A DNA stretch of 64,000 nucleotides from Stomorhina lunata (taxonomy: Eukaryota > Arthropoda > Insecta > Diptera > Rhiniidae): contig OW121740.1 of the NCBI GenBank assembly GCA_933228675.1, positions 157,221,191 through 157,285,190 of the forward strand, given 5' to 3'. This document shows positions 1 through 64,000 of the stretch, in pieces. Position 1 is the stretch's first letter, and each line of letters begins with the position of its first letter. The notes under the pieces are model-generated. The model was not told the origin of the DNA and searched no databases. It was given only the letters and a program-made list of their open reading frames with translations. Position numbers and translations under genes: made by a program.

Positions 1-1567
1 TTTTTTGGTATCAAAAATTTTTCTATAGAAAATTTTTTGGTATCAAAAATTTTTCTATAGAAAATTTTTTGGTATCAAAAATTTTTCTATAGAAAATTTT
101 TTGGTATCAAAAATTTTTCTATAGAAAATTTTTTGGTATCAAAAATTTTTCTATAGAAAATTTTTTGGTATCAAAAATTTTTCTATAGAAAACTTTTTGG
201 TATCAACAATTTTTCTATAGAAAATTTTTCGGTATCAAAAATTTTTCTATAGAAAACTTTTTGGTATCAAAAATTTTTCTATAGAAAACTTTTTGGTATC
301 AAACATTTTTCTATAGAAAACTTTTTGGTATCAAAAATTTTTCTATCGAAAACTTTTTGGTATCAAACATTTTTCTATTGAAAATTTTTCGGTATCAAAA
401 ATTATTCTATAGAAAATTTTTCGGTATCAAAAATTTTTCTTTAGAAAATTTTTCGGTATCAAAAATTTTTCTATAGAAAATTTTTCGGTATCAAAAATTT
501 TTCCATAGAAAATTTTTTGGTATCAAAAATTTGTCTATAGAACATTTTTCGGTAACAAAAATTTTTCTATAGAAAATTTTTCGGCATCAACAATTTTTCT
601 ATAGAAAATTTTTCGGGATCAAAAATTTTTCTATAGAAAATTTTTCAGTATCAAAAATTTTTCTATAGAAAATTTTTCGGTATCAAAAATTTTTCTATAG
701 AAAATTTTTCGGTATCAAAAATTTTTCTATAGAAAATTTTTCGGTATCAAAAATTTTTCTATAGAAAATTTTTCGGTATCAAAAATTTTTCTATAGAAAA
801 TTTTTCGGTATCAAAAATTTTTCTATAGAAAATTTTTCGGTATCAAAAATTTTTCTATAGAAAATTTTTTGGTATCAAAAATTTTTCTATAGAAAATTTT
901 TCGGTATCAAAAATTTTTCTATAGAAAATTTTTCGGTATCAAAAATTTTTCTATAGAAAATTTTTCGGTATCAAAAATTTTTCTATAGAAAATTTTTCGG
1001 CATGAAAAATTTTTCTATAGAAAATTTTTCGGCATGAAAAATTTTTCTATAGAAAATTTTTCGGCATGAAAAATTTTTCTATAGAAAATTTTTCGGCATG
1101 AAAAATTTTTCTATAGAAAATTTTTCGGCATGAAAAATTTTTCTATAGAAAATTTTTCGGTATCAAAAATTTTTCTATAGAAAATTTTTCGGTATCAAAA
1201 ATTTTTCTATAGAAAATTTTTCGGTATCAAAAATTTTTCTATAGAAAATTTTTCGGTATCAAAAATTTTTCTATAGAAAATTTTTCGGTATCAAAAATTT
1301 TTCTATAGAAAATTTTTCGGTTTAAAAAATTTTTCTATAGAAAATTTTTCGGTATCAAAAATTTTTCTATAGAAAATTTTTCGGTATCAAAAATTTTTCT
1401 ATAGAAAATTTTTCGGTATCAAAAATTTTTCTATAGAAAATTTTTCGGTATCAAAAATTTTTCTATAGAAAATTTTTCGGTATCAAAAATTTTTCTATAG
1501 AAAATTTTTCGGTATCAAAAATTTTTCTATAGAAAATTTTTCGGTATCAAAAATTTTTCTATAGAAA
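1..1567. repeat. Family A tandem array, 32-bp unit
   Basis: About 49 head-to-tail units of 32 bp fill the left edge, so the array probably extends beyond the window. Each unit joins GGTATC, AAAAATTTTT, CTATAG and AAAATTTTT. The 14-bp palindrome TTTTCTATAGAAAA is the most constant part. Variants are clustered: TTTTTTGG units at the far left, CTTTTTGG units at about 190-370, TTTTTCGG units after that, and five successive CGGCATGA units at 998-1136. Such blocks are what unequal crossing-over or gene conversion produces. The last unit decays at about 1567-1600. Confidence 0.97.
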
Positions 1568-3074
1568 GATTTTTGAGAACGAAAAATTATATTTAGAAAA
1601 AATGTTGATACCAAACAATTTTCGATAGTTTGTGTCTATAGTTAAAAATTCTGAGTTAGCCTTAACACACATTTTTTTTTCAGTTAATCCCACTGTGCAC
1701 CATTTGTTATAGTTTCCATGTTCTGTTATTATTTACTACTACAGATTTAATACAACGTTTGATGATTTTTTTAGGAAGGAGTATTAAACCTTAATCAGCC
1801 TGAGATTTAACAGCTGTTTCCATGTCTATTTATTTATCTGTCTGTCTTTCCGTTTAGTTTTGCCGCCTATTATTTTTTTCGAGCTATTTTGGTGAAATTA
1901 AAAAATTGTTGTCATTCACTACAAAACGTTTCCTTTGATATATTTTTTAGAATTTATTTTTTTTTTATTTTTTCATCATTATTTATTTTGCTTTGTGTTT
2001 TCTTATGTCAATATTTTTCTGTAATTTTTTCCTATTTTTTAATAAGAAACTACTTAAGAGAAGATAAGAAAAATTAAAAGAAAAATAATCTAAAAGCCTT
2101 AAAGCAGCTCTAGGGTATTAAACACCTGGGAGATAGAGATTTAAATGAGAAATCTTAAAATCAGAAGATATCAAGGAAAATTTAATTGTGGGAAAACATT
2201 TAAAAATTGAAATTAAATTGAATTAAAATTTTTGTTAGTTTTTTAAAATCAATTTAATAATTATTTTGTTATTGGTTACAAATTTGTTTTCTAAAAAATA
2301 GTAATTTTCCAATTACTATTAGTTTTTAAAATGATTGTTTAAGGATATATTTAAGTGAATAGTAAATTTTTCCAATTTAACTTAATTATAACTAAATTGC
2401 ATTTATTTGGAGATTCAAATCAAATGGCTTTTAAATACCCAAGGAATTCATACGATATTATCTTCATTTGAATCTTATCTTATTTATAAGACATTTGAGA
2501 ATTTTAATGTGCTCCAAAATAAATATCCTTCAATAAAATTAACAAAATAAACATAAATATTTTCATATGCCTGTTAGTCTGTCTGTCTGTCTATCGCTCT
2601 GTCCGTGTGTCTGTCGTTCTGTCTACCTTATTCACATTTCAAAAAATAAATCTACCACAATTTCAATTCCAATGGCTGCTATGACAGAAAGAAAGATGGA
2701 AAAAAATAAAATTTTTGTTTATAAATCTGTCTTTAGAGAATTAAATTTTTGTGAAAAAGTTCTTTTTTTTGTGTTTGTGTGTGAGCTAATACACTTACGT
2801 GAGCCTATTTTCTCCATAACACACACACACGTTTTACCTTTATATGTCACTTTTAATAACTATAAATGTCGTTTTTTGTTGTTGCTATTTCCCAGCTCAA
2901 AGGAAATTATATACACATTCATAGAGAAATAATCACACACATAGATACACTTCTTGTCATATTTCCATTATTTATTAACTTTTTCTGGGCTGTGAAAAAT
3001 TTATAGGGAAAAAATTAAAAATGGAATAATATAAAAATCATTTTAATTCTAAATAAATATGATATTTTAAACCA
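1568..3074. other. AT-rich single-copy DNA
   Basis: No recognisable gene or element is seen. The stretch holds poly-T-rich DNA, a TGTC-type microsatellite (annotated separately) and short CA runs near 2820 and 2935. The open frames at 1889-2077 and 2567-2932 translate to low-complexity Phe/Leu/Ile-rich or Cys/Ser/Val-rich strings that follow from base composition, so they are not called as genes. Confidence 0.7.
2577..2634. repeat. Degenerate (TGTC)n microsatellite
   Basis: The bases read as repeated CTGT/GTCTGTC steps with interruptions (CTATCGCTCTGTCCGTG). A shorter run of the same kind lies near 1838-1850. Nothing suggests a function. Confidence 0.85.
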
Positions 3075-3214
3075 AAAACACAGACCATTATAGCTAACAG
3101 AGCTATTTTATGTAGTTAAAAAAGCACTGTTCTATAACTTCAAATAAAGAAAATACCTCTTTTTATAACTTTATATACCTCATTTATCCGCCCACATTGA
3201 GGATAAATGAGATT
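3075..3214 (+). mobile_element. Degenerate left-end fragment of the TAGACACAAACC element
   Basis: The segment starts near a degraded AACACAGACCATTA and runs through TAACAGAGCTATTTTATG and GTAGTTAA, then CAAATAAAGAAAATACC. The same modules occur in the same order at the left end of the element copies at 8860 and 35654. Near 3180 the sequence CATTTATCCGCCCAC is the reverse complement of the GTGGGCGGA(C/T)AAATG part of the 169-bp repeat. The fragment is cut off by the family B array. The homology is direct from the sequence; calling it a transposon piece depends on the intact copy at 8860-9301. Confidence 0.5.
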
Positions 3215-5364
3215 TCTTATTTTCATAAAAAATTTTTAAAAAATTTCTTATTTTTTTAGAAAATTTTTAAAAAATTTCTTATTTTTTTTTTAGAAAATTT
3301 TTAAAAATTTCTTATTTTTTTTTAGAAAATTTTTAAAAATTTCTTATTTTTATAGGAAATTTTTCAAAACTTTCATATTTTTATAGGAAATTTTTCAAAA
3401 ATTTCATATTTTTATAGGAAATTTTTCAAAAATTTCATATTTTTATAGGAAATTTTTCAAAAATTTCATATTTTTATAGGAAATTTTTCAAAAATTTCAT
3501 ATTTTTATAGGAAATTTTTCAAAAATTTCATATTTTTATAGGAAATTTTTCAAAAATTTCCTATTTTTATAGGAAATTTTTCAAAAATTTCCTATTTTTA
3601 TAGGAAATTTTTCAAAAATTTCCTATTTTTATAGGAAATTTTTCAAAAATTTCCTATTTTTATAGGAAATTTTTCAAAAATTTCCTATTTTTATAGGAAA
3701 TTTTTCAAAAATTTCCTATTTTTATAGGAAATTTTTCAAAAATTTCCTATTTTTATAGGAAATTTTTCAAAAATTTCCTATTTTTATAGGAAATTTTTCA
3801 AAAATTTCCTATTTTTATAGGAAATTTTTCAAAAATTTCCTATTTTTATAGGAAATTTTTCAAAAATTTCCTATTTTTATAGGAAATTTTTCAAAAATTT
3901 CCTATTTTTATAGGAAATTTTTCAAAAATTTCCTATTTTTATAGGAAATTTTTCAAAAATTTCCTATTTTTATAGGAAATTTTTCAAAAATTTCCTATTT
4001 TTATAGGAAATTTTTCAAAAATTTCCTATTTTTATAGGAAATTTTTCAAAAATTTCCTATTTTTATAGGAAATTTTTCAAAAATTTCCTATTTTTATAGG
4101 AAATTTTTCAAAATTTTCCTATTTTTATAGGAAATTTTTCAAAAATTTCCTATTTTTATAGGAAATTTTTCAAAAATTTCCTATTTTTATAGGAAATTTT
4201 TCAAAAATTTCCTATTTTTATAGGAAATTTTTCAAAAATTTCCTATTTTTATAGGAAATTTTTCAAAAATTTCCTATTTTTATAGGAAATTTTTCAAAAA
4301 TTTCCTATTTTTATAGGAAATTTTTCAAAAATTTCCTATTTTTATAGGAAATTTTTCAAAAATTTCCTATTTTTATAGGAAATTTTTCAAAAATTTCCTA
4401 TTTTTATAGGAAATTTTTCAAAAATTTCCTATTTTTATAGGAAATTTTTCAAAAATTTCCTATTTTTATAGGAAATTTTTCAAAAATTTCCTATTTTTAT
4501 AGGAAATTTTTCAAAAATTTCCTATTTTTATAGGAAATTTTTCAAAAATTTCCTATTTTTATAGGAAATTTTTCAAAAATTTCCTATTTTTATAGGAAAT
4601 TTTTCAAAAATTTCCTATTTTTATAGGAAATTTTTCAAAAATTTCCTATTTTTATAGGAAATTTTTCAAAAATTTCCTATTTTTATAGGAAATTTTTCAA
4701 AAATTTCCTATTTTTATAGGAAATTTTTCAAAAATTTCCTATTTTTATAGGAAATTTTTCAAAAATTTCCTATTTTTATAGGAAATTTTTCAAAAATTTC
4801 CTATTTTTATAGGAAATTTTTCAAAAATTTCCTATTTTTATAGGAAATTTTTCAAAAATTTCCTATTTTTATAGGAAATTTTTCAAAAATTTCCTATTTT
4901 TATAGGAAATTTTTCAAAAATTTCCTATTTTTATAGGAAATTTTTCAAAAATTTCCTATTTTTATAGGAAATTTTTCAAAAATTTCCTATTTTTATAGGA
5001 AATTTTTCAAAAATTTCCTATTTTTATAGGAAATTTTTCAAAAATTTCCTATTTTTATAGGAAATTTTTCAAAAATTTCCTATTTTTATAGGAAATTTTT
5101 CAAAAATTTCCTATTTTTATAGGAAATTTTTCAAAAATTTCCTATTTTTATAGGAAATTTTTCAAAAATTTCCTATTTTTATAGGAAATTTTTCAAAAAT
5201 TTCCTATTTTTATAGGAAATTTTTCAAAAATTTCCTATTTTTATAGGAAATTTTTCAAAAATTTCTTATTTTTATAGGAAATTTTTCAAAAATTTCCTAT
5301 TTTTATAGGAAATTTTTCAAAAATTTCATATTTTTATAGGAAGTTTTTCAAAAATTTCCTATTT
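3215..5364 (+). repeat. Family B tandem array, 31-bp unit (forward)
   Basis: About 69 units of 31 bp. Each has 11-bp arms AGGAAATTTTT and AAAAATTTCCT around a central C, followed by a short ATTTTTAT spacer. The left edge (3215-3360) is degenerate, units to about 3540 carry CATATTT instead of CTATTTT, and 3540-5250 is almost perfectly homogeneous, with one visible mismatch near 4107. The right edge degenerates before the unrelated junction at about 5365. Diverged edges with an identical core are typical of arrays maintained by unequal exchange. Each unit can extrude as an 11-bp-stem hairpin. Confidence 0.97.
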
Positions 5365-5570
5365 TAATTGGTCCACATTTGACCCTAGCCCCCATATAAG
5401 TCGAAATGAAGGAAACTGCTTAGATATATAAGTCTTGAGAAAATATTTGTATGATGACAAAATTTAGCAAATATTTGTCGTTATACACGAAAAAGAACAT
5501 CTTTGACCTTAATGCTGAAGGGTATCGTATGGTCGGGCTTGACCGACTATAGCACTTTCTTACTTGTTTT
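5365..5570 (-). mobile_element. INE-1/DINE-1-like repeat fragment
   Basis: Read on the minus strand, this fragment starts ACAAGTAAGAAAGTGCTATA, continues GTCGGTCAAGCCCGACCAT and ACCCTTCAGCATTAAGGTCA, and ends in AGGGTCAAATGTGGACC. It matches the plus-strand sequence at about 8026-8210, module by module. It abuts the family B array directly at its left. The family name is by resemblance to abundant non-autonomous Helentron-type repeats of flies. No reading frame is present. Confidence 0.6.
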
Positions 5571-6117
5571 TTTTTTAATAATAAAAAATAATATTCAATT
5601 TTTTTTCAATTTCTTTATTGTTTAATTTTATTTGTGGAATAACAGCAAGACCAAATTATTTGCTTTTATGTTTTACTAAAATCAAGGAAAAATTTGTAAT
5701 ATAAAAATGCCAAGTACCCCGCAGATAGACACCCATACACTCTCATAAGTTTACATAACTCGAAATAAAAAATGAGTGCAGAAACCAGAACCTAAAATCA
5801 AACAACAGAAATATTAGTCTTAACTTTAGTACTATTTACCAACGACTGTGAAACAATTGGCCACATATTGTTTTTACCGCAGATACTTTTCTATGATCGC
5901 AAGCAATTTCTTTAAGATACAATATATAAGTATAAATAAACCTCAACAAGCAAAGTTAGTACAAGACCTAATCAGAAGTATAAAACTGAGTAATACCTTA
6001 AGCTTACATTTTTTAGAATTTTTTAATCTCAGACACAAACCATTAATGTAATTATGTTACTTATTTAAGATAATGATGTTAGGCATCTTTAAACGTGGTA
6101 CATGTTTTTAAAAGGGT
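5571..6117. other. AT-rich single-copy DNA with a solo TIR-like motif
   Basis: No gene is seen. At 6030-6041 the bases CAGACACAAACC followed by ATTAATGTAATTATGTTA resemble the outer end of the inverted-repeat element at 8860-9301, so this is probably another truncated end. The open frame at 5848-6051 (67 codons) has no recognisable domain. Confidence 0.45.
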
Positions 6118-6190
6118 GCTGTTGCTTAGTACTTAGACTACTAAGCATGACATAAGATTTTCAGCCCGGGTTCGAACCCCAGCAACATCA
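6118..6190 (+). tRNA. tRNA-like sequence (probable tRNA pseudogene or SINE head)
   Basis: The stretch is 73 nt, the length of a standard tRNA with its discriminator base. GCTGTTG pairs with CAACATC as an acceptor stem (6 of 7 pairs). TAGT can pair with ACTA as a D stem. The T arm has CGGG, then TTCGAAC as a canonical 7-nt loop at positions 54-60, then CCC. GGTTCGAACCC is a perfect polymerase III B box. Positions 34-36 read CAT, as in tRNA-Met. However, base 33 is A instead of T and the anticodon stem is largely unpaired. A decayed tRNA copy or the 5' part of a tRNA-derived SINE fits better than a working gene. No clear SINE body or poly-A tail follows. Confidence 0.5.
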
Positions 6191-6780
6191 ATTTCTGTAA
6201 TTGTTAATTTCTTTTTAAATTATTAAGCTATTTCAAAATAAATTTCTGTTTAGGATTTTACTATCCACTTTAAATTCCTCAAGAAATTTTAGCCTATAAA
6301 TAAACAACTCAAGTTTTCTTTCTTTATTATCCAATTAAATCAAAAAAGTGCGTGTGAGAAAAAAATTCTTTTGTTTAAATTAAATTTCTTTAATTGATTT
6401 TATTTCTTTATCGAATTTAATTGTGGCTATAAAAAACAAGAAGAGCTAAAAATAAATTAAAATTTACCTTAAAGATTTTTTATTGGTTTTTTTTTTCTGC
6501 AATAAATAAAATTAAGAAATTATTTAAAGAATTTGAAAAATTTGTTTAGTTAGTTTGGTTTAGAGCCTATTAGTATATAAATAAACTTGTGGTAAGGTTA
6601 AAATTTTTGATTAAATTCTCTTAATTTAAAATTTTTTTAAATGTTTGCAAATTTTCTATACCCACTGTCCCACTGATTAAATATGGAGGAATTTCTGCCC
6701 AAATCTCATAAAAACAAAGAAAAAAGTAACAAAAATAAATAATAACCAACAGCATTTTTTTTAAATAAAGTTAATTAAAA
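6191..6780. other. AT-rich single-copy DNA
   Basis: The stretch consists of A/T runs with no long open frame, no tandem structure and no recognisable element. It separates the tRNA-like sequence from the transposon-derived block that starts near 6790. Confidence 0.6.
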
Positions 6781-6971
6781 TAATGCGAGGGTTGTCTTTT
6801 ATGTTTTGAGATTAGAGAAAATGTTATTGGTTGCCTCTGGAACTAAAGGTAAACGATTATGGAGAACAAATTATGTTCGCTTAGTGGTTTCTGAAGCATA
6901 ACAAAATATCACCCTTGAGGTCTATTTTTGGATGTGAACTAACTAAATTGTGAATATTGAGACGATTGTAA

Positions 6972-7137
6972 TCCACTCGAGATACAAGAGCGTTGAAAAC
7001 ATACCGAAAAAATCAGTTTGATGTGGAATTTGACTCCGTAGGACCATTTTTATGGGGTTTTCTTAAGTCGCAGGTGCTTCCAAAAAAGTCACAAGTCAAA
7101 CCGCAGTGGCTTGTGACTTTTTCTTTGGACTAAAACT
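6972..7137 (+). pseudogene. Possible Tc1/mariner-type transposase remnant
   Basis: The frame starting at 6972 is open to a stop just before 7137. It encodes FLWGFLKSQV at 7047-7076, followed by LPKKSQVKPQW. The motif resembles the (F)FLWG(Y/F)LKSQV block near the third catalytic acidic residue of many DDE/D transposases of this superfamily in insects. The residues before it (EFDSVGP) roughly fit the usual L(T/N)PxDF lead-in but lack a convincing catalytic Asp. Nothing else of a ~340-residue transposase can be read, and the upstream frame has a stop at 6969. The call rests on one short motif, so it is tentative. Confidence 0.3.
7083..7122. repeat. Perfect 13-bp inverted repeat
   Basis: AAAAAGTCACAAG (7083-7095) and CTTGTGACTTTTT (7110-7122) are exact reverse complements around a 14-nt loop. 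The hairpin lies inside the putative transposase relic and may mark the end of an inserted or rearranged piece. Confidence 0.85.
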
Positions 7138-7264
7138 AAGTTGTCTCCGTTCTGCTCGGTGTTCCCACCATAATCACGTGAAAAGCGAAAGTCTCTTCTT
7201 TAGATTGAGTAAAAAAAAAGCTTACCGAAATTTACCAAACGTAGAACAAAGTTCAAAATTTTCT

Positions 7265-7706
7265 GAAAAAAGTCACTTAAATTGTTATGCATAATTTAAG
7301 CAAAAAGTGTTGCAGTCGTTAAGGCGTAACTTTTAAATCAAAATGAATTTAAGTGTAAGTCTAGTCGACCGATTTCAAAGTAGAGCTCTTTTATATGTTG
7401 AGAATTGTGGCTTATATTGAGAACAAATTGAATATAGTCTCATAGCTTTAATCTTAATATCGATTTAATTGAGATACAGAACCTTGGTTTTAGTCTGCAG
7501 AAAAAAATAACTTAATCTCGTATATAGTTTAGGAGATATCAGGAAATCAAAAAAGCTCTACAAAATTCAGCGATTTGGTTTTTCTTTGGACAAAAACTAA
7601 GTTTTCTTGAAAAAAGTCACTTAAATTGTTATGCATAATTTAAGCAAAAAGTGTTGCAGTCGTTAAGGCGTAACTTTTTAATTAAATTGAATTTAAGTGT
7701 AAGTCC
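7265..7706 (+). repeat. Direct duplication, 344-bp spacing
   Basis: About 98 bp starting GAAAAAAGTCACTTAAATT at 7265 recurs at 7609 with few differences. Both copies contain the inverted repeat CTTAAATT/AATTTAAG, AGTGTTGCAGTCGTTAAGG and GAATTTAAGTGTAAGTC. The sequence before each copy is also related (TTTTTCTTTGGAC at 7118 and 7579), but there the offset is 461 bp, so copy 1 carries about 117 extra bases or copy 2 a deletion. No coding capacity is seen; it is probably internal sequence of a decayed transposon. Confidence 0.8.
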
Positions 7707-7716
7707 AATTCCAATG

Positions 7717-8025
7717 TACCCCTAAGAGTTGACGGATTTCAACTAAAATTAGTAGAGCTCTTTTTTGGGTCAACTAATGACGTGTGCCATCAAAATCTGT
7801 TGAGAATTGCGGCTTATATATCGAGAACAAAAATAAATGAAACAAGTAGGATTGTGCTATAGTCGGTCAAGTAAAAAATGGGGTTCCAAAGCAGGTACCC
7901 CAAGGAGTGGACGGATTTCCACCAAAATTATTAGAACTCTTTGCTGGACGAACTAATAGAAGTGTGTCGAATTTCATAAATTTTGTTAAGAATTCCGGCT
8001 TTTACATTGAGAACAAAAATAAGTG
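7717..8025 (+). mobile_element. Nested partial copies of the INE-1-like element
   Basis: Two tandem, diverged internal modules are seen (about 7717-7850 and 7887-8025). Each has GTACCCC, then GA(C/G)GGATTTC(A/C)A(A/C)C, AAAATTA(G/T)TAGA and a GAGAACAAAAATAA end. A CAAGTAGGATTGTGCTATA end with GTCGGTCAAG lies between them at about 7843-7870. The same module recurs within the longer copy at about 8489-8600. These are old non-autonomous insertions into or beside one another. Confidence 0.55.
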
Positions 8026-8816
8026 AGACAAGTAAGAAAATGCTATAATCGGTCAAGCCCGACCATAATATACCCTTCACCACTAAGGTCAAAGGTGTTA
8101 TTTTTCCTGTATAATGATAAACATATTCTCAAAACTTATATGTTTAAGCTGTTTCCGTCATTTGGACTTATATGAGAGCTAGGGTCAAATGTGGACCGAT
8201 CATATCGAAATTTGGCAAATTGATTACAGTTTGTGCAAAAATTATGTATGCAAAAAATAAACTCAAAATTCTCATTATCTTCAGATTTATGAGCTTTTTA
8301 GAGATTTTTGTCTCATTTAGTGCGTTTTGATAGAAGAGTTTGTATGGGAGCTATTGTCAAATGTGGACCGATTTCAACGAAATTTGGTACAGTGTTTTTG
8401 GTTTACATAAGCAGTATTTGTTTTAAATTTTATGGAAAAATATTGATATTTGGGGCCAAAATATCAATTCCGGGAAGTTAGACCTATGGGAGGTACCATA
8501 AATAATGGACGGAGTTTGACGAATTTCAATGAACCCACTATCAAAAAAATGATCTGTCCCAAATTTCATCAAATTATCTTTAGAATTGTGACCTGTATTT
8601 TGATTACATGGTTTACGTGAGGGTCCAGCCAGCCAGCCGTCCGGACGGACGGACGACGGACATCGCTAAATCGACTCAGTAAGTGATTCTAAGCCTATTG
8701 GTATACTAAAAGCCTATTGGTATACTAAAAGGTCTAAGACATATATTTCTATGCGTTACATACACCAGCACAAACTTATAATACCCTTTCCACCTATGTT
8801 GGTGAAGGGTATAAAA
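8026..8816 (+). mobile_element. INE-1/DINE-1-like non-autonomous element
   Basis: The element begins GACAAGTAAGAAAATGCTAT and has inverted motifs TATACCCTTCACC (8069-8081) and GGTGAAGGGTATA (8801-8813), exact reverse complements 745 bp apart. Near the 3' end ATACCCTTTCCACC and GGTGAAGGGTAT form a terminal hairpin, as in Helentron-type INE-1/DINE-1 elements. Inside are the 12-bp palindrome CCGTCCGGACGG (8637-8648) within a GGAC-repeat block and the CATCGCTAAATCGACTCAG module, widespread in higher flies. There is no reading frame, so it would depend on proteins supplied elsewhere. The family name rests on architecture and recall, not on a search. Confidence 0.6.
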
Positions 8817-8859
8817 AGTCAGCATTTTTGTATGTGATAATATTTTAAAATTTCAAATT

Positions 8860-9301
8860 CTAGACACAAACCGATTCATTTAACAGATCTATGTTATGCA
8901 GTTAACATGGCTCTGTTGATATCTGAAAATAAAGAGATTGAAAATTTATTTTTAACATACGATTTTTTCAAAACTTCATGTGGGATTATGTTAAGGAAGG
9001 ATTCCAGATTCCCAGAAATGTTTTCTATGTAAACCCTTGGTCAGATCCTTTAACTGAACGAAATGGTATGAATAATTAAAATTTTTCAAAATTTCATATG
9101 TAATTGTATGTTAAAACTGAATTTCAGATCCGCAAGAAACTAAGCTAAATATTTTTTATAGCATCTCATGGTAATAACCTTTTACAAAGCGAGTTCGCAT
9201 TAATTATTAAGATTTTGCTAAAATTTCGATTCTTAACAGAGCAAATGTACTATGTTAACTTTATAAGATAGCTCTGTTATCTACATTTGGTTTGTGTCTA
9301 G
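8860..9301. mobile_element. 442-bp inverted-repeat element (MITE-like) with internal repeats
   Basis: The ends CTAGACACAAACC (8860-8872) and GGTTTGTGTCTAG (9289-9301) are perfect 13-bp inverted repeats. Inside the ends lie TAACAGATCTATGTTATG...TTAACATGGCTCTGTT on the left and a mirrored AACAGAG...TAGCTCTGTTA on the right. The middle holds two diverged units related to the 169-bp satellite at 35.7-36.6 kb: GTGGGA-TTATGTTAAGGAAGG-ATTCCAGATTCC near 8980-9015, and CATATGTAATTGTATGTTAA with AAAGCGAGTT near 9100-9210. There is no reading frame and no clear target-site duplication. It is a small non-autonomous DNA transposon or foldback element, and the only copy here with both ends. Confidence 0.7.
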
Positions 9302-9920
9302 GATAAATAATTTTAAAGTTATCTTTAAACTGATGCCACTTATTTTCCCAATGACATGAAATTACAATTTTTCACATCAATTTAAGACTAAATTTTCTTT
9401 TAGTGTAAAGTTTATAAATAAATGAACTTGGTTTGGCTGCTCCAGCTGTTTATTCATTATTTCTTTTCTTCAATTCATTGATTTTATTTTAATGACAAGT
9501 GAGTGGCAAAGAAAATGAAGAAGTAGAAGGAGGCCAAAAGGCGTGAGTAGTGTGTGTGAAGGAGTGAAAAATATTATAAGGATTTCTGTTTCCTTAAATG
9601 CAGTACAAGAAAGCGTATGTGTGTAGCAGGTGTTGGGTTTATTAAAAATCGATATGATTGTACTTGGGAAATTAATTTTCAATTTTACTTCATTTCGCCC
9701 CAATTCAAAAATACTTTCATTTCACTTTATAGCGCTGAAAATCCAAAGGAATTGTTTGGAAATTGTAAAAAATATATATTTAAACTTCTTTGCTTTCATC
9801 TTTATTTTCTGTTTTTTCAATTTTCTTGAATATATTTCTTGAATCTATATCTTAAGAATTCCTGTTTTTTTGCTTTCTTTATTCGATTTCTTGTTCATTG
9901 CCTTTGTCGTGTCATTGCAG
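9302..9920. other. Single-copy DNA upstream of the exon candidate
   Basis: Base composition is more mixed than elsewhere (for example 9480-9640). Overlapping open frames on both strands (9470-9703 minus; 9617-9829 and 9630-9842 plus) contradict each other and show no domain. The last 50 bases are pyrimidine-rich and end in GTCATTGCAG, a good 3' splice-site shape. Confidence 0.4.
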
Positions 9921-9981
9921 GATATTAAAATGAAAATTTTTACAGTCTGTCGCTGCTATTGGCTGGCGGTGGTGGCATTTG
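9921..9981 (+). CDS. Candidate first coding exon with signal-peptide-like start
   Basis: TTGTCGTGTCATTGCAG at 9904-9920 looks like a polypyrimidine tract plus 3' splice site. It is followed by GATATTAAA and an ATG at 9930 in a good fly start context (TTAAAATG). The frame reads MKIFTVCRCYWLAVVAFG: a short basic start, then a hydrophobic stretch, as in a secretory signal peptide. GC content jumps here relative to the flanks. A possible 5' splice site (G/GTAATA) follows at 9981/9982. If unspliced, the frame runs on to 10139 with NNQNQSQSLSRGVLSTVGYC. I do not recognise the protein. It could be the first coding exon of a gene with a huge intron, or chance. Confidence 0.28.
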
Positions 9982-10840
9982 GTAATAACCAAAACCAGAG
10001 CCAAAGCCTTAGCCGCGGAGTTTTATCGACAGTTGGTTATTGCAAATCTATATTGAATCTGCTTTTTAAACACTTGATATTTCTTTCGTATAAGTTTTTA
10101 AGGATATTTTCTTCCTTTTATTCTTTTATTATGCCCTAGAGATATGATTGCGAAATAAAATATATGTATTATTTTGCTTTTTTATTAGTTTTACAGCAAT
10201 AAAATCCTGTATGTTAAGGAGAAGGCAGAATTCATGGACATTTTTATATAATAATTTTGTTAAGTATTTTGCAGTTCTTAGCAAAATGTGACTGTTACTA
10301 AGATTTGCATCTTATATTCTCTGAGACATAAAATATAAAGTCTAAATTTAGTTCTTTAGGTTTTATTATAAAAAACCCAGCAAAACTTTCTATGGCTAAA
10401 TAATACAAACTACTTACTTATTTGATTTTTAAGTCATTACATGATGGACTTCAGTAGGCAGTTAGAAAATATCAACAATTTCGACAAAATCCTAAGTTTT
10501 CAACAAATTTATAAAAAAGCACATGAATTCAAAAGAAAATTTTCAAGATAGTTCTCAAGCGTAACCATTGGGTACGCAAGGGTTAATTTATATAATAATG
10601 TACCTAAGGGCACCTTTGAAAGATTTTTGAATTTTCATTGCAATATTACATTAAAACATAAATTCTTAGTACTTTTTTTTGAAAAAGTTGAATATTAAAA
10701 AAAAATTGTATTGATCCTAATGGTAATAAAAAGGTTAAACTTTTTTTAAATATTGGTGAAAAATTTGAAAATCTTTTGATTTTTAGTCGCTGGTACGGCT
10801 AAACCATAAGAGATATCAATCCAATGCTTTTTTCATATTA
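9982..10840. other. AT-rich single-copy DNA
   Basis: GC-richer sequence continues to about 10050, after which it is plain AT-rich DNA. No tandem repeats, hairpins or transposon ends are seen before the family C array starts. Confidence 0.55.
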
Positions 10841-11444
10841 GCCTATCGTCAACTTTTCTATAGAAAAATTGGCCTATCGTCAACTTTTCTATAGAAAAAT
10901 TGGCCTATCGTCAACTTTTCTATAGAAAAATTGGCCTATCGTCAACTTTTCTATAGAAAAATTGGCCTATCGTCAACTTTTCTGTAGAAAAATTGGCCTA
11001 TCGTCAACTTTTCTATAGAAAAATTGGCCTATCGTCAACTTTTCTATAGAAAAATTGGCCTATCGTCAACTTTTCTATAGAAAAATTGGAATATTGTCAA
11101 CTTTTCTATAGAAAAATTGGCCTATCGTCAACTTTTCTATAGAAATATTGTTCTATCATCAACTTTTCTATAGAAATATTGGCCTATCGTCAACATTTCT
11201 ATAAAAATATTTGCCTATTGTCAACTCTTCTATAAAATATTGTCCTATTGTGAACTTTTTTAATATAGAAATATTGGCCTATCGTCGACTTTTCTATAAA
11301 AATATTTGCCTATCGTCAACTCTTCTATAAAAATTTTGTCCTATTGTCAATTTTCTTATAGAAATATTGTTCTTTCATCAACTTTTCTATAGAAATATTG
11401 TTTTCTCGTCCACTTTTCTATAGAAATATTGTTCTATTGTCAAG
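10841..11444 (+). repeat. Family C tandem array, 31-bp unit
   Basis: About 19 units built from AACTTTTCTATAG, AAAAATTGG and CCTATCGTC. The first ten are nearly identical, with AAAAATTGGCC. From about 11150 the units drift to AAATATTGTTC and lose register, so the array decays to the right. The palindrome TTTTCTATAGAAAA seen in family A is present in most units. Confidence 0.95.
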
Positions 11445-12427
11445 ATTATATATCTCGTGGAAAGCCTTTTTAGTTCTCTCTTCGTATTTGGGTTCAATTG
11501 TTAAAAAATTAGGGGTACGTCTTTCTGTATTACAATGTTTAATTTTCTTCATACAAAGGTGGGGCACTCTTATATGCATGTACATATTTTATTATTTTAT
11601 TTACGACATACATACATTGTACATATAGACATCTTTAATAAACAAATCAGAGACATTAAGACAATTTAAAATTAATTTAATGAATCTTTATTAACTTTGA
11701 AAATTTAATAGCAAAAACAAAAATTTAATTGCCATCAAAACAATGAAAATTAAAAATGTAAACAAATTTTAATTGTAGACAAAAAATCAAGAAATTTGTT
11801 TAAATCTCACAGGGAAAAATAAACAAATGGAAAATAATTTTTAGTAAAAATTGTCAAAAAGGCGCCTTATATTTTTGAAATAGAATTCATCAACTTATGT
11901 ACCTCCTGAGACTTCTAAAATTAGTGGAATTAAATTTTCTTAAGACTTAAATTTTACTCATATTTGTTAAAATTTCTATTTTTAGTTTTCAAGTTTATTT
12001 TTCCAACACTTTCATCTTTTGTTTTATTAATTTTAAAACTTAGTAAAAATACACAAAACAAAAATCTAATGGTTTCAATCTTTATAGCAAATAGTCATCA
12101 TCAGCAGAAGGAAACGGGCGAAAAGAGGAAATTTAGAAAATTTGTATTTCAACTTGATTGCATTTTGATATTGATGTTGAATGCAGCAGCTGCTTAAGCT
12201 GCAGTGAATTTTGAAAAGAAGACAAAAAAAAAAACTTATAAATATTGATGGCAGTTGGCCATATAAATTTATAAACAATTGTAGTAATAGGATTAGGAGG
12301 GTAAGCGTTTGTGATGAAAAATTATATTTTATTTTTGATCCAAACAAAGGTCGGATTCTCAGACTTAATTTGTATACATACTCGGTCTATACAAAAGCCT
12401 ATTTGTGTGAGAAAAAAATCGTTACCC
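11445..12427. other. AT-rich single-copy DNA
   Basis: No recognisable element is seen. Opposite-strand open frames overlap at 11964-12197 (plus), 12075-12347 (minus) and 12211-12450 (plus). Their translations are Lys/Asn/Ile/Phe-rich without domains, so none is called. Confidence 0.55.
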
Positions 12428-12503
12428 CAGACACAAACCATAACAGTTAACATAGCTATGTTAGATCAGACTGTCGTAGAAACCACATAGCTATGTTAAC
12501 TGT
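12428..12503. mobile_element. Element end with a perfect 19-bp inverted repeat
   Basis: CAGACACAAACC at 12428-12439 matches the outer end of the 8860-9301 element. It is followed by ACAGTTAACATAGCTATGT (12443-12461) and its exact reverse complement ACATAGCTATGTTAACTGT (12485-12503) around a 23-nt loop. The arms are variants of the TTAACATAGCTCTGTTA motif in the other copies. A solo or foldback copy of the same family is likely. Confidence 0.65.
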
Positions 12504-12545
12504 CCTGGGACACTCCTGATGTACTCCTTTTTAAATCGAGTTATT

Positions 12546-14953
12546 TTACAATCGTTAACTTTTCTATAGAAATGTCTTCCTATTGTTAACTTTTCCATAG
12601 AAATATCTTCCTATCGCCAAATTTTCTTTAAAAAAGTTTGCCTATCGTCAACTTTTCTATACAAAAGTTTGGCTGTCAACTATTCTATATAAAAGTTTAC
12701 TATAGGAAAACTTTTCAAAGCAAAAATTGTCCTTTCATCAACTTTTCTGTAGAAATCTTTGCTTATCGTCAACTTTTCTATACAAAAGTTTGGCTATCAA
12801 CTATTCTATACAAAACTTGACAAAATAAAAATTGGCCTTTCGTCAACTTAACAATACAAACGCTTACCTATCGTCAACTTTTCCATACAAAAGTTTTCTA
12901 TAAAAATATTGGCCTATCGTTAACTTTTCTACAGACATATTGGCCTATCGTCGACTTTGCTATAAAAATATTCTCCTAGCGTCAACTTTTCTATAGAAAT
13001 ATTTTCGTATCGTCAACTTTTCTATAAAAATATTGTTCTCTCGTCAACTTTTCTATAAAAATATTTTCCTATGGTCATATTTTCTATAGAAATATTGTCC
13101 TATCTTCAACTTTTCTGTAAAAATATAGTCCTATTGTCAACATTTCTATAGAAATATTGTCCTATCTTCAACTTTTCTGTAGAAATATTTTCCTATGGTC
13201 ATCTTTTCTATAGAAATATTGTCCTATCTTCGACTTTTCTGTAAAAATATAGTCCTATCGTCAACTTTTCTATAGAAATATTGTCCTATCTTCAACTTTT
13301 CTATAGAAATATTGTCCTATTGTCAACTTTTCTATAGAAATATTGTCCTTTCGTCAACTTTTCTAGAGAAATATTGTCCTATCGTCAACTTCTCCATAGA
13401 AATATTGGCCTATCGTCAACAATATTGTCCTATCGTCAACAATATTGGCCTATCGCCAACTTTTCTATAGAAATATTGGCCTTACCCCAACTTTTCTATA
13501 GAAATATTGGCTTAATATCAACTTTTCTATATAAATATTTGCCTATCGCCAACTTTTCCATAGAAATATTAGTCTATCGCCAACTTTTCTATAGAAATAT
13601 TTGCCTAACGCCAACTTTTCTATAGAAATATAGGCTTACCGCCAACTTTTCTATAGAAATATTGGCCTATCGCCAACTTTTCTATAGAAATATTGGCCTA
13701 TCGCCAACTTTTCTATAGAAATATTGGCCTATCGCCAACTTTTCTATAGAAATATTGGCCTATCGCCAACTTTTCTATAGAAATATTGGCCTATCGCCAA
13801 CTTTTCTATAGAAATATTGGCCTATCGCCAACTTTTCTATAGAAATATTGGCCTATCGCCAACTTTTCTATAGAAATATTGGCCTATCGCCAACTTTTCT
13901 ATAGAAATATTGGCCTATCGCCAACTTTTCTATAGAAATATTGGCCTATCGCCAACTTTTCTATAGAAATATTGGCCTATCGCCAACTTTTCTATAGAAA
14001 TATTGGCCTATCGCCAACTTTTCTATAGAAATATTGGCCTATCGCCGACTTTTTTAGAGAAATATTTGCTTAACGCCAACTTTTCTATAGAAATATATGC
14101 TTATCGCCAACTTTTCTATAGAAATATTGGCTTAACATCAACTTTTCTATATAAATATTGGCCTATCGCCAACTTTTCTATAGAAACATTGGCCTATCGC
14201 CAACTTTTCTATAGAAACATTGGCCTGTCGCCAACTTTTCTATGGAATTATTGGCCAATCGCCAACTTTTCTATAGAGATATTGGCCCATCGCCAACTTT
14301 TCTTCAAAAATATTGGCCTATCGTTAACTTTTCTATGGAAATATTGGCTCATCGTCAACTTTTTTTAGAAATATTGAACTGTCGTCCATTTTTCTATAGA
14401 AGTATAGGCCTAACGTCAACTTTTCCATAGAAATCTTTGCCTATCATCAACTTTTCTTCAGAAATTTTGGTCCATCGTCAACTTTTCTATAGAAATATTG
14501 CCCTATCGTCAACTTTTCTATAGAAATATTGGCTTATCGTCAACTTTTCTATAGAAATATTGGCCTATAGTCAAGTTTTCTATAGAAATATTGGCCTATC
14601 GTCAACTTTTCTATACGTATATTGTCCTACCATTAGCTTTTCTATAGAAATATTGGCATATCGTCAACTTTTCTACAGAAATAATGGCCTATCATTAACT
14701 TTTCCATAGATATATTGTCCTTTCTCTAACTTTTCTTTAGAAATATTATTCTATCGTGAACTTGTCTTTAGAAATATTGTTCTATCGTCAACTTTTCTAT
14801 AGAAATATTGTCCTATCGCTAACTTTTCTATAGAAATATTGTCCTATAGTTAACAGTTCTATAAACATATGGGTCTGTCGTTAACTTTTTAACAGAAATA
14901 TTGACCTATCGTCAAGTTTTCTTCAGAAATATTGCCCTATCGTAAACTTGGAA
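12546..14953 (+). repeat. Family C tandem array (large), 31-bp unit
   Basis: About 77 units. The left part (12546-13400) is diverse, with GTCAAC and many GGCC replacements. A core at about 13640-14040 holds some 13 identical units with GGCCTATCGCCAAC. The right part is again diverse and ends near 14953. Because 3 x 31 = 93 is divisible by three, open frames through the array encode 31-residue periodic peptides with ANFSIEI and RQLFYRNIG modules; these are by-products of the repeat and not genes. Confidence 0.96.
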
Positions 14954-15045
14954 ATTTTTGACTATTGTCATATTTAGCCTCTGCAGTTGGTTCCTTATTA
15001 TTAAAAATCTCCAACTGATTTTTATGTATTTGTCAGCACTTTTAG

Positions 15046-15405
15046 TCAGTTTCAGTCTCTTCCATTGTTTATTTTCTGTCAAAGAACAATTTTTTGATGT
15101 TTAAATTACAAGAGATGGCTGATACTTTTAAGTTTAAATATATTTTCCTTCACTGGGACTACACACACCCACAGTTGATGGAAGAAAAAAATACTAGACC
15201 ACTCCACTTCGACTGTCTTGAAACGTCGACTGCCAAAATATGCAGGCAGTCAAAGAGTTTTCTAAAAGAACAAATTTAAATAGTTTTCGAATCGTTACAA
15301 AACATCTGTCCTTATGGTGGAGATGAAGACAAAGAAGAGTCAAGTGGAGGAGAGTATATTTGTTCAATTGATGTTGAGGATTTATTTGAAAATGGAAATA
15401 TTTAA
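15046..15405 (+). pseudogene. Unrecognised broken reading frame
   Basis: One frame is open for 77 codons (15046-15276, with ATG codons at 15094 and 15112), hits TAA at 15277-15279 and stays open in the same frame for 41 more codons to TAA at 15403-15405. The second part is acidic and protein-like (CPYGGDEDKEESSGGEY, then SIDVEDLFENGNI); the first includes HWDYTHPQLMEEKNTRP. GC content is higher than in the flanks. I recognise no family. It may be a decayed gene or transposon fragment, a readthrough frame, or chance. Finding the two parts in one frame is the only real argument for coding origin. Confidence 0.25.
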
Positions 15406-16352
15406 ATACATGTATGCATTTAATGCATGTACTGGATCATACAGGGTCTTTTGTTGGCTTGTGCTGGCTTCATGTTAACAGATAAACATTTCTCTAGTAG
15501 ACATGTGTTTAGATATGAAATGTCATATTTTGACAGTTTTATTGTTTTGCATCCGAATACAGAGTAAGATTTTATAAATGAAATTAAAATTATTCGTTTA
15601 GAGCTTTAATATATTTATTATGAAACAATCTTTTTAAATTTGCATTTTTATTAAAATGATTTTGAAAACTTGTTGACGCGTGTACATCGATCGAATTATA
15701 TAAATTTGCATTTAAATTTTTTAGCTTTTGATAAAATGTCATTATCTTTATTGTTGGCTTTTTTATGATAATTCATACATATTTGCCAACAAATTTTTTA
15801 TTCTTCTAATTTAAATATTTTCCATTCATTTTTTGGACTTAAAAAGGCAACATGAAATAATTTGGTTAAATAACATCTTATTGTTGTTATTGTCATTCAA
15901 ACTGAAATGTTAACAAATTGTTTTTTGTCTTTTGTTAAGAAATATACATATTTTTTTGTCTTCTCTATTTTTTGCCTTTATTCAGATATTTTTATCATAT
16001 TATCTTGAGGAAATTGAAAATTCTTTACTTTATTGTATGATAATTTCAACACATTTTTGCCATCTAATTCAATTTAGTCTTTTCTTGGTTATTGCAAATA
16101 AAATAATAATTTATGTGTTAAATGTTAAGAATAATTTACGACAAATGAAACAGAAAGTATGAACCTTAAACTTAAGTTTAAATATTTTTATAAAAGGAGA
16201 CACAACCATTAGAGCATATGATTAATATGAATTCATTTAAAAATTATATTGTTAAACAAATTTATCAAAAATGTCAACAATATGTGATACAACACAAATT
16301 ATAGACAAATTGAAGTGACAAAAGTTACAAGAAGTTGCAAAAGTAAATAAAA
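15406..16352. other. AT-rich single-copy DNA
   Basis: Nothing recognisable is seen. TACATGTATGCATTTAATGCATGTA at about 15410 is an imperfect palindrome. The open frame at 15932-16162 is hydrophobic and low in complexity, and is not called. Confidence 0.55.
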
Positions 16353-16509
16353 TTCTATAGAAAATTTGACGATAGGCAAACATTTCTATATCAAAAAGTT
16401 GACGATAGGCAAACATTTCTATAGAAAAGTTGACGATAGGCAAACATTTCTATAGAAAAGTTGACGGTAGGCAAACATTTCTATAGAAAAGTTGACGGTA
16501 GGCAAACAT
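16353..16509 (-). repeat. Family C block, reverse orientation (left bracket of D array)
   Basis: Five units read TTTCTATAGAAAAGTTGACG and ATAGGCAAACA, the reverse complement of family C. The block abuts the family D array without a spacer. A matching block in the same orientation closes that array at 18869. Confidence 0.92.
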
Positions 16510-18868
16510 TAAGGTTGTTTATAGGAAACTTTTTGAAAATTGAATATTTATAGGAAATTATTTGAAAATTTAGTATTTATTGGAAATTTTTCGAAAATTG
16601 AACATTTATAGGAAATTTTTCGAAAATTGAATATCTATAGGAAATTTTTCGAAAACTGAATGTTGATAGGAAATTTTTCGACAATTTAATATTTATAGGA
16701 AATTTTTAGAAAATTGAAATTGAATATTTATAAAAAATTTTTTGGCTATAGGAAATTTTTTAAAAATTTAATATTTATAGGAAATGTTTCGAAAATTGAA
16801 CATTTATATGAGATTTTTTTGAAAATTGAATATTTATAGAAAATTTTTTATTCATGGAAATTTTTTGAAAATTGAATATTTATAGGAATTTTTTCGAAAA
16901 TTGACTTTCTATAGGAAATTTTTCGAAAATTGAATATTTATAGGAAATTTTTTGAAAATTTACTATTTATAGGAAATTTTTCGAAAATTTAATATTTATA
17001 GGAAATTTTTCGAAAATTTACTATTTATAGGAAATTTTTTGAAAATTGACTTTTTATAGGAAATTTTTCGAAAATTGACTATTTACAGGAAATTTTTCGA
17101 AAATTGACTATTTATAGGAAATTTTTCTAAAATTGACTATTTATAGGAAATTTTTCGAAAATTGACTATTTATAGGAAATTTTTCTAAAATTGACTATTT
17201 ATAGGAAATTTTTCGAAAATTGTCATTTTCAGGAAATTTTTCGAAAATTGACTATTAATAGGAAATTTTTCGGAAATTTACAATTTATAGAAAATTTTTC
17301 GAAAATTGACATTTTCAGGAAATTTTTTGAAATTTGACTATTTATAGGAAATTTTAGAAAATTTAATATTTATAGGAAGTGTTTCGAAAATTGAACATTT
17401 TTATGAAATTTTTTTGAAAATTGAATATTTATAGAAAATTTTTTATATATGGAAATTTTTTGAAAATTGAATATTTGTAGGAAATATTTTGAAAATTGAA
17501 TATTTATAGGAAATTTTTCGAAAATTGACTTTCTATAGGAAATTTTTCGAAAATTGAATATTTATAGGAAATTTTTTTGAAAATTTACTATTTATAGGAA
17601 ATCTTTCGAAAATTTAATATTTATAGGACATTTTTCGAAAATTGACTTTTTATAGGAAATTTTTCAAAAATTGACTTTTTATAGGAAATTTTTCGAAAGT
17701 TAACTATTTATAGGAAATTTTTCGAAAATTGACTATTTATAGAAAAATTTTCGAAAATTGACTATTTTTAGGAAATTTTTTTAAAATTGACTATTTATAG
17801 GAAATTTTTCGAAATTGACATTTTCAGGAAATTTTTCGAAAATTTACTATGTATAGGAAATTTTTCGGAAATTTACAATTTATAGAAAATTTTTCGAAAA
17901 TTGACATTTTCAGGAAATTTTTTGAAATTTGACTATTTATAGGAAATTTTTCGAAAATTTTATATTTATAGGAAATGTTTTGAAAATTTACTATTTATAG
18001 GAAATTTTTCGAAAACTGGCTATTTATAGGAAAATTTTTGAAAATTGACTATTTTTAGGAAATTTTTCGAAAATTTAATATTTATAGGAAATTTTTCGAA
18101 AATTAAATATTAACAGGAATTTTTTTCGAAGATTGAATATTAATAGGAAATTTTTCGAAAATTAATTATTTATAGGAAATTTTTAAAAAATTTAATGTTT
18201 ATAAGAAATGTTTCGAAAATTGACATTTTCAGGAAATTTTTCGAAAATTGACTATTTATAGGATTTTTTCGAAAATTTACTATTATTAAGAAAATTTTTC
18301 GAAAATTTACTATTTTCAGGAAATTTTTCGAAAAGTTACTATTAATAAGAAAATTTTTCGAAAATTGACTGTTTATAGGAAATTTTTCGAAAATTGACTA
18401 TTTATAGGAAATTTTTAGAAAAATTACAATTTATAGGAAGTTTTTAGAAAATTAACTTCATATTAATAGGAAATTTTTCGAAAATTGACTATTTATAGGA
18501 AATTTTTCCAAAATTTATTATTTATAGGAAATTTTTCGAAAATTGACTATTTATAGGAAATTTTTCGAAAATTGACTATTTATAGAAAAATTTTCGAAAA
18601 TTTACTATTTATAGGAAATTTTTCAAAAATTTACTATTTATAGGAAATTTTTCGAAAACTGAATATTTATACAAAATTTTTCGAAAATAAAAAATTATTC
18701 GATAATTAAATATTTATATGAAATTTTTTGAAAATTTATTATATTGAAATTTTTCGAAAATTTAATGTTTATAAGAAATTATTTGAAAATTTAATATTTA
18801 TACGAAATTTTTCGATAATTGAATATGTATAGGAATATTTATAAAAAAATTTTCGAAAATTTAATATT
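16510..18868 (+). repeat. Family D tandem array, 29-bp unit (diverged)
   Basis: About 80 units of GGAAATTTTTCGAAAATTGA followed by CTATTTATA or variants (AATATTTATA, CATTTTCA). TTTTCGAAAA is the palindromic core. Units differ a lot from one another, so this array is older or less homogenised than the D array at 22-23 kb. A segment near 16770-17310 (GAAATGTTTCGAAAATTGAAC, TTTTTATTCATGG) recurs near 17370-17930, an internal duplication of roughly 0.6 kb. Confidence 0.95.
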
Positions 18869-19128
18869 TTTATAGAAAGATTTGACGATAGGCCAACATT
18901 TCCATAGAAAAGTTGACGATAGGCCAACATTTCCATAGAAAAGTTGACGATAGGCCAACATTTCTATAGAAAAGTTGACGATAGGACAACATTTCTATAG
19001 AAAAGTTGACGATAGGCCAGTATTTCTATAAAAAAGTTGACGATAGGCCAAAATTTCTATAGAAAAGTTGAGGATAGGCCAACATTTCTATAGAAAAGTT
19101 GACGATAGGCCAACATTTCTATAGAAAA
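18869..19128 (-). repeat. Family C block, reverse orientation (right bracket of D array)
   Basis: About eight units of TTTCTATAGAAAAGTTGACG plus ATAGGCCAACA. They have the same orientation and nearly the same sequence as the block at 16353-16509, so the D array looks inserted into, or expanded inside, an originally continuous C array. Confidence 0.93.
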
Positions 19129-20391
19129 GGTAAATTAGGAAGACCTTTAATCAAATTCGAATTTTTAAAAATCCGATATTTTATGACTTAAAAAAGAATT
19201 TTTCGCCGAAACCGAGATCTAGTTTTATCTATAGGATTTGCTCATTTGTTGTCATTTAATTTAAATGTTTATCTAATTTATTGCAAAGTATATCCTTTTG
19301 CACTTAATGTTTATTCTACATTTGAAACTAATTTGTATAAATTGTTACAATATTTTAGGTTTTTGTGGTTAAATTGTAACAATTCATTTACGCAGGTATT
19401 TTTCATTTAATTTCATTTCAATTCTATTAGGGCGCTACAACTTATAAAAGAAAATAACTCATGGAAATTTTTGTGGAAAAATCTTAAGATTTAAATTGCC
19501 TATAATTATGTGTGAAAACCTCAAAATATTTTATGAAAATGTTCCTAAGAAATATTTCTGTGGTCTTAAGGCATTTTGGGATTAATTTATGTTTTTGTTG
19601 AAATTAAATCGTGATACTCGTATGTTCGTTCGTCTTCAGTCTAATTATGTTTTTCTAACATTATTACACACAAATTGTAAATTATTTATTTATTCTCATT
19701 AATTATGTACAAGGATAGATGAAATGGATGGATGTTCAGTTTGTTGTTGTTCTGTATCTGATGTTTTCGAATACAACAGCAACAACAAATACAAATACAA
19801 CAACAATAATAATAATTATAATAAATTAGCATTTAAATTAAATCCTCTGTGGTTTTTCTTTGAAATTTTCAAAAATCTAAATACTCGTACGTTTGTTTTT
19901 GTATCTGTTTGAGTGTCTATAAATATTAAACTGCATAAATAAAATCAGATGAAATTGTTATAAATTTAGTAAACACCTTTTGGTTATAATAACTAATCCA
20001 ACATAAGTTAAATTAAGTGAGAGAAATAAATTTATTTAGTTCTAATTTAAAACTGATGAATTTGTAATCAAATTATAAATTAATTTGAGATTTATGAGAT
20101 TTTGTTAGATTGGAAACATATTCGATTTTTTGACTATTTAATTTTGGGTTTTAGATTTACTTTTTTTATGTCTTAAAAAAGAATGGCTAACAAAATTGCT
20201 TATATTAAAAAAAAGAATGCCTCAAGCTGTTTCAATCTTACCCAAAATAAATTTTGTCCATTAAGGAAAATTTTTGCCATTGTGCAGGTTTATGTGACAG
20301 ATTGTTTTAGATTTGCATTTTTTTAATTGTCCTCTGTCCATGAGCTATTAAATTAATAAATTTTAGTTCTTTTGCCTGCGTCAACTTTTTT
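19129..20391. other. AT-rich single-copy DNA with (CAA)n/(AAT)n tract
   Basis: No gene is seen. At 19771-19830 an ACAACAGCAACAACAAAT tract passes into AATAATAATAATT. A TTGTTGTTGTT run at about 19740 could pair with it. The open frame at 19724-19912 simply reads through this microsatellite. Confidence 0.6.
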
Positions 20392-20443
20392 TTTTATAGA
20401 AAGTTGGCATATCGTCAACTTTTCTATAGAAATGTTGACCTAT
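20392..20443 (+). repeat. Short family C block (left bracket)
   Basis: One and a half to two units (CATATCGTCAACTTTTCTAT, then AGAAATGTTGACCTA) precede the next D array directly. They are in forward orientation, as is the C block that closes this array at 23179. Confidence 0.85.
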
Positions 20444-20738
20444 TTTCGAAAAATTTCCTATAAATAGTGAATTTTTGAAAAATTTCCTATAAATAGTAAA
20501 TCTTCGAAAAATTTTCTATAAATAGTCAAATTTTGAAAAATTTCCTATAAATACTTAATTATCGAAAAATTTCCTATAAATAGTCAATTTTCGAAAAATT
20601 TCATATAAATAGTAATATATAGAAAAATTTCCTATAAATAGTCAATTTTCGAAAAACTTCATATAAATAGTCAATTTTTGAAAAATTTCTTATAGTCAAA
20701 TTTCGAAAAATTTGCAATAAATAGTAAATTTTCGAATA
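20444..20738 (-). repeat. Family D array, reverse-oriented segment
   Basis: About ten units read GAAAAATTTCCTATAAATAG plus TCAATTTTC, the reverse complement of the D unit. Orientation flips at about 20735-20750, where the forward units begin, so the two parts form a head-to-head inverted junction. Confidence 0.93.
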
Positions 20739-23178
20739 GGAAATATAGGAAATTTTTCGAAAATTTACTATTTATTGGAAATTTTTCGAAATTTCACTAT
20801 GGGAAATTTTTCGAAAATTGACTATTTATATGAAGTTTTTTGAAAATTGACTATTTATAGGAATTTTTGCGAAAATTGACTATTTATAGGAAATTTAAAG
20901 AAAATAGACTATTTATAGAAATTTTTTAAAATATGACTATCGGAAATTTTGCGAAAATTGACTATTTTGACGAAATTTTTTTTTGAAAATTTACTATTTA
21001 TAGGAAAGTTTTCGAAATTTGGCCTTTTATGGGAAATTTTTCAAAAAGCTACAATTTATATGAAATTTTTCGAAAATTGACTATCTATAGGAAATTTTTC
21101 GGAAATTGACTTTATAGAAAATTTTTCGAAAATTGACTATTTATACGAAATTTTTCGAAGATTAAATATTTATAGGAAATATTTTCGAAAATTTACTTTT
21201 TATAGGAAATTTTTCAAAAATTGACTTTTTATAGGAAATTTTTCGAAAATTGATTTTTTATAGGAAATTTTTCGAAAATTGTCTTTATAGGAAATTTTTC
21301 GAAAACTGACTATTTATAGGACATTTTTCGAAAATTTACTATTTATAGGAAATTTCTCGAAAATTGACTATTTATAGGAAATTTTTCGAAAATTTACTAT
21401 TTAAAGAAAATTTTTCGAAAATTGACTATTTATAGGAAATTTTTAGAAAATTAACTATTTTTAGGAAATTTTTCAAAAATTGACTATTTATACGAAATTT
21501 TCGAAAATTGACTATTTATAGGAAATTTTTCGAAAATTGACTATTTATAGGAAATTTTTCGAAAATTGACTATTTATATGAAGTTTTTTGAAAATTGACT
21601 ATTTATAGGAATTTTTGCGAAAATTGACTATTTATAGGAAATTTAAAGAAAATAGACTATTTATAGAAATTTTTTAAAATATGACTATCGGAAATTTTGC
21701 GAAAATTGACTATTTTGACGAAATTTTTTGAAAATTTACTATTTATAGGAAAGTTTTCGAAATTTGGCCTTTTATGGGAAATTTTTCAAAAAGCTACAAT
21801 TTATATGAAATTTTTCGAAAATTGACTATCTATAGGAAATTTTTCGGAAATTGACTTTATAGAAAATTTTTCGAAAATTGACTATTTATACGAAATTTTT
21901 CGAAGATTAAATATTTATAGGAAATATTTTCGAAAATTTACTTTTTAAGGGAAATTTTTCAAAAATTGACTTTTTATAGGAAATTTTTCGAAAATTGATT
22001 TTTTATAGGAAATTTTTCGAAAATTGTCTTTATAGGAAATTTTTCGAAAACTGACTATTTATAGGACATTTTCGAAAATTTACTATTTATAGGAAATTTC
22101 TCGAAAATTGACTATTTATAGGAAATTTTTAGAAAATTAACTATTTATAGGAAATTTTTCGAAAATTGACTATTTATACGAAATTTTTCGAAAATTGACT
22201 ATTTAACGAAATTTTTCGAAAATTGACTATTTATAGGAAATTTTTCGAAAATTGACTATTTATAGGAAATTTTTCGAAAATTGACTATTTATAGGAAATT
22301 TTTCGAAAATTGACTATTTATAGGAAATTTTTCGAAAATTGACTATTTATATGAAGTTTTTTGAAAATTGACTATTTATAGGAATTTTTGCGAAAATTGT
22401 CATATTTTAATTTTGCGAAAATTGACTATTTTGACGAAATTTTTTGAAAATTTACTGTTTATAGGAAAGTTTTCGAAATTTGGCCTTTTATGGGAAATTT
22501 TTCAAAAAGCTACAATTTATATGAAATTTTTCGAAAATTGACTATCTATAGGAAATTTTTCGGAAATTGACTTTATAGAAAATTTTTCGAAAATTGACTA
22601 TTTATACGAAATTTTTCGAAGATTAAATATTTATAGGAAATATTTTCGAAAATTTACTTTTTATAGGAAATTTTTCAAAAATTGACTTTTTATAGGAAAT
22701 TTTTCGAAAATTGATTTTTTATAGGAAATTTTTCGAAAATTGTCTTTATAGGAAATTTTTCGAAAACTGACTATTTATAGGACATTTTTCGAAAATTTAT
22801 TATTTATAGGAAATTTCTCGAAAATTGACTATTTATAGGAAATTTTTCGAAAATTTACTATTTAAAGAAAATTTTTCGAAAATTGACTATTTATAGGAAA
22901 TTTTTCGAAAATTAACTATTTATAGGAAATTTTTCGAAAATTGACTATTTATAGGAAATTTTTCGAAAATTGACTATTTATAGGAAATTTTTCGAAAATT
23001 GACTATTTATAGGAAATTTTTCGAAAATTGACTATTTATAGGAAATTTTTCGAAAATTGACTATTTATAGGAAATTTTTCGAAAATTAACTATTTATAGG
23101 AAATTTTTCGAAAATTGACTTTATAGGAAATTTTTCGAAAATTGACTTTTTGTAGGAAATTTTTCGAAAGTTTACTAT
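20739..23178 (+). repeat. Family D array with ~750-bp higher-order repeat
   Basis: Forward 29-bp units. Marker variants recur in the same order at 20831, 21579 and 22352 (TGAAGTTTTTTGAAAATTG each time), giving higher-order periods of 748 and 773 bp. Each copy goes on through GGAATTTTTGCG, GACTATTTTGACG, TTTGGCCTTTTATGGG and AAGCTACAATTTATATG. Copy 3 has lost the AAATTTAAAGAAAATAGAC units, and copy 2 lacks two units (58 bp) near 22100. The segment at 22900-23090 is almost uniform. Confidence 0.95.
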
Positions 23179-23665
23179 TTATAGAAATGTCTTCCTAATA
23201 ACAACTTTTCTATAGATATGTTTGCCTTTCCTCAGCTTTTTTATACAAGTTTTTGTCTATCGTCAACTTTTTTACAGAAATGTCCCAATAACGTAAACTT
23301 TTCTACGGAAACGTCTTCATAACGCCAACTTTTTATAGAAATGTTTGCTAAACGTAAACTTTTCTGTAGAAATGTTTGCCTAACGTCAACTTTTCTATAG
23401 AAATGTTTACCTTTTTTCAACTTTTCTGTAGAAGTGTTTACCTTTTTAAAGTTTTCTATAGAAATGTTTTCTTCATGTAAACTTTTCTATAGAAATGTTT
23501 ACCTTTTTTCAACTTTTCTGTAGAAATGTTTACCTTTTTAAAGTTTTCTATAGAAATGTTTTCTTCATGTAAACATTTCTATAGAAATGTTTGCCTATCG
23601 TCAACTTATCTATCTAAATGACTTTTTTTCGTTAATATTTCTACAGAAATGTCTTATTTATTCCA
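23179..23665 (+). repeat. Family C block (right bracket)
   Basis: About 15 degenerate units of CAACTTTTCTATAGAAATG plus TTTGCCTAACGT. A pair of units (TTTACCTTTTTTCAAC, then TTTTTAAAGTTTTC and TTTTCTTCATGTAAAC) is repeated at about 23410-23480 and 23490-23570, a small internal duplication. Confidence 0.9.
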
Positions 23666-24442
23666 TATTTTTGGAAACCCCCATACCCACATGTCGTCAT
23701 CTGTCTTTCCAACCACTTAACTTTAGTGTTTGATGTTTTTTAATAAAAATGCATTTTTCAAGTGTTTTTGTATCCAGTTTTGGATACTTACTCATTTCCT
23801 GACAAGAGACTTCCAGTTTATCATAGGTACTCCTTGTCTCTATCTATCAAAAGCATTAAGTCTAATCTTTTGATGCCTCTTCTACCTAGAAGAAGTGCCA
23901 GTATTTAAATACTTCAGCACATGATTTAAAACTGACATTTTTCCGCTTTTCATTTTCTGATATAAAATCTAGTCGTTTTTCTTCCGTTTTCTTTTTGGAA
24001 TTTTTTTGTTTTACTGCAGAGTAGAGCAGAGTAGGGCCCTCTTTGCTCAAAGTGTATGTAAATCCCAGATAATGGCACTTAAGTTCGTTAACGTTAATTC
24101 TTCTTAAGATCAAAATAAAAACGTATAGTAAAATCGTTTTTTTTTTACTTTTTCATGGCATTTACATCCGTTTGACAGATTAAAGATGACGATAAGGATA
24201 ATAGTAGGAAAATAAAAAAGCTAAATAAACTGCAAGATGAATTTGTTAGGAATTTGAAATATTTTAAGCAAAAATTATATGAGAAAAATGCTTAAGTTCA
24301 TTGTTGCTCTTGTATGATTTAAGAAAAGCGACTATGACACATTTTAAGGAATTAATTTCAAGATAATTTGCATTTCAGTCAAAATCGCAGACTAATCAAA
24401 AGCTGAAACAGCTGTAATTGACGGTTCTATTAGATAAAATAG
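23666..24442. other. AT-rich single-copy DNA
   Basis: No recognisable gene is seen. After a pyrimidine-rich run ending GTTTGACAG (24171-24179), a plus-strand frame reads KDDDKDNSRKIKKLNKLQDE and on to a stop near 24295. It has an acceptor-like start, but 39 open codons are expected by chance at this base composition. The minus frame at 23886-24113 has no domain. Confidence 0.45.
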
Positions 24443-26322
24443 GAGGAAATCGAAAATTGGTTATTTTTAGGAAATTTGTCGAAAATTGACTATTAATAGG
24501 AAATTTTTCGAAAAATGACTATTTATAGGAAATTTTTCGAAAATTTACTATTTACAGGAAATTTTTCGAAAATTGACTATTTATAGAAAATTTTTCGAAA
24601 ATTGACTATTTATAGAAAATTTTTCCAAAATTGACTATAGGAAATTTTTCGAAAATTCACTATTTATAGAAAATTTTTCGAAAATTGACTATTTATAGGA
24701 AATTTTTCGAAAATTGACTATTTATAGGAAATTTTTCGAAAATTGACTATTTATAGGAAATTTTTCGAAAATTGACTATTTATAGGAAATTTTTCGAAAA
24801 TTGACCATAGGAAATTTTTCGAAAATTGACTATTTATAGGAAATTTTTCGAAAATTGACTATTTATAAAAAACTTTTCGAATATTGACCATAGGAAATTT
24901 TTCGAAAATTCACTATTTATAGAAAATTTTTCGAAAATTCACTATTTATAGAAAATTTTTCGAAAATTGACTATTTATAGAAAATTTTCGAAAATTGACT
25001 ATTTATAGGAAATTTTTCAAAAATTGACTATTTATAGGAAATTTTTCGAAAATTGACTATGTATAGAAAATTTTTTGAAAATTGACTATTTATAGGAAAT
25101 TTTTCGAAAATTTACCATTTATAGGAAATTTTTCGAAAATTGACTATTTATAGGAAATTTTTGGAAAATTGACTATTTATAGGAAATTTTTCGAAAATTG
25201 ACTATTTATAGGAAATTTTTCGAAAATTGACTATTTATAGGAAATTTTTCGAAAATTGACTATTTATAGGAAATTTTTCGAAAATTGACTATTTATAGGA
25301 AAATTTTCGAAAATTGACTATTTATAGGAAATTTTTCGAAAATTGACTATTTATAGAAAATTTTTCGGAAATTGACTATTTATAGAAAATTTTTCGGAAA
25401 TTGACTATTTATAGGAAATTTTTCGAAAATTCACTATTTATAGAAAATTTTTCGAAAATTGACTATTTATAGGAAATTTTTTGAAAATTGACTATTTGTA
25501 GGAAATTTTCGAAAATTGACTATTTATATCAAATTTTTCGAAAATTCACTATTTATAGAAAATTTTTCGAAAATTGACTATTTATAGGAAATTTTTCGAA
25601 AATTTACCATTTATGGGAAATTTTTCGAAAATTGACTATTTATTGGAAATTTTTCGAAAATTTACTATTTATAGAAAATTTTTTCGAAAATTGACTATTT
25701 ATAGGAAATTTTTCGAAAATTGACTTTTTATAGGAAATTTTGCGAAAATTGACTATTTATAGGAAATTTTTCGAAAATTGACTATTTATAGGAAATTTTT
25801 CGAAAATTTACCATTTATAGGAAATTTTTCGATTATTTACTATTTATAGAAAATATTTCAAAAATTGACTATTTATGGGAAATTTTTCGAAAATTGACTA
25901 TTTGAAGGAAATTTTTCAAAAATTGACTATTTATAGGAAATTTTTCGAAAATTGACTATTTATAGGAAATTGTTCGAAAATTGACTTATTAAAGGAAATT
26001 GTTCGAAAATTGACTTATTAAAGGAAATTTTTCGAAAATTGACTATTTATAGGAAATTTTTCGAAAATCGACTATTTATAGGAAATTTTTCGAAAATTGA
26101 CTATTTATGGGAAATTTTTGGAAAATTTACTATTTATAGGAAATTTTTCGAAAATTTTCTACTTATAAAAGGTTTTTCTAAAATTTACTTTTTAAGGGAA
26201 ATTTAATATTTATAGGAAAATTTTCAGAAATTGAATATTTTTAGAAAATTTTTCAAAAATTTTCTATTCGAAGAAAATTTTTCAAAAATTTTCTTTTTAA
26301 AGGAAATTTTTCAAAAATTGAC
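24443..26322 (+). repeat. Family D tandem array, 29-bp unit
   Basis: About 64 units of GGAAATTTTTCGAAAATTGA plus CTATTTATA. The array is more homogeneous than 16510-18868. Shortened units (GACTATAGGAAA, GACCATAGGAAA) recur near 24635, 24805 and 24888, suggesting small block duplications of about 85-170 bp. The right end decays into TTTTCTATTCGAAG units. A pure T run of about 20 follows at 26333-26352. Unlike the other D arrays, no C block flanks it. Confidence 0.95.
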
Positions 26323-26352
26323 TAGGAGCTTTCTTTTTTTTTTTTTTTTTGA

Positions 26353-27334
26353 TAAACGACATAAAAATCCTACTAAAACCCCGAATTTATCTTAATCAAC
26401 CATAAAATACTTTGTTGGGATTTTCTTCAAAAATAGAAACAGGAAACCAAGAAAATGCATTTCACACCGCAAGATTTCCTTAGATTTAACTAAAAGAAAA
26501 TTTAATGTTTGTCACATTAACATTTCACACAATTTACAATAACATTTATTCCATTTATGTCTTCCTATTTTCATCTTTTAGTTCGGATGCATAAAACATG
26601 CATTCAATTTGGTAACAAAACTCTTTTATATAAAATCAGGTAAGACTTTTTGTTGCATAAATGTGCTGAAAGACAGACATATTTTTCTCACGTATTTACT
26701 CATGTGTGTGTTTCTACGAAACGAAACAAAAAAACATAACCGTAACTATGTGACAATATTCCATTATGTCACAAAAAAAGTAAACACATTTTATATGGGA
26801 AAACATTACGTGGCAGTTTTCCATAGTCACTTTTTTATACTTTATACGACAAGATTGCATTTCCGTTTAAGGTTAATACAAATTTTTCCTTCGTCAGGCT
26901 TTTAAGACTTTTCCATATGAAAGAATGTATGTGTTTGTGTGAGAGAATTAAACTGCCTATTGTATGACAATGTAATGCATTTTTACACTCAAGAAAAAAA
27001 TCTATGAAATCTCTTAACATATATCTCAACATTAAAAATATATAAAATGATTTGTATTTTTTTGTTCTATACCTTTTTTTAGTATATTCTTAAAGTTTTG
27101 CGAATTGTACTAGTCTTAATATACGACATGCATGTGCATGACGAGCATGTTCAGGTAACACGTAAATCTATTTATATGAGTGTATTACAAAATAAAATCC
27201 TATTTTGTTCAGGTTTTTTATTTTTTGTCGCTCTTTATTTAACACTATTAAATATTGTTCGCAAATATTGTTTTAATGTTGGTATTTTCCATTGCAAGGA
27301 TATGACTAGACTATATAAAGAGACTATACTGTAA
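26353..27334. other. AT-rich single-copy DNA
   Basis: Nothing recognisable is seen. The frames at 26609-26905 (plus), 26835-27032 (minus) and 27098-27334 (plus) overlap or lack any domain. The last runs into the start of the 14-bp array. Confidence 0.55.
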
Positions 27335-29772
27335 CGATAAGACTAGTAGGTGTAGATTATGCTGACAAGGATATGACGACTAGAATATGACTACCAGAGT
27401 ATGACAACCAGCATATGACTACTGGAATATAAAGATCAGATTATGACTACTAGAATATGACTACTAGAATATGAGGACCAATATATGATAACTAGAATAT
27501 AAGGAACAGAATCTGACTACCAGCATATGACTACTAGAATATGAAGACCAGAATATAACTACCTGAATATGTCTTCTAGAATATGAAGACCAGAATATGA
27601 CCAGCAGGATATGAAGGCCAGAATATGACCACTGGAACATGAAGACCAGATTATGACTACTAGAATAAGAGGATCAGAATATGACTACTGGAATAGGAAG
27701 ACCAGAGTATGACTATTAGAACAACAAGACCAGAATATGACTACTAAAATATGAAGACCAGAATATGAATACTAGAATATGACTACCAGAATATGACTAC
27801 TGGAGTACGACGACCAGAATATGACTACTAGAATATGAGGACCATAACGTGACTACTAAAATATGAAGACCAGAATATGAATACTAGAATTTGATTACCA
27901 TAATGTGACTAGTAGTCATATTCTGGTAATCAAAACCAGAATATGAATATTAGAATCTGAAAGCCATAATATGACAAGCGGAATATGACTACTGGAGTAT
28001 GATGACCAAAATATGACTAGTAGAATATGAGGACCAGAATGTGACTAAGAGAATATGACTACTAGTATATGACTACTAGAGTATGAAGGCCAGAATATGA
28101 CTACTGGAATATGAAGATTAGAATATGGCTACCAGAATATGACTAGTACAAATGAGGACCAAAATATAACTACTAGAATACGAGAACCAGAATATGGCTA
28201 CCAGTATATGACTACTAGAGTATGAAGACCAGAATATAACTACCAGAATATGGCACTAGAATATGAAGAACAGAATATGACTACTAGAATATGCTGGCTA
28301 AAATATGACTGCTGGAATAAGAAGACCAGATTATGACTACTAGTATTTAAGGACCAGAATATGTCTACTATGAAGACCAGAATATGACTACTAGAATATG
28401 ACGACCAGAATGTGACTACTGAAGATCAGATATGACTTCTAGAATATGAGGACCAGAATATGACTACCAGAATTTGACTACTGGAGTAAGAAGACCAGAA
28501 TATGAGGACCGGAATATGAGAATCAGAATATGAAGACCAGAATATGACTACCAGGATATGACTTCTAGAATATGAGAATCAGAATATGAATACCAGGATA
28601 TGGCTACCAAAATACGATTACTAGAATATGACTAACAAAATATAAAGACTGGAGTATAAAGACCAGATTATGAGGACCAGAATGTGACTACTAAGATATG
28701 AAGACCAGAATATGACTACTAGAATATTAGGGTATGAAGACTAGAATGTGACTACTAAAATGTGAAGACCAGAATATGTGGACCAGAATATGAATACCAG
28801 ATTATGACTATTAAAATATGACAACTAGATTATGAATACCAAAATATGAAGACTGGAGTATGAAAACCAGAATATGACTACCAGAATATGAGGACGAGAA
28901 TATGATTGCCAGAATATGAGGACCAGAATGTGACTACTAAAATATGAAGACCAGAATATGGCTACCAAAATATGACTACTAGATTATGAACACCAAAATA
29001 TGAAGACTGGAGTCTGAAGACCAGAATATGACTACTAGAATATGAGGACCAGAATGTGACTACTGAAATATGAAGACCAGAATATGACTACTAGAATATG
29101 AGGACCAGAATATGAATACCAGGATTTGGCTACCAAAATATGGCTAATAGAATATGACTACCAAAATAAGAAGACTGGAGTATGAAGACCAGAATATGGC
29201 TACTAGAATAGGACCAGAATATGATTGCCAGAATAGGGGGACCAGAACGTGACTATTAAAATATGAAGACCAAAATATGACTACTAGAATATGAATACCA
29301 AAATAGGAAGACTGGAGTATAAAGACCAGAATATGATTACTAGAATATGAGGACCAGGATATGACTAGTAGAATATGAAATTCAGAATATGAGGACCAGA
29401 ATATGACTACTAGAATATGAGGACCAGAATATGAGGACCAGAATATGAAGACTGGAGTATAAAGATCAGAATATGATTACTAGAATATAAGGGCCAGGAT
29501 ATGACTAGTAGAATATGACATTCAGAATATGAGGACCAGAATATGACTACTAGAATATGAGGACCAGAATATCACTACTGGAATATGATGACTAGAATAT
29601 GACTACCAGAATATAACGACCAGAATATGAGCACTTGTATGTAATGACCAGAATATGACCACTAGATTCTAAGGAGCAGGATATGACTTCTAGAATACAA
29701 TGACCAGAATATAACGACTACAATTGGACGACCAGAATATCACGGTCAGAATATGGCGACTAGAAAACGACT
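27335..29772 (+). repeat. S14 tandem array, 14-bp unit
   Basis: About 170 units with consensus AGAATATGANNACY. Two main versions alternate, AGAATATGACTACT and AGAATATGAGGACC, so the effective higher-order unit is often 28 bp. Units with GACTGGAGTATGAAGACC recur about 28630-29470, marking larger duplications. Family S14 lacks the A/T-tract architecture of A to E and is not related to them by eye. Confidence 0.95.
27893..27931. repeat. 39-bp near-perfect palindrome inside the S14 array
   Basis: GATTACCATAATGTGACTA is followed by its imperfect reverse complement TAGTCATATTCTGGTAATC (shared centre G). This is the only clear place in the array where the 14-bp units run backwards, a local inversion of two or three units. 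Confidence 0.8.
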
Positions 29773-30623
29773 TCAGTAGTTTTTTTTTTTTATATTATTT
29801 TTCATTTAAACAAACCATATGCCAGTTTATAGACTACAAATTTAATTATGAGTTTTTTCTGTATTTTATTTGCAAATATTGTTTATTGCACATTTCAGTT
29901 TTTAATTAAAAAAATTCTTTTTAATATTTTTAAAAGAAAATATATGGACACATATTGATAATTTGTTTTTATATTGTCTTAAAATAAATTAAAAAATAAT
30001 ATTCGTTCTTTTATATACATACATACATATTTTTCCATAAAATTCATTTTCATTTCATCGCAAATTGTTTGTTATTATTAAATTGACAATTCAAGAAGCC
30101 ACAAAAACTAATTTCATATTTGGTTACTTGTGTTTCTTTTTTTAAAATTTATTTTTGTTTTATTATTGTTTAAAATTAAAGAGAAAAGAAAATCCTATTT
30201 CTAAATCCCAGAAAAAAAAATCTAAAAAAAATAAAACTTTCTTTTCGTTGACAAAAGAAAAATTTGCAATCTTGTACTTTATCAACGACACTTTGATAAA
30301 CAACAAAACCAACAAGAACAATAAGAGAAACAAACTAAAGAAATAAAATAAAAAGTTGCCTAAAAGTATACTTTTTAATTTAAAAATCCTGCAATAAGTT
30401 TATGTCATTCTCTGTGTGTCGAAAAATCCCTTTACTCCTTCTCCCCCTGTCTCCACTCTGTCTCTAAAAAGATAATGTCAAGTGTTTCGGGTAGTCTTAT
30501 GTTAGAAAATAGGAAAATAAATACATAAATAGAAAACGAGATGAATATACATGGACACAGATGTGTGTGTTTGAATGAATAGCTGTTATTTATTAGACGA
30601 AATACCGTTGTACAGTGGGATAT
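29773..30623. other. AT-rich single-copy DNA with a pyrimidine tract
   Basis: No gene is seen. At about 30428-30470 a tract of nearly pure C/T (CCCTTTACTCCTTCTCCCCC, then TGTCTCCACTCTGTCTCT) stands out from the AT background. On the minus strand it offers GAGA-type motifs and could form triplex DNA. ATACATACATACAT repeats lie near 30015. Confidence 0.5.
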
Positions 30624-32600
30624 TAATATAAAAACTGGAATATGACGTTTAGAAAAATTATGATTAATTGGACGACATAAATATGATGACTAAAATGCGA
30701 CTACTAGAATATGACTGCAGTAATATGAAGTAATGACTACCAGAATATAACGACTAGAGTAGGATGACTCAAATAAGATAACATGGAGATGACTACAAAA
30801 CTATGGCTAGTGACTACCAGAATATGTCTGTTAGAATGTGACTACCGTAATATGACTGTATTTGCTGACTAAAGCATGACTATCGGAATATCGCTATTGT
30901 AATATAAAGACTAAAAATTACTACCAAAATTTGACGATGCCAATATAGCTACTAAAGTAAGATAAATATGACTACTAAAATGACTAGAATATAAGTACCA
31001 GGATATGGTGACTAGAATATGACGACTATAATATGACTACAAGAATATGACAACTAGCGTAGGACTACTAGAATATGAATACAGGAATATGATGATTAAA
31101 ATATGACTAGGAGGATATGATGACTAGAATATGGCTACCAGAATATGACTACCAGAACAAGAAAACCGGAATATGGAGATGAGATGAGATGACTAGAATA
31201 TGACGACTAGAATATGGCATCCAGAATATGAATACCGGAATATGATGACTAGAATATGACTACCAGAATATGACAACTAGAATAGGACTACTAGAATATG
31301 AATACAGGAATATGATGATTAGAATATGACTAGGAGGATATGATGACTAGAATATTACTACAAGAATATGACTACCAGAATAAGAAAACCGGAATATGAT
31401 GACTAGAATGTGACAACCAGGATGAGATGACTAGAATATGACTTTCAGAATATGACGACTAGAATATGACTACCAGAATATGAATACCAGAATATGATGA
31501 CTAGAATATGAGTACCAGGATATGATTACTAGAATATGACTGCTAGAATAAGACGACTAGAATATGACTACCAAAATATGAATACCGGATGTGATGACTA
31601 GAATATGACTACCAGGATGAGATGACTAGAATATGACTATCAGAATAAGACGACAAGAATATGACTACCAAAATATGAATACCGGAATATGATGACTAGA
31701 ATATGAGTATCAGAATATTACTACTAAAATATGACTACAAGAATGTGAATACCGGAATATGATGACTAGAATATGACTACCAGGATTTGATGACTAGAAT
31801 ATGTCGACAAGAATATGGCTACCAGAATATAAGTACCGGAATATGATGGCTAGAGTATTAATATTAGGAGAAGATGATTCGAATATGAGTACCAGAATAT
31901 GACGACTAGAAAATGACTTCCAGAATATGAATATCGGAATATGATGACTAGAATATGACTACCAGAATATGATGACTAGAATATGAATATCAGGATATGA
32001 TGACTCGAATATGATTACCAGAATATGAATACCGGAATATGATGACTAGAATGTGACTACCAGATTATGAATGCCGGAATATGATGGCTAGAATAGGACT
32101 ATCAGGATATGATGACTTGAGTATGGCTGCCAGAATATGACTGCCAGAATATTTCTACCAAAATATGACTACCAGAATATAAATGCCGGAATATGATGAC
32201 AAGAATAGGATTAGGATATTATGAATTGAGTATGACTGCCAGAATATGACGACTAGAATATGACTACCAAAATATGAATACCGGAATATGATGACTAGAA
32301 TATGAGTATTAGAATATGACTACTAAAATATGACTACAAGAATATGAATACCGAAATATAATGACTAGCATATGACTACCGCGATTTGATAACTAGAATA
32401 TGACGACAAGAATATGGCTACCAGAATATGAGTACCGGAATATGATGACTAGAATATGAATGCCAGGATATGATGACTCGAATATAGTACGAAGAATAGA
32501 ATATAACGACTAGAATGTGATGATAAGAATATGACTACTAAAAAACGGCTAACATAATACGACTACTAGAAAATTACTATTAGATATGAGTACTAGAATA
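30624..32600 (+). repeat. S14 tandem array with 42-bp higher-order unit
   Basis: About 140 units of 14 bp. From about 31200 the dominant order is AGAATATGACTACC, AGAATATGAATACC, GGAATATGATGACT, a three-unit (42-bp) higher-order repeat that does not occur at 27.3-29.8 kb. The left 500 bp are strongly diverged and out of register. Confidence 0.93.
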
Positions 32601-33969
32601 TGATGACTAGACTTTGATGTGCCGTCTATATTATACTTCTTTTGTCATTGATTCCCAGATGACTGCCACAAATATGATAATGTATGACGGCTTGAATATG
32701 ACTACTAGTTTATAAAGACTTGTGTAAGTATGACTACTTAAGTATGTATTATGTTCACATTTTTCTTCTATTGTACCCACTGTGCTACAATAAAGTGACA
32801 TAAATAGCAATAACAATATTTTATATAGACAATATTTAGTAAAAATACTCAACATATTTTCCTCCTCAGCTCTTTTGCTCGGTCTTATCTAAATAAACAA
32901 AAACATACATACAAATGTTTACACTCTATAAGTTACAATAACTTTACGTGTTTTAAATGCAAACGTTTTCGTTTCAAAGGATGGAATGGGAAAATTTTTC
33001 GTATAAAAAATTGCTGGTATTAAAGCAATAACAATATCATTGTCATTGACTTACAGTATAAAAACTGTTATACATATACATACTTACATATACGTATATG
33101 TTCTAGTATGTCTGTACATCTGAGTTTGTGTTCATATGAACAATTTTGCATTCTTCATCAATGCAGGCGCTTGCTTTTGCACTTATCGTCTACAATAGGA
33201 GCAAATTTATGAAAATCGTTTTATCCTGTCGAGGCAAAATGAAATTCATGTTTTCGCATCTGTGATTATACTTTATATTCCCAAAGCTACTTTTCTAATG
33301 AAAATCACCGAAATCGTTAACAGAACATATTCATTTCAGCAAACGAATACGTAGTTTACAAAGTCTGCCACTGTGCTTTGTTTATTTTTAATTACAAAAT
33401 TTTGTGAATAAGCAATTCCTATTAAAATTGATAATAAAACTGATTTATAATATAAATTCTTTATTAGATAATAAAGATTGTCACAATTAAGAATTAAGCT
33501 GATAATTCTAATTAAATATGTTGTAAACTTTTATATACCAAAACTTTATGTTTAACTAGACGTGTTTAAATCTACTTGATTATGATTATATTTCTTATAT
33601 CTTTTATTTATAACATTTTTATGTTTAATCTTATGACACTAAAATTACTATTAATCATGTCTTTAAATTTCATGTATTCTTATGTTTCTTTGGAAATTGT
33701 CTTTATATCACCTCATGCAAAGGCTGAAAGATTTTTATGTGTCATCTTTAGCTAAGACCTTCATATTTTGCGTTTTAACATTGGGATAATTCTCTAGTAT
33801 TTTTAAAATTTATAAGCCTATTTGCATTGAAAATTGACGACGTCATTAGAATTATTAATAAATTAATGTTGAGAGTTGCTATTAATGCGTATATGTTATA
33901 AACAACAATATCTTGTAAATAAACATTTTATACATATATGTATACTATACTTAGAGTATATCGTAGGTT
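32601..33969. other. AT-rich single-copy DNA between S14 arrays
   Basis: No gene is called. Scattered S14 remnants persist to about 32740. At 33162 CATCAATGCAG resembles a 3' splice site and is followed by an open stretch (ALAFALIVYNRSKFMKIV) with a stop after about 32 codons. Chance is the likelier explanation. ATACATACATATAC repeats occur at about 33072-33098. Confidence 0.5.
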
Positions 33970-34620
33970 TAAAATGACTAGCAAAATATGACTACCAGAA
34001 TATGATAATCAGAATATGACGACTTAAATACGTCGACTATTGTACGATGAATAGAATATGACGACTTTAAAATGACTACTGGAATATAATGATCAGAATA
34101 TGAAAACAAGAATATGACGACTAGAATATGACTACCAGAATATGAATACTAAAATATATGAGGACCACAATATTATGATTAGAATATCGAAATCAGAATA
34201 TGACTATAGTAATATGACGACTAAAATATGATAATCAGAAATTATCGACTTGATATAGCGACTACAGTACTATGATGACTAGAAAATGGCTACCAGAATA
34301 AGACAACTAGAATATGATGACTAGAAAATGAAAAAAAAAAAAAAATATATGAAGATCTTAATAAGACTACCAGAATATGACTATCGTAATATGAGAATTT
34401 GTTGACTTGAATATACTCGTAGCAACTACAGTACTATGATGACTAGCAAATGACTACCAGAATATGATAACAAGAATAAGAATAAAAAAATATAGCCACC
34501 AGAATATGACTATCGTAATCTGATGACTTAAGGCCCTCAGCCCTATTGAGAGTCAATGATAACAGAATATTAAGACTAGAATATGATGAATATAAAATAA
34601 CTACAAAATACGATGACCTC
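33970..34620 (+). repeat. S14 array, diverged
   Basis: About 45 degenerate AGAATATGACNACT units with many insertions, including a poly-A run at 34330-34345. It is the most decayed of the three S14 arrays and passes directly into a short family E block. Confidence 0.88.
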
Positions 34621-34712
34621 AATATTTTTCTAGAAAATTTTTGATAAAAAATTTTTTTATAAAAAAATTTTTGATGTACAATTTTTTTATAGAAAATTTT
34701 CTATCAAAAAAT
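34621..34712. repeat. Short family E block, left of the ribozyme relic
   Basis: Three degenerate units (TTTTTCTAGAAAATTTTTGA, TTTTTTTATAGAAAATTTTC) of the same kind as the E array at 34946. The ~230-bp unrelated segment between the two blocks therefore looks like an insertion into one array. Confidence 0.8.
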
Positions 34713-34945
34713 AACAAAATAGTCGGGATGTAAATATTATTCAAAAAGAAGTGCATTTGCATTTGATCCCAAACCTGTTACATTTATTTATTAATGTAAC
34801 AGATCAATTTATTGATAAAAAGCCAAAAAATGTTTGCGGAGAAACCAAATTCCTCGACGCGTTTCGATGGTTGGTTAAGCCATCTCTTCAGGAGGATTAT
34901 CCCCAATTTAGACAGATCGAAAACCTCGCATTATTAAAGTAAAGT
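34713..34945 (-). mobile_element. Probable Penelope-like element relic (ribozyme-bearing)
   Basis: A GC-richer segment of about 230 bp interrupts a family E array. On the minus strand it carries a full hammerhead motif (34851-34896), and downstream of it a hairpin with arms CTGTTACATT and AATGTAACAG (34775-34784 and 34793-34802, plus-strand coordinates). Type I hammerheads with a minimal helix III are characteristic of the terminal repeats of Penelope-like retroelements. No reverse transcriptase or GIY-YIG frame is present, so this would be a solo terminal piece or a non-autonomous retrozyme-like derivative. The identity is inferred only from the ribozyme and the GC contrast. Confidence 0.5.
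34851..34896 (-). ncRNA. Type I hammerhead ribozyme motif
   Basis: Read on the minus strand: helix I TCCTC (34896-34892) pairs with GAGGA (34855-34851). The core CTGAAGA (34891-34885) fits CUGANGA. Helix II is GATGG and CCATC, 5 bp with a 9-nt loop, and starts with the expected G10.1-C11.1 pair. GAA (34865-34863) is G12-A13-A14. A15.1 pairs with T16.1 within ACGCGT, and C17 is at 34856. Cleavage would fall between 34856 and 34855. Every conserved core base is present. Helix III is only A-T and C-G closing a GC loop. Such minimal helices are known from Penelope-like elements, where the self-complementary ACGCGT lets two copies pair and cleave as a dimer. Activity itself is untested. Confidence 0.75.
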
Positions 34946-35625
34946 TTTGATATAAAGTTTTTTTATTAGAAAAATTTTTAGTATAAAATTTTTTGTTTTA
35001 GAAATTTATAAAAAATTTTAATATAAATTTTTCTTATAGAAAATTTCCAATAGAAAATTTTTGATTTCAAATTTTTTTGTAGAAAAATTTTTGATATAAA
35101 ATTTTTTTTATAGAAAAGTTTTTTATATACATTTTTTTTATTGAAAAACTTTTGATATACAATTTTATTATTAAAAATTTTGATAGACAATTTTCAATAT
35201 AAAATTTTTTAAAGAAATATTTTCGATATAAAATTTTTTATATAAAATTTTTTTATGGAAAATTTTGTATAAAAAATATTTGATATTCACTTTTTTTATT
35301 GTAAATTTTCTATTTAAAATTTGTTATAGAAAATTTTTTGATATAAATTTTATTCCGACAAAGTTTTCTGAAAAATTTGTGATAAAAAATTTTTTCTAGA
35401 AAATTTTCGATACAATTTTTTTTGTAGAAAAAAAATTTGATATACATTTTTTATAGAAAAATTTCGATATAAATTTTTTTGTAGAAAAATTTGTGATATA
35501 TAAATTTTTCTAGATAAATTTGTGATATACAAATTTTTCTAGAAAAATTTTTCAAAAAATTTTCGATATAAAATTGTTTTATGGAAAAAATTTCGTTATA
35601 AAATTTTGTATAAAAAAATTATGTG
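34946..35625. repeat. Family E array (short, diverged)
   Basis: About 22 units near 30 bp built from TTTTTTTATAGAAAAATTTT and GATATAAAA. Units vary strongly in length, including TTTTTCTAGA and TTTTTTGTAGA forms. It ends against the inverted-repeat element at 35654. Confidence 0.9.
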
Positions 35626-35653
35626 TGTGAAGTTAAATTTGAAATTTAAAAAC

Positions 35654-35739
35654 CTAGACACAAACTAATGTTTTTAACAGAGCTCTGTTATGTAGTTAAC
35701 ATAGCTCTGTTAAGAATCAAAAATAAAGGGAATACACAA
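35654..35739 (+). mobile_element. Left end of the CTAGACACAAAC element
   Basis: The end starts CTAGACACAAACT at 35654, followed by the perfect 16-bp palindrome TAACAGAGCTCTGTTA (35675-35690) and a second, imperfect TTAACATAGCTCTGTTA, then AATCAAAAATAAAGGGAATA. It is collinear with 8860-8950. The matching right end is missing; after the 169-bp array the sequence passes into family E units. Confidence 0.75.
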
Positions 35740-36620
35740 GGAATTCGAATTACCAGTGAACCAGGCAACTTGGGCGGACAAATGGGGCATCAGATTGTAG
35801 GAGAGGATGTTGGAAACAAGGCAACGTGGGGGGATAAATGAGTTATCGGGGAGTAGCTGAGGATGTTTTCTATAGGGCTCCATTGTCGGAATATCTAACA
35901 GAGCGAGTTGGTAGGAGTTATTGAGATTTTTGAAAAATTTCATATGTGGGACTATGTTAAGGGAGAATTCCAGATTCCATGGAAACAAGGCAACGTGGGG
36001 GGACAAATGACGTATCGGGGATAGCTGATGATGTTTTCTATAGGGTTCCATTGTCAGAATATCTAACAGAGCGATTTGGTAGGAGTTATTGAGAATTTTC
36101 AAAAATTTCATATGTGGGACTATGTTAAGGGAGGATTCCAGATTCCTTGGAAACAAGGCAACGTGGGGGGGCAATTGAGGTATCGGGGAGTAGCTGAGGA
36201 TGTTTTCTATAGGTCTCCATTGTCAGAATATCGAACAGAGCGAGTTGGTAGGAGTTATTGAGATTTTTCAAAAATTTCATATGTGGGACTATGTTAAGGG
36301 AGGATTCCAGATTCCTTGGAAACAATGCAACGTGGGGGGACAAATGAGGTATCGGGGAGTAGCTGAGGATGTTTTCTATAGGGCTCCATTGTCAGAATAT
36401 CTAACAGAGCGAGTTGGTAGGAGTTATTGAGATTTTTGAAAAATTTCACATGTGGGACTATGTTAAGGGAGGATTCCAGATTCCATTGAAACAAGGCAAC
36501 GTGGGCGGACAAATGAGGTATCGGGGAGTAGCTGAGGATGTTTTCTATAGGGTTCCATTGTCAGAATATCTAATAGAGCGAGTTGGTAGGAGTTATTGAA
36601 ATGTTTCAAAAATTTCATAT
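35740..36620 (+). repeat. S169 satellite array inside the element
   Basis: About five head-to-tail units. TAACAGAGCG/TAATAGAGCG markers stand at 35896, 36064, 36402 and 36571 (GAACAGAGCG at 36233), spaced 168 or 169 bp. Each unit contains GTGGGACTATGTTAAGGGAG, GATTCCAGATTCC, CAACGTGGGGGGACAAATGA, GGTATCGGGGAGTAGCTGA and GATGTTTTCTATAGGG. It is far GC-richer than its surroundings. The open frames on both strands follow the repeat. Two diverged units of the same kind form the middle of the intact element at 8860-9301. Confidence 0.93.
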
Positions 36621-36925
36621 AAAATTTTTTATAGAAAAATTGTCGATATAAAATTTTTTATTCTTAAATTTTTGATATCAAATTTTTTATTTTAAAATTT
36701 TTGATATAAACATTTTTTTATGGAAAATTTTCGATATTAATTTTTTTTATTGAAAATTTTCTATTTTAAATTATTGATAGAAAAATTTCGTATAAATTTT
36801 TTTTATCGAAAAATTTTCTATACAAAATTTTTTTATAGAAAAATCCTTGATATAAACTTTTTTTTATAAAATATTTCTGATATAATTTGTTTAAAAAATT
36901 CTCGATTTTATACAGAAACATTTTG
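36615..36925. repeat. Family E array, short
   Basis: About ten diverged units (TTTTTTATAGAAAAATTGTC, GATATAAAAT) begin directly after the last S169 unit, with no right element end between. The E arrays on both sides suggest that the element landed in an E array, or that the junction was remade by recombination. Confidence 0.87.
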
Positions 36926-38755
36926 TAAAGAAAATTTGGGCAGTTGGATGGATTTGCCTCTTGTTGTACCAAAAAATATGATTTGAACAACACTTTGCCT
37001 TTTTTTCGAGTCAGAAATATGTAGGCAGTCTTTGCTGTCTCAAATCTATATTTGTGAGCACTCCGTGATATAAATTTCTGTGTTTATACTGTCAAATGCC
37101 AGGAGATATATGTAAAGCATTATATTATTCAAGTTGCGCCATTTGTTGTTATATAGACTCATTGCTTAAGCTTGTTCATCTACAGCCAATTTTATTTGTT
37201 TTACATCGACAGCGTGTTATTGCTAAAGGTTCACCGCTGATGAAGGGAGGAGCATTAGCTTATAAGCAGGATTTCTGCGGAAAGTATTAGTTGTTCTTCG
37301 GAAGACGCTGTTAACTCTGTCCTTATGATGTTGAGCCTTAAATTTATGTTCTTGTTTCGAAATACATTTAGTTACTTGGCAGAGTTTTCAAATTTTAGTG
37401 ACACCAAAAGGTGTTTTGTTTCACACAAAAAAAAATAAATCGGATTTGCTTAGGTAGGACATCGCTAGGTATCTACTCATGTCGGATGACACCAATTTTG
37501 CTATACTACGTCTCTTTGTGATATAAAGGTACCGAACCTCCTGATATGAAGTCTTGGTTATAGCGACTATATTGATTTAGATTTATATAGATTCAGTTTC
37601 GAATAATAGTTTAGAATTTTAGTTCAGAGATATAGATTTGAATTCTAGTTTTGAGAATTATTATCAGTGTGTAGTCCAAGTATAAAACACATCAATACTG
37701 ATTACTAAGAAATTTATGAAACAGTTAATAGTTGCAATATTTTCTATTCAAAGGGAAATTGAAGGCGTCACTGCGCTTCACAATTTGATACTCTTAGCGA
37801 CAATTCAAGGCTGCTGTCGTTCAGAAAAAAACCTCATGTGTGGGCGCTTTGGTTTGTTGATTCACATATTGATATTTGAAATTTATTGTCTTTAGTTTTG
37901 AATAAACAAAAGGAATCTTGATTGATGCTTTTAAATAAACAAAGACTAGCAAGAATAACAGAAAACATACTTACACACATACACACACTCTTATTTATGT
38001 ATTTGCAGATATACGAGCATTCGGTTGTTTGTGGTTTATGGTAAAACAAATAGCTTCAGTATAAAGCAAAACACTCAGACCTCGAAATATGTAAACCTGC
38101 GAGAATAGTGCAAGGTCGATCCCAGTTGTACATACAAGAGTTAAATTATTCAAAAGAATTAACAAAGGCTCACTACTTTGTTTTCTAGTTGCCTTTAAAG
38201 GATCTTGATAAAACTTTAACGTCTACATATTTTCCCGATAAAAGATTCTGATAGAAAGTAAATTAATGGTACACTTTTTCGCAGCTCTGTCTGTCATCAA
38301 ATGTATGAGTATGTCTTAACATTTGTTGGCATATTTTCAACGTTAAGTGTGTGTCAGTGTTGTTGTAGTTTATTGTTTTTTTGGGGTTTTCTTTTTTTTT
38401 TTTTGCTCTTAATAGTTTTGTTGTTATTCTCGTAGATTTAGACAACAATTTTCTTTGTTTTAACGTGTAGATGAGGATAGGAAAATGTATCTGTTTCTTT
38501 GTATATGTGTCAGTTTGTTTAACATGAATTTACATGTTACAAATACAAGAATGAGTTACCATTTTCATTTAAGAAAATTTCATTGTTTTTCTTTTCAATT
38601 GGTCTATGACTATGTAAAGTATTTGTTGCTATATCTTGAAATATCTAAGTACTCTTATCAAGTCTTTAATATAAGGATAATAACAATAATGTAAATAACA
38701 ATAACATTAGTAACAAAAGACAGTGGGGAAAAACTAGAACAGAACAAGACTAGAA
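36926..38755. other. Single-copy DNA of mixed composition
   Basis: No gene can be named. Two short unrecognised open frames look less biased than most: 37096-37290 (CKALYYSSCAICCYIDSLLK...) and 37716-37895, which starts MKQLIVAIFSIQREIEGVTA and includes QGCCRSEKNLMCGRFG. Neither has a domain or a good start context. CACACATACACACAC lies at about 37973-37988, and a run of about 15 T at 38391-38405. Confidence 0.4.
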
Positions 38756-41700
38756 AAATTGTTAATATAAAGTTCTAAAAAATAAATTTCGATATAAAAT
38801 TTTTTTATAGAAAAATTTTCGATATAAAATTTTTTTTATAGAAAAATTTTCGATATAAAATTTTTTTATAGAAAAATTTTCGATATAAAATTTTTTTATA
38901 GAAAAATTTTTATAATAAAATTTTTTTATAGACAAATTTTCGATATAAAATTTTTTTATAGAAAAAATTTCGATAACAATTTTTTTATACAAAAAATTTA
39001 TAAAAAATTTTCGATATATTAGGGTCAAAATTTTTGATATCGATTTTCTTTATCGAAAACTTTGAATTAAAGATTTCAAAAAAAAATCAATATACATTTT
39101 TTTTGTAGAAAAATTTTCGATATGAAATTTTTTATAGAAAAATTTTCGAAATAATTTTTTTTTAAGAAAAATTTTCGAAATAATTTTTTTTTAAGAAAAA
39201 TTTTTGAAATAAAATTTTTTAAAAAATTTTTGATATAAAATTTTTTTAAAGAAAAATTTTCGATATAAAATTTTTTATAGAAAAATATAAATACAACATT
39301 TTTTATCGAAAAATTTTAGATATAATATTTTTTACAAAAAATTTTCATATAAATTTTTTTTATAGAAAAATTTTTTATAAAAAAATATTTACCGAAAATT
39401 TTTTTTATACAAAAATTTTCGAAATAAAATTTTTTTTATAGAAAAATTTTCGAAATAAAATTTTTTTTATAGAAAAATTTTCTATATAAAATTTTTTATA
39501 GACAAATTTTCGATAAATAATTTTTTTTATAGAAAAATTTTCGAAATAAAATTTTTTTATAGAAACAATTTCGATATAAATTTTTTTTTCGGTAAAACAT
39601 TCGATATAGAATTTTTTGTAGTGAACAATTTTTGATATCAATTTTCTTTATCGAAACTAGAATAGAAAAACTTTCGATGTAAAGTTTTTTATAGAAAAAT
39701 TTTTCATAAAAATTATTTAATTTAAAAATTTTTGATATAAAATTTTTTTGCAGAAAATTTTCGATATTAAATTTTTTATAGAAAAATTTTCGATATTAAA
39801 TTTTTTATAGAAAAATATTTGACATAAAATTTTTTTTAGAAAAATTTTCGATATAAAATTTTTTTATAATTTTTTTTAAAGAAAAGTTTTCGATATAAAA
39901 TTTTTTAAAGAAAAATTTTCGATTAAAAATTTTTTTTATTGCAAAATTTTTGATTTAAAATTTTTCATTGAAAAATTTTTGATAACAAATTTTTTTATAG
40001 AAAAATTTTCGATATGAAATTTTTTAAAGAAAAATTTTCGTTATAATATTTTTTTATAAAAAAGATATAAAATTTGTTTATAGAAAAATTATCGATATAA
40101 AATTTTTTTGTCGAAAAATTTTCGATATAAAATTTTGTTATAGAAAAGTTTTCTATATAAAATTTTTATAGAAAAATTTTCGATACAAAATTTTTTTATA
40201 GAAAAATTTTAGATATAAAATCTTTTATAGAAAATTTTCAAATAGGAAATTTTTTTTATAGAAAAATTTTTGATACAAATTTTTTACAGACAAATTTTGA
40301 ATATAATATTTTTTATAGGAAATTTTTCGATATAAATTTGTTTATAGAAAAATTGTCGATTTAATTTTTTTTATAGAAAAATTTTCGATATATAGAAAAA
40401 TGTTTGATAAAAATTTTAGATATAAAGTTTTGTTATAGAAGAATTTTCAATATAAAATTTTTCATAGAAAAATTATCGATATAACATTTTTTATAGAAAA
40501 ATTTTCGATGTAAAATTTTTTTATAGAAAATTTTTTGATATAAATTTTTTTATAGAAAAATTTTCGATGTATAGAAAAATGTTTGTTAAACATTTTAGAT
40601 ATACAATTTTGTTATAGAAAAATTTTCAATATAAAATTTTTTTATAGAAAAATTATCGATATAACATTTTTGTTTAAAAAAAGTTTCAATATAAAACATT
40701 TTAAAGAAAAATTTTAGATATAAAATTTTTTAAAGAAAAATTTTCGATATACAATTTTTTTATAGAAAAGTTTTCGATATAAATTTTTTTTATAAAAAAG
40801 TTTTCGATATAACATTTTTTATAGAAAATTTTTCGATAACAAATTTGTTTATAGAAAAATTTTCGATAAAAATTTTTTTTTATAGAAAAATTTTCGATAT
40901 AAAATTTTTATAGAAAAATTTTGGATATAAAATTTTTTATAGAAAAATTTTGGATAAAAAATTTTTTATAGAAAAATTTTGGATATAAAATTTAATTTTT
41001 AAAGAAAAATTTTCAACATAAAATGTTTTTAAGAAAAATTGTTGATTTAAAATTTTTTTATTGAAAAATTTTTGGTATCAATTTTTTTTTTTGGAAAAAT
41101 TTTAGATATACAATTTTTTATAGAAAAATTTTCGATAAAAAATTTTTATAATTCTTTTTTTATAGAAAAATTTTCGATATAAAATTTTTGATATTAAATT
41201 TTTTTTTCTGGAAAAATTTTCGGTATAAAGTTTTTTATATAAAAAATTTTTTATATACAATTTTTTTATAGAAAAATTTTCGATATAAATTTTTTTATAG
41301 AAAAATTTTCGATATAAAATTTTTTTTTTTAAAAAAATTTTCGATAAAAAATTTTTACAATAATTTTTCGGTACAAAATTTTTTTATAGAAAAATTTTGG
41401 ATATAAAATTTTTGATAAAAAATTTTTTATAGAAAAATTTTCGATATAAAATTTTTTTATAGAAAATTTTATATCTAAAATTTTTCTATAAAAAAGTTTT
41501 TAATCAAAAAGTTTTTTATAGAAAAATTTTAGATATAAAATTTTTTTAAAGAAAAATTGTCAATATTAAATGTTTTTAAGAAAATTTGTTGATTTAATTT
41601 TTTTTATTGAAAAATTTTTGTTATCAATTTTTTTTATAGAAAAATTTTCAATAAAAAAATCTTTATAAATTTTTTTTTTATAAAAAATTTTCGGTACAAA

Positions 41701-42722
41701 ATTTTTTAACAAAAAAATTTTCGATACAAAATTTTTGGTAAAAAATTTTCTATAAAATTTTTGATATTAAATTTTTTTTATGGAAAAATTTTCGATATAA
41801 AGTTTTTTATATAAAGTTTTTTATATAAAATTTTTTCATAAAAAAATTTTCGATAAAAAATTTTTACAAAAATTTTTCGGTACAAAATTTTTTTATAGAA
41901 CAATTTTGGATATAAAATTTTTGATAAAAAATTTTTTATAGAAAAATTTTCGATATAAAATTTTTTTTATAGAAAAGTTTTCGATATAATTTTTTTTTTT
42001 TATAGAAAAATTTTCGATATAAAATTTTTCTATAAAAAATTTTATATCTAAAATTTTTCTATAAAAAAAGTTTTTAATCAAAAAGTCTTTTATAGAAAAA
42101 TTTTAGATATAAAATTTTTTTAAAGAAAATTGTCAATATTAAATGTTTTTAAGAAAAATTGTTGATTTAATTTTTTTTATTGAAAAATTTTTGTTATCAA
42201 TTTTTTTTTATAGAAAAATTTTCAATATAAAATTTTTTATAGAAAAATTTTCAATAAAAAATTTTTATAATTTTTTTTTTTTTATAAAAAATTTTCGGTA
42301 GAAAATTTTTATAACAAACTTTTGGTACAAAATTTTTTAACAAAAAAATTTTCGATAAAAAAAATTTTTGATAAAAAATTTTTTATAGAAAAATTTTCAA
42401 AATAAAATTTTTTTATAGACAAATTTTCGATATTAATTTTTTATAGGAAAATTTGTTTATAGAAAAATTTTCGATATACAATTTTATAAAAAAAAATTCA
42501 ATATAAAATTTTTTTGTAGAAAAACTTTCGATATAAAATTTTTTTAAAGAAAAATTTTCGATTTAAATCTTTTTTATAGGAATATTTCGATATATAATTT
42601 TTATCAAAAAATTTTTATTATAAAATTTTTATAGAAAAATTTTCAATAAAAAGTTTTTATAAAAAATTTTCGGTACAAATTTTTTTATAGAAAAATTTTC
42701 GATATAAAATTTTAAAAGAAAT
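38756..42722. repeat. Family E tandem array (large), 30-31-bp unit
   Basis: About 130 units of GAAAAATTTTCGATATAAAA plus TTTTTTTATA. GAAAAATTTTC is the dyad core. Units are heterogeneous and vary in T-run length. AAATGTTTTTAAG marks a higher-order repeat at 41021, 41568 and 42141 (spacings 547 and 573 bp). A smaller duplication of about 179 bp is marked by TATAGAAAAATGTTTG at 40391 and 40570. Minus-strand open frames (38762-39028, 39405-39641, 41893-42081) give Lys/Ile/Phe/Tyr/Asn periodic peptides that simply follow the repeat. Confidence 0.95.
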
Positions 42723-43896
42723 TTTAATACATTTGCCCCACTGTGTCATATGTATACAAATCTGCCATTGTTTAAAGAGATTGTTGTTGTTTTTACAATT
42801 TGCTTGTTAAGTTTTAGCTTTAAATGTTGTAGTTGTTGTTATTTTAGCCATATTTAAACATCAATTCGTTTATTATTGACTGGCTTGTAAACAATTACCT
42901 TAATGGACTTGGGGTGATTACAGTGATTATTTTCTATGCTCGTACTCATAGAAAGAGGAGGTCGTAGGAATGAAGTATATTTGAATGTAGACTTTAGCGT
43001 TATTATCTGCTTAACTTGTTCTATAGATTTTGGGTTTTAAACGACTCATATTACAAGTTAATTGAATATTCCACTTATGCTCTATTTCTATATGTCAATT
43101 GTGCGACAATATTTGTCTCGTCTGCCAGTCTGTGAGGGAGTGTGGACTTGTGGCAAATATTTGTTTTTATTTTTGCTTTCTTTTGCTTTTCTAATGATAT
43201 TTAAAATTAGATTAACTATTTTTAAGAACGTTTTGGATGACAAAGATAAATAAATGCTAAATGATGATATTTTTCGAGGACATTTGGTTTTTGTTTTCAA
43301 GTGATTTTGGGGTGAATGACAAGGTTAATTAATTGTTTGTTTTATAGAGATTATAATTTAGTGATAAATATTAAGATTAGATGATAATTAATATAATAAG
43401 GATTAGTCAATGACATACTTGAAAGTGTGGGTATTAATAATCTTATGTTTGGGTTGATAACAATAATTTATTTAATGTCATAGAGACATATCTCTTAGAG
43501 ATCAAAAGATAAGGGAGGATTAAGTTAAGTTTTCTTTCATTAAAATCATATGTTTGTTATAAATTTATAACATGGTTTTTTAGAATTATTTATCTTATAT
43601 TTTAACTATGTATATGATTTATTTAGTTCTATATAAAATTACATTTTATTTTGTTTCATCACATCATATTTTTCTACTTGTTTCTTTCAGATCATTTCAC
43701 CTCATTTTTTTTAAATGAAAATTTAACATTAATCCATTAATGGCTGGGATTTTTTAATACAAAATATAAAAACCGTAAGTTCAAATTTTTATTCAAAATC
43801 AATTAATTTTATGTGATATAATAACACTCCAAGGCGTATACTTGATCGTAACATAACAAATAATAATCATACGTTCAGTATAAATTCAAATGATTT
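42723..43896. other. AT-rich single-copy DNA
   Basis: No gene or element is recognised. Two opposed frames overlap at 43062-43253 (plus) and 43088-43300 (minus) without domains. The right part is plain AT-rich DNA to the start of the next array. Confidence 0.55.
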
Positions 43897-45040
43897 TTGT
43901 TTTTCTATAGAACATTTTTCGGTCAAAAAATTTTTCTATAGAAAATTTTTTCTTAATAATCTTTTCGGTATAATTTTTTCTCCAAAAATTTTGTGGTAAC
44001 AAACATTTTTCTTTAGATTTTTTTTCTCTAGAAAATTTTTCGGTAACAAAAATTTTTCTTTAGAAATTATTAGGTCAAAAAAATGTTTCTATCGAAAATT
44101 TTTCGATCAAAAAAATTTTTCGATAACAGCAATTTTTGTATAGAAAATTTTTCATTAACAAAAATTTTTCTATCGAAAATTGTTCGGTAACAAAAATTTC
44201 TCTATAGAAAATTTTTCAGTAACAAAAATTTGTCAGTAACAAAAATTTTTCCATAGAATAATTTTCATTAACAAAAATTTTTCGGTAACAAAAATTTTTC
44301 TATAGAAAATTTTTGGGTATAAAAAATTTTTCAGTCAAAAAATTGTTCTATTGAAAATTTTTCGGTCAAAAAAATTTTTCTATAGAAAATTTTTCGGTCA
44401 AAAAAATTTTTCTATAGAAAATTTTTCGGTCAAAAAAATTTTTCTATAGAAAATTTTTCGGTCAAAAAAAATTTTCTATAGAAAATTTTTCGGACAAAAA
44501 AATTTTTCTATAGAAAACTTTTCGGTCAAAAAAATTTTTCTATAGAAAATTTTTCGGTCAAAAAAATTTTTTTATAGAAAATTTTTCGGTCAAAAAAATT
44601 TTTCTATAGAAAATTTTTCGGTCAAAAAAATTTTTCTATAGAAAATTTTTCGGTCAAAAAAATTTTTCTATAGAAAATTTTGCGGTCAAAAAATTTTTCT
44701 ATAGAAAATTTTGCGGTCAAAAAAATTTTTCTATAGAAAATTTTGCGGTCAAAAAAATTTTTCTATAGAAAATTTTTCGGTCAAAAAAATTTTTCTATAG
44801 AAAATTTTGCGGTCAAAAAATTTTTCTATAGAAAATTTTGCGGTCAAAAAAATTTTTCTATAGAAAATTTTGCGGTCAAAAAAATTTTTCTATAGAAAAT
44901 TTTTCGGTCAAAAAAATTTTTCTATAGAAAATTTTTCGGTCAAAAAAATTTTTCTATAGAAAAATTTTCGGTCAAAAAAATTTTTCTATAAATAATTTTT
45001 CGGTCAAAAAAATTTTTCTATAAATAAATTTTCGGTCAAA
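43897..45040 (+). repeat. Family A' tandem array, 32-bp unit
   Basis: About 35 units of GAAAATTTTTCGGTCAAAAA plus AATTTTTCTATA. It differs from family A at 1-1567 mainly in GGTCAAAAAAA in place of GGTATCAAAAA. The left edge (43897-44330) is diverged, with GGTAACAAAAA units that bridge the two types, and 44370-44980 is homogeneous. A block of GCGGTC units (about 44690-44880) contains an internal duplication. Confidence 0.95.
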
Positions 45041-45772
45041 AAATTTTTGATATAAAAAAAATTTCTACAGAAAAATTTTGTAGAGACAAAATTTTTATAT
45101 CAATTGTTCTCTAGAAAATTTTTTGATATCAAAAATTTTTCTCTAGAAAATTTTTGATATCAAAAATTTTTCTCTAGAAAATTTTTGATATCAAAAATTT
45201 TTCTCTAGAAAATTTTTGATATCAAAAATTTTTCTGTAGAAAATTTTTGATATCAAAAATTTTTCTGTAGAAAATTTTTGATATCAAAAATTTTTTTCTA
45301 GAAAATTTTTTGATATCAAAAATTTTTCTCTAGAAAATTTTTTGATATCAAAAATTTTTCTCTAGAAAATTTTTTGATATCAAAAATTTTTCTCTGGAAA
45401 ATTTTTTAAAATCAAAAATTTTTCTCTAGAAAATTTTTTAAAATCAAAAATTTTTCTCTAGAAAATTTTTTGATATCAAAAATTTTTCTCTAGAAAATTT
45501 TTTGATATCAAAAATTTTTCTCTAGAAAATTTTTTGATATCAAAAATTTTTCTGTAGAAAATTTTTTGATATCAAAAATTTTTCTCTAGAAAATTTTTTG
45601 CTATTAAACATTTTTTATTAAACATATTTTTCTAGATTTTTTTTTTTGCTATCAAATATACAAAATATATAGAAAATTTTTTGATATCAAAACTTTTTCA
45701 AAAATTGTTCTCTAGAAAATTTTTAGATATCAAAAATTTCTCTTTAGAAAACTTTTTTCTTTAGAAAACTTT
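45041..45772 (+). repeat. Family A'' tandem array, TCTCTAGA variant
   Basis: About 20 units of GATATCAAAAATTTTTC plus TCTAGAAAATTTTTT (31-32 bp). The CTATAG centre of A' has become CTCTAGA, and GATATC replaces GGTC. It is fused directly to the A' array, so one continuous array has two homogenised sub-blocks. Confidence 0.94.
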
Positions 45773-47244
45773 TTGATTTGCAATTATATGCAGTTAGTTA
45801 ATATATCATTCGAAAGCTAAGACTTTAGTCTTTATTTTGATACAATTATGGTCTTGTTTATTTTCATTCCTAAAAGTTATATCCCTAGTAAACTGAAATT
45901 AAATTATATTTTTCGCAAAATGTAAGTAAAAGCGAACAAAATTTAGGTTATATTATGTGTTAGAGTTTTTTACCATAAATTTTACAAGATAACAATAAAA
46001 AAGGGATATTGCTTTTAAGTCTGAACTAAAATAAATACTGACCTCTGTTATAATAAGTTTAAACGGTTTTGAAATTTACAAAACTGTATGAAATTTTGAG
46101 ATACACCTTTTTTCAATACATTTTTTTTCTACAACAAATTTAGCTTTGAAAAAGCCAATCATTGATTATATAATTAGTGTTTTTAAAAGTTTACAATTCT
46201 TTTGTTTAAATATTTTTTGCATTTGATTTTTATTTGGTTAATTTCCAAAATAGTTGTGGTTTAAAGTTTTGTATTACATGTTTTACTCTTATTTGTTGTG
46301 CATTCAAATTTTTTCCAAATGTGGTTTTGTTCTGCAAAAAATTAGTATCTCAAAAAAATTAATGCTGCATAAATAAATGAATATTGTGTACTTACATACA
46401 ATATTTGTTTAAGTTCCAAAAAAATTGAACTATAAACTATTTAACTATTCAGAAATTCTGATGAAAAAGAAGGTTATTTAAATATTTAGTTATTTGTATT
46501 TGCTAAAAAAAATTAAACAAACAACCATTTTCATGAAAAAGGTTCTAACTGAAACTAATAACAAAATTGTAGTATTTACATTTAAATTATTGAAATATCT
46601 AAAAGTTTTAAAGCAAAAAAATGAATCAACGATTTACTCGTAGTTATAAAAAAATTGAATGCTACAAAAATAAACCACAATTCAATTACATAAAAACAAC
46701 TCAAAGTTAATTTTACTCTATTTTAAATAAAATTAAACTTTTTTATTTTCACGCTCTGCTTTTTTTTCCTCTTCCAACTTTGGGGTTTGTTTTCGTTTCG
46801 TTATTTTTTCATTTTCAAAATAAATGTTTATAAATTTGTTCTATTTGTTTTTATTTTAACAGTTTCTGTTTCTGTTATTTAAACCACTTTTAGCAATTTA
46901 TAAAATATGCTTTTTTGCTATTCGGTGTCAAAGTGTTTGTGTGTGTGTATGTGTTTTGGGTGCATCTGTATGAGTTTTGTTTCAAGAGCCCAAAACGGCA
47001 CATTGTTTTAATTTATTCAATTTGTATTGCAGATTTTTAGGGGTTATGTTACGTGCATTTGCCAAATAATTCCAAAACACAGCCACAAAAATATTAGTTT
47101 CTAAAGGCCGAAATCAACAACATTTGGATTTAATTTGAAATAATTTGAAACACAAATAACAAATTCAAGTGTAACGAAAATATAAATAAATTGTTTGGTT
47201 AGGGTGAGTTTTGTTTAAACAAAGCGAACTTTGTTTTCATTACT
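45773..47244. other. AT-rich single-copy DNA
   Basis: No recognisable gene is seen. A (GT)n tract lies at about 46932-46955. The rest is AT-rich with short homopolymers and no tandem structure. Confidence 0.6.
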
Positions 47245-49452
47245 ATTTTTCAATATTTTTATAGGAACATTTTTCAAACATTTTTTAATTTTATAGGAAA
47301 TTTTTAAAAAATTTTGTATTTTTATAGGAAAGTTTTCAAAAACTTATATTTATAGGAAATTAAAAAAAAAAAATTTTATGGGAAATTTTTCAAAAACTTC
47401 TTATTTTTATAGGAAATTTTTCAAAAATTTCTTATTTTTATGGGAAAATTTTTTAAAGATATCTTTTTTTTATATGAATTTTTTTAAACATTTCTTATAA
47501 AATCATTTTCAAAAATTTCTTATTTTTATATCATTTTTTTTTTCAAATTTCTCATTTTTATAGGAAATTGTTAAAAAATATCTTATTTTTATAGCAAACT
47601 TTTCAAAAAATTGTTATTTTTATAGGAAATTTTTCAAAAATTTCTTATTTTTATAGGGAATTTTTTAAAAATTTCTTATTTTTATGGGAAAAATTTTCAA
47701 AAATATCTTTTTTTATACGAATTTTTTTAAACAATTTTTAATTTTATAGGAAAATCTTCAAAAATTTCTTATTTTTATAGCATTTTTTTGAAATTTTTCA
47801 AAAATTTCTTATTTCTTATTTCTATAAGAAATTTTTAAAAAATTTCTTATTTTTATAAGAAATTTTTAAAAAATTTCTTATTTTTATAAGAAATTTTTAA
47901 AAAATTTCTTATTTTTATAGCATTTTTTTTAAATTTCTCATTTTTGTAGGAAATTGTTAAAAAAATGTCTTATTTTTATAGCAAACTTTTCAAAAAATTG
48001 TTATTTTTATAGGAAATTTTTCAAAAATTTCTTATTTTTATAGGAAATTTTTTAAAAATTTCCTATTTTTATGGGATAAATTTTCAAAAAATATCTTTTT
48101 TTATACAAATTTTTTTAAACAATTTTTAATTTTATAGGAAAATCTTCAAAAATTTCTTATTTTTATAGCATTTTTTTTGAAACTTTTTAAAAATTTCTTA
48201 TTTTTATAAGAAATTTTTTAAAAATTTTTTATTTTTATAAGAAATTTTTTTAAAAATTTCTTATTTTTATGAGAAATTTTTAAAAAATTTCTTATTTTTA
48301 TAAGAAATTTTTAAAAAAATTTCTTGTTTTTATAAGAAATTTTTAAAAAATTTCTTATTTTTATAAGAAATTTTTAAAAAATTTCATATTTTTATAGGAA
48401 ATTTTCTAAAAAATTTCATATTTTTATAGAAAATTTCCAAAAAATTTCTTATTTTTATAGATAACTTTTTTTTAAATTTCTTATTTTTATAGGATAATTT
48501 TCAAAAATTTTCTTATTTTTATAGGAAATTTTTCGAAAAATTCTTATTTTTTTAGGAAATTTTTAAAAATTTCTTATTTTTATAGGATAATTTTCAAAAA
48601 TTTCTTATTTTTATAGAAAGTTCTTATTTTTTAGGAAATTTTTAAAAATTTCTTATTTTTATAGAATTTTTTTTAAAATTTTACATTTTTAAAAGAAAAT
48701 TTTTCAAAGATTTTGTTATTTTTAATGGAAATTTTTTCAAAAAATTCTTATTTTTATTGATTTTTTTTTTTTTAATTTCTTATATTTTTAGGAATTTTTT
48801 CGAAAATTTCTTATTTTTTTTAGGAAATTTTTCAAAAGTTTTTTAATTTTGTTTAGGAAAATTTTTAAAAATTTCCTTTTTTATAAGAAATTTTGTAAAA
48901 AATTGTTATTTTTATAGGATTTTTTTTAATTTCCTATTTTTATAGGAAAATTTGAAAAATTAAACAAAATTTTTAAAAAATTTCTTATTTTTATAGATTT
49001 TTTTTAAATGTCTTATTTTTATAGGAAGTTATTTTAAAATTTCTTATCATTATAGAAAATCTTTTAAAAAAAATTTTACTTTTTAAGGAAATTTTTTCAA
49101 AAATTTTTTATTTTTATAGGAAATTTTTCAAAAACTTTATATTTTTATAAAAATATTTGCAAAAATTTCTTATTTATATAGAAAAGATTTGAAAGATTTA
49201 AAAAAACTTCCTATTTTTATAGGAAATTTTTTAAAAATTTCTAATTTGTATCGGAAATTTTTCAAAAATTTCTTTTTTTTATAGGAAATTTTTAATTTTA
49301 TAGAAAATTTTTACATTTAAATTAAATTTTTTAAAAACTTTTTTATTTTTTTTTTTGGAAATTTTTCAAAAATTTTATATTTTTTTAGAAAATTTTTCAA
49401 AAATTTCTTATTTTTATAGGAAATTTTTCAAAAATTTATTTATAGAAAGGAA
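47245..49452 (+). repeat. Family B array, forward, strongly diverged
   Basis: About 70 units of TTTTTATAGGAAATTTTTCA plus AAAATTTCTTA with many indels. A composite segment (TTTATACGAATTTTTTTAAAC, AGGAAAATCTTCAAAAATTTC, TTATAGCATTTTTTT) at about 47710-47790 recurs at about 48095-48180, an internal duplication of roughly 385 bp. It is less homogeneous than the B arrays at 3.2 and 59.8 kb. Confidence 0.92.
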
Positions 49453-49972
49453 TTTAAAGAATTTAACTATTAAATAAATGCTCTATTGAAATTTGTATTT
49501 TGTTTTTATTTTAAATTTTTGAATAACTTATTAGCCCCAACTATCAAAAGTTAAAACCTCCATTTAATATTAAAATTTGTTTACTTTCTCATGTATATAA
49601 AAGAGCTTCCACATATGTATGTCCCCACATACCCTTTTTGTTCCTTTATATCCTCTAATTTATAGGACTATAAAATATAATTTAATACAGGAATTAACCT
49701 GAATTTTTATAGCGTGATTTTCCAAAGATTTATTTTGTATTTTTAATCAAGTAAAAAATTACGATTACACCTTAATTTGTTCACATGCTAATATTTATTA
49801 GCTCGTACTTGTATTTACTTCCAGGGAAGGAGTAAAATACATCCTGTATTTACTCCTACATAAATAAAAGCTTTAATTAACCAAGTCCTTTGTAAATGAG
49901 TAAGATTTATTGGTATGTGTATGTGTTAGCAAGTAAATAAGTAACATTAAAAATATATAAGAATGGAAATAT
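49453..49972. other. AT-rich single-copy spacer between opposed B arrays
   Basis: About 520 bp without repeats or coding capacity separate a forward B array on the left from a reverse one on the right, so the pair is arranged as a very large imperfect inverted repeat. Confidence 0.6.
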
Positions 49973-51760
49973 TAATTTTCCTATAAAAATAAGAAATTTT
50001 TGAAAAATTTTCTATAAAATAAGAAAATAAGAAATTTTTGAAAAATTTCCTATAAAAATAAGAAATTTTTGAAAAATTTCTTACAAAAATTAGAAATTTT
50101 TGAAAAATTTTCTATATTAATAAAAAATTTTTGAAAAATTTCCTATAAAAATAAGAAATTGTTGAAAAATTTTTTATTTTAATAAAAAATTTTTGAAAAA
50201 TTTCCTATAAAAATAAGAAATTGTTGAAAAATTTCCTATAAAAATAAGAAATTTTTAAAAAATTTTCTATAAAAATAAGAAATTTTTGAAAAATTTCCTA
50301 TAAAAATAAGAAATTTTTGAAAAAAATCCTATAAAAATGAGAAATTTTTGGAAAATTTCCTAAAAATAAGAAATTTTTGAAAAATTTCCTATAAAAATAA
50401 GAAATTTTTTAAAAATTTCCTATAAAAATATGAAATTTTTCAAAAATGTTCTATAAAAATAAGAAATTTTTGAAAAATTTCCTATAAAACTTAGAAATGT
50501 TTGAAAATAAGAAAATTTTAAAAACATATCTTATAAAAATAAGAATTTTTATGGAAAATTTCCTATAAAAAATTATAAATTTTTAAAAAATTTCTCTTAA
50601 AAATAAGAAATTTTTGAAAAATTTCCTATAAAAATAAGAAATTTTTGAAAAATTTCCTATAAAAATAAGAAATTTTTGAAAAATTTCCTATAAAAATAAG
50701 AAATTTTTGAAAAATTTCCTATAAAAATAAGAAATTTTTGAAAAATTTCTTACAAAAATTAGAAATTTTTGAAAAATTTTCTATATTAATAAAAATTTTT
50801 GAAAAATTTCCTATAAAAATAAGAAATTGTTGAAAAATTTTTTATTTTAATAAAAAATTTTTGAAAAATTTCCTATAAAAATAAGAAATTGTTGAAAAAT
50901 TTCCTATAAAAATAAGAAATTTTTTAAAAATTTTCTATAAAAATAAGAAATTTTTGAAAAATTTCCTATAAAAATAAGAAATTGTTGAAAAATTTTTTAT
51001 TTTAATAAAAAATTTTTGAAAAATTTCCTATAAAAATAAGAAATTGTTGAAAAATTTCCTATAAAAATAAGAAAATTTTTAAAAAATTTCTATAAAAATA
51101 AGAAATTTTTGAAAAATTTCCTATAAAAATAAGAAATTTTTGAAAAAAATCCTATAAAAATGAGAAATTTTTGAAAAATTTCCTAAAAATAAGAAATTTT
51201 TGAAAAATTTCCTATAAAAATATATAATTGTTCAAAAATGTTCTATAAAAATAAGAAATTTTTGAAAAATTTCCTATAAAACTTAGAAATGTTTGAAAAT
51301 AAGAAAATTTTAAAAACATATCTTATAAAAATAAGAGTTTTTATGGGAAATTTCCTATAAAAAATTATAAATTTTTGAAAAATTTCCTATAAAAATAAGA
51401 AATTTTTGAAAAATTTCCTATAAAAATAAGAAATTTTTCAAAAATTTCTTATAAAAATAAGAAATTTTTAAAATTTTTTCTATTAATATAAGAAATTTTT
51501 GAAAATTTTTCTATAAAAATAAGAAATTTTTGAAAAATTTCCTATAAAAAAAAAGAATTTCGTTAAAGATTTGCTATTAAAAAAAAGAAAAAATGTATTT
51601 TTTATAGCAAGTTTTTAAAATTTCGTTTTTTTAAGCGAATATTTTCACAAATTTTAAGCGAATATTTAGAAAATTTTAAAAAATTTCATGTTTTTTATTA
51701 GAAAATTTTATAAGAATTTCCGTTTTAGATACGAAATTTTTCTTAGAAATTTGAAAATTT
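49973..51760 (-). repeat. Family B array, reverse, with ~0.67-0.79 kb higher-order repeat
   Basis: Units read AAGAAATTTTTGAAAAATTT plus CCTATAAAAAT. Marker variants repeat in order: TTACAAAAATTAG at 50081 and 50750 (669 bp apart) and AAAACATATCTTATA at 50521 and 51313 (792 bp apart). The extra 123 bp in the second copy is about four units, matching an added copy of the TTTTTTATTTTAATAAAAAA block (50170, 50833, 50993). The right end (51560-51760) is decayed. Confidence 0.93.
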
Positions 51761-52727
51761 AATGTTTCATTTTCCCATTGTGCACTATGACCTACTCTTG
51801 CCACAATTTTCTATTTAAACTTTATTGTTTTATTTAAAACTTTAAATTTTGTATGGCCTTTTAATAAAACGACATTTTATTTTGAAAATTATTTATAAAT
51901 ACAACAAATTTGTTATTTTAAACAAATTCTTTAGACAGTTAAAATCGTTTTTTCCAACCTTTGAAGGCTCTTTTTTATTGATTGTTGATATTAAATATTT
52001 CATTAGAAATTGTATTAACAAAAATTAAATTTAATTTTATTGTCAATAATAAATGCTTACACACTCGGTCACTTTTTCATTACGGCCGAAAGTCTGACCG
52101 ACTATTAGCATTTAAGTATAAAATGGTAATCAAAAGGTCATTAGTTGCGTTATTTTCCAGCAACAAACAACTAGAGCAGAGGCGGCCCCCAACCAGCCAT
52201 TGAATGGCCGTTAAAGGAAAACACGTAACCAGTAGGACACGTGCTCTTTATAGGAAGGACATCTATTTTATCTATTTATACGGGTAAATGTATTTAAATA
52301 CAAATAGATTGAATGTCGAGATATTAACGTAGTTCGATAAGTATAAGCTTAAGTTGCTATTAATTGTCTAATTTAAGACCATGAAAAAATCGTTATATTA
52401 ATAATTTGCTTGTTGTCCTTTTAATGCTCTTTATTACTTTTACGTTCTTTCCTTTCAAAGGACTAGTTAGTATTTTTAGACTTTAAGCTTTTGCGGTTGT
52501 AGTTAATAAATGTTTCAATTACCTTTGAAAAATGTTAGTCAATTATAAAAATAATAGCCTTTAAAAGCAGCTGAGTATAAGCTAGAATTTTTACTTATGA
52601 GGGGGAAAAAGTTAATTTAAATTTTTCTAAAATTTCTTTGTATGAAAATTAGGTTAATGATAAGTTAATGGCTTCTTTACCTTTAAATAAGAGCTTCAAA
52701 AAAATCGTTTAATAATATAAAAATTTC
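51761..52727. other. Single-copy DNA with a GC-richer patch
   Basis: No gene is recognised. At about 52150-52260 the sequence is unusually GC-rich for the window (GAGCAGAGGCGGCCCCCAAC), with GCCATTGAATGGC as a 13-bp odd palindrome and a CACGTG hexamer near 52235. These could be regulatory sites or the remains of an old insertion. The frame at 51982-52203 has no domain. Confidence 0.45.
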
Positions 52728-54388
52728 ATTATTTTAATTTTTATAGGAATTTTTTTTATTTTTATAGAAAATTTTTTAAATTTTTTTTAGTTTTTTTGAA
52801 ATTTTTTAAAAATTTTTTATTTTATTGGAAATTTTTAAAAATATTTCTTACTTTTATACGAAATTTTTCAATATTTTTTATTTATATAGGAAAATTTTCA
52901 AACATTTCTTATTTTTATAGAAATTTTTTAAAAATTTCTTATTTTTATAAAAAATTTTTCAAAAATTTCTTATTTTCATAGGAAATTAAAAAAATCGTGT
53001 TTTTATAGGAAATTTATAAAAAATTTCTATTTTTATAGGAAATGTCTTATTTTTGTAGGAAATTTTTCAAAAATTTCCTATTTTTATAGGAAATTGTTCA
53101 AAAATTTCGTATTTTTATAAAAAATTATTTATTTGTGTAAGAAATCAAAACGTTTCTATTTTTATAGGAAATTTTTCAAAAATTTCTTATTTTTTTAGGA
53201 AGTTTTTCAAAATTTTCTTATTTTTATAGGAAATATTTCATAAATTTATTATTTTTTTAGGAATATTTATAAAAATTTTCAAACATTTCTTATTTTTATA
53301 GCAAATTTTTCAAAAATTTATTATTTTTCTATAGAAAAATTTTCAAAAATTTCTTATTTTTATAGGAAATTTTTTAAAAATTTCTTATTTTTATAGGAAA
53401 TTTTTCAAAAACTTCTTAATTTTATAGGAATTTTTTCAAAAATTTCTTATTTTTATAGGAAATTTCTTATTTTTATAGGAAGTATTTCATAAATTTATTA
53501 TTTTTTTAGGAATATTTATAAAAATTTTCAAACATTTCTTATTTTTATAGGAAATTTTTCAAAAACTTCTTAATTTTATAGGAAATTTTTCAAAAATTTC
53601 TTATTTTTATAGGAAATTTTTCATAAATTTATCATTTTTTTTAGGAAAATTTATAAAAATTTTCAAAATTTCTTATTTTTATAGGAAATTTTTCAAAGAT
53701 TTCTAATTTTTATAGGAAATTATTCTATTCTTTTCTATAGAACAATTGTCAAAAATTTCTTTTTGTATAGGAAATTTTTCAAAAATTTCTTATTTTTATA
53801 GGAAATTTTTCAAAAATTTCTTATTTTTATAGGAAATTTTTCAAAAATTTCTTATTTTTATAGGAAATTTTTCAAAAATTTCTTATTTTTATAGGAAATT
53901 TTTCAAAAATTTCTTATTTTTATAGGAAATTTTTCAAAAATATCTTATTTTTATTGGAAATTTTTCAAAAATTTCTTATTTTTATAGGAAATTTTTCAAA
54001 AATTTCTTATTTTTATAGGAAATTTTTCAAAAATTTCTTATTTTTATAGAAAATTTTTCAAAAACTTCTTATTTTTATAGGAAATTTTCAAAAAATTTCT
54101 TATTTTTATAGAAAATCTAACGAAAATTTATTTTTAAGAGAAATTTTCAAAAAAATTCTTATTTTTATAGGAAATTTTTAAAAAATTTTATGCTTTTATA
54201 GGAAATTTTTAAAAAATTTCACATTTTGATAGAAACATTTTAAAAGTTTCTTACGTTTATAGGAAATTCTTCAAAAATTTCTTATTTTTAGTGGAAATTT
54301 TTCAAAATGGTGTTATTTTTCTTATTTTTATGGGAATTTTTTTTAAAAAATTTCGTATTTTTATAGGAAATATTTATAGAAAAATTAC
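52728..54388 (+). repeat. Family B array, forward
   Basis: About 53 units of TTTTTATAGGAAATTTTTCA plus AAAATTTCTTA. It is diverged at the left, homogeneous at about 53760-54050 and decayed at the right. A segment with CATAAATTTATTATTTTTTT and AGGAATATTTATAAAAATTT recurs at about 53230, 53490 and (modified) 53620. Confidence 0.93.
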
Positions 54389-55289
54389 TACGATTTCAAA
54401 TTCATTTACATATATCTATTGACTTTTCCAAAAATATTTTGAGTTATTTATATAAATATTTATCCTCGTATTTACTTATTCATTGGCCCTGACCTTTGAA
54501 CTTTTAATAGTTTGCAAATTTTCTTTTATTCTCAGAAGTGAATAGTATTGATTTATGAAGTTTTAGTTTATTTTTTTTTTTTGTTAAAGTAATTCTTAAT
54601 GCCTTGTCATTGCTAGTAACAAAGTTTAAGTGATCCATTAAATTTTAAATCCCAAGATTGATTAAAGATTCTTTAGTTACGACAACTTAAAAAGATAAAT
54701 TGTGGTTAACCTAATAAAATTTAATTTTAATTAAATATAAGCAAAATAGACACTTCTTAAGTGTGTTAATATTATATTTATTTACATGTAATTTACTTAA
54801 ACAATTTATATTTTAATAAACACTTAAATAATTAAAAAACATTATCAAGCAAAAAAAAAACTTTTTAATTGCAAAACGTATAAATAGTTTTGCATATTAA
54901 TGAAACCGCAATTAAATATTGGAAAATAATTAATGATGGCAACTTAAAAGGGTGTAATACTATTAGGGTATTTTGTCTAATTAATGATCGTAATAATGAT
55001 ACATTGTAGTATTCATATATCTCTTTTAGTGGTATACCCTGTATATGTTTTCGCTCTATTGTGGGAATATGAAAAATTCCCACAAATATCCTTTTTTAAA
55101 AACCATTAAATCATTACGTTTGAAAACGAAATTGCGCAGAAATATAGAATTAATTGAAAACATAAACTATTATTTTCGCACTGAGACATACAACCACAAT
55201 ATAATCATAAGAATTTCACCATCAAAAGTCAGTCTTGGATTGGGATATAGAGAATAATATACAGTAAAACAGAAGCGATTTTCTAAGAT
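54389..55289. other. AT-rich single-copy DNA
   Basis: No gene is recognised. The opposed frames at 54865-55083 (minus) and 55045-55257 (plus) carry no domain. The stretch separates a forward from a reverse B array. Confidence 0.55.
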
Positions 55290-58200
55290 TAAAAATTTTT
55301 AATAAAAATTTCTATTAAAATAACGAATTCTCGTAAAATTTTTGAAAAATAAAAATAAGAATTTTTTGAAAAGTTACCTTTAAGTAAGAAATTTTTTAAA
55401 AATTTCCTATAAAAATTAAAAATTTTTGAAGAATTTCTTTCAAAAATAAGAATTTTTTGAAAAAATTCCTAAAAAAAATATGAAATTTTTGAAAAATTTT
55501 TTATAAAAATAAAAAGATTTTGAAAAATACCCTTTAAAAAATTTTCTGTAAAAACAAGAAATTTTTAAAAACTTACTTAGCTTACTTACTTAAATATGAA
55601 ATTTTTGAAAAATTCCTATGAAAATAAGAAATTTTTGAAAATTTTAGAGAAATTTCATATAAATATAAGAAATGTTTTATAAAAATAAGAAATTTTTAAA
55701 AACTTTCCTGTAAAAACAAGAAATTTTTGAAATATTTCTTATAAAAATATGAACTCTTTGAAAAAATGTCTATAAAAATAAAAAAAAATTCTATTAAAAT
55801 AAGAAATTTCTGAAAATTTCCTATCAGAATAAGAAATTTTTGGAAAATTTTCTATAAAAATTATAAATTTTTGAAAAATTTCCTTTAAAAATAAGAAATT
55901 TTTTAAAATTTCTTGTTAAAAATAAGAAATTTTTGAAAAATTTCTTGTCAAACATAAGAAATTTTTGAAAAATTTCTTGTCAAAAATAAGAAATTTTTGA
56001 AAAATTCCTTGTCAAAAATAAAAAATTTTTTTAAAAATTCCTGAAAAAATAAGAAATTTTTGAAAATTTTCCTGTAAAATGAAGAAATTTTTGAAAAATT
56101 CCCAATAAAACTAAGAAATTTTTGAAAAATTTCCTTTAAAAATAAGAAGTTTTTGAAAAATTTTCTATAAAATAACAAATTTTTGAAAAGTTTTCTATAA
56201 AAATAAGAAATTTTTGAAAGTTTTCTATAAAAATAACAAACTTTTGAAAAGTTTACTATAAAAATAAGAAATTTTTAAAAAATTTTTTTATAGAAATTAG
56301 AAATTATTAAAAAATTTCTTACAAAAATAAGAAATTTTTGAAAAATTTCTTACAAAAATAAGAAATTTTTGCAATTTTTTTTTTACAAAAATGAGAAATT
56401 TTTGAAAATTTTCCTATAAAAATAATAAATTTTTTATTTTTTTTTTACAAAAATAAGAAATTTTCGGAAATTTTTTTATAAAAATGAGAAACTTATGAAA
56501 AATTTCCTATAAAAAGAAGAAATTTTTGAATATTTCCTAAAAGAAAAATTTAATTTTTTAATATATAAGAACTGTTTGAAAAATTTTCTATAAAAATAAG
56601 AAATTATGTGAAAATTTCCTATAAAATAAGAGATTTTTGAAAAATTTATTTTACAAAATAAGAAATTTCTGAAAAATTTTCTTTAAAAAATTAGAAATTT
56701 TTGAAAATTTTCCTTTAAAAATAAGAAATTTCCTTTAAAAAAATCCCAATAAAACTAAAAAATTTTTTTAAAATTTCCTTTAAAAATAAGAAATTTTTGA
56801 AAAAATTCCTATAAAATCAGAAACTTAAAAAAATGAATAAATTAGAGACTTTTAAAAAATTTCTTTTAAAAATAAGAAATTTTTGAAAATTTTCCTTAAA
56901 AAACTTGGAAATTTTTAAAAAATGTTCTTCAAAAAATTAAAAATTGTTATAAAATTTTCTTTAAAATATTAAAAATTTTTGAAAAATTAAAGAATTTTCT
57001 ATAAAAATAAGAAATTTTTAAAAAATTTCCTATAAAAATAAGAAATTTTTGAAATTTTTTTACAAATATAAGAAATTTTTGAAAAATTTGTAATAAAAAT
57101 AAGAGATTTTTTTTAAAATTTCTGATAAAAGTAAGAAATTTTTGAAAACTTTCCTATAAAAAAAAAGAAATTTTGAAAAATTTCATATAAAAATAAGACA
57201 TTTTTGAAAAATTTCCTATAAAAATAAGAAAAATTTTTAAAAATTTCCGATAAAAATAAGAAAATTTTTAAAAATTTCCTATAAAAATAAAAAAAATTTT
57301 AGAAAAACGAAAAGTTTTTTAAAAATTTCCTATAAAAATTAGATTTTTTTTAATTTCCTATAAAGATAAGTAATTTGTGAAATAAATATAAAATATAACT
57401 AAAAACTTTTTTAAAATTTTCCTTAAAAATAATAAATTTTTGAAAAAATTTCTTAAAAAATTAGAAATTTTTGAAAAATTTTCTATAAAACTAAGACATT
57501 TTTTTAACAAATTTCCTTAAAAAAAAAATGAGAAATTTTTAAAAAATTTCCTTTAAAAATAAGAAATTTTTTAAAAATTTTCCTATAAAAAAAAGATATT
57601 TTTAAAAAATTTCCTCTAAAAATAAGAAATTTTTGAAAAATTTTCTATAAAAATAAGAAATTTTTGAATAATTTCCTATAATAATAAGAAAATTTTTCAA
57701 AAATTTCATATAAAAATAAGAAATTTTTGAAAAATTTCCTATAAAAATAAGAAATTTTTGCAAAATTTCCTATAAAAATAAGAAATTTTTGCAAAATTTC
57801 CTATAAAAATAAGAAATTTTTGCAAAATTTACTATAAAAATAAGAAATTTTTGCAAAATTTCCTATAAAAATAAGAAATTTTTGCAAAATTTACTATAAA
57901 AATAAGAAATTTTTGCAAAATTTCCTATAAGAATAAGACGTTTTTGAAAAATTTCTTATAAAAATAGGAAATTTTTGAAAAATTTCCTATAAAAATAATA
58001 AATTTTTGAAAATTTTCGTATAAAAATAAGAAATTTTTGAAAAATTTCCTTTAAAAAATAAAAACTTTTTGGAAAATAAGACATTATTTAAAAAATTCCT
58101 TTAAACTATTAAACATTTTTGAAAAATTTCAATAAAAAATGAGAAGTTTTTTGCCTTTAACAAATAAGAAATTTTTTAAAAATTTTCTTTAAAAAATAAG

Positions 58201-58425
58201 AAATTTTTGGAAATTTCCTTAAAAAAACAAGAAATTTTTAAAAATTTGTCTTTTAAAAATAGGAAATTTTTGAAAAATTTTCTTTAAAAAATGAAAAATT
58301 TTTAAAAAATTCTTTAAAAAAATAAAAAAATTTCCTATAAAAATTAGAAATTTTAAAAAAATTCCTTTAAAAAATTAAAAATTTTTTAAAATTTCCTTTA
58401 GAAATTTTTAAAAATTTTCTATGAA
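55290..58425 (-). repeat. Family B array, reverse, diverged
   Basis: About 100 units of AAGAAATTTTTGAAAAATTT plus CCTATAAAAAT with many indels and A/T-run changes. A homogeneous patch at about 57720-57960 uses a TTTTTGCAAAATTTCC variant, a recent local expansion of six or seven units. The minus frame at 55948-56178 is a periodic Phe/Lys/Leu peptide that follows the repeat. Confidence 0.92.
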
Positions 58426-59508
58426 AATCCCACTGTTTAATATCGACAACAAAATCCATAATCTGCCTCAGCCGCAACCAGAATATTTCAATACTTATCA
58501 TTAAAACCCCAAAAGAGATTCAGCTGCGATGACAATGAAAATACCAAAAGGACATAAAAAAAGCTGAGGAGGATATTAAAAAAATAGTGAAAAGGGAAAA
58601 AAATGAAAAGCTATTATTAAAAGCCATTACTTTTATTAAAACAACAGCATCAGCAGGAGCAACAGGGAGACAAAAAAGAAGCAAAGAATTGTCCCAAAGG
58701 AATAAGAGACACACATTTCTATATAATTATTTATTCATTGACATTGCAAACAAATTAGGATTTTACTGGGAATGTCTGCAAAAAAAGGAATAAAGAGATA
58801 AAAATTTAATTTTACCACGTGTCGGCAACTTTTTATAGCATGATTAGGAGCTTTAGACGAATGTCTATTATTGCCTTTTTTTCTGGTTTAATCATCTTTT
58901 TTTTTTGTCTTGACTATGAGTTTAGGTACAATTAAAAAGTGATAAAATGCTACTATTGAAATTTTACTAAAGGCATCAAGAACAAAACAACAAAAGGTCC
59001 TGTGAAAGGATAACAAAAGTGAATAAATAAAATAGGCAATCGGCTGTAGTTAAAAGAAAAGAAACCAGCAGCTGGTGAATAGAAGACAATCGTTTATTGA
59101 TTGTTTTAAGGGGACTCCACGCTGTTTTACTTGAATTAATTAACCCTTTGGTGGTTTTAGCAAATTAATGTGCACACTTAAAGAGGGTGTTACTATTAAG
59201 AGGCTATAGGTTTGTCTATGATTTGATAATCTTTGACACTTGGTGACACTTGGCTCTTGAGGCAAAGTGGACATTTAAGTAGTTTGTTGGTGATCTCATG
59301 TTTATTGGGCAATTAAGGTATACATTTTATAATTACCTTAATATCGTTTTAATACTTATTTGTCATATAAAATTTTTCAAGGGTTAAAGGGTGCTATAAA
59401 TTGCTATAACGACTATTGGTAGGTAAAACAATACTACCAATTAAAAACGAGATGAAAATACAAAGTGTAAAAAATAGAAACAATTGGATATAATGGACCT
59501 TTCAACAA
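58426..59508. other. Single-copy DNA, moderately complex
   Basis: No gene is recognised. The plus frame at 58587-58793 is Lys/Arg-rich and is opposed by a frame on the other strand at 58520-58714, so neither is called. The composition is closer to normal genic or intronic fly DNA than to the arrays on either side. Confidence 0.45.
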
Positions 59509-59695
59509 ATGAATACAACAAATAATAACAACAGCAGCAGCAAGGATATGATAAATTGTAACAAAAGGACCCTTACAACAGGAATAGAAAAGATAAAAAT
59601 TAGCGATAGTGTAATTTTAACAATAGAAGTGGATAATAGTAGTAAACAAATAAAAGTACTTTTTAAGGCTAAGGCAAACAATTTGTACATAACAG
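59509..59695 (+). CDS. Candidate small coding exon, Asn/Ser-rich start
   Basis: ATG at 59509 (context CAACAAATG) opens a frame that runs to a stop at 59715. It starts MNTTNNNNSSSKDMINCNKR and continues through GIEKIKISDSVILTIEVDNS and KQIKVLFKAKANNLYITGG, with an amino-acid mix more protein-like than most frames here. At 59692-59701 ACAG/GTGGGT is a strong 5' splice-site match, so the exon might end at 59695. The poly-Asn/Ser start comes from an AAC/AGC microsatellite and weakens the case. A minus-strand frame (59502-59759) covers the same bases. Unrecognised; possibly chance. Confidence 0.22.
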
Positions 59696-59764
59696 GTGGG
59701 TTGAAAAGTTTGTAGGCTAAAATAGAAATAATTTTTCTAATAGTCATTCTAATAGTCATAAGAA

Positions 59765-62700
59765 TTTTTTTTTAAATTAGAAATTTAAGAATTTTTTTTT
59801 AAATTTCCTATAAAAATAAGAAGTTTTTGAAAAATTTCGTAAAAAAATAAGAAATTTTTGAAAAATTTCTTACCAAAATAAGAAATTTTTGAAAAATTTC
59901 TTATAAAAATTAGAAATTTTTGAAAAATTTCTTATAAAAATAAGAAATTTTTGAAAAATTTCTTATAAAAATAAGAAATTTTTGAAAAATTTCTTATAAA
60001 AATCAGAAATTTTTGAAAAATTTCTTATAAAAATCAGAAATTTTTGAAAAATTTCTTATAAAAATAAGAAATTTTTGAAAAATTTCTTATAAAAGTAAGA
60101 AATTTTTGAAAAATTTCTTATAAAAATAAGAAATTTTTGAAAAATTTCTTGTAAAAATAAGAAATTTTTGAAAAATATCTTATGAAAATAAGAAATTTTT
60201 GAAAAATTTCTTATAAAAATAAGAAATTTTTGAAAAATTTCTTATGAAAATAAGAAATTTTTGAAAAATTTCTTATAAAAATAAGAAATTTTTGAAAAAT
60301 TTCTTATTAAAATAAGAAATTTTTGAAAAATTTCTTATAAAAATAAGAAATTTTTGAAAAATTTCTTATAAAAATAAGAAATTTTTGAAAAATTTCTTAT
60401 AAAAATAAGAAATTTTTGAAAAATTTCTTATAAAAATAAGAAATTTTTGAAAAATTTTTTATAAAAATAAGAAATTTTTGAAAAATTTCTTATAAAAATA
60501 AGAAATTTTTGAAAAATTTCTTATAAAAATAAGAAATTTTTGAAAAATTTCTTATAAAAATAAGAAATTTTTGAAAAATTTCTTATAAAAATAAGAAATT
60601 TTTGAAAAATTTCTTATAAAAATAAGAAATTTTTGAAAAAATTCTTATAAAAATCAGAAATTTTTGAAAAATTTCTTATAAAAATCAGAAATTTTTGAAA
60701 AATTTCTTATAAAAATAAGAAATTTTTGAAAAATTTCTTATAAAAATAAGAAATTTTTGAAAAATTTCTTATAAAAATAAGAAATTTTTGAAAAATTTCT
60801 TATAAAAATAAGAAATTTTTGAAAAATTTCTTATAAAAATAAGAAATTTTTGATAAATATCTTATGAAAATAAGAAATTTTTGAAAAATTTCTTATAAAA
60901 ATAAGAAATTTTTGAAAAATTTCTTATGAAAATAAGAAATTTTTGAAAACTTTCTTATAAAAATAAGAAATTTTTGAAAAATTTCTTTTAAAAATAAGAA
61001 ATTTTTGAAAAATTTCTTATAAAAATAAAAAAATTTTGAAAAATTTCTGATAAAAATAAGAAATTTTTGAAAAATTTCTTATAAAAATAAGAAATTTTTG
61101 AAAAATTTCTCATAAAAATAAGAAATTTTTTAAAAATTTCTTATAAAAATAAGAAATTTTTGAAAAATTTCTTACCAAAATAAGAAATTTTTGAAAAATT
61201 TCTTATAAAAATTAGAAATTTTTGAAAAATTTCTTATAAAAATAAGAAATTTTTGAAAAATTTCTTATAAAAATAAGAAATTTTTGAAAAATTTCTTATA
61301 AAAATCAGAAATTTTTGAAAAATTTCTTATAAAAATCAGAAATTTTTGAAAAATTTCTTATAAAAATAAGAAATTTTTGAAAAATTTCTTATAAAAGTAA
61401 GAAATTTTTGAAAAATTTCTTATAAAAATAAGAAATTTTTGAAAAATTTCTTGTAAAAATAAGAAATTTTTGAAAAATATCTTATGAAAATAAGAAATTT
61501 TTGAAAAATTTCTTATAAAAATAAGAAATTTTTGAAAAATTTCTTATGAAAATAAGAAATTTTTGAAAAATTTCTTATAAAAATAAGAAATTTTTGAAAA
61601 ATTTCTTATTAAAATAAGAAATTTTTGAAAAATTTCTTATAAAAATAAGAAATTTTTGAAAAATTTCTTATAAAAATAAGAAATTTTTGAAAAATTTCTT
61701 ATAAAAATAAGAAATTTTTGAAAAATTTCTTATAAAAATAAGAAATTTTTGAAAAATTTTTTATAAAAATAAGAAATTTTTGAAAAATTTCTTATAAAAA
61801 TAAGAAATTTTTGAAAAATTTCTTATAAAAATAAGAAATTTTTGAAAAATTTCTTATAAAAATAAGAAATTTTTGAAAAATTTCTTATAAAAATAAGAAA
61901 TTTTTGAAAAATTTCTTATAAAAATAAGAAATTTTTGAAAAAATTCTTATAAAAATCAGAAATTTTTGAAAAATTTCTTATAAAAATCAGAAATTTTTGA
62001 AAAATTTCTTATAAAAATAAGAAATTTTTGAAAAATTTCTTATAAAAATAAGAAATTTTTGAAAAATTTCTTATAAAAATAAGAAATTTTTGAAAAATTT
62101 CTTATAAAAATAAGAAATTTTTGAAAAATTTCTTATAAAAATAAGAAATTTTTGATAAATATCTTATGAAAATAAGAAATTTTTGAAAAATTTCTTATAA
62201 AAATAAGAAATTTTTGAAAAATTTCTTATGAAAATAAGAAATTTTTGAAAACTTTCTTATAAAAATAAGAAATTTTTGAAAAATTTCTTTTAAAAATAAG
62301 AAATTTTTGAAAAATTTCTTATAAAAATAAAAAAATTTTGAAAAATTTCTGATAAAAATAAGAAATTTTTGAAAAATTTCTTATAAAAATAAGAAATTTT
62401 TGAAAAATTTCTCATAAAAATAAGAAATTTTTTAAAAATTTCTTATAAAAATAAGAAATTTTTGAAAAATTTCTTATAAAAATAAGAAATTTTTGAAAAA
62501 TTTCTTATAAAAATAAGAAATTTTTGAAAAATTTCTTATAAAAATAAGAAATTTTTGAAAAATTTCTTATAAAAATAAGAAATTTTTGAAAAATTTTTTA
62601 TAAAAATAAGAAATTTTTGAAAAATTTCTTATAAAAATAAAAAAATTTTGAAAAATTTCTAATAAAAATAAGAAATTTTTGAAAAATTTCTTATAAAAAT

Positions 62701-64000
62701 AAGAAATTTTTGAAAAATTTCTCATAAAAATAAGAAATTTTTGAAAAATTTCTTATAAAAATAAGAAATTTTTGAAAAATTTCTTATAAAAATAAGAAAT
62801 TTTTGAAAAATTTCTTATAAAAATAAGAAATTTTTGAAAAATTTCTTATAAAAATAAGAAATTTTTGAAAAATTTCTTATAAAAATAAGAAATTTTTGAA
62901 AAATTTCTTACAAATTTTTGAAAAATTTCGTAAAAAAATAAGAAATTTTTGAAAAATTTCTTACCAAAATAAGAAATTTTTGAAAAATTTCTTATAAAAA
63001 TTAGAAATTTTTGAAAAATTTCTTATAAAAATAAGAAATTTTTGAAAAATTTCTTATAAAAATAAGAAATTTTTGAAAAATTTCTTATAAAAATCAGAAA
63101 TTTTTGAAAAATTTCTTATAAAAATCAGAAATTTTTGAAAAATTTCTTATAAAAATAAGAAATTTTTGAAAAATTTCTTATAAAAATAAGAAATTTTTGA
63201 AAAATTTCTTATAAAAGTAAGAAATTTTTGAAAAATTTCTTATAAAAATAAGAAATTTTTGAAAAATTTCTTGTAAAAATAAGAAATTTTTGAAAAATAT
63301 CTTATGAAAATAAGAAATTTTTGAAAAATTTCTTATAAAAATAAGAAATTTTTGAAAAATTTCTTATGAAAATAAGAAATTTTTGAAAAATTTCTTATAA
63401 AAATAAGAAATTTTTGAAAAATTTCTTATAAAAATAAGAAATTTTTGAAAAATTTCTTATAAAAATAAGAAATTTTTGAAAAATTTCTTATAAAAATAAG
63501 AAATTTTTGAAAAATTTCTTATAAAAATAAGAAATTTTTGAAAAATTTCTTATAAAAATAAGAAATTTTTGAAAAATTTCTTATAAAAATAAGAAATTTT
63601 TGAAAAATTTTTTATAAAAATAAGAAATTTTTGAAAAATTTCTTATAAAAATAAGAAATTTTTGAAAAATTTCTTATAAAAATAAGAAATTTTTGAAAAA
63701 TTTCTTATAAAAATAAGAAATTTTTGAAAAATTTCTTATAAAAATAAGAAATTTTTGAAAAAATTCTTATAAAAATCAGAAATTTTTGAAAAATTTCTTA
63801 TAAAAATCAGAAATTTTTGAAAAATTTCTTATAAAAATAAGAAATTTTTGAAAAATTTCTTATAAAAATAAGAAATTTTTGAAAAATTTCTTATAAAAAT
63901 AAGAAATTTTTGAAAAATTTCTTATAAAAATAAGAAATTTTTGAAAAATTTCTTATAAAAATAAGAAATTTTTGATAAATATCTTATGAAAATAAGAAAT
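59765..64000 (-). repeat. Family B array, reverse, with exact 1302-bp (42-unit) higher-order repeat
   Basis: About 137 units of AAGAAATTTTTGAAAAATTT plus CTTATAAAAAT, continuing past the window edge. Marker variants recur at fixed spacing: TTACCAAAAT at 59870 and 61172, AAAAGTAAGA at 60092 and 61393-61394, and TGATAAATAT at 60851 and 62153, all about 1302 bp (42 x 31). A third copy starts near 62911 with a broken unit followed by CGTAAAAAAATAAG, the marker that opens the array at 59838. Its markers lie at 62961, 63213 and 63973, and it carries one extra 31-bp unit. Between copies 2 and 3 a ~0.45 kb piece (about 62450-62911) is a further partial duplication. Confidence 0.96.

What the first reader, a model, noticed from the sequence alone, without database searches (positions are those of the whole stretch)
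34851..34896. Complete hammerhead ribozyme on the minus strand
Seen: 5-bp helix I, CUGANGA core, 5-bp helix II with G10.1-C11.1, GAA, then A15.1-U16.1 and C17, all in order in 46 nt. The chance of all core bases plus two perfect helices occurring together is very low. Known: type I hammerheads with a 2-bp helix III are typical of Penelope-like retroelements and act best as dimers; ACGCGT here is self-complementary. Inference: a Penelope-like or retrozyme-like relic sits inside a fly minisatellite block, and its ribozyme looks undamaged.
Basis: partly seen in the sequence, partly recalled or inferred. Interest (0 to 1): 0.85.

Follow-up and report, generated by a model that had tools for sequence, protein, structure and literature searches.

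The report
Small hammerhead ribozyme, Penelope-retrotransposon type
A short stretch of AT-rich repetitive DNA appears to hold a complete RNA-cutting motif of a kind known from Penelope-type jumping genes, probably the leftover of one such element.

Summary
Minus strand 34896-34851 reads helix I (5 bp), CUGAAGA, helix II (5 bp), GAA, ACGCGU, C17, helix I, with no core defect. Rfam Hammerhead_1 aligns end to end (23.1 bits, E 0.0005 on 71 bases), but below its gathering score of 34, and longer scans miss it. The pattern is rare, 1 in 3140 random windows, not vanishingly so. It sits in a GC-richer insert of about 190-220 bp (34713 or 34739 to 34930) that interrupts an AT minisatellite. An ATG lies in helix II, the predicted cut falls 28 nt after its A, and a perfect 10-bp hairpin follows at +82 to +109. 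This layout resembles an anole Penelope-like element (PMC11167929). Two copies pair best as a double hammerhead. Best reading: a short, 5'-truncated relic or non-autonomous derivative of a Penelope-like element. Against it: no second copy in the window, no reverse transcriptase in the stretches scanned, and an in-frame stop after two codons. The genome search did not complete, so copy number and membership are untested. Small Penelope-type hammerheads are published: a new member of a known kind.

The parts
34713..34930 (-). Inserted segment carrying the ribozyme, 218 bp (35% GC against 10-12% in the flanking array); the low-coordinate edge may instead be about 34739 (192 bp)
   Evidence: Array match ends at 34712 and resumes at 34931; joins at 34712/34931 and 34738/34931 tie at 306, against 308 for the flanks apart
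34851..34896 (-). Complete type I hammerhead ribozyme motif, 46 nt
   Evidence: Rfam RF00163 positions 1-45/45, 23.1 bits
34892..34896 (-). Helix I, 5' arm UCCUC
34885..34891 (-). Core CUGAAGA
34880..34884 (-). Helix II 5' arm GAUGG; contains the start of the ATG at 34883-34881
34866..34870 (-). Helix II 3' arm CCAUC
34863..34865 (-). Core GAA
34857..34862 (-). Minimal helix III: ACGCGU, self-complementary, A15.1-U16.1 closing pair
34855..34856 (-). Predicted cleavage site: after C17 (34856), before 34855
   Evidence: inferred from the hammerhead consensus; not tested
34851..34855 (-). Helix I, 3' arm GAGGA
34875..34883 (-). ATG GCT TAA: start-like codon in helix II followed by an in-frame stop at the third codon
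34775..34802 (-). Perfect 10-bp hairpin CTGTTACATT / AATGTAACAG, at +82 to +109 from the ATG
   Evidence: (1 of 1000 shuffles has a stem as long)
34736..34744 (.). Possible left copy of a target-site duplication, 8 of 9 letters like 34930-34938; doubtful
   Evidence: 142 of 2000 random edge pairs do as well
34621..34712 (.). AT minisatellite, left of the insert
34931..35563 (.). AT minisatellite (29-bp unit), right of the insert

Best explanation
This is a short, 5'-truncated relic (or a short non-autonomous derivative) of a Penelope-like retroelement that inserted into an AT-rich minisatellite. It kept the pseudo-LTR/ORF-start junction, where such elements carry a small type I hammerhead. In the parent element, transcripts of head-to-tail copies would hold two such motifs; their ACGCGU loops would pair into a 6-bp helix III, making a double hammerhead that cuts after C17 and trims the RNA template. 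Here one motif was found, so a cis dimer within this segment is not possible and any activity would be weak or would need a partner RNA. Shown: motif, GC-richer insert, hairpin, ATG position, calculated preference for the dimer fold. Inferred: parentage, truncation, cleavage.
For: Intact core and helices. Rfam Hammerhead_1 full-length match, below threshold. Minimal helix III and dimer fold: the cofolding minimum of two 46-mers is the double hammerhead, -27.3 against 2 x -9.8 kcal/mol. Insert in an AT array, joined flanks losing 2 points, as few as 49 of 750 arbitrary deletions in the array; AT-rich DNA is the target of the anole element. ATG in helix II with the predicted cut 28 nt after its A; in the anole element the ORF starts at stem II and the cut is 26 bp downstream. 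Hairpin at +82 to +109; the anole element starts reverse transcription in a stem-loop 111-118 bp into the ORF.
Against: The frame from the ATG stops after two codons. No reverse transcriptase or GIY-YIG match in the stretches scanned. No second copy in the window. Target-site duplication doubtful. The edge is ambiguous (+171 or +145 from the ATG), and both lie beyond the 12-22 codons of ORF in a rotifer pLTR plus tail. The edges were chosen for the best join, so the 49 of 750 flatters. The similarity to Penelope-like elements is one of layout; no sequence was aligned. The 46-mer's own minimum adds two pairs between core and helix-III letters, and with flanks the hammerhead lies 1.8 and 3.9 kcal/mol above the minimum. 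The insert folds only slightly better than shuffles (z -1.42, 17 of 200).
Confidence: 0.6

Rival explanations
1. A metazoan non-LTR retrozyme monomer: a non-autonomous element of about 220 bp that spreads as a small ribozyme-cut circular RNA.
For: Insert length of 192-218 bp is inside the published 170-400 nt range and near the 220-240 bp coral repeats, and GC is low (published values). A helix III of one pair with a palindromic tetraloop is described for an axolotl retrozyme ribozyme. No long coding frame.
Against: Such retrozymes occur as tandem repeats; one copy was found here. They are described as highly self-paired; this insert is only slightly more stable than shuffles. Loop I-loop II contacts were not tested. 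I know of no ATG in helix II as a retrozyme feature (recall).
Confidence: 0.2
2. A chance match: ordinary insert or spacer DNA that happens to fit the hammerhead consensus.
For: Strict short-helix-III sites arose in 1 of 3140 random windows, so a large genome has a few. The Rfam score is below gathering.
Against: The one site in the window lies inside a separate GC-richer insert with a non-random hairpin downstream. 0 of 153 fetched stretches sharing the core letters also had both helices. The Penelope-like layout would be an extra coincidence.
Confidence: 0.12
3. A hammerhead taken over for a host role, such as processing a transcript of the minisatellite.
For: Intact core although the adjoining frame is broken.
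Against: No Pfam domain in 26299-38791; transcription and conservation could not be examined.
Confidence: 0.03

Closest known systems
Small type I hammerheads of Penelope-like elements (Cervera and de la Pena 2014; Lunse, Weinberg and Breaker 2017: papers not held, known here from reference lists and review passages)
   Same: Type I order, minimal helix III; the helix III loop is self-complementary, suited to dimers
   Different: Found here as a single copy without the element's ORF or a second pLTR; loop contacts not tested
Poseidon PAc of Anolis carolinensis (PMC11167929; main text section read)
   Same: ORF start or ATG in stem II, cut site about the same distance downstream, stem-loop around 100-120 nt into the ORF start, AT-rich target
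   Different: PAc has an ORF with RT and GIY-YIG; here the frame stops after two codons. The PAc ribozyme cut only with protein present. No sequences aligned
Metazoan non-LTR retrozymes (PMC7229834; parts 1-3 of 6 read)
   Same: Type I hammerhead, size near 220 bp, low GC, no long frame
   Different: Not tandem, no strong overall fold
Aedes aegypti repeat-associated hammerheads (PMC3088659; passages)
   Same: Putative hammerhead in an interspersed repeat, possible dimer through loop III
   Different: Their loop III would give a 10-bp stem; here 6 bp. No sequence compared

Membership tests
Hammerhead ribozyme, type I | Core CUGANGA, GAA, H17 with three helices, helix I open | tested here: met
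   helix III is minimal
Hammerhead ribozyme, type I | Covariance-model match (Rfam RF00163) | tested here: inconclusive
   Full-length, 23.1 bits, E 0.0005 on 71 bases, below gathering 34; not listed
Hammerhead ribozyme, type I | Self-cleavage after C17 | not testable with these tools
   needs in vitro transcription
Penelope-like element | RT plus GIY-YIG ORF | tested here: not met
   Frame from the ATG stops after two codons. No RT or GIY-YIG by Pfam, six frames with stops read as X, in 5401-11402, 11501-16401, 26299-38791, 42701-47261, 51501-55402, 58401-59791; the rest of the window not scanned. So it is filed as a possible derivative, not as an element
Penelope-like element | Small hammerhead in a pseudo-LTR with the ORF start at stem II | tested here: inconclusive
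   Layout fits, but no pLTR could be defined and no relative aligned
Penelope-like element | Tandem or inverted pLTR copies | tested here: not met
   No second copy in the window
Penelope-like element | Insertion in AT-rich DNA | tested here: met
   Flanks 10-12% GC; weak, as the whole window is 22% GC
Metazoan non-LTR retrozyme | Tandem repeats of 150-450 bp with type I hammerhead | tested here: not met
   Size fits, tandem does not
Metazoan non-LTR retrozyme | Highly self-paired RNA, circular transcript | tested here: inconclusive
   z -1.42 for the 218-nt insert; circular RNA not testable

The most novel reading that the evidence does not exclude
A stand-alone mini-element made of little more than the Penelope-like pLTR/ORF junction (ribozyme plus the reverse-transcription-start hairpin) without a protein, mobilised in trans by an autonomous Penelope-like element. 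It would be a link between Penelope-like elements and retrozymes, in which only the RNA parts are kept.
Probability: 0.17. Interest if true: 0.55.

Novelty: new member of a known kind. Interest (0 to 1): 0.3.

Why it matters
Penelope-like elements are proposed as likely candidates to complete the movement of retrozymes, yet the role of their small hammerheads is called a mystery (PMC7761336, passages). If this insert has many copies that keep only ribozyme and hairpin, it would show which RNA parts suffice for mobilisation. If it is a lone relic, it is an ordinary truncated copy and matters little beyond annotation. It also gives one case where Rfam scans of longer stretches do not list a minimal hammerhead that a 71-base scan lists.

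Tried and rejected
Rfam scans of the whole window and of 701 bases did not list a hammerhead; a 71-base scan did, so I take the misses as threshold and filter effects (inference). A helix I extension (CUAAAU/AUUUGG across a 9-nt bulge) can be drawn, but forcing it leaves the fold 3.6 kcal/mol above the minimum; not claimed. Target-site duplication: the top-ranked direct repeats at the edges were two of 11 nt with 2 mismatches, away from the edges, and one of 9 nt with 1 mismatch, 34736/34930; 142 of 2000 random edge pairs do as well as the last, so it is not claimed. The left edge stays ambiguous, 34712 or 34738. In one search two Pfam hits, DUF1413 (26.1 bits, just over its cut-off of 25, E 9.9e-06) and YqgH (E 0.065), have no stretch passing on its own and lie, by my conversion, at about 12533-12598 (partly) and 13529-13582 in 31-bp minisatellite arrays; taken as artefacts. 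A literal search for the array sequence found 3 papers, none relevant by title. Paper searches listed no title on natural hammerheads of flies in the rows shown; PMC3088659, listed, does report mosquito ones. The two founding papers on Penelope hammerheads are not held.

Full report
What is there. The minus strand 34896-34851 reads TCCTC CTGAAGA GATGG CTTAACCAA CCATC GAA ACGCGT C GAGGA. Descriptors for a type I hammerhead find this site and no other on either strand of the window. Every core base that I recall as required is present; the predicted cut is after C17 at 34856. Rfam's Hammerhead_1 aligns over its whole length (1-45/45) when 71 bases are given: 23.1 bits, E 0.0005, gathering score 34. 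It is not listed when 701 bases (six other weak matches) or the whole window (zero matches at gathering) are given.

How unlikely. In first-order Markov sequences with the window's composition, strict sites (two 5-bp Watson-Crick helices, helix-III region up to 40 nt) came up in 1 of 400 windows and 4 of 3140; with a helix-III region of 4-8 nt, 1 of 3140. Loose sites (4-bp helices, G-U allowed) came up 20 times in 400. With the composition of the local segment, 0 strict and 3 loose in 150. The site is thus rare, but a genome of a billion bases would hold a few by chance; the surroundings decide.

Surroundings. The motif lies in a segment of 35% GC between AT minisatellite stretches of 10% and 12% GC. 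The array match ends at 34712 and resumes at 34931. The best joins of the two flanks score 306, against 308 for the flanks taken separately. In a control with arbitrary deletions inside the right-hand array, the median loss was 14, and 49 of 750 lost 2 or less; since I chose the best join, this is moderate evidence for a simple insertion in phase. The left edge is not settled: joins at 34712 and at 34738 tie, which makes the insert 218 or 192 bp. With the second edge a 9-nt direct repeat (8 of 9 letters, 34736 and 34930) could be a target-site duplication, but 142 of 2000 random edge pairs do as well.

Anatomy of the insert, read on the minus strand. There are 47 nt before an ATG at 34883-34881 that lies in helix II. 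The predicted cut falls after +28. A perfect 10-bp hairpin follows at +82 to +109 (34802-34775); 1 of 1000 shuffles of the insert has a stem as long. The insert ends at +171 or, with the other edge, +145. The frame from the ATG reads ATG GCT TAA, so it is closed after two codons. In the anole Penelope-like element PAc (PMC11167929; [quoted passage not shown] a 30-40 bp 'tail' lies between two start sites. The match of layout is close. It is not a sequence alignment, and a rotifer pLTR with its tail holds only 12-22 codons of the ORF (PMC3846280, passages), so the far end here is not a perfect fit.

How it would work. The helix III region is ACGCGU, which is self-complementary: a monomer can form one or two pairs, two copies a 6-bp helix. 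The cofolding minimum of two 46-mers is the double hammerhead, -27.3 kcal/mol, against -19.6 for two monomers at their minimum. The 46-mer alone folds with helices I and II, but its minimum adds two pairs between core and helix-III letters; with flanks the fold with both hammerhead helices lies 1.8 (70 nt) and 3.9 kcal/mol (86 nt) above the minimum. Reviews state that Penelope-like elements carry minimal type I hammerheads that may cleave as dimers and whose role is unknown (PMC7761336, passages; PMC6155905, passages). In PAc the ribozyme cut only with protein present, and ribozyme mutants still inserted in vitro. I infer that in the parent element tandem transcripts are trimmed this way. In this window one motif was found, and no near-copy of either half within 3 mismatches, so a cis dimer within this segment is not possible.

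What could not be shown. The whole-genome search did not complete (ten calls), so the number of copies, the parent element and the organism stay open. A BLAST of the segment against the window gave, besides itself and its own hairpin, only weak matches of E 0.12 or worse. Pfam gave no reverse transcriptase or GIY-YIG domain in six frames with stops read as X over the stretches named in the membership table; other stretches were not scanned.

Verdict. A real type I hammerhead motif, most likely a Penelope-like relic or short derivative (0.60), less likely a retrozyme monomer (0.2) or chance (0.12). The kind is published; by titles in reference lists the Penelope link dates from 2014 and the dimer cleavage from 2016-2017. 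It is a new member of a known kind, of modest interest unless genome copies show a protein-free mobile unit.

Noticed in passing
window 35810-36620: A 169-bp tandem repeat, 4.8 copies at 93% match, GC-richer (41% in 36001-36500) than the surrounding arrays. Five CTGANGA words on the plus strand are spaced at about its period, without hammerhead helices.
   Followed up: partly
window 1-64000: Much of the window is made of 29-32-bp and 14-bp AT-rich minisatellites; several consensus units hold TTCTATAGAA-like cores.
   Followed up: no
window 34511-34588, plus strand: A weak match to snoRNA SNORD87 (23.9 bits, gathering 50, E 0.039 on 701 bases), below threshold and probably chance.
   Followed up: no
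window 34840-34910: Rfam Hammerhead_1 is listed for a 71-base query but not for 701-base and 64-kb queries: scans of long stretches may under-report minimal hammerheads.
   Followed up: partly
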